Under the pieces are notes generated by a model. It had not been told where the DNA came from, ran no database searches, and was given only the letters and a program-made list of their open reading frames with translations. Both the position numbers and the translations under genes were made by a program. Positions 1-64,000 of a stretch of DNA of 64,000 nt are shown here, in pieces. Origin of the DNA: Crambe crambe (Eukaryota; Porifera; Demospongiae; Poecilosclerida; Crambeidae); contig OZ004588.1 of the NCBI GenBank assembly GCA_963924555.1, forward strand, positions 3,534,001 through 3,598,000, in the 5' to 3' direction. Every line of letters begins with the position of its first letter. Positions within the stretch are counted from its first letter, which is position 1.

Positions 1-69
1 AGGGTCATTAAAATTAATCACATGACATTTAATTACCTTGTACAAAATGGAGTAAAAGGTAATTACAAG

Positions 70-1745
70 TATAAGCTGTAACAAAGAAAATAAACAAATT
101 AAAAGCATGAATTATGAAAATTTCCCAATTTATGGTAGCTACTTACATTCAAGAATGAGCCTTCAACAAGAGAACAATGTTCTAGCATAGCTGTACTACT
201 CCACTGACTGTTAAAGATCGATACTCTGCGTATCTAATTCATGTTTTTATATCCAAATAAGACAAGTCCAAACTTTATTAGCTGATTCCACAGTCTTCTG
301 TGCCTAATTTGCTTCAGCCAATTAACAAATATTGTGGTTATGTTTGACTACTTCAGGTTCAAAGTTGGATGAGCAGTGCTTGTAGGATGCTATAACTGAG
401 CTAGATTCATTTACAAGTAAAGGGAAAATATCTATTCTGAATAAAGAAGGAAAGTTAGGGGTGGCCATGTGTGATTCAAAAAGTTCAGCAACAAGAGAGT
501 AGGATAAGATAATATAAAGGGAGTGAAGTAGCTCGTAGTTTGGCTTACTTGACTGAAGTTTGCTCTCTTAACAGCATTACATAACCACATACCTCAACTA
601 CAAGCACATTACAAGCTTATATGTACATGACATTTTTTAAGCTATTTTATGAGGACCCCAACCAGGCCCAAATTTTTGTGAGGTAGAATTAGTGAAAAAA
701 AAAGTTTTCTGCACTAATTTTCATGAATTCCATACCCAACAAAATTTCGCACTATACGATAATGGAACTTCAGCACAATAATTATAATTTATTAGCACTT
801 TGTTGGCTACAGCAGAATTTGCTATAAGAATCAAAGTAGTTTGAACAGAGTCACTTAATATGGAAGCCGAGAAGGGCACTTTTTCCGCGTAAACCGAATA
901 ACTTTTTATATGTTCCACCTGATCGGCTGGATAGTGTGACTACTACCTTTAGGCGAAGTTACCTTCACATATCACATAAATAATTATGATTTGCATTAAT
1001 CATACCCACCAGACTTCCAGCAAGTTTTCTTCTCAAGTGAATAACCTCTGCCTTCAAGCAACACTGACCTCATTTCAGTTTTGCTTGATCGACCACATAC
1101 CCATTATTTAACTGGGTATAAGTTACGTATGAGCTCACTTTACTTACCCGAGTAGCCAATCACTTAATGAGTGATGAAAGAGTGATGTAGGCTGGAGTAC
1201 AAAGTACGGAAACAAGGTGTACTGCATTTGAGAATTGACAAACCCTACATCGCTGCATGGACTGCCTTTGTCACTGTGCTCGTATCGTACTCTCTCATAC
1301 TTTACTTAAATTTTTTTTCTGTATTTTCAAAAATTCCTGTCAAATTAAAAAATACTAATGAGTCCATATGGTGGGAAAGCACTACATTCATAATAGCATA
1401 TCTCACCCGAACTATGATAACATGCATGTGTGACAGTTGAGGGTAGAAATCAAACTTCATTCACGCTTTCTACTTTTGAAAAAAAGTTTTGAAAGGCAGA
1501 AAATTTTGACAAAAGTAAACTTTGACTAAAACGTTGGGGTTGTCCCCAGAAAATAAAAGTAGAGCAGTAACTGCGCATGCATGTAATTGATCGCACACAA
1601 GATCGTCGATCAGTACAGTGCAGTAGCCTCGTCCCCAGGCTCTAATTTTACAGCTATAGGATAGCTCTCATGTACCAGTTCTTTCTCAGTGTGCGGATGG
1701 TGTGTTTGTTTAGCTGGGATAACCCCACCTAGTACTGAAGAAGGA
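70..1745. repeat. Upstream half of a segmental duplication (copy A flank)
   Basis: This non-coding stretch matches about 58140-60045 closely and in the same orientation, with small indels. Both copies carry the same landmarks, such as the run beginning at 138 (about 58205) and the segment around 1228-1440 (about 59520-59714). A shorter third copy lies at about 56662-57290. Both long copies precede a GTPase exon, so the unit duplicated together with the gene. I see no convincing coding exon here; a short open frame at 1228-1440 is shared by the copies, but shared ancestry explains it without coding function. Confidence 0.85.
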
Positions 1746-2031
1746 TCAGCAGCAAGCAATTTTCTCCATTGGTCTGTTCGTTGGTGAATAGTGCAGAGCT
1801 GATGCTATGATCATCTCCTCTGACCTTAATGTAGGTTGGTTTACGGATACACCACTATGAATAGATTTGGAAGTGCCAGAGAACAGAGCAATGCTCATAC
1901 ACATAGTTACATGCTGTGACATCACATACCATCATAAAGTGTAATAGGCTGGAATTTCGTGTGAAACGAGACTATACAGTGCAGGTGCAGTGTAAATGGG
2001 CTGAGTTTCAATACAGCTAGAGTCAAGTAAG

Positions 2032-2252
2032 GTATTGAAGAGGTAGTGAAAATAGCTTAGTTCATTATTCCAAGTCCATAAGCTTAAAAGCCTACCTTAT
2101 AGCTGTTGTGCTGGATTCTCTCCGTTCACTAGCTAGCTGAACCAAGACCCTCGTGAGACTATAGCTAGCTTTAGAGCTTGATTTGAAGTCTCACTCTAAA
2201 ATCATCCACTTTCTGTTTTGCAACAACTGAATTGCTCCATAGGAAGCAGGCA
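2032..2252 (+). repeat. Segment inverted relative to its paralogue at 60063-60293
   Basis: This ~220-bp segment matches 60063-60293 in reverse-complement orientation, although the flanking parts of the two duplicated blocks are collinear. In the downstream block, the 19-base run GTTTTGCAACAACTGAATT occurs both inverted at 60084-60102 and direct at 60291-60309. The inverted piece there is therefore bounded by an inverted repeat. Confidence 0.8.
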
Positions 2253-2469
2253 TCCTTGTTTTTTTTTGTCGAGGAAGGGGGTGATGGGGTCACTGGTGGA
2301 CTACAAGCCTGTGACTACACAGTTTCAGCATAGACCATTATATTGAACTTATCCAGACTGAGCCTGGTACATTCTGTGATGCATAAGGAACCCCTCCCCC
2401 ATTTATGTCCACCCCCTAGCCATAATCATATGATTTTGAACTTACAATATACTGTCACTTAGTGCAGTC

Positions 2470-2970
2470 TAGAACTGAAATGGAGAAAGTTGAATATTGT
2501 GTCTCCACTGTAGCTCTGGACTTCTCACTTGGAGGTCCTTGTCTCAGTTCTTACTGCAGTCACACTTGCTTGCTTGTCTCAAATGACAATCAGTTTACTC
2601 TTGAGCTAGTTAACAACATCACCTAACCACATACCTCAATATCTACAAGCACATTACAAGCAAGAACCAAATTTAAAGTTAGTGCTTTCTAGCTCTATAG
2701 GAAGCATGCATGAAGAAATCCTTTAGTTAAAAACATGTTTACTATATCATCATTCTATCAAACGTTTCCCTGATTCCTTGTTGATTCTTAAATAACTTCA
2801 AACCTGAAATACAGTCACTTGATTAGAATAGTATAGAACTGAAATGGAGAAAATCCATGAATATCATGTCTCCAATAATTTGGCAGTAGTTCCTCTTGCT
2901 CTGGACTTCCCACTTGGTTGTTACTTCTTGCAGTCTTACTTGTCAAATAACAATCAGTTTACTCTTGAGC
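2470..2970 (+). pseudogene. Two decayed fragments of the GTPase exon C-terminal region
   Basis: Two adjacent pieces, about 2470-2615 and 2820-2970, resemble bases ~5970-6115 of the GTPase exon, i.e. the stretch coding for residues ~525-568 of copy A. Both keep recognisable runs such as CTCTGGACTTC, TCACTTGGAGG or CCCACTTGG, and AATGACAATCAGTTT-like sequence. Deletions and substitutions leave no long open frame. Each is followed by the same short repeat (CATAACCACATAC). They look like relics of earlier tandem copies of the gene. Similarity was judged by eye. Confidence 0.65.
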
Positions 2971-3240
2971 TAGTCAACAGCATCACATAACCACATACTT
3001 CAATATTCACAAGCACATTACAAGCATATGCATGCAAATTTACAAGCTATTTGTAATGCGATTACAGGAAGGTTAGGGGAAGATTCAAAGAGTTATGTTC
3101 GTGGAGTTGATATCAAGGCAAGGCCATCATCCAAACCCAACAAAAGCCAAGAACTACTTCTAGTTCAGATCATTGATGAAACTTCAGCTATGTCAGCTCC
3201 AGGACTTACAATAAATAGAAAACAAAGAAGAAACATATAA

Positions 3241-4374
3241 AGATTTAGATATTCAACTGGACACATTGAAGGCTTACCATCTATAATGAGCTTTCTATCA
3301 CCTCATAGAAAAGAATCACCTGTTCCTTAGATTGATGAATTTGAGCATTTAGTTTTCATAAGGTTTATATGATGAAGCACTAGCTATATGATATTGAATT
3401 AACAAGGTCTCAAATTGCATCTTGGAACCAATTAGCTCTTTATGGAATCAGTGTAAATACCATAATCGTATAAATTTTCAGAGGTTTAAAATTTCATGAT
3501 TTCCGGAGCTGTTCCTATAATAAAGAATTTCTGCAGATCTTGGAAAATAATGCATGCGCATAATAGCTATATCATTGCCTGCTGCTGGGGCCGAGTGACA
3601 TGCATGATGGCTACCTTCTCGTGATTTGTGGCTACTACAGAGAAACCTAGATAGTCCCCCAAAAAGAAGAAAAGCTGGGCTGGCGATGCCAGACTAAAAT
3701 CTGGACTGCTACGGAAAGCGAGACACTTCATTGTAGAAGAGAGACAGGTAATGGCCATGATCCCGCATCACGCACGCATGCACATCGTTATCATTATGAT
3801 GTCATAGTACTAAGGATTCTGATCGACTACGAAAAAAAATAAAATAAAATCCCATCGAAAATTTATACGAATACAGTATATTTTTTCACTGCTACTATTT
3901 TTCAGGAATGTGATAAGTATAAATGTTTGTATGTTATTAGTTGCACTATTGGCATTATCTGGTTCTCCACCATTGGCTGACTAAAGTGGTACTAGGTAGC
4001 TAGCTATCCTGTCAATTGCTAGCAAATTCTTGATTGCTGATTGATTCTTTACCTTACGTAATTTGGAGCTGGCTACCACTAACATGATCAGTACTCACTT
4101 GGCAGCTAGTGAGCATAAAGAAAGAAGAAATTGTTTTGTTTATCATTCCACTATCATATCTGGAATATAGTAGAATGTCCTTACATGTGCATGCAAAAAA
4201 CTAATACGTAATGTCCAAGAAAAAACTGCAGGATAGTATGCAATGATGTTCTATGTCTGTTGTGTGTGTAACACATACCAAGTAGAAAAAAATTAAATCT
4301 GAGTGGGTGTATTAATATAATTTATACATGCACAATGACATTCGTCTGTTTTTTATTTCATTAACTACCCGTAG
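3241..4374. other. Intron or upstream region of copy A; no exon recognised
   Basis: Parts at about 3250-3460 and 3960-4374 match 60305-60520 and 60680-61126 of the second copy. The last bases form a splice acceptor (pyrimidine-rich tract, then GTAG at 4371-4374) that is conserved in copy B at 61123-61126. I found no coding exon here. A small open frame at 3028-3240 just upstream has no recognised domain and is not called. Confidence 0.6.
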
Positions 4375-6971
4375 GTTCCGCTGAGTCACGTCGACTGTAT
4401 AACGAAGCAATGAAGCAGGGACACGTAAAGTCCCAGATCAACAAAGCACTCCTTTATGGGGCTCCAGGAACTGGAAAATCAAGTTCGGTGGACCTTTTTG
4501 TTGGTAACCCTCCAAGAGAAGCCAGAATAAGCACTCCTTTAGCTGTTCGTCCAATTACAATGATTCAAATGGGAATCACATCAAAGGAGTGGAAAAAGCT
4601 TCATCCAAAAGAACGGAAAGAAATTCTAGCAAGGGCCATATATGCTCAGCTTCATGCCAGCGACACAAATTCAGGTGAAGATTGTGAGGCATCAGCTAAT
4701 TCTGGTGAGAGCTCTGATTCTGATGAAATATTAACGACTCCTGAGCATAAAGAAGCTCATAGTAAAGAGGATAAGTCGACACGTGACGTACATCCACGAG
4801 TACACCCAGCAACTCCTTCCAGTCCAACATCTGCTAGCAAACCAAAGAAAGGTTCTCATTCGAAGGAAAAGATTTCACTGCCATCCCTTGGCACACACGA
4901 TGAACTAATAAAATTATTGGATGAAATTTCCAAATCAGATGATCTTGAAGCTTTACCTGTCTTCCGGAAAGTTAAACTAATCGATTCTGGTGGACAACCG
5001 CAATTTCATGAGGTGTTACCTGTATTTCTTCGTCGCATGTCCCTCTACATATTCGTCTTCAAGTTGTCAGAAGAACTCGCCACCAAGCCCATGGTAGAAT
5101 ATTTTGGGGAGGATGGGAAACGTGTGGGGACACCTTACCAATCAGCTCAGTCCAATGAGCAGCTATTGAAGCACTGCCTTCGCACTTTGCACACCCACAG
5201 ATCATCTCCCGATACTAAAGGTGAGTGCTCCAAAATCATGATCGTAGGGACCCACAGGGACGAAGAACACCTGTGCACGACCGAGACAAGAGAGGAGAAG
5301 AACAAGAAGTTAGAAAAGCTGTTACTGCCGATGTTCCAAGAGGAAGTCGTCTATTACAACCTGGCAAAAAATGAGGTGATCTTTCCAGTCAATGCCAAAA
5401 ATCCTGAAGAGCTTGATAAGAGTACAGCTAGAGATATCCAAAGTGTAGTCCTAACAAAGTGTATGCCTGATCCCATTGATGTGCCCCTTCAGTATTACTC
5501 TTTGGAAATTATCCTTGAAGAAGTCAGCCTTTCTTTAGACAGAGGGGTATTGAGCAAAGAAGAATGCCTTAGAGCAGCAGATAAGCTTTTCTTTAATGAG
5601 CATACACTGGATGCAGCTCTCCAGTTCCTAGATGAAATTTCATCAGTCTTTTATTTCCCCGAGGTTCTGGATGGTGTTGTATTCACTAACCCTCAAGTCC
5701 TCTTGGATAAGGTAACCGAGTTGGTGGAGATTACCTATTGCTTGAGAGAAAATGTTGGTGGTAAAACACTTCGTGCACTCTCTGGAGGCTGGAAGAAGTT
5801 TAAAGATCATGGCATTGTTAGCTTAGAGCTTCTGCAAGAAAAAGAGTTTGAGAAGCACTATGTGCCTGATATCTTTACTCCTGTCGATCTGGTCAAGCTC
5901 TTTAGAAAGTTGCTCATCATAGCCGACTTTAGTGCTTCTGAATACATCATGCCTGCCCTCCTTCCTGTCCTTGAAAATGAGAAGGTTCATGAATATCGTA
6001 TTTCCAATGATTCACCTGTAGCTCCACTTGCTCTGGACTTCCCACTTGGAGATCCTCGTCTTGGTACTTATTGCAGTCTTACTTGCTTTCTTGTCTCCAA
6101 TGACAACCAGTTTCCTTGTCCTTGGAAAGTAGCATTGCTTCTTCATTCCAACACTCCAGCTTGCCTGAATCGAAATTGCACCCAATTCATGGTACCAGGC
6201 TTTCCTGGCTCTGTCACTCTGATTGACACATTCTCTCATGTTGAGATCCATGTGGACACTGCCAAGAAAGTTTGTAGCAAGCTCTGCTCTTTCGTCTCTC
6301 AGTCTGTGTTTGCAGGTCTAAAGAAAGCCATGGTAGTTCTTGGGTACAACAACTCGATCCCTTCGAAAGCACTTCTTTGTCCTTGTGGGGCTAAAGATCC
6401 CCATGTTGCCACTTTCGGGGATGGTCTCTGGATCTGCAGTCGAGATAACAAAGTATTTGGAGATCTCACTCCTAGACACCTGCTGTGGTGTGATCAACCA
6501 GATCATTCTCCTATGAAAGGTTGGTCAAACTTACATCCTTGACTTATTGATCTACTAGTTTTATTATTATTAATTAAGCTAGTGCCTTCCTTCACTGCTT
6601 TGACTTTTAATAATTTTAGTCTTATCTTTATCATGGAATTTTCATTTGCAGGAGCTTCTGCCTCTTCAACTCCTACTATGATGGAAATCATTCGCTTCCC
6701 TCTAAAAGATTCCAAAGTGAACTTGGCTCAAGAAATCGGAACTAAGTATTTCGAATTTGGAACTTTCTTGCTTGAAGATGCCACTGGCGCTCGTATCAGT
6801 GCCTTGAAAAAAGAGTTGAAAGATAATGCAGAAGATATCAATCGCGAAATCTTCCAAAAATGGCTGAGTGGAGATGGGAAAAAGCCTGTTTCATGGGAGA
6901 CTCTAATTGCTGTACTTGAAGACATTGGATTGAGCGAACTAGCAAAATCGATAGCAGAGGTCAAACAATAA
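4375..6971 (+). CDS. ROC/COR-like GTPase with C-terminal death domain, copy A (3' exons)
   Basis: Two exons, 4375-6519 and 6652-6971, joined by a phase-1 intron (AAAG|GTTGGT and TTTGCAG|GAG); stop at 6969-6971. The acceptor before 4375 is in phase 1 and the frame is open up to it, so the ATG at 4410 is probably internal and 5' exons are missing or lie outside the window. Numbered from that ATG: P-loop GAPGTGKS at 17-24, switch motif DSGGQ at 192-196, G4-like THRD at 281-284, a COR-like winged-helix region at about 360-520, then a Cys-containing C-terminal part (CPCG at 657-660, C676). The 6652 exon encodes a death domain with the conserved SWETL helix. Residues ~82-160 are an acidic/Ser-rich insert between G1 and G3, far longer than in Ras-type G domains. 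Proteins of this design usually act as GTP switches in cell-death or immune signalling. The exact family is inferred from motifs. Confidence 0.85.
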
Positions 6972-7040
6972 GCACATTATTATATCTTTCTACACTTTTC
7001 ATTACATTCTACTTCTATACCCGTACTATAGCACTGTTCA

Positions 7041-7046
7041 ATTAAA
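7041..7046 (+). terminator. Candidate polyadenylation signal ATTAAA
   Basis: ATTAAA lies 70 bases after the stop codon of copy A, the common variant of the AATAAA signal. No transcript data are available, so this is only a candidate. Confidence 0.35.
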
Positions 7047-7107
7047 ATTTTGTTCACGTTAAGTATATGAACAATAATGGTAGGTTATACAATGGTCTTC
7101 TAATTCC

Positions 7108-7190
7108 AGTGTCTTTCTCTCCTCCAACTATGATGGACATCCTGTATCTCTACAGGACTCTAACTTGGCTCAAGATTTATTATGGCTACT
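7108..7190 (+). pseudogene. Decayed second copy of the death-domain exon start
   Basis: After an acceptor-like TTCCAG, this stretch resembles the start of the functional death-domain exon (6652-6745). It shares the CCAACTATGATGGACATC-like run and ends with ACTTGGCTCAAGA. The middle has deletions and the frame is lost within about 80 bases. It reads as a remnant of an extra terminal exon from tandem duplication. Confidence 0.6.
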
Positions 7191-7743
7191 CTTTTCTTCT
7201 TAGAAGACAGATCAAATCCGAATAACTGCCGAGTGTTGAGAAGACTGGAAGACTAATTATTCTTTGAATTCTGATACCCAACAAAAGGCAAAACACACAC
7301 ACAAACAAAAAACCAGTAACACAGAGCAGAGAACAACAGCAATAGCTACATTAAATACATTTACTTTTATTAAACAACAATGAGCTTGACCAAAAATAAT
7401 ATATAGGAAAGAGGACTCAGATCATCCTGAAAAGCCCCAATAACTCAATGCTTTCTTTATGTCCTCTTTGATGGAGTTAATGGCCAAAGGATTATGTCTA
7501 CCAATAACCCAAACAGTTCCCTTCATTACATCACAATTCATTTATGTGGGTCTAGTTAGCACTCTAAAAGAATTGTTGTGCACAAATCATGGAAATATAA
7601 AGAAGTCAATCACTACAGTTAATAGCACACTGTCTGTCTGGACCATGACTCTTTCTCCTTCTTTTGCGCATGAGCAATGTGTTTGATTTTAAGGGGGTGG
7701 GGCAGGCAGGTTGGAATTGCATGGTGGGCATTATTTGCATCAG
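7191..7743. other. Intergenic, no gene seen
   Basis: AT-rich sequence with a short CA-rich stretch near 7295. No supported coding region, RNA gene or element end was found. Confidence 0.5.
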
Positions 7744-8048
7744 TGGATAGCACTAGCCTCGTTCCCAGGCTCTCAGTGAAACGGGAAATGTGGGGGCAGA
7801 AAGGAGAGCCTGGTTTCTACTGCACGCACGGGCGTGTAAATTTTGACCACATAATTATATTCATAACACGATTGATGATGTAATTATTAAGTAAACGTCA
7901 CAATTAGTACAAATTGCATGTCGCTTGTATGAGCAGAGTGCAGCCATTGCCTTGTTCAGCAGTTCTGGATTATCATAGAAGTGGGCTTTTAGGATCAACA
8001 AACTCCTGGATGTCCCTGAGCTAGCTCCAGATGACCCCTTCCCATCAC

Positions 8049-8238
8049 TAGTCTGGCATAGCACCGCCCACCGACTTGAGTAGTGGTCTGGTGATGTCAC
8101 TGGCTGATTATAATATCGCTTCCTACGACACTTCCTGTTAGTAACGCGCATGCGCAATAGAATCCACCGGCACAACTCGTTGTATTGTATGTCACCAGAC
8201 CACCTACTAAAGTCGGTGGGCGGTGCTGTGCCAGACTA
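8049..8238. mobile_element. Nested 190-bp MITE with 9-bp TSD
   Basis: It begins TAGTCTGGCATAGCACCGCC and ends with the matching complement; the arms run about 50 bases with few mismatches. The 9-bp direct repeat TCCCATCAC flanks it (8040-8048 and 8239-8247). It sits inside the larger 7754-8732 element, so it inserted later. TSD length again fits a Mutator-like family. Confidence 0.85.
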
Positions 8239-8248
8239 TCCCATCACA

Positions 8249-8582
8249 CATCTGTTAAGCTTGCAAGAGGAGAATAGTTTCCTTGGAGAAGGCAACTGCA
8301 AACGTTACTAGCTTCAAAGAGCTGGCCAGATCTTCTTTGCGGAGATCCCTTGAGATCCCTTGAGAGCAGGGGCACGAACATTAGCTTATCCTTGCCATCA
8401 AATACAGCTCGGATAGCCAGCTTCTGCTCTTCCTTCAGCAACAGTTCGGGTAAACCAAGCATTGACAGGGCATGAGAAAGCGCTTGCGGATAGTGGGAAC
8501 TTGAATCGCTTGAAGAAACGCTAGAAGAAACACTCTCAGAAACGAACTCGCCATCTTGCACAAAAAAACGCTGATTAGACAA
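8249..8582 (-). pseudogene. Captured helicase-like fragment
   Basis: On the minus strand an open frame contains a stretch reading ALSMLGLPELLLKEEQ then AIRAVFDGKD. This resembles the region just before motif I of RecQ/DEAD-type helicases (LKxxQxxAIxAVxxGKD). The P-loop that should follow is absent: the frame runs into unrelated sequence and stops near 8247. A further open stretch on the same strand continues beyond the nested MITE to about 7861 without a recognised domain. I read it as a truncated gene piece carried by the transposon. Family assignment is from motif recall only. Confidence 0.5.
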
Positions 8583-9558
8583 AAAATAATAATTATGATG
8601 AAATCAAAAGCGGGAAAGTACGGAGGGAATCCAAATCCCCCGGAATGTGAGGGATCCGGTCTGCAGTAGAAACCAGGCTCTCCTTTCCGCCCCCACATTT
8701 CCCGTTTCACTGAGAGCCTGGGAACGAGGCTATGGATAGCACATGCATTGGAATATTCTGACCGAGGATTCTGTTTGAAGATCGACGTGGAGAGACAGCT
8801 TGCCTGTTGAGTGTCTGCAGTCAGCGGAATTGAACGAGGTTTCATTCAGAGGGAAGTGTTCTATATTAATAACTATGGCATCGGTGAAAGTACCTGCCTA
8901 GGTTTTAACAGGTAGTGAAAACTCTTGATCAGTTCCAACTCATCCATTGATCCACCCATCTTTAGCATAAGACATGTTTCTTGGAGTCAGGTATGATGAT
9001 GTGCATTTACATTGTATTAGTATATGATGTCATATGACTGTTGGGTTGCATACACGCAGTACAGCTTGCCAATGTCTACTTATATGGTACTGTTGCCTTA
9101 CTGTGACCTTAATCAAGTTGTTTAAATTTACGTGCTGGGTTTATGATAATTAGGAAGCATCGAAGGCTCTTGGATAAAACATCAAAGTCTTAAAATATCA
9201 AATATGCCAGACATCCTTTTGTGTATAATATTAGCAATGTGTGTATTTATAGTGTACACCCTTCCTCTCCCCACCTTAGTTTTAACTGCTCGTTTACAGA
9301 GTGGAGTTGTAATTCCAGCATAGCTGGTCACTAGATCGTTTACTTTCAGAAAAAAGTTTCTGAGCATCTGGTAGGTTGGAGATATAGTGAGCCCCTTCAC
9401 CCCCATTACGATAAACTAACATGTTGCATTTCCATGCAATCACTGGTAGTAGTAAAGCACTGATGTTTGTATATACAGATAGAGCAAACACACCCCCCAC
9501 CCCCTCCATACTTCTTTTTGTTCTAACTAATCACTGTATGTTGTGTATGCAATTACAG

Positions 9559-9629
9559 AATGAGATGATGAAGTCCTCAAGGAAGAGGAGCAGTCGTAAT
9601 TGTCCCTCTAAGAGACCAAACCCGTACAG
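9559..9629 (+). other. Exon-like cassette K, copy 1
   Basis: Flanked by a good acceptor (ATGCAATTACAG) and donor (CAG|GTAACC). The 71 bases read NEMMKSSRKRSS, then RNCPSKRPNPYR, a very basic peptide. The other copies keep both splice sites and most codons. Not recognised. Possibly a real exon of an unidentified gene, possibly a repeat that merely looks like one. Confidence 0.45.
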
Positions 9630-9996
9630 GTAACCATCAATCCTTCTCATATTTGTCTGTTGGATCCTAGCAGCCCTTACTTGCTTTCACATATGATTTC
9701 CTTTTGATGTGGTTTTAAACATTGATATTATATCTCAACCACCCCCACCCTCTGCTCAAGCTTCTTTGTGATTGTATGTACTAGCATGTCATGTCCTCTA
9801 TGCCTCCCCTTTATAAGCTGCCAGTGCTTTATGTGGAATTGGCTCAGAAGGTATAAATATTCCTATTGCTTAACAATAAGGTGTTGATATGCCACCTATG
9901 TGCAGTGCATCACATTTTCATAGGTACGTATAATCAGTACATCTTCTGATTTTCCCTTCCTCCCTGTATATATTGTCCCATCACACTTTATCCCTA

Positions 9997-10062
9997 ACAT
10001 GGATAGTGCTGAGAGAGAGTTCGTAGACCTGAACACCTCATGGCCCACCACTGTCAATCTAT
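9997..10062 (+). other. Exon-like cassette M, representative copy
   Basis: Reads MDSAEREFVDLN then TSWPTTVNL and ends at a donor-like CTATG|GTATGT. At least nine other recognisable copies exist in the array; several are preceded by an acceptor-like TTTGTCCCTAG, although this one has TAAC at that point. Copies such as the one at 15835 keep the frame (IDSAEGEFIDL, then ASWPTTVIL), while others are frameshifted. No family recognised. Confidence 0.4.
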
Positions 10063-10712
10063 GGTATGTTTTGAGATTGACTATTCTGTTTTCAACTTTC
10101 TGGTGTTGAGACCCTTTACCCATTTTTGATATTGTGAACCTTCTCTTGCTTAATTGCAAACCACCAAATTGTCCATCCACATGGAAATCTGTGCATCATA
10201 ATTATGACTTTAGCTTCTCCAGGTTGGAAAAACTTGCACCTCTGTACTGACATCAGTGTCACATTGATTAATCCCTCTCTCCCTTGATAGGGTTCTTGTA
10301 CCATATGAATGTCTGGGATCCTACCCACATCCAAATTCAACTCCCTTCACCCCTTAGATACGAGTTGCATGCATGAAGGAAGGACTCGGTATTGTCGGTA
10401 CATCTTCTAATTGCCCCTCCCCTATATATTGTCCCATCTCTGTCAGTTGTGGGGTGAATACAAGTTGCTTGCATGAAGGAAGGTTTCTCTTTGATTGGTA
10501 TAATTGATACATCTTCTAATTCCCCCTCCTTCCCCTATACATGTCCCCTAGCATGGAAGTGCTGGTGGAGTTAGTAGATGTGAACACCTCGTGTCCCACC
10601 ACTGTCATTCTATTCTGTACTTATGACATTCTAATGTTGAGACCCTTTACCCAGCTAATGTGTATAGAGTGGCAGTACAGGAACTTGACTTTGAGTGTTG
10701 AGGTGTCTCTCC

Positions 10713-10963
10713 CGGTGGGGGCGAGAGGGGCTAGAGACCCCATTTTTTAGCAGGTGGGGGCTGAGCCCCCCCCACTTTTTTGGACCCATTATATAATTGA
10801 CTAACTGCAGCAGTAAAGTCTACTGTCTAGTCACTAATGATGTTGACTGCATTGTTGTTTAGCCACATGTATAGAATCAAAACCTTCATGAATATCATTA
10901 CAAGTCATCGATGTGCAATTTTGAGCCCCCCCCCCCCACTTTTTAGGTCCTCAGCCACCCCTG
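10713..10963. mobile_element. Small insertion with 5-bp duplication in the array
   Basis: A related array copy at about 19545-19560 reads GGTGTCTCTCCAGAGAGG without interruption. Here the same site is split, with TCTCC repeated on both sides (10708-10712 and 10964-10968). The insert is rich in G/C runs near its ends (GTGGGGG and CCACCCCTG, a weak inverted match). A MITE is likely, superfamily unknown. Confidence 0.6.
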
Positions 10964-11192
10964 TCTCCAGAGAGGTTGTAGCACTTTAAGTTGATTATTC
11001 CTTTCTGTTTCATAATGGCTCCCTTTCTATTATCCAGCCAGTATGTTTTTTTTAAGCTGAGAATGAATTTATTATGCATGTTTCAACTTAATTAAACCCA
11101 GAAAGTGCTGAAGTCACTGGAATGTAGAACCTTGAGTATTAGATGCTCTGTGTCCCCCCCAGATCAGGTTTTACTCTGGGGCTATCACATGT

Positions 11193-11218
11193 TTAACACA
11201 CACACACACACACACACT
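11193..11218. repeat. (CA)n microsatellite
   Basis: Uninterrupted CA repeats. Confidence 0.9.
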
Positions 11219-11679
11219 CTATAGGGTTTCATACGAATCTTCCAATAAGGGGGGAACCACTTGAAGCCCCTCTCCCTTCAAAATAATTAATAGCAAAGCC
11301 ATTAAGAGACCACCTCTATTTAAAGACTACATTTTCCACTGTATAGCTACATGAATTCTTATCACCACATCATCTCAAGAGAGAATGCAAGTATCAGACA
11401 TCATGCAATAAGCTTCAGTCCCAAGTTGTACATATCAATGGGGCATACAGACAATACACTTATTAACCCCTTTCTTGGTAAAGTCTTGATGAAGTAGTTT
11501 GAAGTACATATGGTGGGCATTATTATGTTACAGTATCAGGTAGAAATCCTTAAATCATGCTTTTAATAATGAAACTATCACAGGCTTTGTCATTTAAGGT
11601 ATTAGAATGACCATCAATCCCTTACTTGGTCATTTTCCTTCCACATGTGATTTTCTTTTGATATTGTTTTTGAGCATTG

Positions 11680-11682
<3 letters not shown>

Positions 11683-11731
<49 letters not shown>
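11683..11731. repeat. (CT)n microsatellite
   Basis: About 24 uninterrupted CT units inside the exon-cassette array, after TTGATATT. Confidence 0.95.
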
Positions 11732-11734
<3 letters not shown>

Positions 11735-12686
11735 CTCTTTGTAGTCGTAATGAACTATATATGTACCAACATGTGGAATCATGTCCTCTATGCCTCTTTT
11801 CCAGCTTCCCCCTTTAGAATACAGAAGGGTATCAATATGCCAACTTTATATCCCAGTCAGAGGTACATATAATCAATACGTCTTCTGATTGCCCCTCCCT
11901 CCCCCTATAATGCTGTCCCATCTCACTTCATCCCCTGCATGCATGGATAGTACCTATGCAAAGTTTGTAGACCTGTGCACCTCATGGCCGGCCGGCCGGC
12001 CCACCCCTGTCATCTGGATGACTATATTCTGCACTTGTGTTTTTCTAAAGTTTGCCCACTATAGCCTAACTTGCTAAGGAATGGCGTATCCTCATAATAG
12101 CACTTTCAGTCAATATGAGTTTCTGTTTCAATATGAATCCCTTTCTGTTGTCCTGTATTAAACCATATAAATTGAGCTTGGCCTAGGAGGGTGTGTGTAG
12201 GCAGAGGATATTTAATATCAACTTGTCAGTCATGAATCACAAAATCAGCTGTCATGCAATGTAAGTAAAATAATCAATTTAGGCTGATTAAGATCTTTCC
12301 AGACAGATCCTGCTATTCCATAGAAGACTGCAAACTAAAATGTGTGATATTATCTGATAAGCAACTCTGAGACGTTGCAGTTTTCAGGAAGATCAGACAT
12401 GTGTGTTAGTGAACTGGAAGTGGTTAGAATCTCTTCCAGAATTGTATGCTCAGCTGGTCACTACATTGTTTTAAAAAAGTATTAAAGTCTGGGGGTTGGA
12501 GATAACATGGGAAATCCCCCTCCCCCTCAACACGATACATACACATAATGTGTTGCTGCAATCACTAGTAGTTGATGTTTTTATATATTACAAATCTTTC
12601 TTCTTCTTTTTTTTGATAAACACCCCACCCTCCACATTTTTTTCATTGTTCTAACTAATCACTGTATGTTGTGTATGCAATTACAG

Positions 12687-12757
12687 AATGAGATGATGAA
12701 GTCCTCAAGGAAGAGGAGCAGTTGTAATCATCCCTCTAAGAGACCAAACCCTTACAG
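12687..12757 (+). other. Exon-like cassette K, copy 2
   Basis: Same 71-base length, acceptor (TTACAG) and donor (ACAG|GTAACC) as copy 1. It encodes nearly the same basic peptide (MMKSSRKRSSCNHPSKRPNP). Confidence 0.45.
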
Positions 12758-15700
12758 GTAACCATCAATCCTTCTCACCTTGTACTGTGTTTCTTTAAGG
12801 TCCATAAAAGAAATTCCTTTTTGATGTGGTTTTTGTGATTCAAGCCTCTTTGTGGTTGTATGTACTAGCATGTGGATACTCTTATCCTGCTCCCCTTTAG
12901 AAGGTGCCAGTACATTATGTTTTCCATGGCTCAAAAGATATCAATGTGCCACCTTTTTCCATGCTAAACAAAGTGTTGATATGCCACCCCTCCCGTGCTG
13001 TCCTTTCTATTCAACCTCAATGCATTTCCTACTAACTCCTTCATATCCACCAACATCCTGTTGTCACATAATTATGTTAATATCCCATGCAGGAGAAATG
13101 CTACTGTGTCCAGGGCTCACAATAACAGTCAGTCACAGGACATTTGTCCAGTCATTTTCTGCCTTTGTCTGACCAATTTTTCTATTATAGTAAAACTGCT
13201 ATTAGATAATCATGTGTGGACAATAATGTAGTGTTACTGTGAGTCCTGTTGTGTGTGTGTCCTACTAGTTGTCCAACTGTCACTTGCACTTATAATAACA
13301 CCAACCACTTCACAGTACAGCTTTCCCACTGAGTGTACACAAGTACATCACAACTAGAGAATTACTTTTTCTCCTTGCTCTTGGAGCAGAACAACAAAGT
13401 GAAGAGCACAATTTGTTAATAAGCCAGTGAGTTATGTGCAGGTTATGCTCAAACCATTGAGTGTTCTATTTTCCTCTGGTATAATATAATCAGTCTATTC
13501 AGAACTAGTGAAATTACCCTTCCACAGTTAACCTCATCATATTGATGGGGAGACCCCCTAAATTAGTGTTAGTTGTGTGTTGCTGTGTATTACTTACCAT
13601 ATCATGTCATGTGTTTCTAATCACAATCCTGTTAATTTCCTCTGGATACCACATGCACATCCACTGGTGTGTGTGTGGAAATTCTTACTAATTGGGCAAT
13701 GCATATACAGTATGTCTAGAAGGTATACTAGGGCAATGTTCAACATTCAGTTGACAGCGAGCGAGCAAGCAAGTACATTCTTCAAAGATTGCTGTTGAGT
13801 ATCTGTAGCAATGTGCAGCATTTGATAGTGAGCAATTAAAGTAGCTGATAGGCTTCAGTGCTTGATATTGCTAGAGTCATGTAAGTGGTGGCAGGCAGCT
13901 GCATACATGCTTACCTCAAAGCACTTAGATAAGCCTAGTGCCTACAAGCCGCTTAGATAAGCCTCTTGTGCCTGCTGCCCAAAAGGCTGTAGAAATGTTG
14001 AGCTGATAGTTCATTTGTGCTTTGCTGTTGTGTTATGTAGCTAAGTGGCAGGCAGTTGCATGCATAGAAAGCTAAGTACTTACCACAAAGCACTTAGATA
14101 TGTCTAGTGCCTACAATCCACTTAGATAAGCCTAGTCCTACTATCCACCATGCTATAAACAAAGCGATGTAGAAATCAATCAAGCAATTACAACTGGAGC
14201 ATGCGCATAAATGCACGCAGGGGCGCTACTATTGCACGACAGGTAGTACCTACGTATGCCTGGGGCATTTTGGAGTGTAGACATAGATATATATATTTAA
14301 AATTTCAATGAGTCATGACCTGAGAGTCAGCTCACTCGCTTCGCTCACTCGCTGCAATTATCCAGTCACCTTAAAAAAAGGGAGTGTCTTATAGGTAAGG
14401 GGTTGGTCCTATGGGTAAAACCAACCATGTATGGACAGTATACTCAGAATACTTATGTTCTATACAATATAATGAGCCCTTTGATGTGTGAGATAATCCC
14501 CACACACCTCATCTGTTTCAATTCCGTCACATCTCCCAATCAATATGACAGGCTATCAGTATGTCTTCTTATTGTCCCCCCCCCCCCCACCCCCCCATCT
14601 CACTTGTATGGATAGTGTTGAAAGGGGGTTTGTAACTTGAACATCTCATGGCGTATCCCTGTTGAACGTTGATAAAGAGGTTGACTTTGACTATTCTGAA
14701 CTTGTGATTTTCTAATGTTGAAACCCTTTACCCACTCTAGTGTATTGAGCAGTTGTGCAGGAATTTAACTTCAAATATTAAGTGTGTTGTCTGAATTTTT
14801 GAATATCTTGATCAGCACTCTCATGTGTACCATATTTACTGTGCATTATTTAGAAGTTTGAGTAATATGATGCTAGTGTGTGTGACTGCCCCAGACAGAT
14901 TGGACACAACCCTTTAGAGCATATCCCCCATTGGTTGGTATGTACGTATGTGAAATTTCTGCCAGGTTGGGATTAATGACTACAGCACATACGTAAAGTA
15001 TGACATAGTGTTAAGATATCATGTGACAGGTGGGTTGCATAACCTCTCTACAAAGGACAAAAGGTTGGGTCCTAAGTGTGTCAGGTTCCACTGCAATAAT
15101 CTCTATCCCAGTCCGATTGCCCCTCCCCCCTCCCCCTAATAATTACATTGTCCCATCTCGCTTTGTCCCTAGCATCACTTTGCATCTAGCATTGATAGTG
15201 AACACTTCATGCCCCACCCTTTTCTTTCTAGATGGTTTAACTTTCTATTGATTATATGAGGCTTTGTATCATCCATTTAAAATTAATTTGAGTAGTAGCT
15301 TTGATAAAGATTTGAGGAGGGTGTGCTGCTTTATGGATTCATAATACGAGCATGTTACTGATGGCCTTTTCCCCATGGTAGTTTCATGGTAATTGTTATC
15401 AACCATGTAGTGGAGTAAATCCATAGTGGACCTTGATTCTCTACCCATATCAATGGTCTTAAAATTGTATGCTCTATATAGAACAGGGATCGATACTGAG
15501 GGGGAGGCTCACCCATGGTAATAATATGCAATATTCTTGCACCACCAAATCACCTGTAAGTGCTTGATCACCCATTTCAATCACCTCTAGGTGCCTGATA
15601 CCAAATCACACTTAGGTGCCTGCATGATCCTACCTGTAAGTAGGTGCCTGATAACCACCCAATTCAATGTCAGAGCAAATCCAAATATGTAGGTGCCTAT

Positions 15701-16315
15701 TGCTCACACAAACCTTGTACATGATGGGCATTATATGTGACAGTATCAGGTAGAAGTCTCGTTTCTGTTGTAAATGATATCTGATTTGGTTGGAAATGAT
15801 CATTAATCACTATATGTCACTTTGTCCCTAGCATATTGATAGTGCTGAGGGAGAGTTTATAGACCTGAGGGCCTCATGGCCCACCACTGTCATTCTAGAT
15901 GACTAATGTTGAGACCATTTACCCACTCTTTCTAATGTTCAGACCCTTTACCCACTCTAGCCTAGCTAATGTGCATAGACTGGCATATCCAGAGAGGTTG
16001 TCATACTTTCAGTCGATATGAGCATTCACTTTCATCTATTGTTCTATATCAACCCATTATTAGTTGAGGTATCCTAGGAGAGTGTACTTGGATTCATTTA
16101 GTCTTAGCATGTATAAGATATCCTTGTACCCAAGGTAGTTTACAAGTCATGGGAATGTGAAGTGTAGATGTTTTTCACAGAAAGTGCACAACTAGGTAAC
16201 TGTTACTTGTTCAACCATGTAAAATTGATAACCAATAATAGACCTCTTTAGATGTGAATCTGATGATTGCTTGGTGGGTGTTGTTTGTTTTGTTGACTCC
16301 ACCTCCTCTCCACAG

Positions 16316-16381
16316 AGACTGTCTCCCCTGACGATGAAGGATACACTTGTACTCAACCCAAGGATTCTGGATCAACTGAAG
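16316..16381 (+). other. Exon-like cassette R, copy 1
   Basis: Acceptor CTCTCCACAG and donor AAG|GTACAT bound 66 bases reading RLSPLTMKDTL, then VLNPRILDQLK. All three R copies are multiples of three in length (66, 84 and 81) and stay open although their middles differ. That is more than a neutral repeat would be expected to keep. The repeated end, ILDQL, is not a motif I can assign. Confidence 0.45.
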
Positions 16382-17935
16382 GTACATACATGGGCACTCT
16401 TTAGAGTTGTTTGAGTACAGAAAGGTTACATTCATATGCTGTGCAATTTAGACCTCTTACCTCTATACCTTTGAATATTCATCTTGATGTGGTTAATGGA
16501 ATGCCTTTGTTGTGTGAGATAATCCACCACAGCCTGTATTAATTCCAGCTGGGGTCTTCCCTCACACCTCCCAATCACTATGACTTGTAAAGGAAAAAAT
16601 ATTTATTCTAAATAAAAAAAAATATATATGGATGATGATGTCATAAAGTTATGCTTTATGTATACATGCTACAGTATATGTAACAGTCCCAACTAATTTC
16701 TATCCCAGTCTGATAGGTATAATTAGTATGTCTTCTGATTGTCCCTCCCTCCCACGATAATTATATTGTCCCATCTCACTTTGTCCCTTGCATGGATAGT
16801 GCTGAGAGACCTCATGCCTTCATGTGTGTTACAATATGGATTCACAATCCAAGCATGTTATTGAAGACCTTTTACCCAGTGCTCACTCTACTCTATTGTT
16901 GTTCTGAGTGAGTCTGTCTTTCATGAACTACCCCATACACTTTATATCTTGAATACCAGATAATTGCCAGTATTTAATTTTCCCGACATTTTAAGTTGAC
17001 CAGCATTTTGTTAAAGCTATCCACACCTACTCTGTGTATGGACAGATGGTACCATTGTACAATGGTACTATGGTACCATTGTACTGGCAAGCTGTGGACA
17101 GCTCAAGCCCTTGAGTGTTCCATAAAGTCTGGCAGAACACCACTTAAAGTCAGACCACTTCAAAATTGTGAAACCACCTCTGACACAATGCATCATCTAA
17201 AGTGTATATACCTTTCTTTTTCCTTTCGTTCTTTTTTCTAATACGAATCATAATCAGAATCACAATAATCACAATTGCAATCAGCAAAATCACAATCAGC
17301 AAAATCACAATCACCGGTACCACTTAAAGGCCTTCATCGTCCTGGCTCTCTTTCTCTGACTTAATGTAATTGGTCTATTCAGAACTGGTGAAATTACTTT
17401 TCCACAGCTGATTGCTCCAACCACATCATAATGAAGGGGGAGACCCCCTAAATTAGTGTTGTGTGTACTAACTGATCCTGTTATGTGTTTCATTATGCAC
17501 ACTATCACATGTTAATTTCCTCTGGATACCACATATGTACATGCATGCACATCCACTGGCTTGACTAATATCTGTGTGGCAATAACATACCATGTGCATT
17601 ATAAACTAATTTCTTATGATCCAGGGACTGATTTTTTTGGTGGTTGTACTATGTCTGGTATTGGACTTTAGACTGAAGTCCAGGTAAAGGGTCCCTATGG
17701 GTATGTCAACCATGTGGTCATTACTTGGGGGAATGATAATACTCTTGAGAGTATTTGCATTGGAGTATTTAATTCTATTGGTGTGTTATATTCCATACAA
17801 CATGTGATATATTAATAACTCACATCTTCTAGAGAAGAGTAGTTGGGTCTATACATACTAGTATGAGTCACATGATTGCTTGGTGGGTGTGGTTTGTTTT
17901 GTTGACTCCACCTTCTCCTTATACGGTACCCATAG

Positions 17936-18019
17936 AGACTGCCTCCCCTGATGAAGGGATCCAACTGGAACAGTGCTTACACTCACTATCTTCACCCAAG
18001 GATTCTTGATCAACTAATG
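17936..18019 (+). other. Exon-like cassette R, copy 2
   Basis: Acceptor CCCATAG and donor ATG|GTACGT bound 84 bases reading RLPPLMKGSNWNSA, then YTHYLHPRILDQLM. Its middle differs from copies 1 and 3, while both ends are conserved. Confidence 0.45.
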
Positions 18020-20055
18020 GTACGTACTTTAGAGTTATTTGGGTACAGAAAGTTCCATTTGTATTCTGTGCAATTACCTCCATATCTGAATATTCCATCT
18101 TATGTGGTTAATGGATTGGTGAGGTATTTACCTCAGCCTGTTTTGATTCCAGGGCCTTCCCTCACACCTCCCAATCACTATGGCTTATATGTTAATTGAT
18201 TATGGCCCTTAGTGGATTGACCCTTTGACCTTTGTCCCATCTCATTTTATCACTGGCATGGATAAGTGACACCTGGATAGTGTTGAGAGGTGGTTTATAG
18301 ACCTGAGCACCTCATTATTATTCTCAATGGTTGACGTGTGTACGTATCATTCTAATGTTGAAACCCTTTACCCACTCTGGTGTCTAGGTTATTATGTTAG
18401 CACTTTCAGTCAATAATTATGATCGTTCACTTTCTGTTTCAGTATGGTCCCTTTATAAAGTATTGTAAAACATGAGCTTAGCTTTGATAGAGATTTGAGA
18501 AGGGTGTGCTACAATATGGATTCACAATCCAAGCATGTTAGTGTTACCAGGTAAGTTTTCAGACTGAACCATGTGAATTACAAGTGTTTTCCATGTAACT
18601 GTTGTCAACTATGGACTCGTGTGTGGGTGGGTGGGTGTGTGATAAGATCTCCCCTCCCAAAATTGCTTTAATGGTATTGTTTAAGAAGTAATTCTACAAC
18701 CTAATGTGTGTATTAAAATTGAAACTATCAAGGATGTCATTAAAGCTTGTTCTGGACTCTCAGTGACAATTCTCATCGTATGGCTGTGCTAATTGAGAAA
18801 TTACCATGGTACAGGCATTAGACTGCTGCACTTAGTGAGTTTTGAATATCTTGCACTCTCATGTGTACATACCATAATGTACTTAACTGTACATTATTTA
18901 GAAGTTTCATGTTAACAACCCCAGACAGAAATGAAATACACAATCTCACTTTGTCCCTAGCATGGATAGTGCTGAGAGTTTATAGACCTGAACACCTCAT
19001 GCATGGCCCACACTGTCTTTCTAGACCATTGCTTCAAATGTTTCGTATTCCGATGATGCCATGTGTGCTGGGTGTGCATGATAATGAGATAATGTCGAGC
19101 ATAACCATTGAAGGCCCTTCCTCTGGCTGTGAACTGTCTCTGATTGCTCCCCTCCCTCCCTCTATATATTGTACCATCTCACTTCGACCTGACACCACCC
19201 ACTGTCAATCTAGATATGTTTTTGACTTCCTAGTAACACGCTTTACCCATTTTAGCTTGTACAATTCATCTCTTAATTGCTTAAATTCATGTAGTCAATC
19301 CTTACCAGTTACTCTAAAATGTTATTATTCTTGAACCTTGACAGTTGAAATCCTTAATTGCCAAACCACCAAATTATCCAGCCACATGATTTTACGACTT
19401 TCCCTGTCATGGAAGTGCTGATGGAGTTAAGTAGACACAATCATTCTATTCTGTACTCATGCATGACTTTCTAATGTAGAGACCCTTTACCCAGCTAATG
19501 TGTATAGAGTGGCAGTACAGGAACGTGACTTTAAACGTTGAGGTGTCTCTCCAGAGAGGTTGTAGCATATGATTGTTTGTGTTTACTCTCTGTTTCACAA
19601 TGGCTCCCATTTAGAGACTGGCACATTCTACCAGCATAGTTTTGGGTCTATCAAAGCAGGAAGCATAATGCTGGCATAATAAGCTATGGTGAACTCCATG
19701 GTTGATCTTGATTCTTGAATGTATATATCACGTGTGCCTAAACCAGCTATAGCAACTTGACCAAAAGTGAGATTGCAAATAGCGTCATCTTTCAATACAG
19801 CTGGAATTAGAGTTGAATAATAGGGAAGCAAAAAAGCATAATGTGCCAGTCCCTTTTCTGTTTCAATTTGGATCCCTTTCTATTGTCCTGTGAGGTAGCC
19901 TCTAGAAGAGGGTGTGCTTAGATTTGTGAGATCACTGAAACACTGATGTTCGTATACATTGCAGATAGAGCTGTTTTTGACAAACACACCCCCCACCCCC
20001 TCCACACTTCTTTTTTATTCTAACTAATCACTGTATGTTGTGTATGCAATTACAG

Positions 20056-20126
20056 AATGAGATGATGAAGTCCTCAAGGAAGAGGAACAGTCATAATCAT
20101 CCCTCCAGGAGGCCAAACCCTTACAG
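20056..20126 (+). other. Exon-like cassette K, copy 3
   Basis: 71 bases with the same acceptor and donor as copies 1 and 2; a few substitutions (SRKRNSHNHPSRRPNP). Confidence 0.45.
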
Positions 20127-21971
20127 GTAACCATCAATCCTTCTCAATTTTGTCTGTTGGATCCAAGCAGCCCTTACTCGGTTACTTTTTTTTAATTTGA
20201 TGTGGATTTTGAACATTGCAAATTGTATTTCTACCATCCCTTGCTCAAGCCTTTTTGTGGGGAACTGGCTCAGAATGCAAGTTCGACAATAAGACCACAT
20301 ATGTGCAGTGGATACCAGTTGCATAGGGTACATATAATCAGTACATCTTCTGATTGTCCCTCCCTCCCCTATATATTGCACCATCTCACTTTGTCCCTAG
20401 AGTGGATAGTGCTGAGAGAGAGTTCATTGACCTGACACCTCATGTGTCAATCTAGATATAGTGAGATGTTTTTGAGTGTTGAGACCCCTTACCTTGTTGA
20501 ATTAGTGAAATCATTTTGAGCCATGGGTCATTCCATATCAATTCAACGAAAGTTGAAATGTGACCCCTTCAGAATTGGATAAAATTTGGTTTGTATGTGG
20601 GGAATGATATAATAACCTCTTGTGAAAAATGTTTAGTGTGGATACTGTATGGCTTCTCAGCTAGAGCCAATAAAAACCGATAAAATCCGCTATTTTTGGA
20701 GCAGTGGCTACTGTTTATTGCACTGTAACTTTTGGACCATAAAGAGTGAAATTTTTTCTTTTATTTGATGTTTTATGGCTTCATCTGATAAAAATTTGGT
20801 GTTGTGCTTAATTAGTAACCTTTGAACCCTGACCAGTTGAAAAATGCTGTTTAGATTTCTTTAAGTTTTCACAGACATTCTCTTTGTAACATCCTCTTGT
20901 GATCCTACAAGACAGCCTGTCCTAGACAGGCTATCAGTATGTCCCCCTCCCCCCTCTACTAGTATGGATAGTGTTGAGAGGAGGTTTGTAGACCTGAACA
21001 TCTCATGGCATATCCCTGTTGATCTAGAGGTTGACATTGACTATTCTGAACTTGTGATTTTCTAATGTTGAAACCCTTTACCCATTCAGCAGTTGTGCAG
21101 GAATTTGACTTCAAATATTAAGGTGTTTGAGAATGGAATGGGAGACATGCTGCACTTAGTAAGTATTGTCTGAATTTTTTAATGTTTTGATCAGCACTCT
21201 CATGTGTACCATATTTACTGTCCATTATTTAGAAGTTTGAGTATTATGATGCTAGTGTGTGTGATAGTCCCAGACAGATTAAACACAACCCTTTAGAGCA
21301 TATCCTCCATTGGTTGGTATGTACATATATGAAATTCCTGCCGGGTTAGGACTGTCACAATTAATGACTACAGCACATACGTAAAGTATGACATAGTGTT
21401 AAGATATCATGTGACAGGTGGGTTGCATAACCTCTCTACAAAGGACAAAAGGTTGGGTCCCAAGTGTGTCAGGTTCCACTGCAATCTCTATCCCAGTCCA
21501 ATATGTTTTCTGACTGTCCCTCCCTCCCCCAATAATTACATTGTCCCATCTCACTTTGTCCCTAGCATCACTTTGTATCTAGCATTGATAGTGAACACTT
21601 CATGCCCCACCCTTTTCTTTCTAGATGGTTTAACTTTCTATTGATTATATGAGGCTTTATATCATCCAAAAAAATTAATTTGAGTAGTAGCTTTGATAGA
21701 GATTTGAGGAGGGTGTGCTACTTTATGGATTCATAATACGAGCATGTTACTGATGGCCTTTTCCCCATGGTAGTTTCATGGTAATTGTTGTCAACCATGT
21801 AGTGGAGTGAATCCATAATGGACCTTGTATTTTTTATTCTCTATCCATATGTAATCAATGGTCTTAAATTGTATGCTCTATATAGAACAGGGATTAATAC
21901 TGAGGGGAGACTCACCCATGGTAGTAATATACAATGGCTGATGTTCATGCACCCCCTTTCCCATATTGCAT

Positions 21972-22195
21972 ATTGGTTCTTAATGATGCACACCCTTGGA
22001 GGTATATAATACATTGGATGCTGCTCACCCACCTTCCTGTACTATTACATTGATGCTCACCACCTTTCCCATATTACATATTGGTTCTTAATGATGCTCA
22101 CCCTTGGAGGTATATAATACATTGGATGCTGCTCACCCACTTTCCTGTACTATTACATTGGTGCTCACCACCTTTCCCATATTGATTAATGTATG
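21972..22195. repeat. 108-bp tandem duplication, about two units
   Basis: The block starting ATTGGTTCTTAATGATG at 21972 repeats at 22080, followed by the same GGAGGTATATAATACATTGG and CTCACC-rich sequence. Confidence 0.8.
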
Positions 22196-22249
22196 GTAGT
22201 AACACATTGGATGTTGCTCACCACCCATCCTGTATTGCATTCTTAATGA

Positions 22250-23080
22250 TGTGTAACTCTTTGCTTGTCTAGAACATAGCATAAGGCAAATCGACCGTAT
22301 CAATGACACGGAAAGTGTACTGTAGTAAACAAACGTAAACGGAGTCTAAAGAAATGGCTGTATTGAAAAATGTATGGGAAAAGCTTAAAAAAGATTTCCA
22401 GAGAACTACGTATTTATCAGCTGTAGTATGAAAGTAAGTTACTAGCTCACGTTATCCATCCCTATGGCTCTGGAAGATTACTCAAAAGCTACAAAAACTG
22501 TCGACTAATGGTAGAATGGTAACTGCTACAGAAGTTCTCCTTTTTGTTGGATTCAGATAATAATTCTCAGAAACAGTCTTCATTGGTCTGTGTTTCATAT
22601 TGTTAGAAAATCTAGTCGTATCCATCCATACAGTCCTCGCTATAACAAGGAGCAAATTTGACCAAAATTGTGAAGCAGTTTATGACAGAAAAGCTTGGCT
22701 CATGTTTTATAAACTTTGTTATGATCATGTATTTTATGCTATAAAATAGTCTAAAAGTATCTTTCCTGACATAGTGGAGCAAAAGTTTAATAAAAGAATG
22801 GGATGGACGATTGTTGATATTTGATTTTCAACAGGTGGTCGAAAATAAGTAACGGTGGTCGATTGATGGTGCCTTAGTTGATGTAGTAGATTCAGGGTTA
22901 CAAAATTTCAATTATGAGAGAAATGATTTATATGATGTTAAAGAGTTACTTTCCCTATGGTTGTTGTTTGAGGCTTTGATGACCATTATGGTACGATGTT
23001 AATAGTCTGGTCGAAAGACGATGGTAATATGTTTTGAATACGTTTTGAATACCAGTTGCCTGAGTTGTTGCCAGTATTTT
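22250..23080. other. Region without a recognised cassette or gene
   Basis: AT-rich sequence between array blocks. No cassette, TIR or supported coding region was seen. Confidence 0.4.
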
Positions 23081-23395
23081 TTAAGTTTACCGTCTAGCCA
23101 TACCAGCTGTGTGTATGGACAGGTGGTACCATCTCATACTGGTACTGGCAAGCTGTAGACTGCTCAAGCCCTCGAGTGTTCTATAAGGCCTGGTATAACC
23201 TTATTCATACCACTAAGGTGTGCAATTACCATTGTTCAGTGATTGTTGAAACTATTTTGTCCTGCACTTACTGGGTATTCATTGCTCTCTGTTTTCTGCT
23301 GCAGCTAAAGGAAAACTGAGATTTGCATTTCGTCCTTGTAAAACTTGGTTGCTGCTGATTTTGTTGACTCCACCTCTTCTTCCCTCCTCCCACAG

Positions 23396-23476
23396 AGATT
23401 GCCTCACCCCAATAAATGGGTCCAGCTGGTCCTTACTGAAGAGCACTTGCACACATGGATTCTGGATCAATTGAAG
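23396..23476 (+). other. Exon-like cassette R, copy 3
   Basis: Acceptor CTCCCACAG and donor AAG|GTACGT bound 81 bases reading RLPHPNKWVQLVL, then TEEHLHTWILDQLK. Open throughout, with a variable middle and conserved ends. Confidence 0.45.
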
Positions 23477-24756
23477 GTACGTGCATGGAGTTATTCATAT
23501 GCAGAAAGGTTACTTATTTGACCCTTCTATATCAATGATGTGGTTAATGAACCTTTGATGTATGAGATAATCCCTACACACTTACCTCAGCCTATTTCAA
23601 TTCCAGTGTCTTCCCTCACACCTCCCAATCACTATGACTTGTAACTATAGGCTGTGAATTGATTATGGCCCTGTAAAGTCAATAATGATCCTTTGACCTT
23701 TGCCCTTTCTAGGAGAGATGAGGGTTGATGTATCATCACAAGAATCTGAAGATGACAAACTCTATCACTTCATGAATTTATGGAGGCTTTAACTCTACCG
23801 AGAACCAGTGGTGACTGATCAGCCCACCCATGTGGCAACACCCACTTATATTGTAGTGGGGTGTTGTCTAATTTTATCATCATTATTTTGTATGAGAGTT
23901 CAGTATCATTATTTGATGTGACCAGTTGATACTTTATTGTCAAAATTAATAATACACAATAGCTACAAAAAGAAGTTACAACAAAGTCCAAAATAGCACT
24001 CCAGTAGGTCCAGTACAGTTCAATTTCAATGTGGTATCAATTCATCAGGTGGTGAGGCCGTTTGCAACTGAACACTCGATTAGAAAGGAGAAGAAGAGTA
24101 CTGGATGACATATACATCATATTATTGCTCTCAGGGTGGTGGCACATCCCGCCCACACATGGTTGCTAAGGGGTCATATACTTGCACCATAGATTTTTAA
24201 CTGCACATGGCTATAAAGCAGCTTAGTAATACTACACACAAAAAAAGAAGAAAGGTCAAGTCCTGCAGGTGCTATGAACAGTTTTCGAATTCAAAGTAAA
24301 AAGCATTACTTCTCATCAACAACCAAGCTTCACTGGCTGATTTTTGGTTTGTAGCTTTCTAGCATCACTCTCTAAAAAATTTCAGAAGGGTTTGTTGATA
24401 TCTATTTTACTTCTTGATTTGGCCCAGAAACTTAAATACTCACTTTTGGGAACTCAAAAAGTAAAGTAGCTAGATACCAACAAATCCTTCTGTAATTTTG
24501 TAGAGAGGGCTAGCTACTAAGAAGCTTTAGGCCAAAAATCAGCCACTTAATTTCAGCAGTCAGTGAGAAACAATGCCTTTTATCTCTAGAGTAAAAAGAT
24601 TCATATCACCTGTAAGAATTAACCATTTTAGTGTGTGTATTAGTGATATAGCTACTACCATATAACACTGTGCAATTTGAAGTCCATATATAGCTATAGT
24701 AATTTTGGAGTTTTTAATATTTAACTGTTAGCACGTGCATTGCTATGTGCCACCAC

Positions 24757-25593
24757 TAGGCCTCGATAAATTATGCTAGCATTATTTTTGAGCATTTTAG
24801 GTATGTCAAAGCATAAGCATAATAGGCATCATTTTGAGAATTTTAGGTAATTAATTGCTTATTAATTTTTATGCCTGTAGCCATAGAGTCTGCATGCACA
24901 GCAGCATGCAAAGTGGAGTTAGCTAAATGTATACAGGGCTCAATAGCAAGGTTGAGTCTCTCAGCACTGTGTCTGAGCACATGATATACAGTTGGAATGG
25001 CTGAAGCAAGTGACCTTGTTGTTTTTGGTACAGACAGCTCACTGAGCTCAGAATTGGAAACAGTGATTATGACATCACTAGACCTATCATTCAAGTACCA
25101 GTAGGTAGAAAAGTATCCTATAGGAGAGGGCCTTTCAGATGCAGCTCGTGTTGATCAAGTGAAAGTAGTCACATGTAGGATCTCGCATAGAAGCTAAGAC
25201 ATTGGAACCTATGACTAGCTCAGTGGAAAGGGAAATGATTAATTGACGTGCAACTATAAAGCCTGCAAAATTGCTTTACTCATGCAACCTTCATCAGCAA
25301 CAGCGGAGTGCATTTTCACTGTTATCAAATAGTTTTAATTCTCAGCAAACTTCTTCTTTGGAAGACTACACTGAAACATCAACTACAGAAAAGTAGCTAA
25401 CAGTTTCGTAACAGTGAATGGGAATAATGAGTATAATGAGTCTCATTTTATCACAATGTGAATGGGAATAATTAGCATAATGGGTTCAATTTTTTAGCAT
25501 AATAGGTAGATTTCAAAGCATAATAGGCACTGTGCATGGGAATTTGAGAATAACATAATAGGGAGAAAAGCTAGCATAATTTATCGAGGCCTA
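24757..25593. mobile_element. hAT-like non-autonomous element with 8-bp TSD
   Basis: The terminal inverted repeats are 24 bases (TAGGCCTCGATAAATTATGC, then TAGC), starting at 24757 and ending at 25593. They are flanked by an exact 8-bp direct repeat GCCACCAC (24749-24756 and 25594-25601). An 8-bp TSD and a TAG-type end fit the hAT superfamily. Short runs of AGCATAAT-type sequence recur inside. An 83-codon minus-strand frame at 24843-25094 has no recognised domain. Confidence 0.85.
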
Positions 25594-25777
25594 GCCACCA
25601 CCCTTAAAGAAAGGTTTGAAACATCTGGAGTGGAGATAATGTGGGAAATCCCCCTCCCTCAGCAAAATATCGTGTTGCTGCAATCACTGATAGTTAATGT
25701 TGTATACATTACAGATGGAGTTTTGTGCCTTTCCATTTCTTTTGCATCATTACTATATATAGTGTATACAATTGCAG

Positions 25778-25842
25778 AACGAGATGATGAAGTACTCAAG
25801 GAAGAGGAGCAGTTGTAATTGTAAGAGACCAAACCCTTACAG
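25778..25842 (+). other. Exon-like cassette K, copy 4 (degenerate)
   Basis: Acceptor ATTGCAG is kept, but a short internal deletion and loss of one G at the donor (ACAGTAACC) set this copy apart. It marks the 3' limit of the array. Confidence 0.4.
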
Positions 25843-26189
25843 TAACCAAATCATCACCTGTATAATAGTTTCTTTAAGATCCATTTGATCCTATAAGAGG
25901 TATGCATATGTGGTAAAATGATATGGCAGCAAGCAACCCTTACTTGGTTATCACATGTGATTTCCTTTTAATGTGGTCTTATGGAGGATTGTCAATTACC
26001 TCCTCCCTCTTTGTGGTTGTATGTACTACTAGCATGTGGAATCATGCTCTTACAGAGGATTGCAGGTTGGAGGGAGAAAATTTTGCTTATTGACATAATA
26101 TACCACTAGCCATTGTTCAGGACAATAGCTGGTGGCCTCTTATATGAAGCCTTCTCCCTATGCATAGCTACATACATGAAAGAGAGAGA

Positions 26190-26660
26190 GAAAACAGACC
26201 AGGAACAAGTAAGGGAAAAACATTTCTATGAAATCAAAAAAATGTAGGGATGACCATTGCTCAAAAGGTAAGGAAACAAGGGTAGGGAGTGGAAATGGGA
26301 TCAATCTTTGTTCTGTATATCCAGCCAACGATCCCTACATATACGTATATTTCTGCACTATAATCTGTTAATACGTATGTACACTGCAAAAACAGAATTG
26401 TTGTTTCAATAAACATAACAGTTAATTAAGACTAATCATCGTTGAAACAACCAAACAGTTTGTTGTATTCACCAAAAATATAGTGTCATTTTGACAGATT
26501 TCAAATGATTAATCTCACCTAACTAAGCAAGTTTGCTAAAATAACAATTTCGTTTTTGCAGTGTAGGGATTGTTGGCTCGATATACAGGACAAAGATTGA
26601 TCTCATTTCCCTTGTTTCCTTTTTTGAGCAATGGTCATCCCTACATTTTTAAAAATTTTT
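26190..26660. mobile_element. Foldback (long hairpin) element, copy 1
   Basis: The left arm (from about 26211) and right arm (ending near 26655) are inverted copies of each other, with landmarks such as TGTAGGGATGACCATTGCTC and its complement. The same hairpin sequence occurs at 37760-38075. The loop of this copy is enlarged by a 182-bp nested insertion. Confidence 0.8.
26382..26563. mobile_element. Nested MITE with TA duplication
   Basis: It begins CACTGCAAAAAC and ends GTTTTTGCAGTG, flanked by TA on both sides (26380-26381 and 26564-26565). The second hairpin copy at 37.9 kb has the uninterrupted site TATGTAGGGATT. TA duplication suggests a Tc1/mariner-type element. Confidence 0.85.
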
Positions 26661-27279
26661 TTTTATTGCACGGATCTGATCCTTGATAATTTTTTGGCTT
26701 TTTGTAGTCTGAAGTGGGGATCCAGTATTCAAAGCTTCACGCTTCGTGTGGGAGGGGGTACACTCTCCCCCTCGAAGCAGCCTCTGGCCACACATTACAG
26801 ATAACCTTGTCAGTATTGCTCCCATACTAAAAATCCTCTTCCTCTGCCTATGTTTATGCCCCCCTTTCTATGTTGAGGATAGACCTCCTTTTTACATCAA
26901 CCTTAATACATTTTAAATACACATCCACCACCTCAATTATGTACTTTATAGCATACTGTAAAATTATTTTGGTACATTTTATCATTTTAAAAAAATTATG
27001 ACCAGTGAGCTAAAAAGGGGCCTAGCTATATGTAAAAACTATGGTATCCTATTACTAGCTAATTTTTTACTATAATTATAATTTCTTATTTCGCTATAAT
27101 TCCATTTTGACACTACATGTAGCAACCACCTAATGGTGGAAATCCGTTCTTTTGACAATACTTCCAATATCCCCGGCCCTATAACACATGTGTAGTGTGC
27201 ACACACTGAGCATGAGTTAGTAAACATTAATTTTAATTAGTTTTTGTGATCAGATTAACATGAGTAATTCTAAATCAAC

Positions 27280-27512
27280 TGCGCATGCGTAGTTCTCATG
27301 ATTGCATATCATCACGGCAATATAGAGAGCTTTTTCTCTTATCATCGGGTTTGATTTGCGTGAGTGTTGGAGTCAGTTTGCTGTCTAAACTAGTGCTAGA
27401 GTACTAGTTTCTCTTCTAAGAGTACTCGGCGTAACTAACTAGTTGAAGTAGCGCCAGCTTACTTGTGGCCATTTTGGGAGGGCGGGGTTCGCTCTTGATC
27501 TCCAAAGCAAAG
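27280..27512 (+). promoter_or_regulatory. Candidate promoter and 5' untranslated exon
   Basis: The segment ends in a strong donor (AAAG|GTACGTAT, exon end 27512) and is less AT-rich than its surroundings. It contains TGCGCATGCG at 27282-27291, close to the NRF1 site known from metazoan promoters, and GCCATTTTGGGAGGGCGGGG near 27470, which includes a YY1-like GCCATTTT. The next acceptor downstream (29011-29012) opens the exon with the first ATG. This is the best 5' end I can find for the downstream gene; the start site itself is not visible. Confidence 0.4.
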
Positions 27513-27610
27513 GTACGTATGATAGTCATCACTAAATAGCTACACTAGCTATAATATAGGTTGCAAATACAGACTCTTGAGCGGTCAGCACAGTCAAGCA
27601 GCTGAAGTTC

Positions 27611-28299
27611 TAGGGCTCAATAAATTATGCTCCAAATTCTCCCTATAATGCTATTCCCTAATTCTCATGCACATAATGCACAAAATTCTTGATCATAGTT
27701 TTAAAAAGTTATCTAGCTATAGCTAGTTGTATTGGAGCATAGAAGTTTAAATATTGTCATCCAAAGCAGAAGTTTGTTGGTCTGAAAAGTGAAAAACAAA
27801 AAACAAAACAAAAACAAAAAAAAAACGAAATGAAACAAAACAAAACAAAGCACTCTGCTGCAGTTGAGGAGGGCTGTACTAACAGAATCTGTCTGCAAGT
27901 AACAGACCAATGAGGGAGCTGATTAGCATATTTCTTCCACCATTCAAGCTTATCCACTTCAGAAGAAATCACCATCCACTTTTAAGTTGGAAGTTCTAAA
28001 TCCTCTATTTGATCACCGAAAAAACTTATTGTAGTCAATTAGTAAACTTGCAATGAACAGTCTCTGTGACTTAGTAGTGATTGTAATGGCCAAAATGTTC
28101 ATATCTTAGGCTATTTCAGTCTCCTATCTCTTTATGTTGCAAAGTTGATGTTTAGCTAGCTAGCTATAATGTGTAATGATGTCCAAATTCTACTTAAAAT
28201 GCTAAAAAATGCTGCAGCACACCTAAAATGCTCAGAATGCTTCAGTGTGCGTGCACTCATAATGTGCTTAAAAAATGCCGGCACAATTATTAAGGCCTA
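27611..28299. mobile_element. hAT-like non-autonomous element in the first intron
   Basis: Ends TAGGGCTCAATAAATTATGC at 27611 and the imperfect complement (GCACAATTATTAAGGCCTA) at 28299. An 8-bp flanking repeat matches at seven of eight bases, TGAAGTTC (27603-27610) and TGAAGTTA (28300-28307). Related to the 24757 element by its end sequence. Confidence 0.7.
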
Positions 28300-29012
28300 T
28301 GAAGTTATTTCGATATCTCAAGATTTTCATTGGCAAATTTTAATAGCTAGTTATGTGTAAATCTCGAGAAAAATGTGATATGATCTCAACACTATCATAG
28401 CTAGCTAGTACCTGATGGATAAAAACAGATGAAGGAATGCTTTGAAGCCTGTGGTCAATGTATAAAGGAAATCTTCATACTAGCAGTAGTAGCTAGTAGC
28501 TATAGCTAATACAACTTATAAAAAGGCTGGACTCGATTTGTAACTATTAGAATTTCCTTAGCTGTTTTATTTTATGCATCAGCAGTTGAAATAGGAATAT
28601 GAATAACAGGAGTAGTAGCTAATTCAGAATGTCTTCAACTCTGTGTAATAGCTAAATATCAATAAAAGCAGTCTGCATTAAGAGTATAATAGGAATAGGA
28701 ATCAGACTTTGTGTAGCATGCTATGAATTATATATCAATATGTATAGCATGCTATGAATAATAATTCATAACTAACTACATGTATAATTTCCAGCCATTC
28801 TCATATTATCTTACTGCATGTGAATCAGATACAAGAAGAGAGAAATAATTGCTTTTGATGGCTTTACATTTTGAATGGCTGAGCATTTACCTTCAATATT
28901 AAAAGTAGGATGAGAATCGTGAGATTTATCGGCATAGTGGCAGTCCTTAGCTACTTTAAATCAACTAGCTTTGATTCCTGTTGGAAAGGCAGTGATGAGC
29001 TTATCATTTTAG

Positions 29013-29233
29013 GTGTGAGAGGATGATCAGGTCTGAACTGGTGCAGTTGTGGAAGTCTCGGGTCCAGTACCTGAGGCAATATTATTGCTTCAATGGCCAT
29101 AGACCAAAGCAGAGAGGCTACCCCGTCCTTTCCCGCCATGTCTGGTTCATCCCTTTCATTTTGACTGCATGGTGGTTGTTGATAGCTGTCATCTTTTTAT
29201 ACAAGCTCAAAATGCAGGATTTATTAAACAACG
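29013..29233 (+). CDS. First coding exon: signal-anchor segment
   Basis: The acceptor TCATTTTAG precedes 29013 and the ATG is at 29023. It encodes 70 residues plus one base (phase 1). Residues 1-40 are basic (R3, K11, R13, R18, R27, K29, R31, R38), and a hydrophobic span at about 41-60 (WFIPFILTAWWLLIAVIFLY) follows. By the positive-inside rule the N-terminus should be cytosolic, giving a type II anchor. No cleavable signal peptide is evident. The exon ends ACG|GTGAGA. Confidence 0.65.
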
Positions 29234-29891
29234 GTGAGAATTATGTATAATTTATATTAAGTGTAATGGATAGTTAACCACTATGAATAAAGTTGGTAGA
29301 ATTACTTTGAAGTGTCTAAATGAGCACCTAAATGAAGTGTCCCTACAAAGATTACCATATACCTTGGTCTGTTCATTACAGAGAGTTAGAATGTGTTGTT
29401 ATAGTTACTTATAAGTTTGATCTTATTATAACTAGGGTATTTTGACAAGCATTGGGTAGGCTTTGCCAGTTCCTGATCCTAAGAAAGCAAGCGATTATGT
29501 CCTGTCTTGGTGTGTCTAGCTACCAGGTAGCTCTATAGCTATGATGTTCCATTAAATCACTTCCTGTGTAAAGCTATAAACTTAACTAGTTGCCTATAGT
29601 TAATAAAATCTGAAGTATTAAAAGTCCATTCTTGGTGGTGTTGGTTACGCAATTAAACTTTGATGACATTTAGGTTGCACAGAAGGTGATTTCAGACTTG
29701 TAAATGGAACTGGTACTGAGGGTTGTGTGGAGATATGTCTCAATGGAACTGTGTGTGACCAGATGTGGAGTGACACTGATGCCAGTGTGGTCTACAAGCA
29801 ACTGGGAATGTCATCTACAGGTAGCACTATAACCTAAACTGAATATTTGAGAAGTGGAAATGCAAAATAATTAAATTATTTAATATTGCAT

Positions 29892-29951
<60 letters not shown>

Positions 29952-32900
29952 AGTAGCTCTCTCTTACCCCTCCTCCTTAGAAAAAAAAATAAAGTCAAAA
30001 ATTATGGTACTCATTATTCATAATGCATTCTATAATTCTACAGTATTGAAAGAAAGACGGAGCTTACATAATTATATTTTTGAACTGGATTTTAAAGCTA
30101 ATAATTTCACATAGCCCTACTCAGACTTGATGATTGTCAAAACTCCAAATTGCATGACTGGGACTTTGTACCCACAACCCAATGCTCCATGCTTGCATAA
30201 AAAATTCCATCCAGTCTCTGTGATATATTTTTTCTTCTTCATCATCATCTTCTTTTGGCCAACAGCACTATAAGTATAAATGAACCTATAATATAGAGTT
30301 GACATCACACTAGCCTACTGAGCTGTCTGCGTTTAACTTTTCTGAGCATGGCTTAGAAATAGGACATGGGTTATAATTATGATAGCAGCAAAGTACATAG
30401 TCTAGTAGTTAGTATTGAGATGGGAAGAATAAACTAAAGTGCTTGTAAATCAGAAACCTTATATTACATCATAGAAAATTTCTTTGAGCTATTATAATTA
30501 TTTTTATTTCTACTAATGAGATAAAATTGAAATACTTATACTTAACTCTTTTAATGCTCTGTTTTCTATAGGTGATATCACAAGATACTTGCTTGCTTTG
30601 AACTTCCTGCTGGTATTGTTGTGGTGGAAGCTTGCCATTACTGAATCTGAAGGAACGCTTAGACCTCACCTATATAAAGGCCCCTGTGGTTCTATGTGCA
30701 CCAATCACAAGCTTCAATATGGCTGCACTACTGCATACAAGAATGCTTCCATAAACACTTTACCACCCCTTCATGATGACTGGAAGTGGTATCGAAGAAG
30801 AAGATCTCTTTTCATCATCCACTATTCCGACCTTCAAGTGTTGGCGCCATTAACATTACTATTGTGTGGTGATGTTGAAACTAATCCTGGTCCTGGTGAG
30901 TATGTTACTTTATATTCAGTGTGTATTCAAGCAAGTGTATGAGAATCAAGTGTCTATATACGTACACAGTATGTGGGCTAATAATATACCAGAGAAAATT
31001 AATAGTATTCATGGCCACAAATGGCTGATTTTGTAACCTGATAGCTACTGTATGTCATAATATGCTAGTCTGTGCATTGTACTAGACTGTATATCAACTA
31101 TGTGGTAATAATGTACCAACTAAAACTCTTAATGCTATTTCATGTATTCTGAATTCATAATTCGGTGAGTGAGCATAGCAATCAAGCTGACTCTGAGGCT
31201 AACCCTCAGCGTATGTGCAAGGGTTATAGTGTGTGTCGTATGTGTATCTGTTACATCCATTACGAAGCCAGTAGTGGTTATAGTGCTTCAATTTCAGCAA
31301 TAACAATGTCTAGACGATACTCTTCAGTGCTTAATTTTTTTGATAAAGGCTTTATTCCTGAAACTATATGTTTGTCGACCATTACCTACTCATCTATAGG
31401 TGAGCTCTGTGTCTGTGGTACCCATTCATGAGTGTTATGATTTAAATAAATAGACTATTATATAATCATGATGGGTGGAGTTTCATACTGATGTTATGAT
31501 TTTATACATTAGGAGTTAAAGATAGCAATGGTTCAGATAACCATAGTTAGTGTTTAGTAATCAATAGCTTATAAATTGCCTTAGTACTTCCACAAATTTC
31601 ATTGTTAAATTTTTGTGGTCTGTTCAACAATTATTAACCCTGCACAGTAAAAAGTAACATGAATTTCCCAATTTACAGTAACTAATTACTTGGTTTATCT
31701 ACTAATCAAAATTCCTAGTTCAGAGTGGCTTTACACCTAGCTATGGAATGACATCTGCTGATGGAGATAGAACGATACTTTTACCTAAAATGAATGAACA
31801 TAATATGAACAGTTAATGAAGATTCATCTTATTCAGTGAAAAACAAGGTTCACTTCCCTTCCTGCTCCAAAAGAGCTAGATGACGCTAGAGTATAGATAG
31901 ATCTGTTTAATCAGGTATTTTAATGATGGAATCTTTGTTTTTATAGATATCGATGAAAAGACTCTGCTAAGTGAACTAGTTGCAGTGGAGATCAAGTGGC
32001 TTCAAATAGGCATCCAGTTTGGCATCAAAATAGACAAACTTAAAACATTTGAAGAAAATTACTCTTCCACTTTCAGATGTTTGATGGAAACTGTGAGCTA
32101 TTGGTTGAATGGGAATACAAATATTCCAGTATCCTGGGAATCTGTACTCACAGTTCTTAATGATCCTTCTGTTGATGAGTCAGGAATAGCAAAGCGAATA
32201 CAGGAAAAGTACTGCTCCAAGAAAGGTATATTTTTGTGACCACATAATATTTAAAGCTTAGTGCTATACATTAATATGGCATGATATGAGGGGAATATGG
32301 GGAAATATTTAGTTTAAGGTTGGCTGTATTGGCCCAACTGCAGGGAGGGACAATATACAACCCGAGAACTGAATATTATTTTAATACTTATTGTACACTC
32401 ATGCATTGATATTTCTAGGCCTAGAAGCATCATGAGATAAACTGCTGCTGAGTTCAATTAAGCTTACCTATCACCTTCAGAAATTTCAGCCAATAACTCT
32501 ACTAGGCTATTCCATGCATGTGTAGCCAAGGTGTTGATAATGCCATTGAATATCATGTGAAAATTAAAACTTCCAGATATACAGAAAAAGGAAAATGTGT
32601 TTCAAGGTTGCATGTGGAGAGGTGTATGTGACCTCTTTGTCAAATATTTGCCTAGCTAGCAATCAAGTAACAAATTTTAGCTAGAGATTAGCCGATTGAC
32701 AATGCTATTTTCATATTTCATGAATATAGCCTGTTTGCAGAATTCATATGAATTACTACTAACTATAGAAGACTGCTGTAACTAAGTATATATTATTGTG
32801 GCCAATAATCATTATAATAATGGTATTTTTTTAAAAAGCCTTCCCCATTTTTCATCTGTTAACACAAGCCTTTCTCTGAACTATTACTGTTACAAAACTG

Positions 32901-35900
32901 CTCACTTACTTGATAGCTAACCTTTTCATTGATACCAGTTCTCTAGACATTAACACTTCTTGGTGTCAAAACTCTTGATGTAGCTACATCATCTGGTCCA
33001 AACTCCAAGATATCATCTACAAATCAAAAGTTCTGTGGATGAGCCTGATAGTAGCACTGTGAAACACTCCACTGCTGTCTCTCAATGTGAACCTTCTTTA
33101 CATACTCAAAGAGACAGTATTACAAAATTATCACAAGGAGATTCGGTTGTGCTATGTACACAACTACCCAAATGGCCACCAGTGTGTGATAATTATAATC
33201 TCTATCTAGCAGATGAAATAAGTAAAATATAATCGAAATTCATCACTTTATTTGAAGACATAGGGAGTCTTTCTTGAGTAGAGAAAGTGAAACAGAATTC
33301 CAAAAACATGTTAGAGCATCAGCCATATTTCCTTTCAAGAAGCTACAATGAATGAAATCAAAAAGAATAAAGACAGGGGTTTTTGCAGCTAATTTTTGAT
33401 CATCAATCTTACATGAATTTTAATTAGCTACAGCTGCATTTGTCTCTAGACTGGAGACAAATTTGTGATGTCACAAGCACCATGTGGCCTTGTTAGTTTG
33501 CCACCATTTCCCACTGTAGTTTTGCTTGCAGCTACAGATCTGTAAAAAGATGACAATCGACATGTTAGCAAGTCTAAGACAGGGGTCTGTATCTTAGTAT
33601 TTTCTTTCTACAAGTCTGCAAACTTACAGCCACGAAAATGGTGGTAAACTAGCAAGGTCAGCACGTGGTGCTTGTGACATCACATCCTGCTACAATTCAT
33701 TGCTGAATCTGAGCTTTTACGCCAGTCTAGCAACAAACACAGCTGTAACGTAGTAACTGTTGGAGGATGGAACTCAATTTTAGGAACCATTTAAACTGGG
33801 CACTAGCTGGAGATGCTTTTCACATAATAAATCTTAACTACAATATTTGGACAAACACATTAGGACCTAAAATATGAAAAAAAAATGGCTTCTACTGAAT
33901 ATTGTTGAAGTTTACCTTGTGCTAGGATGGCAAAGAAAACTGTAGAGGTGATACTAATGCTAGTGGAAAAAATGTTCAAGATTGTAGGCCTTGACTACAT
34001 GAATTATGGAAATTATGAGCTAAAGAAAATGAATCCCACACCTGTTTTAGGTACCTTTGTGTAGAGTTGTTTATAAGCAATACTGTTTCATTTTCAACAT
34101 TGATATTTGTACTGTAGTTTGAGTGACAGCTGAATTATCCATGCTGAGTTTCAGACAATTCTGACCTGTAGCATAGAAAATACAAACTCTAACTCAAGCT
34201 TCCTTTTGCCTGCTTTGTTCCCTGCCAGTATCAGGGTTGACTGCACTATATGTAGTGCCACAGGCTTAAAGAGTAGAACTTTTGTAATTTTTGTTTCTGT
34301 CTTCACCAAATCAGATTCCTCAGGGAACGATCTTCCTTCAAATTACAGTCCCCAAAGCTATGAATCAAGTAACCCTCGGATAGAGATCCCGGAACCTGCC
34401 CTTCCTCTGTTTTCTCAAGACATTGGACCTGATAAGGAGAGTGATCCTCCCCCTGATGATCCTCCAAACCTTCCTAGGAGTGAGCTTCACCTTGGTGATC
34501 TCCCTCTTAATGAGTCCTTTGATCCTCCAGACCCTCCTAGTATAGCTGAGTCCAGACAGGAAAGGAGAAGAAAACAAAGGATGAAACGCAAGTTCAAAGG
34601 TACCTTAGCTAGCTACATATTTGTACTTGTCCACAGGAATAAAGAGGTTGCTATAGCCATGGTTTTTTACAAGAAGCTTTATTTTGGTGTACACCTGTAG
34701 AGTCTGTCTAATGAGTATGAAGTACATTGTTATTTTACTTCTATGGGGTATAAATGGCTCCCCTTCTTCAATTCTACATCTGTAGCCATCTCTTTGTTTA
34801 TTCTGCAAGACTTTTATAGTCAGAGTTTTACGGATGGGATGGATTTTCCCACCCAAAAAAATCCACTCCAAAGAAATTATAATTATACAAACAAAATTAT
34901 ATAAGCAAAAACAATAAATAAAGTACAATTGTATTTTAAGTCTTGCTGATACTTATGGCCCTTAAAAAATTCTGAAACCCTGATAGTTAGCCTTGGTGTG
35001 TTAGTCAAACTGCCAAATGAAGTCCTCCACTGAATTTTTCCATCCATGTAGTATGTGTGTGGGAGGTGTCATAGTCAGGAGTGACTCCCTCCTCCCAGGT
35101 GACTCCTGACTAGGTGTGGTATAATGTATGCTCATGACTAACTAGGCTTCACTCTAATATGCTATTTTTCCTGCCTACCATATTATTGGGAAATTTTTGC
35201 TGTTAATTATTTGCGGTTGGCTCAAACAAAAATTAAACATGTGAAATATTTTCAAACATTGGTAGGAAGCACATTGCGTACTAGCTAGTGAGCTTGCATT
35301 GTAGTCATGTCTCTCCTAAGTATTTGAAGCAGAAGGATGGTCTTCCAGATCCCAAGGGATCTTTGTCTGACGCTGTTCTCTCTCTGAGCAAATTGTGAAA
35401 TTGAGGCAGAGTTACAGTCCTGCAATCGTACCAGATTCCTTCACTGCCACCACATACCTGTCCTTTTTATTCATTGGCTCCCTCTCTCACACTCTAGCAT
35501 TTCACCTAGACTAGCATCCCATATGTCACGGTGCACATGGTAGCCATGAACACAGCAGTAAGTGATCAGGAACTCTGAACTAGCAGTAGCAAAATTTTCA
35601 TTGTTGAAAATAAGTCATGGAGTGATTCAAAAACGAATAATAAACACATCAAGAAATAAAATGCAAAGATATTTTATGCGAAATTTTTCCAATTTACAGT
35701 TTTATGCTTTTGAGCAATTCCTGAATAAGCTACCATGAAATTATGCCCATTATGCTCAAGTTATGCCCACAGTTTATTGAAATTTGGTTCATTAAACAAA
35801 GCCCAAAAGTCCATTAGTTGTAGATTTATTTTTTGAGTCAGTAAGTCACAAATTGTACACATGACTAGTCAGTGGCAGTTGTATTGGAGTAGGAGTGATA

Positions 35901-38900
35901 ACTTTATAAGGATTGATCTTGTTAAGATTGATAATGCACATTCCCAGACAGTTGTACAAGTAGGAACTACTTGAGCCCCAAAAGGTTATCTTGACCTTTG
36001 AGGGATTGCTTACACTGCATGCATAGGGACTTTACTTACTATTTTGCCAAAATTAATATTCCAACTTTATGCCTGATGCTAGGGAGTACCAAGTAGTAAC
36101 ACCAACTATGAGATACTGGGGTAAGGTGCCCCCAAACTTGTGTGCTGTATTATATAGATAGTGACGTAAATGGGCATGGCTAGGCTGGTCATTTGTGGGG
36201 CACTACAGTACACCATTGTCTGGCTGGCTTGGGAATGAAGTGTCACCAGGATCCAGGGATCCAGCCATGAGCTTGTTACAGGATGTTGCATTGTTGGTAT
36301 ATAGGTGAAGGGTGTGTCTTTGAGTATGAAGTGTCTGTTATTTCATAAACCTCATGCAAATGCAAGTCAACTCTGACTTCTTTTTAGTGTTAAAACATAA
36401 TCTAACATATCAGCAACAGGACTCATAAAGGCACATTTCCCCTATACCATGTACACCAATATGGACAAGTCCAACGTTATAGAAAGCCATACCTATTACA
36501 ATCTCTCTATAGGAACTGAGGGGACTGAAATATCATACTGTATAGCTATATTGCCTGGAATTAATAGGCTCCTGCAGATTATGCTATTCTCAGATTCTCA
36601 CTCTAGCCCCTATTATTCTTTCAATTTGTACCCATTATTCCCAAAGATTCTCTTATGCATAGCTATGGCAACAGGGCTGGATTTGGATTACTAAATAGAT
36701 GGGATTACATGACTAGGAGCACACACACTGGACCATGGGGGAGGGTGTGGGAAAGGGCATATGGCATAATTATTTGGAGGACCATGTTGGCTTCTGATAG
36801 TTTAGCTCAATTTTATTGATCTTCTGATGTGAAAAAAAAATTTTTTTTGGGCCACCCGGGTCACCTTTTTGCACTCAGCAGCCCAAGCAACAGAAAATCA
36901 ATTAGGTCCAAGTAGAGTAGTCTCCTATACCATAGATACATTTGTGTATGGTGTTACATTCCTGTGGGTTGTTATAAACTAATGGTTTGTAACCTCAATC
37001 AGAGAGTGCGGTAGCACTCTCTATGTAGGGATGACTCGGACGGCCGCGCGCGCCGCCTATAGACTAATACAAAAGTGAAATTCCAGTTCCCCCACTTAGA
37101 CCTAACAAAAGCTACTGTGAATGATTATCCAGCCTACTAGAGCCTACTACAATGTGCAGACCAAGTTTCAGGACCAGGGAGCTTACCGTTTCAGAAATAC
37201 AGCAAGCAGGTAAATCGCTATATTCTTCTTCTTCTCTATTATTATTATTATTATTATTCTTCTTATTATTCTTCTTAGACAACCATATCTCTCGAACCAC
37301 TCAAGCTACAGCTATGATTTCTGGACAAATCCACTCCAAATTCTACGAACTACGATCTTTTCTACTCGTTGATCCTCGAAAGAGTCTATGAAAAAGGAGA
37401 CACTAAGGAGCACAGCACTCGACTAATTCAATTAGGAAGCCATCTTTTCTATAATACGCATGCGTATGTATTTGATATCCAATTATTCGAAATTATAATA
37501 TTACTCAGCTGCCTCTAGCTAGCTAGCTAGCTAGGTCCTAGGTATAGGTATATGTAGCTAGAATAATGATGATGATGATAGACTACTGTATCGACTCGGG
37601 GATTTAGATTCAACAAGGTAGACTCTATTTCAGCATCTTCTACCTCCACCTTGACTCGTTGATAATGATTGGGCTGGTATGCTATTGGAGAACTATTCTT
37701 CTTTCATCTGTCCCTGCATACACATAGAAGAATGAACTCTATACATAGCTAAAACCATAAAAGAGAGGAAAAAAGACCAGGAACAAGTAAGGGAAAAAGC
37801 ATTTCGTGAAATGAAAAAAGATGTAGGGATGACCACTGCTCAAAAAAGTAAGGAAACAAGAAGGATGGAATCTTTGTTCTGTATATCCAGCCAACAATCC
37901 CTACATATACGTACATTACTACACTATAATCTGAAGCTACCCGACGTATATGTAGGGATTGTTGGCTGGGTATACAGAACAAAGATTCCATCCTTCTTGT
38001 TTCCTTACTTTTTTGAGCAGTGGTCATCCCTACATCTTTTTTCATTTCACGAAATGCTTTTTCCCTTATACATAATCAAACCATCATGATAATAACATTG
38101 AGCTGCATGCCTATACCAACTATCCCTAATAATGTAGCAGTTATTTTTTGCTGGCTTCTTCAAGCTTCTTCTTCAATCTTGTTCAGCTTCTTGCCACCTC
38201 TAAATAGCATGTGTTGTCAGTCATATGCTAGGATTTGTGTAGGTAAGGGGTGAACCACACCAAAATTATGACATCTTTGAAGTGACATATGCATGGAAAT
38301 CAGTTTTTATGTACTAAGTTATAAAATGTGTGTCCTTGAAAGTGCAAGTCACTGTTTCTTACCACTTTGATGAAGTATCAAGTATATATAATTATTATGA
38401 AGTATTATTGTCAAAGTAGAAATGCACATGACCAAGCAAGTAGCCTGCAGTGCTAATTATAACATTTTTGAGATAATCTGACAAAAGTCAGGACAATTCC
38501 AATATTGATAGGACATTTTATGATCTCTGCAGGACATAAGTTCAAGCTGATAAGTACTGTCCACATACACACATTTCAACACTCAATCATAATTATTCCA
38601 TGAAAATGACATACATATATACACTCAATCAAAATTATTGCATGAAAATGTGTCTGAAAATATCTGAAAAAGTTCATATGAAAGAAAATGTTCATTTCAT
38701 TCTGAGTTATTATTGAACCACTGGTCCCAATCATCAAGTGAATACTCATCAGTGGGTTTATAAAACTGAGAATCATTGTCAGTGCTGCTACTGCTTCCTT
38801 CTCTGGGTCTATAGTCTTTCCTTGACTTCTGGTTAGGCCTGCGAACTGTTTGTGCCCACCATAGGTCCACTGCAGAGCCAGCAGAAAAAGATTCAAATGA

Positions 38901-41900
38901 GGGTCCTTCAATATTAATCTCAAGCAAATCATCCAGTGTACTAGTATGGAGACTGGTACGACGTTCAGACTTAATAACCTTCAGATGTGAAAAAGACTTC
39001 TCTACCTTGCTATTGGTAAAAGGTAAGCTAAAAAGAAGCTCACTTACAATAAGAAGATTTGGCCATCTCACTGCATCTTGAGTGGTGTGCAAGGTATACC
39101 AGATCCTTCTGTAGTCTTCTAGCTTACAATCAAGATAGTTTCTGCAATAGTCGATCATGTCATCCAACTCATCATCACATAAAAACAAGCTTGTTCCTTT
39201 CAGTTCCAGTGGCTTTCGAAAAACAGAAGTTATGTAGTGCATAGCTCCCCTAATTTCAGCTTTATCATCAGCTTCCTCCTGAACTTTTTCGGTATCAGAA
39301 CTATCACATCCTTCCACAACCATAGATACCTTTGCTGGTGCAGCCCAACTCCGAGTGTCTAGGAAAGCCAAAATAGACCTCAACAACTCAGCATCAGACC
39401 AAGCTAACCTGTCCCTAATCTTACAATCAAGTTTCTTCAGGTCAGATACAGCCACAGAAATGCATCTAGTGAGCATGCTATCTGTATATTGGGCAAGAAC
39501 ACTACCTTGATAAAGCTTTCCACCACTACCGTTGGTCGAAATCCTGGATAAAACAAGTTTCACCGTTGGCCACTGAAGAGGGTCTTGCTGGACCATAGCC
39601 TGAAGGGTACTCACAGACTTAAGGATGCTTTTAATTCCTTGTACTATATCAACTCTTTTGTCATCTTGGAGAACCAAGCTCAGAAGGGAAGGTGGCTTAA
39701 GAGCATCAACATACAAAGCACAAGCAATAATGAACTTTCCACAAGACCACTTCTTCAGGTATCCTTTAAGTTGTGCTCTGTCAGCTGATTTTAGAGTACT
39801 ATCTTCTGCTAAAGTGGTAAGGTGAGTTATATATGCTCCATATCGATCAATAACCCGCTGAAGAGTTCTTCTTTTATAATTTATCCATCGTGTTCCTTGG
39901 CATTTAATGGGCAAGTTACCTCCTTTAGGGATATCAAAAAACTCCCTTAAATCTTCAGCAATAGATTCAAGCTCACGTGACTTTTTGGGGGATTTCTTGT
40001 ACAAATAGTACAGTCGCAAAAGCATTTCATTGACTTCATTGAAAAGAGGACTGGTAAAAGAATCTTTGCATGCTAACTCAAGTCTGTGCGAGAAACACCA
40101 AGCCCAAAAGAGCCAAGGGAACATAGACTGTAATTTCTCTTTAACACCATTATGACAACCAATGTTGACAGAGGCCCCATCCGTACCCCCACCTACTAGT
40201 ACTGGTTTTCCATCACTGAAGATAATATCCACATCATTATCTTCATCTTGGTGAATATCAATACAAAGCCTGCTCAATGCTTCTTGCAAACAATCTACTA
40301 AACCCTCAGCTGTGATATGCTGAGGACTAACAACTGCTAAATAGCATGTAGCAGATCTAATTTGGTGAGCAACCTCATCTTTTTCACAGTAAACTATGAA
40401 AATTACCTCCTGTTCAAGGTTGCCAGCATCAGTGGATCCATCCATGAGAAAGCTAACAAACTTGACGCGGGCAAGACCATGCAAGAAAAGCTTTCTTTGA
40501 GCCTCAGCAATGAAGTGAGTAAACACTTTGGCAGAATCAGTTGTCTTGTAGGAGTGTCCTAGATGCACTCCATGGTGCTCTGACAAGGCATGAAAAGTTG
40601 GATACTTGACAAAGGTCAAGCTTTCCCTTGCTAGTACATAGCAAATTTCGAACTTTCTCTTCAGTTTAGCCTTCTCACCTTCATCTAGCACTACCAGAGA
40701 CCGAACGATAGGAGCGTAATCTTCAAGAGGACTCCCCCTAGCTTTTTCACGATCAGAATCAAAGCGCTGCATCGAGGTGATGTGCTGATCACTTGTTGCG
40801 TGATCCACGATGTTACTTGTCTTGTGGTTGGTGGAGCCAACAACCCAAACACCAGTGTAGTTTCTCATTCCTTGAATCTTGTCCTTGTATTTTCTACAAA
40901 CTTCACACCATAGCGTAGAAACCGAATTTTTATCAGACTTTTCTCGATCACACCTGAGCCACTCCAAGCAGCGGTGCCTAGGATTGAATTCTCGCTTCCA
41001 CTTTTCGAATATTGCCACTTTAGCTTGCCTTTTAGGCTTCTTTTTTGTTCCTGCAGAAGATTCTCCTTCACTAGAGCTAACAGAAGAACTGTTAAACAAA
41101 TGCTTCCTAGCTTGTTCGGCCATTTTGGCCTGGCTAAATCGAGTTTGAGCGGCATGTGATCTCATTTGATAGGAAAAGGGTCGTTTTCCGACCGCTCAAT
41201 TAGCACTGAGTAGGTATGGTCAAAATCACTGTGCACCATTTTAGGGGAGTGGGGACCAACCACCCCCCCCCCCCCCCCCCCCCCCCCGAATATGTTAGGG
41301 AAAGTCCAACTTTTGAACTTTGTGGATGTCACCATCTTATTCACCCATAATCTCGACTGTAGGGTGTGTTAGGGAGTGCCAAATTAAACAGCTGTGGGTC
41401 TTTTCCATAGGAGCTGCTGAGTCAGTTTGGGGAGTCCAAAACTCACGGATTTTCACCTACTGAGCAATATGTATTGATATATTTTCACTAAGTTGTGGTT
41501 AATATGGGTACATCCCTGCTGATATCTATTAATTAGTGTGTCATTGATATTTTGTTTGTAGCTCCTCCACTGAGCTTAAGCAATGTTGTTGCAGTCCTAC
41601 ACAAACTTCCGTGGAGCCATGTTGGTGTAATACTGATAATCCCCCGGACTAAGTTAAATACTATCAAAGACGAGTGTGATACGGAGGAAAGACTTGTAGC
41701 CATTGTTAGGTACTGGTTACTAAATCATCCGTATACGTCCTGGAGGAAACTTATATATCACCTTGACGACTGGGACCATTCAGATATAGCAGACAGGATA
41801 CGGAAGTATGCAGAGAAACTAACAGGTTAGTGAGAGCTTCAAACATATTGACATATTATGTACATGAATAGGTTGCATGTGCAGTTAAAACATTGCTGAC

Positions 41901-44900
41901 AGGACTCAGTTGTATTATCTCTAATCTCCATGACGTTTTACATAATTACATAATTATATCTGCTGAGTCAGCTATATCATTGTAACTACTTGACTGCTGC
42001 ACATGCTGAGATCCATGCCCAGTTGTTAAGAGTAGAGACTCAAAGTCTGTAGTACATGTAACAAAGTTTAATTTTTTGCTTGTCAATTTCATTGTACTAT
42101 TCCAACAAACCCTATTATAGTCTATTTACATTCACTCTGACACCTTGAAGTTAATGAGTCATGTGATCAGCTCTCTGCTGATGTCTGAAATCAGTCTGGA
42201 ATCAACAAAGTTATACTGTAGTTCCAGAAATTTCCAAGTTGAAATATTTCACACTTTTATTTTAATTTTGGAAACATTATATACAACATCCAAAAAATTT
42301 CAACAATGAATTGTTATTGCATCAGATGTGCGTGAATTAGAGTTCGACTAGTTACTGCATGTATGTATGTAATGGCAGAGTCCGTGGCTGAGTCACAATG
42401 TGAGGTGGATTCCTGCATCAGAGGCTATCATGAATACAGAGCAATATGGACAGCAGCTATTGAAAAGTCTCTTTGTTGTATTAGGGGAGCCTACTAATAC
42501 AATAGATCAATATGCTGTTGCTGTAATTAGAAGTGGACTAGTTGTTGGACATTTGCCTAAGAAGATTTCAAGAGTTTGCTCACTTTTTTTTTTGAGGAGA
42601 GGAGGTACCATATATTGTATAGTCACCAACACCAGGAGATATTCCGCAGACCTCCCTCAAGGTGGACTAGAGATCCCCTGTACTTTGCATTTTGAAGGGA
42701 TCAATTCTTTGAGAAGACACTTAAAAAAATGCATGCCCAATCTCAATTCATAATCAGTACTTAAATCATCTGCTAAAATTATATTATAAAAGTTACTACC
42801 GTACAGCAATTTTTTTATATTTCGTTAATCATCAAAGGACGTACAATACAGATGAAGAATTACGGTAGTCTTTTATTCAGTATGGTACGATTTATTTTAG
42901 CGCATGTACAACAATATCTACGGACTTCGCTTCACAGCTGCTTTTTCACTTGCTTGCATACTATTCTTTGCCTTCATTTCTTCAGGTATAGCCCTCTTTG
43001 CAATCGTAAGTGATGGAATCTAGCTAGCTAAGAAGAAAGTGGACCAGAAAGTTATGTAAGTTACATATATTGCATGCTGTACAGTTGAATGTACGAACGT
43101 CTACATGTGGCTAAACAGTGGCTTTATATTGGAAATAGAAAATTTTTTCGATAGACTGATTACTGAAATTACCGAATTTTTATTCCCACCAAGATTATCC
43201 CGCTGTAAGGCACACATTAAGTACATCAATCAATCACTGTTCACATCCACTTCTTCTATCTCTGAATCTTCCACACCAAGTGCTTTATTGTCAACATCAA
43301 GTGCTTGACATATTCCAGCTTCGTTCACTATGAATGACGGATTATCAGCAATGTGCTGAACACTCTTTACAAGCCATTTGGCACCAAGTTCTTTCATAGC
43401 TGGTAAACATAGGTCAGCAGGTTCCAATCTTGATCCAACTGCTCTGCTATATGACTTGATTACTTGTCTTGAAATTTTCGCCGAAGAAAATCCTTCACAG
43501 GCTTATTAACAGAGATGTCCACTGGCTGTAATAAATCTGTGGTATTAGCAGGCAACAAACAAACATGAATAGAATTCTCTTCAAGAATAGCATTAACACA
43601 TGGAGTGATTTGACCTTTAAAATTATCCATAATCACAAGGGCAGACTTGTCTTCCCCCAAATTGTCTCTTTGCTTTTCAACATATGGAATGATTATGGCT
43701 TTGATGTATTGAAACATCGTTTCTTTATTTGACCAATGTTTGGGTGAATGTGTAATATCCCAGTCACTCGGAAATTTGAAATGGGGGTGTTGAATGGGGG
43801 TGACAACGGTTTGTCTTGACAGTGGAAGTGACATCATTTAGAAATTCAAATGTGAAAAATTGGCAACACTAAATTTGTTCTTTGTTGTGGTGGCTTTTCA
43901 CTGGACAAATTTCATCCACACAAGAAGTGAATTTGCCCATGGTCTGTAGCCACCAAACTCTTCTAACTTGAACTTGTCATATGCCATCACAATACCTTGA
44001 GCAGCAGCAACAACAATACATGCAGATACAACACCTCCAGCTTCTCTCAGTTTCAGCAAATATGCTTGCACAACCATTGTCATAGGGTGGAATGTCCCCC
44101 GCTTAGAATGACCCGGGGGTCATTTTACCCTAGGGTGAAGTGACATGGGGTCACTCTAACCTAAGCTGGAATGACCCCCCTGGGTCACTCAGCCCCAGGG
44201 TATATTGACCCCTCTAGGATGTAGTGACCCCCTGGGTCACTTTGCCCTTTGGTATAATGACCCCTCCCTCCCCGTCTCTACATAGGATGTGGAATTAGAC
44301 AATCAAATCAATTACTTTGATGAACATCAAAACCAATTGATACTTTTTTTTTCTTCCATGCTGCTGCTGGTGCTGTGACACATTGCTTATGAAATCACTG
44401 AGTCTTGGCATGAGCTGCAACTGATAATCAGTTACAAAAATCTCAAAGGTAATTGCTGCCAAACTTGAGCTTTTTTCTGGTTTTTCTGCTGTGGAAATGA
44501 TGTCAGTGCCGATTTTCTAACAGTTGAAAAGATGCTTCCGAAACTTGTGTAATATATGCAACAGAGCTGCCATTACCCTGAATTTTTGTACATTGACGAA
44601 ATATATATCCAGTGGAGTAGGAATAGGAAATTTATCTGGGGGAGGGGGGCAGGGACAATAATAAGTTCAGTAATAGCAACAAAATTCAATCCTTCTGTCA
44701 TTAAATTGCATTAGATAACAGTCAGCAAGCAGCAGTGAAATTGCTGACATCACACTGCAATGACATGTAATTGCTTGGTGCTTGGTCTTACTTTCAATAT
44801 ACTGTTCATATTTTTTTTTTTTTGGGGGGGGGGGGGGGACAGTGCCTCTCCATCTATAGTATTGGGGGGGCAGTGGCCCCCCTGCCCCCCCCTCTCCCCC

Positions 44901-47900
44901 CATTCCTACTCCACTGTCTGATATCATAAATATAGTCTCGTGGGCCAATCCTTTACCAAAATACACCTCCCGCCGCACTGATATCAACGGAAGCTGTTGA
45001 TATTGAATTAGCCAGGGGCTGCTAAAAAAACTGTAAAGAAATATTGTTCTGTGATCATGAAGTTCCGAATACTTATTAGAGCATGCGCAACTCACATGTA
45101 CACTTTACTTATGTGGGGGTCACTTGACCCTGAGGGGGGTCGTTTAACCCTAGATTAGAGTGACCTCTGGGTCACTACACCCTAGGGTAGAATGACCGGG
45201 GGTCACTATACCCTCCAACACCGTATCTAAATAGTCCCCCAGCAAAAGTGGCCTACCACGCTTTCTTTCAGGAAGCTCATCCACTCATTATTATCTGTTT
45301 TCCGTTTCTTTCTCACACTTTCAAGGTAGTCCTTGATCGAGATGGTACTACTGTTGATTTTCACCCTCAACGTTCAAGAGAAATGTGCAGCAGCTGCTGA
45401 AACTCCATGCTGACTGCATATCTGCCCATATCAGCACAATCCTTAGGACTATATTAATAGAATTGTCATCTTTTTCCTAAGCTAGCTTAGTTACCTACGT
45501 AAGTATATACTTCATATATGGACCACGTTTTTTCTGTTTCTTAGCTTCAACCATCACTTTGTCCACTTCCTTATTAGCGAGCGCTACTGCCCTCAAGGTC
45601 ATAATGTTGGATAAAGATCCACTGGGGCTTGGAAGTCCATCCTTAGCCTTGAAATACTTCCGTAAAGACATGTCTCGAGTATGTCAGAGCCACGTGTTAC
45701 CATAATTTAAATTTTCATACAAATATAATTTCTGGTAAGTAGTTTTATTCAGACAATTTAATTTTGGAATACTTCCAACTTCCGAAAATATTTAATTTTT
45801 GAATTTTTCTGGATCTACAGTAACTAGTATCAATACTCTAAGTGCTAAGTAGATTTTTCAGAGCTATCTAGATCTTGGTTAGTAGGTGAATGCACTGCAC
45901 ATACAGAAAGGGAGCAAAGAGCATTATAGAAATCCAATAGTCACTGAAAGGACAACAAAGAGGTTCTATGTAACTGAAGTTATTCTATAATGTATGGAAA
46001 TGAGTTGTCTCACATAGCCAGCCTCTTGATTACAACACTGAGATCACTAGCATATGTTAGGAAATGCTATCGTAGAGGTTTTGTCCCTAGGACCAGAAGA
46101 GGTGTGATTGAGTGAATTAGACTCTTGCTCTCTAATACAATTTCTTTCTTATTTCTTGGCTAGCAATAGTCATGCAAAATGTTAAATTTTAATAATAAGG
46201 TCAGTCAGTCCTATTGAAGAGAGCTGCAAGAAATGTGAACAAACTACGTATAGTAGTAAGAGACTTGCTGTATTCTATATTCTGGAGGAAAGTTTAGTAT
46301 TATTTTGGACAACATCTAGGGGATGAAATTTCCTCTACACCTCCCCCCCTTATGGTTAGTTAGACACAAGAATTAGGTAGTTTGAGATTTCCATGCAATG
46401 GTTAACAGTGACTTCAAAATGTTTGACCTCGTAACTTCCCCTCTAAGTCGAAAATCCTCTTATCTGTATGCTTTGGTACATTATGAAAGAGCCACCTTTG
46501 GAAAAGCTGGACCATCTACAGCTACTTTAATTAGGTATTGTGTCTCTGAGAGTTTGAGTTGAGCATTTGCATGTGATGATTATTTTACATATAGCTACAC
46601 CATAGAATATGTGGTTCATGATGCGAAGACTGTCAGTTCAGCAGACTAGATCCACCCTTACATCCTCTTACCTGTACAGAAACTATTGTGTCTATAATTG
46701 ATTTTGTATTTAAAATCATTGAGTGGGAAATGGGAGTGGTTATGGGAGGAGTATTTTAGTTCCTCCTCAAAGAAGAATCACATGCCTTCACTTTTTCTAG
46801 ATTCACCTACTGAGCATACAAAGTCACAAAAATGGCATACAATATGAGTGCATAATTTGTTTACTGTGCAATGAAGACATGTGAACTTGACCAAACCCAT
46901 TTCTTGCATGTTAGTGATGCTATTCTGCAATCAAGTGAATGGCTACACAAGACATGGAAGTGAGGGGATCATGCTTTTAGCTAAGTAGGAACCTCACCTT
47001 TTAAATAGCCTAATAGATCCATTGATAGCATAAACTTCCCCTCCCCTCCCACATTGATTATTAATTGTATTATCCTCAAACATGGACACACCCACACACA
47101 AACATCCCAGTACCTCACTCTCTATATGGAACCCTCCATGGTGCTTGACTAGTACTGTAAATTCTGTGGGTGTGTCTTATCTGAGGTAATAGAAGTGTTT
47201 GTGTCCTCCCAGACCCCAGCCTCACCTCTCACAGTTTGCTGGCTGCTCTGGATACTGTGGTGGACTATGACTTGGATGTTGTACTTGAGATACCAATGAA
47301 GAAGATGAGGTCACGTGATGACAGTATAAAATACTACATCGACACTCATCCAAACGCTGGATGGAATCACCTGGCTGGGTCACTTCTCTGCGAGAAACAA
47401 CAGACAGCTCTTAAGAAAGTGAAGGGGAATGTTACAGCTGATAAAGGTAAGTGTGTACATACTAAGTGAGGCAAGGGTGAATATAGTCATGTGATTGGTC
47501 AAGAGTGGATACTCTTATGAATAAATGACTCTCCAAGTTCAGATAAATATGTTTTTTCTCACTAGAACACATTCCACCATGTATCCACCACTACCAGAGT
47601 GTACACACTCCAAAATACACTTTTCCAAGTTAAGAACACGCTCCTTATAAAGTAAAGTTTTCCCAGTATCTGCCAATATGTGGTAGTCCCAGGGTTTCAT
47701 ACAGCAGAGAGGGAAAGGGGAGAAACCCACCTCTGATTAAAATTCCCCCTAAACACTTAATGTGTCTTAAAAATAGTAATCCTGAAAAGGAAACTATCTT
47801 CCCTTCCACAGGTAATTGTACATGAAGTGGATTCATAATACAGCCACAACTTTGCTTTGAATTTTAAGTGTACATGACAGTTGTAGAAAGTAATTAAAGT

Positions 47901-50900
47901 GGGTGTGGTTACTTTTTTCTCACACAGGCATGCCAATATGCATAGTCCACCATGTATCCAAATTCCTGTATGAAACCTGCCCAGTGTGTCTACCACAGTA
48001 TGGAGGTCCCAGTGTATCCACCACTATGTGGAGGTCCCAGTGTGTCCACCACTATGTGGAGGTCCCAGTGTGTCCTCCACTATGTGGAGGTCCCAGTGTG
48101 TCCACCACTATGTGGAGGTCCCAGTGTGTCCACCACTATGTGGAGGTCCCAGTGTGTCCACCACTATGTGGAGGTCCCAGTGTGTCCACCACTATGTGGA
48201 GGTCCCAGTGTGTCCACCACTATGTGGAGGTCCCAGTGTGTCCACCACTATGTGGAGGTCCCAGTGTGTCCTCCACTATGTGGAGGTCCCAGTGTGTCCA
48301 CCACTATGTGGAGGTCCCAGTGTGTCCACCACTATGTGGAGGTCCCAGTGTGTCCACCACTATGTGGAGGTCCCAGTGTGTCCACCACAGTATGGAGGTC
48401 CCAGTGTGTCCACCACTATGTGGAGGTCCCAGTGTGTCCACCACTATGTGGAGATCCCAGTGTGTCCACCACAGTATGGAGGTCCCAGTGTGTCCACCAC
48501 TATGTGGAGGTCCCAGTGTGTCCACCACAGTATGGAGGTCCCAGTGTGTCCACCACTATGCAGAGCCGCCGGAAGTAATTTTGAGGTGGTCAGGCTGAAT
48601 ATGCGCGCATGAGCGCGCGGAAAATTTTTACTGATCACGCCCACTTTATAACCACACCCACCTATATTAACGGTTGAACACGTGGGCAATTTTTTAATGT
48701 TGACGACCATTACCAATGTTGTTCGATCGACGAGTGGTCCGGTTTTGGCCTGACCAGCCGGAGCGGTTCCGGCGGCCCTGCTATGTGGAGGTCCCAGTGT
48801 GTCCTCCACTATGTGGAGGTCCCAGTGTGTCCACCACTATGTGTGTCCACCACTATGTGGAGGTCCCAGTGTGTCCACCACTATGTGTGTCCACCACTAT
48901 GTGGAGGTCCCAGTGTGTCCACCACTATGTGGAGGTCCCAGTGTGTCCACCACTATGTGGAGGTCCCAGTGTGTCCACCACTATGTGGAGGTCCCAGTGT
49001 GTCCACCACTATGTGGAGGTCCCAGTGTGTCCACCACTATGTGGAGGTCCCAGTGTGTCCACCACTATGTGGAGGTCCCAGTGTGTCCACCACTATGTGG
49101 AGGTCCCAGTGTGTCCACCACTATGTGGAGGTCCCAGTGTGTCCACCACTATGTGGAGGTCCCAGTGTGTCCACCACAGTATGGAGGTCCCAGTGTGTCC
49201 ACCACTATGTGGAGGTCCCAGTGTGTCCACCACTATGTGTGTCCACCACTATGTGGAGGTCCCAGTGTGTCCACCACTATGTGGAGGTCCCAGTGTGTCC
49301 TCCACTATGTGGAGGTCCCAGTGTGTCCACCACTATGTGGAGGTCCCAGTGTGTCCACCACTATGTGGAGGTCCCAGTGTGTCCACCACTATGTGGAGGT
49401 CCCAGTGTGTCCACCACTATGTGGAGGTCCCAGTGTGTCCACCACTATGTGGAGGTCCCAGTGTGTCCACCACTATGTGGAGGTCCCAGTGTGTCCACCA
49501 CTATGTGGAGGTCCCAGTGTGTCCACCACTATGTGGAGGTCCCAGTGTGTCCACCACTATGTGGAGGTCCCAGTGTGTCCACCACTATGTGGAGGTCCCA
49601 GTGTGTCCACCACTATGTGGAGGTCCCAGTGTGTCCACCACTATGTGGAGGTTCTGATGCATGACAGTCACATGATGGTAAATTTACATGTAAATGCCCT
49701 TTCTATTCAGCTTTACTACATTGTTGATTTAGTTGTCATAACTTTTGTATTAGCATTTTACAATGTGACAAGCAACTTGCAAAACTCTGTACACGATTTA
49801 CCGCCAGTTGCCCACGCTTGGATATTTTCTCCAGCCTTGGCAGTACAGCTTCTCTTGTATTGCAGCATCAAAAATGTTGGTAGAGTCTGAGATAACAACC
49901 TTACAACCTCTCTTCTTCCATACCAGTTATTCGAACCGAGTTTTGAGTGCCAGGTGTGCCTTGATTTGAAGGTCAAGGGGTGTGCTGCAAACTGATGACG
50001 TAGAAAAATTTAACCGCAAGTGCTGTTTTGGCTGGACCGCCCGGTATAAAACTTAGACGATCTCAAGAAGTAGTGATGATTAAGAGTCCAAACCTGGTAC
50101 CAAGTAAGCTGGGTTGTAGATGCATAGCATATCTCAATAAGAGACCTTAACTACAATATTTATGGGAGTTATGGCCTAAACAGTTCGGTTTTTCTGAAAA
50201 AAGGGCAAAATTCTTACCTTTGTGGCAGTTTGTGGGAACTTACCTGGTACCATGGTTCTGGATAGTGGTTGACCTTAAACTTTGGTCCAAATGGAAGGTT
50301 CTCAGTGGATAATAGACCTTAACTTGGAAATCCTGTTCTAAAAACTTTCTGTACTACGGACCTAAAAGTATGCACACAATACAATGAAAAATAAAAGGAC
50401 ATTTTCACTTTCAATGACATTTTATTCCATATATATGATGTAGAAGGGTGTCTGTACATCTGTACCAAGTTTCGGTCTTCCAGAACCTGTAGTTCAAGAA
50501 AAATAAGCAAAAATACAAAAAAGGACCAAAAATTAAAAAAAATCTACTCTCTAAGTTTGTAGCACCATAGATACTATATACTGCACACCCTGGATAGGAA
50601 ATTGGAATTTTTTCAGTGGTCACATCCGCTTTTCGGGGGGCGTGGGCGTGCAGCTGCTTTATTAGTATCTGATAGCTAGATGGATCCTGACGCTATCCTG
50701 CGTTTTAATAACATGTTGGAGGAAATTACAAAACAAGAAGAGTTCAGTCTTGACACTCCAGTAAACAAAAGTATCTTGAAAGATATAGAGGACATTAAAA
50801 GCAGGGCAGAGAAGCCCCTTTTGCTATTTACAACCTTAGAAAGGGAATGTTCGGAAATTATCAGCAAAGGAGGCAGTCTACATTCAGTTGAACTATTAAA

Positions 50901-53900
50901 GAAAAGAAGTATTTCTAGGTTTCATAGGTTTAGGACATAGCTACAAGCTTCCAGAAATCTTGAGAAAGTTTCCATCCTTACCAACAGGTCCTTTCCTTTG
51001 GCAAATTGTTGACAGAAAAGATATTTTTGTCATTTTTCAAGGCTCCTGCTCGAACACAAAGTATGCAACGACAAAGGTGTCTAGATGACATCGAAAAGAA
51101 TGCCATTCGATATGCATCTGGGTATGTATTGAGGAAGCTTATGAAGAAATATAGCAAGGATGATTCAGCAAAGATTAAGGAATGTATTAACTCATTAATT
51201 CATGATCCAACAGACTTAGACCATCTTGAAGATGTGGATGCGGATGATTTTGAGGAATACACAAGGGTTTGGTTGACCAAAACTGACAGAGGTGGTCTGT
51301 TACATGTGACAGATGAAGCATTTTGGCTGTTTTGTGAGATTGAAATCGTGATTTATGACAAGTTGATGGAGTGCTTTGCAGGAGAAGAACGTTCTGCAAC
51401 TGCAGACTCTGATATACAGTTTATTTGGTCTGAAATAAACAACATAGAAGATGAGTATCACCACCTTGCTCAGTGCCTCTTAACATCTATTGTGCAGGAA
51501 TGGATTATCTTGCGAGGGCATTCTCTCCGCAACAGATTCATGGAAAATTACAAGGTATTGAGTATGACTAAAGCCAAGCAAGGGAAGAAAAGCCTATGAA
51601 AAGAACTCAAGCGGAATGAGTCTTCTTCAAAAGAAGAGAAGTGATATATGGTACAGGCCATGTTAGCTACTATCAATATTATTATCATAATAATAATTAT
51701 TATGTATTCTTTTTCTTCTTTTTGTGTAATGGTTGGAACAGTTCTTCAATATCATTAGAGTCAAAATCAAGCATTCGCTTCACACTGCTACTCCCTCCAA
51801 GGGCCATTGAACGACCAACCCTTATTGCCTGAGTATTCTCAATAAACCTCTTGGCAGTAGGGTTATCACTTCTTCCTCCTCTCATCCTCTGTTTGCCAAA
51901 GAAGGCTTCAAGAGGGTCCTGATTAAATCTCTCACTGAGTATGAAGCATCCTTTGCTACCACTGCTCAGAAGAGACTCGGCTAGTTCAGTGAAGGAATAA
52001 ACTGCAAGCATAGGTTACAGCTAATATAGTTAGCTATTATAATTAATTAGAAATAAGTACCTGTCATACGTACACCATAAAGTGTCTCATCTGGAAGGAG
52101 CATACAGTTCTTTTCTTTGTCGGATAATTCAGGTAGTGCTTTCACTGATTCATCCCATTCCTTCAAGTATTCCAAAAAGGTCGTCTTTAGCCACTATAAT
52201 TATGATGCATGGTTTGACATAATAATTGTACATATTACTATTTACCACATCACACCTTTAAGCCTGGAATCCTTTGGGCTAAAATATCCCCTGAGATCAG
52301 GTTTTCTCTTCTCCTTGGCCTCCTTCAAATTATGTGTATTCATACAGTCAAAAAACTTGTCAAATGTTCGACAGAATCTCTCTGTTTCCACTGTCATTTT
52401 CCACACATAATTTTCTGGCTCAAGCTCTCTCATTGAAGCAAATGAATCCGCTACAGATTTGCTGAGAACCTATAAAACAAGTGAATAATGTAATTAAAAA
52501 GGCGATACATTAGCTAGTACCTGAGCTGCGAGTCGCACATTCATCTTCGAGTAGGACGTCAACTTCAGATGCTCTAATTTGAGTCTCTTGCCAATGTACT
52601 CACTTTGTGTTCTTTCATATAGTTTAACAAGATGGTACCACATTATCTTTTGTCCATTAATCTAAAGACTTAAAATATTAATATTAGTAGCTATGTAGAT
52701 ATCATTGCATTACCATCAGATTCCGAGTTCCTTTCTCTGTAGAATTTTCCCATGCATTTCTTGTTGTTTTTATAAGATGCGGGACATCAGAAAAAAAGTA
52801 AATGAATTTTCCAGATCTATATATATTTGGGGTTTTATAAACTACTCCTTCCTTCATGTATGTCTTGTGCCTGTGATCTCGGAAAAATTTTCTGTTGGGT
52901 TTCGCACCATCACACACAAAAGCAACGACGTGAAGTCCAATTTGCTCAATGTGTCGTGTTGCTTCCCAAATGATAGCATTTAAATCAATTCCCACAACAC
53001 CTGTGTTATAGCTAGATGGATTAAAGTATGACTACATTTTAGCTAAGTGTTATTACCTGATGTAGGAAACTGCATAGGGAAAATTCAACCTGATAAATAT
53101 TCCTCGAATCATCAGTGTCAACATATGGGTTGCAATTTCATTATTATTGCTGTTTTTACACCGCTGCTCAAACGACCTTATCTTGTTATTAAAATCGCCA
53201 ACATCAACAAATCCAATAATTTTCCCATTTCTATCAAACACTAAATCTTCATGTATTTTCATCTCATCGAATACAATGCTAACACTTCTATGGAATAATT
53301 TAATAAATAATATAATTACATATTATGATAATCATAATACCTCTTCCAATCATGCTCCAATTCTTTAATATTTGCTTCCTCCATTAAAAAAGCATCAACT
53401 TCTATTTGAAATCCAGGTTGTGATTTGAAGAAATGTGTATAATCACGCAATGTCCGTTTAGATGGAAGAGTAATAAAACCGGAGTCACGCATTATATCAT
53501 AGGTTTTAGATGACGTAAGTGCAATATTTAAACACCATCGAATAAACAATGGATGCCATCTTCGTCCTGTATTCCCTTTCACACTCATTGCAGAAACCTA
53601 ATTACATGTAAATTCCATATGTAAAAGTCTGTTAAAAAAGCTATTAACTAACTTGTTGATCCCAAAATACTCTTTTGAAATTCTGCACAGGTAATTTCTT
53701 CATTTCACCATCATGACTCTTTATTATACTTTTAAAATCATCCTCAAGCTCTTTTGTGACTTCAACACCATGCTTCTCAGTTAGATTCTTAAACCTTTTT
53801 TTCCATCTTTGTATCTGCCTTTCCTTATTATGCAATACTTCCTTCATCCTTAACATTCTTGCTCTCTTTTGTGGTGAACGCATGTAGCGTAGGTTGGTTG

Positions 53901-56900
53901 TACTGGTCAACACTGAATTTTTCTTCCTGGTGTAACTGGAATGCATAGCCCTCAAATTACAATGGTACTTGTGGCACTCTGCACATGACACCTCTTTGAC
54001 CAACAATTCACATTTTGTATGTCTGACAGTGCAAGGGTAAAGATTGCCATCCATAGTTACACAATGGTTGTCCAGATAACACACGAGTTCTTTATTGGGG
54101 GACAAAAATTTTCCTGTACGCAATTCTGCCATCTTAACAAAATTGGCATCAGGATTCCCTGCACACACATTATGACTCATTATGAGGGAGAGCAACACCT
54201 TGAATGTATCAAATGTCAGTGTGCTAGGGATGTCAAAGAGGGTTGAACACTGTATTGGGTTAACCATTTGGCTATGTATATGGACCATCCATGTTAAGTC
54301 CAAATGCACAATCAATGACTTTGTTATAACTATAGGCTTAGTAGAAGGATGCTTTTGATGATGCAATCTAATAATCCTCAGTTCTGTCAAACTCTCATTC
54401 ATTTGAAATACCCAATCAAGTGAAAAAGATTGTGATTGTAAGTGAAGAAGAAAACCTTGAAGGGTATCAGAAGTACACTAAAATAGAACAGTGACAAGAT
54501 ATCAAGTAAAACAAGTCTGATATGCTGTCATAATACCTTAACAGCATAAGTTTCTTTCCTCTTCTTTGGGGGGGCTAAACGTGACTTGCTTCTTGATCCA
54601 TGCCCCTTCTTTCCTCGTTTACCAGGCATTATAGCTACAGGTGTAATATTTTTTGTTTATTTTTATGCCCCTATTTTCTAAGCACTTCTGAGACACCTGC
54701 TATTCTTACCCCCCTAACTTTATTATATCATAACTGGATCTTAATTTATGATTATGTTCAATACAGCAGCTCAAAGTACTTGTTGGATTATGTGTGCAAT
54801 TTGCTATGTCCTAATTGGAACAAGTTTGTAAAAAATATACCTAAGATAAATAGAAGAAAGAATAATGACTAGATTACTTCATGCATACATAAATGAAAAA
54901 GAAGCTGTAAAGTTACTTGGCTAAAATATGCAAGCAGTCTGGAGTTTATGTGCTCACAAATTCCATGCAACCTACTCTTCCTACTAAACTCTAGTTAAAG
55001 TTGCGTAAGCAGGCAATACTTAAACTATATTTTGTTTAAGTAAGTGGTTAGTAATGAGGCTACTACAAACTTACCACTTTGGACGAAAGAAATCGCTAAA
55101 CTTGATGCAGTCAGCCTGTAACTAAGGCCATCCCAACATGGAAATGATTATTTTCGCGAAAAGCGCATGTGGCAAACGTGCCAATTAATTGAGAGGTGGA
55201 GTTTCCTATCCAGGGTGCGCAGTATATAGTATCTATGGTAGCACTGTATAGGAATCGTGATATTTTTGTACATCCAAATAGCAATTATTAAAGGGGGTGG
55301 TAAGATTGTTCCTATTCTGTTTCATTAAAGTGGCATTTTTAGTTGAAGCAATAAGCTTCTCTATAGTCATGGCTATGAGATACTGTATATGGAAATGATA
55401 CATACCTACATCAGGTCAGAGCATGCATACTACAACAGGGGTCAAAGGTCGGATATCTAATGTTGGTGGCAATCTTCAAACTATAGGAGTCAGTTTTTCT
55501 TCTTTTTTCTTTTCTTTTTGTGTATTTGTGTAAGAATATTATTAAAGGGGTCATATCTATCACTCCATTGATTCTTTTGCCAACAGATACAGTTCTTAGT
55601 ACAACTGATTTTGTTCGGAGGGTTTTTTGTGGTTTCTCTATTTTACACTTAAGTCCAATTATACACTCCTTGTTGTGTACATATGGCTAGAGGGTGTGAA
55701 CCAGGATAGGTAAGGTTGTGCATCAGTGTGTGTGTGTGTGTGTGTATGGAAGGCATTATTTCATTATTATTATTATTGAAATGTGCAACACAAGTCTTTT
55801 TATGTCAAAGCAATTCCCACTATATAAAGTACCAGTCATTCATCTCTTGATATTAACACTAAGTGCATGCATACACCTCATATTGTCTTTAGAGCATAAA
55901 CTATAGTAGACTGAAGTAATACATGCTCATACTATTTCCATTTGTTCCTGTTACTTGTTGAATGGACTTGTTTTTGTTGCTCAGCTCATGTTTTATTCTC
56001 TATGTTCTCTCCCACAGACCCCTCCCTCACCCTCACTAATCTCACTCAGCTGCTGGAGGATGTGGGGAATTTGTTTGATGTGTCTGATTATCTAGACATC
56101 CCCTACTCAGTGCGTAATAGTATCATGAGACAACAGTCCAGTATATCTGAACGTAGGAAGGCTTGTTGGGAGTGGTACCTGAACAACCACCCATGCCCTT
56201 CATGGCGTCACATTGCTAATGCTCTGTATATGGGTGAGGAGCATGGAGTGCTAGAAGTGTTGAAGAGTCGCTACCTTAAAGGTGAGTCTGGTTCTCTGTG
56301 ATGATTACTGGAATGGTTGATTTGCATGTGTCCTGTCCCCAACTATGTAAAAACATCATCCTATATGCCACTGTTATTAATTAAATTTCTTCTCTCATAA
56401 TCAATTGTTGTTGTTATTGTTGTTGTTGTTGTTGTGATTGTTGTTATTTTTGTTTGTTTTAATTCATTGGGTAGATGATATGAATATCGTATATTAGTCA
56501 TCTGCTATGGAGTACTGGCAGGAAGTTACATATAAAAATACAATACTCTTTTTGCAGAAATATTATTTTCTGCTGGTTAAGCCACTCTTTTTTTAGGAAA
56601 GAAGAATGAAGGAACCATTTGTAGTAGAAAATGGTAGAAGAGATGCAGTCTTGCTGATATAGCTACTTACATTCAAGAATGAGCCTTCAACAAGAAAACA
56701 GTATTCTAGCATAGCTGTACTACTCCACTGACAGTTGATAGAATTCTTTCTCTGCATACCTATTACATGGTTTTATAGGCAGAGCTGTAACAAGATAAGA
56801 CAAATACAGCTTGGACATGAAGCAGGTTGCCGAAATTTGTCAGCTGATTCAACCTGTGCCTAATTGCTTCAGCCAGTTAGCAGATCGAGGTTATAGTGGT

Positions 56901-59900
56901 TTGACTACTTCAGCTTCAAGGTTGGATGAGCAGTGCTTCTATATACATAGCAGAGGATCATCATGGGCTCTAACTGAGCTACATTAAACATCTTTACATA
57001 CTAAGTGCTATATATATTGTGAGACTATCGGTCATTTTCCGAGGGCCATATTTGTGTGGATTAATAAATCTACATGAGTTCTTTCCATATGCACCATGAC
57101 AGTAGCAATAAATTTGAAGGCTCTCAATATACTGCTCTGAAAGCCTTGCAAATTGGCAGAAAACAGCTATTGGGCCTCTGAATACCTTCTTATCAAACTA
57201 TGGAGATTAACTCATTAACAGCATTACATAACCACATACCTCAATATCTACAAACACATTACAAGCATGCATGACACTTTTACAAAATGAGATTACAAGA
57301 AGATACAAGATGTCAGTCAAGGTGAGTCTGGTTCTCTGTGATGATTACTGGAATTGTTGATTTGCATGTGAGTCTTCTCTCCTGTCCCCAAATAAGTAAA
57401 AGCATCTTCCTATATGCCACTGTTATTAAAGAAAGCTTAAATCGGTTCTCTCATAATTGATTGTTGTTAGTTGTTATTATTATTATTGTGATAGTTATTG
57501 TTAAAAATATTTGTTTTGATTCATGGGGTAGGTTGTATGAATGTCATATATTAGACATCTGCTATGGCTAAAGTACTGGCAAGAAGTTGCGTATAAAAAT
57601 ACAATACTCTTCTGCCATCCATATGAATCCTCTGCCCACTCTGTTTTTAGGAAAGAAGAATAAAGTAGTAATACCCGTATCGAACTTCGTGCGATATAGC
57701 GCGTAATAATGCGTTAATTCGCTGTCAAAATTGACGCGTAGTAACGTCATCTCACGTAAAAAGTCGCGGATTACGCGTTATTATGGCCACGTAAATTTGC
57801 GTAAGAGTGCCGTGTGCACATTAACGCGCAGTGCACGCTACGCTCGATTGCGCATTTTCGCGAAGTTTAGTCCGATAATTTGGTGAAAGAAATATTTTGT
57901 CGCTCATGATAAAGAGATTAGCCAAGGCCATATCAACAAAAATAAAATCCACCAAAAAAAATGTAAAGCCACTGCGCGTACGTGTACAGATTTCCGCGAC
58001 TCACCCACACTATGGGTTCCTATGGTTTGGCGATATTTTCGAGTACCAGGCCCTCCACAATCATAATTAAAAGGAGGGCCAGAGGACAAGTCTAGTCATG
58101 ATAAATTTTCGATTTTGATTTATTTTGAGTAAAAGCTTAAGCTGTAACAAAGAAAATAAACAAAGATGAATTATTATTTAACTGAAAATTTCCCAATTTA
58201 TGGTAGCTACTTACGAGCCTTCAACAAGAGAACAATGTTCTAGCATAGCTGTACTAGTCCATTGACAGTCATATAATTCTTTCTCTGCATACCTAATTCA
58301 TGGTTTTATATCCACATCAGCTGAAATAAGACAAGTACAGCTTGGACATGAAGCTGGTTTCCAAACTTTGTCAGCTGATTCCACAGTCTTCAGTGCCTAG
58401 CTAATTGCTGCAGCCAGTTAACAGACATTGAGGTTATAGTGGTTTGACTACTTCAGCTTCAAGGTTGGATGAGGAGTGCTTTTAGGATGCTATAACTGAG
58501 CTAGATTCATTTACAAGTAAAGGAAAATATTAAAAAAGGAAAGTAGGGATGGCCGTGCGTGGTTCAAAAACTTCAGCTACAAGAGAGTGAACTTCATAGG
58601 ATAAGATAAAATATAAAGGGAGTGAAGTAGGAATAGTTAGCTCGTAGTTTGGTAATATTGTTGGTTACTTGACTGAAGTTCACTCTCTTAACAGCATTAC
58701 ATATCCACATACCTCAATTACAAGCACATTACAAGCATATGCATGACACTTTTGTAAATTTACAAGCTATTTTACAAGGACCCCAAGATGTCAGTTTGTG
58801 AACCAGGCCCAAATTTTTGTGAGGTAAAATTAGTAAAAAAAGTTTTATGCACTAATTTTCATGAATTCCATGCCCCACAAAATTTCGCACTATATGATCC
58901 AGCACAATAATTATAATTTATTAGCACTACAGCAGAATTTGCTATAAGAATCAAAGTAGTTTGAACAGAGTCACTAATATGGAAGCCGAGAAGGGGACTT
59001 TTTCCACGTAAACCGAATAACTTTTTATATGTTCCACCTGATCGGCTGGATAGTGTGACTACTACCTTTAAGCGAAGTTACCTTCACATATCACATAAAT
59101 ATAATTTGCATTAATCATACCCACCAGACTTCCAGCAAGTTTTCTTCTCAAGTGAATAACCTCTGCATTCAAGCAACACTGACCTCATTTCAGTTTTGCT
59201 TGATCGACTACATACCCATATTTAACTGGGTATAAGTTACGTATGAGCTCACTTTACTTACCCGAGTAGCCAATCACTTAACGAGTGATGAAAGAGTGAT
59301 GTAGGCTGGAGTACATGACTATAAAAAGTACGGAAACAAAGTGTACTGCATTTGCTCTGCTAACTGTCACAGAGTTGACAAACCCTATATCGCTGCATGG
59401 ACTGCATTTGTCACTGTGCTCTGCTAACTGTCATAAAATTGACATAAACCCTACATCGCTGCTGCCATATTATCCTTTTTGGCTACACCTTGCAGTGATG
59501 TAGGGTTTATGTCAACTCTATGTCCAATTGGGCAGTCTGTGCCATCCCTAGCTACTTATCATACTCTCTGATACTTTACTTAAAATTTTTTTCAGTATTT
59601 TCAAAAATTCCTGTCAAATTAAAAAATACTAATGAGTCGATATGGTGGGAAAGCACTACATTCATAATAGCATATCTCACCCGAACTATGATAACATGTA
59701 TGTGTGACAGTTGAGGGTAGAAATCAAGCTTCATTCACGCTTTCTACTTTTGAAAAAAAGTTTGAAAGGCAGAAAAATTTATTGTAAAGCATTAGTCATG
59801 ACAAAAGTAAACTTTGACTAAAACGTTGGGGTTGTCCCCAGAAAATAAAAGTAGAGCAGTAAATTGCGTCACTGCGCATGCATGTAATCGATCGCGCACA

Positions 59901-62900
59901 AGATCGTCGGTCAGTACAGTGCAGTAGCCTCGTCCCCAGGCTCTAATATTACATCTATAGGATAGCTCTCATGTACCAGTTCTTTCTCAGTGTGCGGATG
60001 GTGTGTTTGTTTAGCTGGGACAACCCTGAACAAGGATCAGCAGCAAGTTCGTTGGTGAATAGGATGCCTGCTTCCTATGGAGCAATTCAGTTGTTGCAAA
60101 ACAGAAAGTGGATGATTTTAGAGTGAGACTTCAAACCAAGCTCTAAAGCTATCTATAGACTCACGAGGGTCTTGGCTCAGCTAGCTAGTGAACGGAGAGA
60201 ATCCAGCACAACAGCTATGAGGTAGGCTTTTAAGCTTATGGACTTGGAATAATGAACTAACTAAGCTATTTTCACTACCTCTTCAATACCGTTTTGCAAC
60301 AACTGAATTCAATTGGACACATTGAAGGTTTTCCATCTACAATGAGCTTGCTATTACCTCATAGAAAAGAATCACCTCTTCCTTGCATTGATGTATTTGA
60401 GCATTTAATTGGGCAATAATTTATAAGGTTTGTACGATAAAGCACTAGCTATCGAAATATCAAAATCTCAAACTGCATCTTGGAATCAATTAGCTCTTTG
60501 TGGAATCAGTGTACATAACATTGTGTGATATTATTGTGCGTAAGTGGTTGAACTTTCAATGCTACTACAGTTTGATAAGTAAATGTTTGAGTGGTGTTAG
60601 TTTGATAGAAAGGCACTTTAGGAGTTATCAGGTTTTCCATTTTGGTAACCATTGACTGGCACTGAAGTCAGCAGCTCCAGCTGAAGTGGTACTAGGTAGC
60701 TAGCCTGTGAATGGCTAGCAAACTCTTGATTGCTGATTGAATGCATAGCCATTTCTTGACCTTATGTAATAAGGAGCTGACTACTACTAACATGATTAGC
60801 ACTTACTTTCCTAGGTCCAATGCACTTGGCAGCTAGTGAGCATAAAGAAAGAAGAAAGGAGATTGTTTTACTTATCATTCCACTATTATATCTGGAATAT
60901 AGTAGAATGTCCTTACATGTGCATACAAAAAATTAATATGTAGCTAATGTCCAAGAAAAAAGTAAATTTTCAATTGCGGGATAGTATGCAATGATGTTCT
61001 ATGTCTGTTGTGTGTGTAACACATACCAAGTAGAAAAAAATTAAATTTGAGTGGGTGTATTAGTAATATAATTTATACATGCACAATGACATTCGTCTGT
61101 TTTTTTATTTCATTGACTACCTGTAGGTTCCGCTGAGTCACGTCGACTGTATAACGAAGCAATGAAGCAGGGACACGTAAAGTCCCAGATCAACAAAGCC
61201 CTCCTTTATGGGGCTCCAGGAACCGGAAAATCAAGTTCGATTGACCTTTTCGTTGGTAACCCTCCGAGACAAGCCAGAATAAGCACTCCTTTAGCTGTTC
61301 GTCCGATTACAATGATCCAAATGGGAGTCACCAAGAAGGAGTGGAAAAAACTTCATCCAAAAGAACGGAAAGAAATTCTAGCAAGGGCCATATATGCTCA
61401 GCTTCATGCCAGCGATACAAATTCAGGTGAAGATTGTGAGGCATCAGCTAATTCTGGTGAGGATTCTGATTTTGATGAAATATTAACGAATCCTGAGCAT
61501 AAAGAAGCTCGTAGTAAAGAAGATAAGTCAACGCGTGATGTTCATCCACGAGTACACCTGTCCAGTCCAACACCTGCTAGAAAACTGAAGAAAGGTTCTC
61601 AATCAAGGGAAAAGATTTCACTACCATCCATTAGCACACATGAGGAACTAATGGAACTATTGGATGAGATCTCCAAATCAGATGAAGCCTTACCTGTCTT
61701 CCGAAAGGTCAAATTGATTGACTCTGGTGGACAACCACAATTTCATGAGGTGTTACCTGTATTTCTTCGTCGCATGTCCCTCTACATATTCGTCTTCAAG
61801 CTGTCAGAAGAACTCGCTGCCAAGCCCATGGTAGAGTACTTTGGGAAAGATGGGAAGTGTGTGGGGACACCTTACCGATCAGCTCAGTCCAACGAGCAGC
61901 TATTGAAGCACTGTCTTCGCACTTTGCACACTCACAGATCATCTCCCGATACTAAAGGTGAGTGCTCCAAAATCATGATCATAGGGACCCACAGGGACGA
62001 AGAACACCTGTGCACGACCGAAACACGAGAGGAGAAGAACAAGAAGTTAGAAGAGCTGTTACTTCCGATGTTCCAAGAGGAAGTCATCTACTACAACCTG
62101 GCAGAAAATGAGGTGATCTTTCCAGTCAATGCCAAAACTCCTGAAGAGCTTGATAAGGATACAGCTAGAGATATCCAAAGTGTAGTCCTAACAAAGTGTA
62201 TGCCTGATCCCATTGATGTGCCCCTTCAGTATTTCTCTTTGGAAATTATCCTTGAAGAAGTCAGCCTTTCTTTAGACAGAGGGGTATTGAGCAAAGAAGA
62301 ATGCCTTCGAGCAGCAGATAAGCTTTTCTTTAATGAGCATACACTGGATGCAGCTCTCCAGTTCCTAGATGAAATTTCATCAGTCTTTTATTTCCCCGAG
62401 GTTCTGGATGGTGTTGTATTCACTAACCCTCAAGTCCTCTTGGATAAGGTAACTGAGTTGGTAGAGATTACCTATTGCTTGAGAGAAAACGTTGGTTGTA
62501 AAACACTTCGTGCACTTTCTGGAGGCTGGAAGAAGTTTAAAGATCATGGCATTGTTAGCTTAGAGCTTCTGCAAGAAAAAGAGTTCGAGAAGCATTACGT
62601 GCCTGATATCTTTACTCCTGTTGATCTGGTCAAGCTCTTTAGAAAGTTACTCATCATAGCTGACTTTAGTGCTTCAGAATACATCATGCCTGCTCTTCTT
62701 CCTGTCCTTGTTAAGGAAAAGGTTTATAAATACCGTCTTCCAGATGATTCTATTTTAGCTCCCCTTGCTCTGTCCTTCCCCCTTGGAGGGCCTCGTCTCG
62801 GCACTTACTGCAGTCTCACATGCTTCTTAGTCTCTCCCGACAACCACTATCCTTCTCCATGGAAGATTGTGCTTCTCCCTCACTCCAACACTCCAGCTTG

Positions 62901-63664
62901 CCTCAGTCGAAACTGCACCATGTTTTCTGTTCCTTGCTTGCCTGGCTCTGTTACACTTATAGACACCTTTACACATTTCGAAATCCATGTGCACACATCT
63001 CAGGCATCACACCTCAAGATGTGTTCCTTTGTCTCTCAAGCCATATTTGCAGGTTTGAAGAAAGCAACAGTGGTCCTTGGCTACAACAACTCCATCCCAT
63101 CGAAAGCACTCCTCTGTCCGTGTGGTAATGGAGACCCTCATGTTGCTACATTTGGAGATGGAGAATGGATCTGCACTCAACATCCCAATGTATTTGGAGA
63201 GCTCACCTCTAGACAATTGCCATGGTGTGAACAAGAATTTCATCCCCCTACAAATGGTATGTCCATGCATATATACATACATACATACATACGTACATAC
63301 ATACATACATACATACATACATACTTGTATGCATTATCACGTTAAGATCCCACAAACCTTTCTACTTTTACCTTATTCTCTATTATTTATAGTTCCATTG
63401 AACCTAAAGATAGTACAAAGAGAGTTGTGGGATGTCAAGTGCAAGTGGTATAACCTTGGTCTGGAACTTGACTTGGACCCACCTACACTCACTGCTATCA
63501 AGAGCAACTTCCAAGGAAATGTTGAAGATTGTTTCAGAGAAGTTCTTCTGAAGTGGCTTGAGGTTGCACCTTGTCCATCATGGAAGGCACTGGTGAAGGC
63601 CCTGAGGTCTCCTGCTGTGGACTTCCCTCAAGCAGCCTCAAGGATCGAAAGCAAATACACATGA
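29023..63664 (+). CDS. Candidate multi-exon gene: membrane anchor, SRCR part, 2A-like site, death domains, GTPase
   Basis: Proposed coding exons: 29023-29233, 29674-29820, 30572-30895, 31947-32225, 34315-34599, 41562-41825, 47213-47446, 56018-56281, 61127-63256 and 63393-63664. Every junction is GT/AG in phase 1, every internal exon is a multiple of three, and the joined frame is open for 1469 residues. A further symmetric exon (31187-31399) is possible. Known biology: death domains are adaptor modules, SRCR domains bind ligands outside the cell, and 2A peptides cause ribosome skipping. Inference: one message gives a membrane protein and a separate death-domain/GTPase protein. Uniform phase 1 also means neighbouring genes could be wrongly joined. 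The large introns (up to 8.6 kb), filled with transposons, are the weakest point of the model. Confidence 0.45.
29674..29820 (+). CDS. Half SRCR domain exon
   Basis: Phase 1-1, 49 codons, residues ~71-119 of the model. The order FRLVNGT, then VEICLNGTVCDQMW, then DASVVYKQLGM matches the N-terminal half of scavenger-receptor cysteine-rich domains (RLVNG, G-x-VE, G-T-VCD, W, DA-VVC-RQLG). Cysteines at 72, 88, 92 and 98 are present, but the usual C in VVCRQLG is Y111. Two NGT sites (81 and 94) could be glycosylated. The second half of the domain is not found in the following sequence, so it is either missing or an exon I could not recognise. Confidence 0.7.
29895..29950. repeat. (AG)n microsatellite
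   Basis: About 28 AG units in the intron after the SRCR exon. Confidence 0.95.
30572..30895 (+). CDS. Exon ending in a 2A-like ribosome-skipping site
   Basis: Phase 1-1, 108 codons, acceptor TTTTCTATAG and donor CCTG|GTGAGT. It starts with a hydrophobic stretch (YLLALNFLLVLLWW, model residues 125-138) followed by a Cys-containing, Asn-rich part and a basic run RRRR at 194-197. It ends APLTLLLCGDVETNPGP (211-227), an exact match to the 2A consensus D-V/I-E-x-N-P-G-P with the usual Leu-rich lead-in. Skipping would occur between G226 and P227. 2A-like peptides are known in non-LTR retrotransposons and in immune-receptor genes of sea urchins, so the exon may derive from a retrotransposon. The splice sites fit a host gene. 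No reverse-transcriptase coding sequence follows. Confidence 0.75.
31187..31399 (+). CDS. Possible optional exon after the 2A site
   Basis: 71 codons, open, with a good phase-1 donor (CTATAG|GTGAGC). The only acceptor that fits phase 1 (CAATCAAG at 31186) lacks a strong pyrimidine tract. The encoded peptide is Cys- and Ser-rich (CKGYSVCRMCICYIHYE) with no known domain. Including or skipping it keeps the frame. Confidence 0.25.
31947..32225 (+). CDS. Death domain exon 1
   Basis: Phase 1-1, 93 codons, acceptor GTTTTTATAG and donor AAAG|GTATAT. The pattern is that of a death domain: EIKWLQIGIQFGI, then MEtvSYWLNG, then IPVSWESVLTVLND, then GIAKRIQEKY. The central W and the closing amphipathic helix are typical of this six-helix fold. 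If translated after 2A skipping, it would be the first folded module of the downstream product. Confidence 0.75.
33466..33683. repeat. Inverted repeat, arms of about 45 bp
   Basis: The left arm (33466-33509) and right arm (33637-33683) are imperfect complements around shared runs such as GATGTCACAAGCACCA and CACCATTT. Possibly a small foldback element. No target duplication was identified. Confidence 0.6.
34315..34599 (+). CDS. Pro/Asp-rich linker exon
   Basis: Phase 1-1, 95 codons, acceptor CACCAAATCAG and donor AAAG|GTACCT. Low-complexity, with repeated DPPxxDPPxLP-like units (for example ESDPPPDDPPNLP and FDPPDPPS) and a strongly basic end (RRRKQRMKRKFK). No fold is expected. It may act as a flexible spacer with docking or nuclear-localisation-like sequence between death domains 1 and 2. 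The symmetric phase and open frame support a true exon. Confidence 0.6.
34600..37759. other. Intron sequence, no gene seen
   Basis: About 3 kb of AT-rich sequence. A GC-rich patch (CGGACGGCCGCGCGCGCCGC) lies at 37037-37056 and a TTA/TTC-rich microsatellite at 37224-37278. No exon with matching phase-1 splice sites was recognised. Confidence 0.45.
37760..38075. mobile_element. Foldback element, copy 2 (near-perfect palindrome)
   Basis: Arms of about 130 bases (37788-37920 and 37945-38068) are almost exact complements. The same peptide-like reading (MKKDVGMTTAQKSKETRRME) appears on both strands for this reason. It is the empty-site reference for the nested insertion in the 26.2-kb copy. Confidence 0.9.
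38448..41208 (-). mobile_element. hAT transposon, apparently autonomous
   Basis: An 11-base perfect inverted repeat, CAGTGCTAATT (38448-38458) and AATTAGCACTG (41198-41208), encloses a long intact transposase frame. CAGTG fits the hAT end consensus (YARNG). The flanks share AGTAG (38439-38443 and 41209-41213), but no clean 8-bp duplication is visible, so the exact ends could be off by a few bases or the duplication has mutated. It sits in the intron between the linker exon and death domain 2, antisense to the host gene. Confidence 0.75.
38697..41165 (-). CDS. hAT-family transposase, ZNF862-like, intact
   Basis: 822 codons without interruption, from ATG at 41165 (or the in-frame ATG at 41123) to the stop at 38697. 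An N-terminal Ser/Lys-rich part precedes a zinc-finger of TTF/BED type (C87, C90, H122, H128). The RNase-H-like core follows: DGSTD at 242-246, TDGAS at 328-332, and CFSHRLELACKD at 357-368, the C-x2-H-x-L-x-L motif of hAT proteins. The C-terminal dimerisation region starts near 716 (SKVEKSFSHLK). Similar proteins include vertebrate ZNF862-type domesticated transposases. The TIRs around it argue for a transposon rather than a domesticated gene. Full length and lack of stops suggest recent activity. Confidence 0.88.
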   Translation of the reverse strand: MRSHAAQTRFSQAKMAEQARKHLFNSSSVSSSEGESSAGTKKKPKRQAKVAIFEKWKREFNPRHRCLEWLRCDREKSDKNSVSTLWCEVCRKYKDKIQGMRNYTGVWVVGSTNHKTSNIVDHATSDQHITSMQRFDSDREKARGSPLEDYAPIVRSLVVLDEGEKAKLKRKFEICYVLARESLTFVKYPTFHALSEHHGVHLGHSYKTTDSAKVFTHFIAEAQRKLFLHGLARVKFVSFLMDGSTDAGNLEQEVIFIVYCEKDEVAHQIRSATCYLAVVSPQHITAEGLVDCLQEALSRLCIDIHQDEDNDVDIIFSDGKPVLVGGGTDGASVNIGCHNGVKEKLQSMFPWLFWAWCFSHRLELACKDSFTSPLFNEVNEMLLRLYYLYKKSPKKSRELESIAEDLREFFDIPKGGNLPIKCQGTRWINYKRRTLQRVIDRYGAYITHLTTLAEDSTLKSADRAQLKGYLKKWSCGKFIIACALYVDALKPPSLLSLVLQDDKRVDIVQGIKSILKSVSTLQAMVQQDPLQWPTVKLVLSRISTNGSGGKLYQGSVLAQYTDSMLTRCISVAVSDLKKLDCKIRDRLAWSDAELLRSILAFLDTRSWAAPAKVSMVVEGCDSSDTEKVQEEADDKAEIRGAMHYITSVFRKPLELKGTSLFLCDDELDDMIDYCRNYLDCKLEDYRRIWYTLHTTQDAVRWPNLLIVSELLFSLPFTNSKVEKSFSHLKVIKSERRTSLHTSTLDDLLEINIEGPSFESFSAGSAVDLWWAQTVRRPNQKSRKDYRPREGSSSSTDNDSQFYKPTDEYSLDDWDQWFNNNSE
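41263..41287. repeat. Poly-C run (25 bases)
   Basis: Homopolymer just outside the hAT element; length may be unreliable in an assembly. Confidence 0.9.
41562..41825 (+). CDS. Death domain exon 2
   Basis: Phase 1-1, 88 codons, acceptor TTTGTTTGTAG and donor ACAG|GTTAGT. It opens PPLSLSNVVAVLHKL and includes WSHVGVILIIP, LVAIVRYWLLNHP, YTSWRKLIYHLDDW and DIADRIRKYAEKL. The NHPxxSWRxL signature is shared with death domain 4 (NHPCPSWRHI), so these two are close relatives. Death domain 3 is more divergent. Confidence 0.8.
42373..42753 (+). pseudogene. Broken HIRAN-like gene, single exon
   Basis: An ATG at 42373 opens a frame reading MAESVAESQCEV, then CIRGYHEYRAIW, that stops near 42498. The +1-shifted frame carries on from about 42487 with GEPTNTIDQYAVAVI, VVGHLPKKISRV and LPQGGLEIPC up to 42753. 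Both halves together look like one protein with a HIRAN-type fold (NPxDxxAVAV, VGHLP and GLEIPC signatures common in invertebrate genomes), split by one frameshift. There are no introns. It lies in an intron of the large gene and may be a transposon-borne or retroposed copy. Family call from memory of these motifs. Confidence 0.5.
43230..45671 (-). pseudogene. Pogo/Tigger-like transposase, broken and split
   Basis: Minus strand from ATG at 45671: MSLRKYFKAKDGLP, KKRGPYMKY, a ~50-base candidate intron (45498-45449), then PKDCADMGRYAV, TISIKDYLESVRKKRK and RPLLLGDYLDT. After the palindromic insert it continues with YLLKLREAGGVVSA (44083-43898), then ALVIMDNFKGQ and LLPANTTDLLQPVD (43837-43460, DDE core), then LEPADLCLPAMKELG to 43230. 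The order matches the helix-turn-helix plus DDE layout of pogo-type transposases. There are at least three frameshifts and an in-frame stop, so it is dead. No terminal repeats were identified. Confidence 0.8.
44086..45222. mobile_element. Palindrome-rich insertion with GGGTCA repeats
   Basis: It interrupts the pogo-like gene between codons reading YLDTV and MVVQAYL. Both ends consist of related 15-20 base repeats of the form GGGTCAYT, then ACCCTAGGGT, then AGTGACCC, themselves palindromes. The two ends are inverted relative to each other (44110-44200 and 45110-45215). The middle, with poly-T/poly-G at 44811-44838, codes nothing I recognise. A foldback-type element with internally repeated ends is likely. 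I cannot see a clear target duplication. Confidence 0.7.
45690..47212. other. Intron sequence, no gene seen
   Basis: AT-rich with no supported exon until the acceptor at 47211-47212 (GTGTCCTCCCAG). Confidence 0.5.
47213..47446 (+). CDS. Death-domain-like exon 3 (short)
   Basis: Phase 1-1, 78 codons, donor AAAG|GTAAGT. It starts PSLTSHSLLAALDTV, followed by DLDVVLEIP, DDSIKYYIDTHPNAGWNHLAGSL and a Lys-rich end. It is shorter than the neighbours and the last helix is poor. The layout and the HPxxxWxxL signature still place it in the same family. It may be a decayed or specialised module. Confidence 0.6.
47980..49650. repeat. 28-bp minisatellite, about 50 units, split by a MITE
   Basis: The unit CCACTATGTGGAGGTCCCAG plus TGTGTCCA is repeated nearly identically. 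Variants include CCACAGTATGG (about seven), a TCCTCC version and shortened 17-bp units near 48841 and 49231. Since 28 is not a multiple of three and the unit has no stops, all three plus-strand frames stay open for hundreds of codons; these are not genes. The half-unit CCACTATGTGG is an inverted repeat. It lies in the intron between death domains 3 and 4. Confidence 0.97.
48561..48780. mobile_element. 220-bp MITE inserted in the minisatellite
   Basis: The ends CAGAGCCGCCGGAA and (complement) CAGGGCCGCCGGAA pair over 14 bases with one mismatch. The 5-base run CTATG is duplicated at both edges (48556-48560 and 48781-48785), and the regular array resumes at once after it. Much more GC-rich than the surroundings. 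Confidence 0.88.
49660..50558. other. Intron sequence, no gene seen
   Basis: Unique-looking sequence between the minisatellite and the P-like transposon. Some open minus-strand stretches near 49760-49980 have no recognised domain. Confidence 0.4.
50680..51599 (+). pseudogene. Second gene of the P-like element (accessory, frameshifted)
   Basis: ATG at 50680 starts MDPDAILRFNNMLEEI. Near 50905 a run of AAAGAAAAG loses the frame. The shifted frame continues VFLGFIGLGHSYKLPE and FPSLPTGPFLWQI up to about 51040. A third segment, from about 51045 to 51599, reads CLDDIEKNAIRYASGYVLRK, then GGLLHVTDEAFWLFCEIE and ILRGHSLRNRF. The parts look like one protein with one or two frameshifts, or one frameshift plus an unrecognised intron. 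I recall similar proteins (with NAxRYxAGYV and RGGLxxVxDE) in invertebrate genomes but know no function. Its position inside the TIRs makes it part of the transposon. Confidence 0.6.
51700..54629 (-). CDS. P-element/THAP9-like transposase, nine exons
   Basis: Minus-strand exons: 54629-54537, 54477-53653, 53597-53341, 53287-53057, 53011-52714, 52661-52521, 52469-52254, 52193-52061 and 52001-51700. All have GT/AG introns, and the joined frame of 831 residues is open. Key parts are a basic N-terminus (MPGKRGKKGHG), a Cys/His cluster (SCAECHKYHC), a coiled region (RMKEVLHNKERQIQRWKKR), WHPLFIRWCLNIAL, the catalytic-core stretch VFDEMKIHEDLVFDRNG, the insertion-domain part (HVVAFVCDGAKPNRKF) and the C-terminal FNQDPLEAFFGKQRMRGG shared with THAP9. 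A classic THAP zinc finger at the N-terminus is not seen. The exon 7 donor was chosen to keep the frame (AAAGGT|GTGATG) and is non-standard. Confidence 0.85.
55245..56017. other. Intron sequence before death domain 4
   Basis: No exon seen. Contains a short (TG)n run near 55720-55744 and ends in a good acceptor (TTCTCTCCCACAG). Confidence 0.55.
56018..56281 (+). CDS. Death domain exon 4
   Basis: Phase 1-1, 88 codons, donor AAAG|GTGAGT. It reads PSLTLTNLTQLLEDV, LFDVSDYLDIP, ACWEWYLNNHPCPSWRHI and VLEVLKSRYLK. Very similar in layout to death domain 2. If the model is right, it is spliced directly to the GTPase exon at 61127 (codon G|GT). Confidence 0.8.
56281..57680. repeat. Tandem duplication with 1040-bp period
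   Basis: The intron start GGTGAGTCTGGTTCTCTGTG at 56281 recurs at 57321, and both copies continue through matching sequence for about 360 bases, including the TGTT-rich microsatellite. The second copy carries a donor-like sequence but no death-domain coding sequence before it. It is preceded instead by a partial copy (56662-57290) of the upstream duplicated block. Confidence 0.85.
57675..57870. other. CpG-rich islet
   Basis: A ~200-base stretch with many CG dinucleotides (GCGCGTAATAATGCG, GACGCGTAGTAACG, TTAACGCGCAG, TTTTCGCGAAG), unlike the AT-rich surroundings. Not present in the copy A block. It could be a promoter, an unmethylated element or an inserted transposon piece. Confidence 0.5.
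58140..60045. repeat. Second copy of the duplicated upstream block
   Basis: Matches 70-1745. A short extra segment near 59340-59520 contains small internal repeats (CTGCTAACTGTCA, ACCCTACATCGCTGC) not seen in copy A. Confidence 0.85.
60063..60309 (-). repeat. Inverted counterpart of 2032-2252
   Basis: Reverse complement of the copy A segment. Followed at 60291-60309 by a direct copy of GTTTTGCAACAACTGAATT, then by sequence collinear with 3251 onward. Confidence 0.8.
61127..63664 (+). CDS. ROC/COR-like GTPase with terminal death domain, copy B
   Basis: Exons 61127-63256 and 63393-63664 (acceptor TATTTATAG, stop 63662-63664). The G1 (GAPGTGKS), G3 (DSGGQ) and G4-like (THRD) motifs, the acidic insert and the COR-like part are nearly identical to copy A up to the codon for residue ~520 (LLPVL). 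Beyond that the copies differ in roughly three of ten residues. The donor AATG|GTATGT lies in a (CATA)n microsatellite intron, which keeps the frame open for some distance past the true exon end. The last exon encodes a different death domain from copy A (VQRELWDVKCKWYNLGLEL, CPSWKALVKALRSP). This is the 3' end of the large candidate gene. Confidence 0.87.
63271..63323. repeat. (ATAC)n microsatellite
   Basis: About 12 ATAC units with one CGTAC interruption, in the short intron before the last exon. Confidence 0.9.
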
Positions 63665-63803
63665 ACATTTAGACAATATTCCTACCCTCTGTTTCCATTT
63701 AGTTATTGTATCACAATTCTTTTTTGTAAAGGGGATGTATATGTTCCTCTTGTTCTGTGTGATGTATTACTTGCTTTGTGTTTGCAATAATCATTTGTTT
63801 TGA

Positions 63804-63809
63804 AATAAA
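63804..63809 (+). terminator. Polyadenylation signal AATAAA
   Basis: Canonical hexamer 140 bases after the stop codon of copy B, followed by an A-run at 63823-63831. Confidence 0.65.
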
Positions 63810-63849
63810 AACTTTTATCTACAAAAAAAAACACATTCGCAACTGGCAT

Positions 63850-64000
63850 CAGGAACCGAGTCTTTTATTCCTTCACTATACTTTTGTGCACTCCTTCCTC
63901 CCCCCTTCTCTTTTACTCCTTCCTTCTCCCCCCTTCCTCCCCTCTTTCCTTCTTCACCTCATCCCTTACTCATTCCTTCCTCCCTTACTCATTCCTTCCT
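63850..64000. repeat. C/T-rich tract
   Basis: Imperfect repeats of CTTCCTCCC and CTCATTCCTTCC run to the window end. No gene seen. Confidence 0.8.

What the first reader, a model, noticed from the sequence alone, without database searches (positions are those of the whole stretch)
30843..30895. 2A-like ribosome-skipping peptide at an exon end in a candidate immune/death gene
The exon ends LLLCGDVETNPGP with the splice donor just after it. Skipping would release a membrane product (anchor + half SRCR, 226 residues) and start a separate product with proline, carrying the death domains and GTPase. With a cytosolic N-terminus, a single anchor would put the death domains outside the cell; the 2A break would avoid this, as would the second hydrophobic stretch at residues 125-138. 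A 2A site joining an extracellular-type module to intracellular signalling modules is, to my knowledge, unusual. 2A-like sequences in non-LTR elements and sea urchin receptors are established, and a retrotransposon origin of this exon is possible.
Basis: partly seen in the sequence, partly recalled or inferred. Interest (0 to 1): 0.85.

Follow-up and report, generated by a model that had tools for sequence, protein, structure and literature searches.

The report
Ribosome-skipping exon in death-domain gene
An animal gene that looks like an immune or cell-death gene carries, at the very end of one predicted exon, a short peptide code of the kind that makes ribosomes release one protein and begin another, here placed between a membrane-anchor module and a death-domain/GTPase-like module.

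Summary
The only NPGP in six frames of the window lies in LLLCGDVETNPGP, 30856-30894; expected chance hits for D[VI]ExNPGP: 4e-5. It ends a predicted 324-nt exon (30572-30895) with a strong donor one base later. The exon fits a nine-exon model from ATG 29023 to TGA 63664: 1374 aa, no internal stop, every intron phase 1, AATAAA 140 nt after the stop. The motif splits it into 226 aa (anchor, first half of an SRCR domain, second hydrophobic stretch, 2A) and 1148 aa starting Pro-Asp and running straight into a death domain (AlphaFold pLDDT 92.9; the top 22 Foldseek rows are death domains, but best E is 0.076), then further death-domain-like exons and a weakly matched Roc-like GTPase region. Best reading: a working 2A exon separating a cytosolic death-domain/GTPase protein from its membrane leader. 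Charges favour a two-pass leader, so skipping would choose free versus tethered. Closest precedent: sea urchin 2A-DEATH-NACHT-LRR receptors. No endonuclease/reverse transcriptase was seen in the following intron. Genome, transcripts, conservation and skipping itself could not be tested.

The parts
29023..29233 (+). predicted exon 1: ATG, basic N-terminus (K+R 8, D+E 1 in residues 1-39), hydrophobic anchor residues 40-58
   Evidence: open frame, donor ACG|gtgaga, Kyte-Doolittle 2.36 over 19 residues
29674..29820 (+). predicted exon 2: first half of an SRCR domain (profile positions 7-44 of 100), third Cys position replaced by Tyr, second half not found
   Evidence: Pfam SRCR E 2.3e-5, 25 bits, just under the cut-off of 26.1; 22 PDB sequences, SRCR proteins, E up to 1: 1.1e-6 for a single-domain chain (1by2); the top 5.3e-17 sums several SRCR domains of one chain, whose best single stretch has 20.5 bits
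30572..30895 (+). predicted exon 3: 324 nt, phase 1-1, second hydrophobic stretch (residues 125-143), basic RRRR, 2A at its end
   Evidence: no match in Pfam at E 1, PDB at E 10 or PHROGs at E 10
30856..30894 (+). LLLCGDVETNPGP, 2A/StopGo-like core; predicted break between Gly 226 and Pro 227
   Evidence: matches D(V/I)ExNPGP and the L-rich (A/S/C)G upstream class described in PMC12846837
31947..32225 (+). predicted exon 4: death domain 1, directly after the 2A proline
   Evidence: AlphaFold pLDDT 92.9; top 22 of 41 Foldseek rows are death domains, best prob 1.00, best E 0.076; no Pfam Death hit
41562..41825 (+). predicted exon 5: death domain 2
   Evidence: Pfam Death 22.8 bits, cut-off 22.6, E 1e-4
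47213..47446 (+). predicted exon 6: death-domain-like 3
   Evidence: alignment only, 15% identity to exon 4; no Pfam hit
56018..56281 (+). predicted exon 7: death-domain-like 4
   Evidence: alignment only, 18% identity to exon 4; no Pfam hit
61127..63256 (+). predicted exon 8: Roc-like GTPase region (P-loop GAPGTGKSS, DSGGQPQF, GTHRD; motifs recognised by eye)
   Evidence: Pfam Roc E 0.004, 17.7 bits, below its cut-off of 27; AlphaFold model failed, pLDDT 29.9
63393..63664 (+). predicted exon 9: death-domain-like 5 and stop TGA; AATAAA at 63804
   Evidence: Pfam Death E 0.11, 13 bits, below cut-off

Best explanation
Exon 3 is a coding exon of an animal gene of immune/death-signalling type, and its last codons encode a functional 2A (StopGo) peptide. 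During translation most ribosomes fail to join Gly226 to Pro227: they release a 226-residue membrane leader (two-pass hairpin, half-SRCR loop outside) and go on to make a separate cytosolic protein, Pro-Asp-death domain(s)-Roc-like GTPase-death domain. Ribosomes that do not skip make the same signalling protein tethered to the membrane. The exon thus sets the ratio of free to tethered signalling protein. Shown: motif, candidate exon ends, phases, open frame, first SRCR half, predicted death-domain fold of the next exon. Inferred: splicing, skipping, topology, signalling role.
For: Full core motif and L-rich upstream class. Phase 1-1 exon in a stop-free 1374-codon model of nine exons with start, stop and poly(A) signal. 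Strong donor at the motif. SRCR half. Death-domain fold directly after the proline. Charges +7/-5/+5 for a two-pass leader. Sea urchin NLRs carry a 2A before DEATH-NACHT-LRR; one such 2A skipped at about 80% in vitro, and a skipping-dead mutant of it sent the reporter into the secretory route (PMC4981915, parts 1-4 of 6 read).
Against: No transcript, genome or related locus was available. Codon usage is uninformative: exon 3 scores 0.12 bits per codon, reached by 10.4% of 462 intron window-frames, and the other six exons scored range from -0.07 to 0.32. 22 of 337 windows of 324 nt have some open + frame. The half SRCR lacks its second half and a conserved Cys, which could mean a decaying gene. 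Donors 29820 and 32225 and acceptor 29674 are weak, and a stop follows at 32237-32239, so the gene may end there at 324 aa. Against the two-pass topology: a glycosylation sequon at residue 177 after the second stretch and a third, weaker hydrophobic window at 199-217 (1.57).
Confidence: 0.57

Rival explanations
1. Exonised retrotransposon leader: the N-terminal end of a 2A-bearing non-LTR element was captured as an exon. It is spliced into some transcripts, and any skipping is a side effect rather than a selected function.
For: 2A-like sequences are known in animal non-LTR elements (PMC4981915; PMC11512398 passages). No second SRCR half was found, and exon 3 sits where it would follow. The window holds much mobile DNA.
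Against: No endonuclease/RT hit in six frames of the following intron; no [YF][AVMIL]DD box in any six-frame segment over 60 aa of the window and no second copy of the exon in the window. Non-LTR copies usually lose their 5' end, not their 3' end (recalled).
Confidence: 0.2
2. Unspliced relic: the open stretch is an old element or pseudoexon inside an intron, and the gene is spliced from 29820 straight to 31947, giving an SRCR-stub/death-domain protein without 2A. All these introns are phase 1, so the frame survives either way; the exon could also be an alternative cassette.
For: Phase-1 symmetry permits leaving the exon out. Coding bias of exon 3 is no stronger than that of a tenth of the intron window-frames.
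Against: Acceptor and donor are among the better ones in the window (polypyrimidine score reached by 9.4% of AGs; donor by 0.31% of GTs). The only in-frame ATG in 30520-30894 is at 30694, after the hydrophobic stretch, so the stretch is not a free-standing ORF start.
Confidence: 0.13
3. Short gene: translation ends at the stop at 32239, so the released product is one death domain of about 98 residues. The later death-domain and GTPase exons belong to another gene.
For: Weak donor at 32225 and an in-frame stop a few codons later; intron 4 would be 9.3 kb with a transposase ORF inside.
Against: Nearest poly(A)-like signals are 324 nt (ATTAAA) and 1127 nt (AATAAA) after that stop. The later exons all keep phase 1. 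I did not search systematically for another start exon for them.
Confidence: 0.1

Closest known systems
Sea urchin (Strongylocentrotus purpuratus) NLR 2A-like signal sequences (Roulston et al. 2016, PMC4981915)
   Same: 2A upstream of a death domain and a nucleotide-binding signalling protein; hydrophobic leader; the core GDVETNPGP of SpNLR2A6 (read by eye from the primer printed) is identical; skipping would divide membrane-route and cytosolic forms
   Different: There the characterised 2A is a 26-residue N-terminus before DEATH-NACHT-LRR. Here it is at residue 226 after an anchor and half an SRCR domain, and the enzyme part is Roc-like, not NACHT
Viral 2A/StopGo peptides, L-rich motif class 2/6 (Li et al. 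2026, PMC12846837; parts 1-2 of 7 and passages seen)
   Same: D(V/I)ExNPGP core with L-rich hexapeptide ending (A/S/C)G; a motif-6 example was active in vitro in that paper
   Different: Viral polyproteins; this is a cellular gene; Thr at the x position where that class prefers Ser
2A sequences of non-LTR retrotransposons (as cited in PMC4981915 and PMC11512398; Odon et al. 2013 not held)
   Same: Same core motif
   Different: No endonuclease or reverse transcriptase found after it here
Engineered 'Molecular Rheostat' (PMC3508920, abstract and outline only)
   Same: A 2A sets the ratio of free (secreted) to membrane-bound product of one gene
   Different: Man-made, with mutated 2A; the anchor lies downstream of the 2A there (recalled, not read)

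Membership tests
2A/StopGo peptides | D(V/I)ExNPGP core | tested here: met
   DVETNPGP at 30871-30894
2A/StopGo peptides | supporting upstream context | tested here: met
   LTLLLCG fits the L-rich (A/S/C)G class described in PMC12846837; compared by eye
2A/StopGo peptides | in frame inside a translated ORF | tested here: inconclusive
   open frame and matching splice phases, but no transcript
2A/StopGo peptides | measured peptide-bond skipping | not testable with these tools
   needs translation assay
Sea urchin-type NLR 2A | 2A upstream of a death domain | tested here: met
   predicted death-domain fold in the next exon
Sea urchin-type NLR 2A | 2A at the extreme N-terminus (26 aa) | tested here: not met
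   2A ends at residue 226-227 in the model
Sea urchin-type NLR 2A | NACHT and LRR | tested here: not met
   no NACHT or LRR hit in the seven predicted pieces scanned; weak Roc instead
2A-bearing non-LTR retrotransposon | endonuclease/RT downstream | tested here: not met
   six frames of 30896-31946 without such a Pfam hit; no [YF][AVMIL]DD in segments over 60 aa
2A-bearing non-LTR retrotransposon | many genomic copies | not testable with these tools
   no genome held; single copy in window
SRCR protein | complete SRCR domain with its cysteines | tested here: not met
   only profile 7-44 of 100; VVYKQLG for VVCRQLG; no second half by regex (a weak test)
Death domain protein | death-domain fold | tested here: met
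   exon 4 by predicted fold and exon 5 by Pfam; exons 6, 7 and 9 not confirmed
Roco (Roc-COR) GTPase | Roc domain above cut-off and COR | tested here: inconclusive
   Roc 17.7 bits against 27 and no COR hit; model failed

The most novel reading that the evidence does not exclude
A natural free/tethered rheostat: a phase 1-1 cassette exon carrying a re-entrant membrane segment plus a 2A, sitting in place of the second half of an SRCR domain. Alternative splicing (exon in or out) and skipping efficiency together would set how much death-domain/GTPase signalling protein is membrane-bound or cytosolic, invented independently of the sea urchin NLR 2A leaders.
Probability: 0.25. Interest if true: 0.78.

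Novelty: new variant of a known kind. Interest (0 to 1): 0.55.

Why it matters
Cellular genes that use ribosome skipping are described as very rare (PMC12846837). Another animal example next to death domains, with a different enzyme module, would suggest that skipping before death-domain NTPases is a recurrent solution for dual targeting of immune receptors. It would also make testable whether retrotransposon-like leaders are domesticated as exons.

Tried and rejected
Considered and dropped. (1) Chance motif: rejected at 4e-5 expected hits. (2) Second SRCR half elsewhere: a handful of regexes in six frames found none in the gene. A Pfam scan of X-masked 10-kb pseudo-proteins (+ strand, 28-48 kb) missed the death domain at 41562 that one search had found, so its silence counts for little. 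(3) Relatives of exon 3 in viral contigs and genome contigs: none (0 of 21 and 0 of 82 pattern stretches confirmed); GTPase alignment in genome contigs: 0 of 141. These are virus and prokaryote collections, so silence is expected. (4) GD[VI]ExNPGP DNA pattern in viral contigs: two hits without L-rich context; by eye neither looks related. One search used a wrongly spaced pattern and is void. (5) Codon bias: uninformative. (6) GTPase structure: pLDDT 29.9, unusable, not searched further. (7) Literature: the listings of ten searches showed no report of a sponge or SRCR 2A. The two papers that hold '2A-like' together with a sponge name use it in gene names only. Passages of PMC6208332, PMC5009743 and PMC8623073 added nothing decisive. 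The library holds open-licence papers only; Rao et al. 2025 (survey of eukaryotic 2A) and Odon et al. 2013 are not held, so this case could already be listed there.

Full report
Observation. The + frame 30520-30939 is open for 140 codons and holds LAPLTLLLCGDVETNPGP. NPGP at 30883 is the only NPGP in six frames of 64 kb, and the expected number of D[VI]ExNPGP under a first-order Markov model of the window is 4.0e-5. The upstream residues LTLLLCG fit the L-rich class ending (A/S/C)G before D that was defined from 1,900 representative viral sequences, with activity shown in vitro for a motif-6 example (PMC12846837: parts 1-2 of 7 and passages seen).

Gene model. Splice sites were examined at each end. 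The chain 29023-29233, 29674-29820, 30572-30895, 31947-32225, 41562-41825, 47213-47446, 56018-56281, 61127-63256, 63393-63664 gives 1374 residues with no internal stop, every intron in phase 1, and AATAAA at 63804, 140 nt after the stop. The donor after the 2A, CTG|gtgagt, is matched or beaten by 0.31% of 3905 GTs. The donors at 29820 and 32225 are weak (5.2% and 6.8% of GTs as good), and the acceptor at 29674 is no better than half of all AGs. Codon usage does not tell exon 3 from introns. The model is therefore a well-formed prediction, not a proven transcript. A shorter gene ending at 32239 (324 aa) is possible.

Modules. Exon 1 is a basic N-terminus and a strong hydrophobic segment. Exon 2 is the first half of an SRCR domain: Pfam E 2.3e-5, 25 bits against a cut-off of 26.1, and 22 PDB sequences of SRCR proteins at E up to 1, with 1.1e-6 for the single-domain chain 1by2; the top value of 5.3e-17 sums several SRCR domains of M130. 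In the alignments printed, Tyr stands where the best-matching M130 domains have Cys (VVYKQLG for VVCRQLG), and the second half was not found (a weak test). SRCR domains of the expanded sponge genes are reported as spread over three exons (PMC10855680, passages), so a half in one exon is not odd, but the missing rest is. Exon 3 has no match in Pfam, PDB or PHROGs. Exon 4 is predicted with confidence (pLDDT 92.9, six-row alignment). Its top 22 Foldseek rows are death domains (p84, Fas/FADD, TNFR1, ankyrins, DR3), with probability 0.97-1.00 in the first 14; none of the 41 rows reached E 0.001, the best being 0.076, and most rows below rank 22 are unrelated proteins. Exon 5 just passes Pfam's Death cut-off. 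Exons 6, 7 and 9 rest on alignment (15%, 18% and 28% identity to exon 4), with one sub-threshold Pfam hit for exon 9. Exon 8 carries P-loop and GTPase-like motifs (by eye) with a sub-threshold Roc hit. It is 88% identical to a second copy at 4374-6539.

How it would work. Net charges around the two hydrophobic segments are +7, -5 and +5. By the positive-inside rule (established knowledge) this means N-terminus inside, SRCR stub outside, and the 2A and everything after it inside. Hence the death domains would be cytosolic with or without skipping, and skipping would decide free versus tethered. Two points speak against the two-pass reading: of three glycosylation sequons, two lie in the outside loop but one (NAS, residue 177) lies after the second segment, and a third, weaker hydrophobic window spans residues 199-217 within the 2A region.

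Known relatives. In S. purpuratus, 85 of 241 NLR proteins are reported to carry 2A-like sequences at or near the N-terminus, 14 of 87 NCBI entries as a 26-residue N-terminus, in proteins of DEATH-NACHT-LRR type. One of these skipped at about 80% in vitro, and a skipping-dead mutant of it sent the reporter to the Golgi and medium (PMC4981915, parts 1-4 of 6 read). The present case shares 2A, then death domain, then nucleotide-binding module, but differs in position, in the anchor and SRCR stub before it, and in the enzyme module. I therefore file it as a new variant of a known kind.

Retrotransposon origin. Six frames of the intron after the motif show no endonuclease or reverse transcriptase in Pfam. 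The window has no second copy of the exon and no [YF][AVMIL]DD box in segments over 60 aa. A wider test needs the genome, which is not held. The origin of the exon stays open; its use as an exon is the better-supported reading.

Organism. Not given and not determined. SRCR, death-domain and Roc-like modules point to an animal. A sponge is my guess from recalled domain combinations, and no call confirms it.

Noticed in passing
4374-6968 and 56660-63664: A second copy of the GTPase-plus-death-domain module (GTPase region 88% identical), with shared flanking repeats (1283-1506 with 59557-59780, 94%; 2057-2256 inverted at 60061-60260, 98%): a locally duplicated gene family.
   Followed up: partly
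38697-41195 (-): 832-codon open hAT-type transposase ORF (zf-C17orf113 and Dimer_Tnp_hAT above their cut-offs) inside the predicted 9.3-kb intron 4.
   Followed up: no
42373-42750 (+): HIRAN-like domain (E 0.0013, 19 bits, below the cut-off of 24.7) in an intron of the predicted gene.
   Followed up: no
about 47900-49660: Long array of a 28-bp repeat unit, interrupted once, open in all three + frames.
   Followed up: no
51703-53031 (-): Transposase pieces in separate frames (TNP-like_RNaseH_N just under and TNP-like_RNaseH_C above cut-off); P-element/THAP9-like by recall.
   Followed up: no
37788-38068: 125-bp near-perfect palindrome (99%, 31 nt between arms), partly related to 26213-26346: probable small inverted-repeat element.
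   Followed up: no
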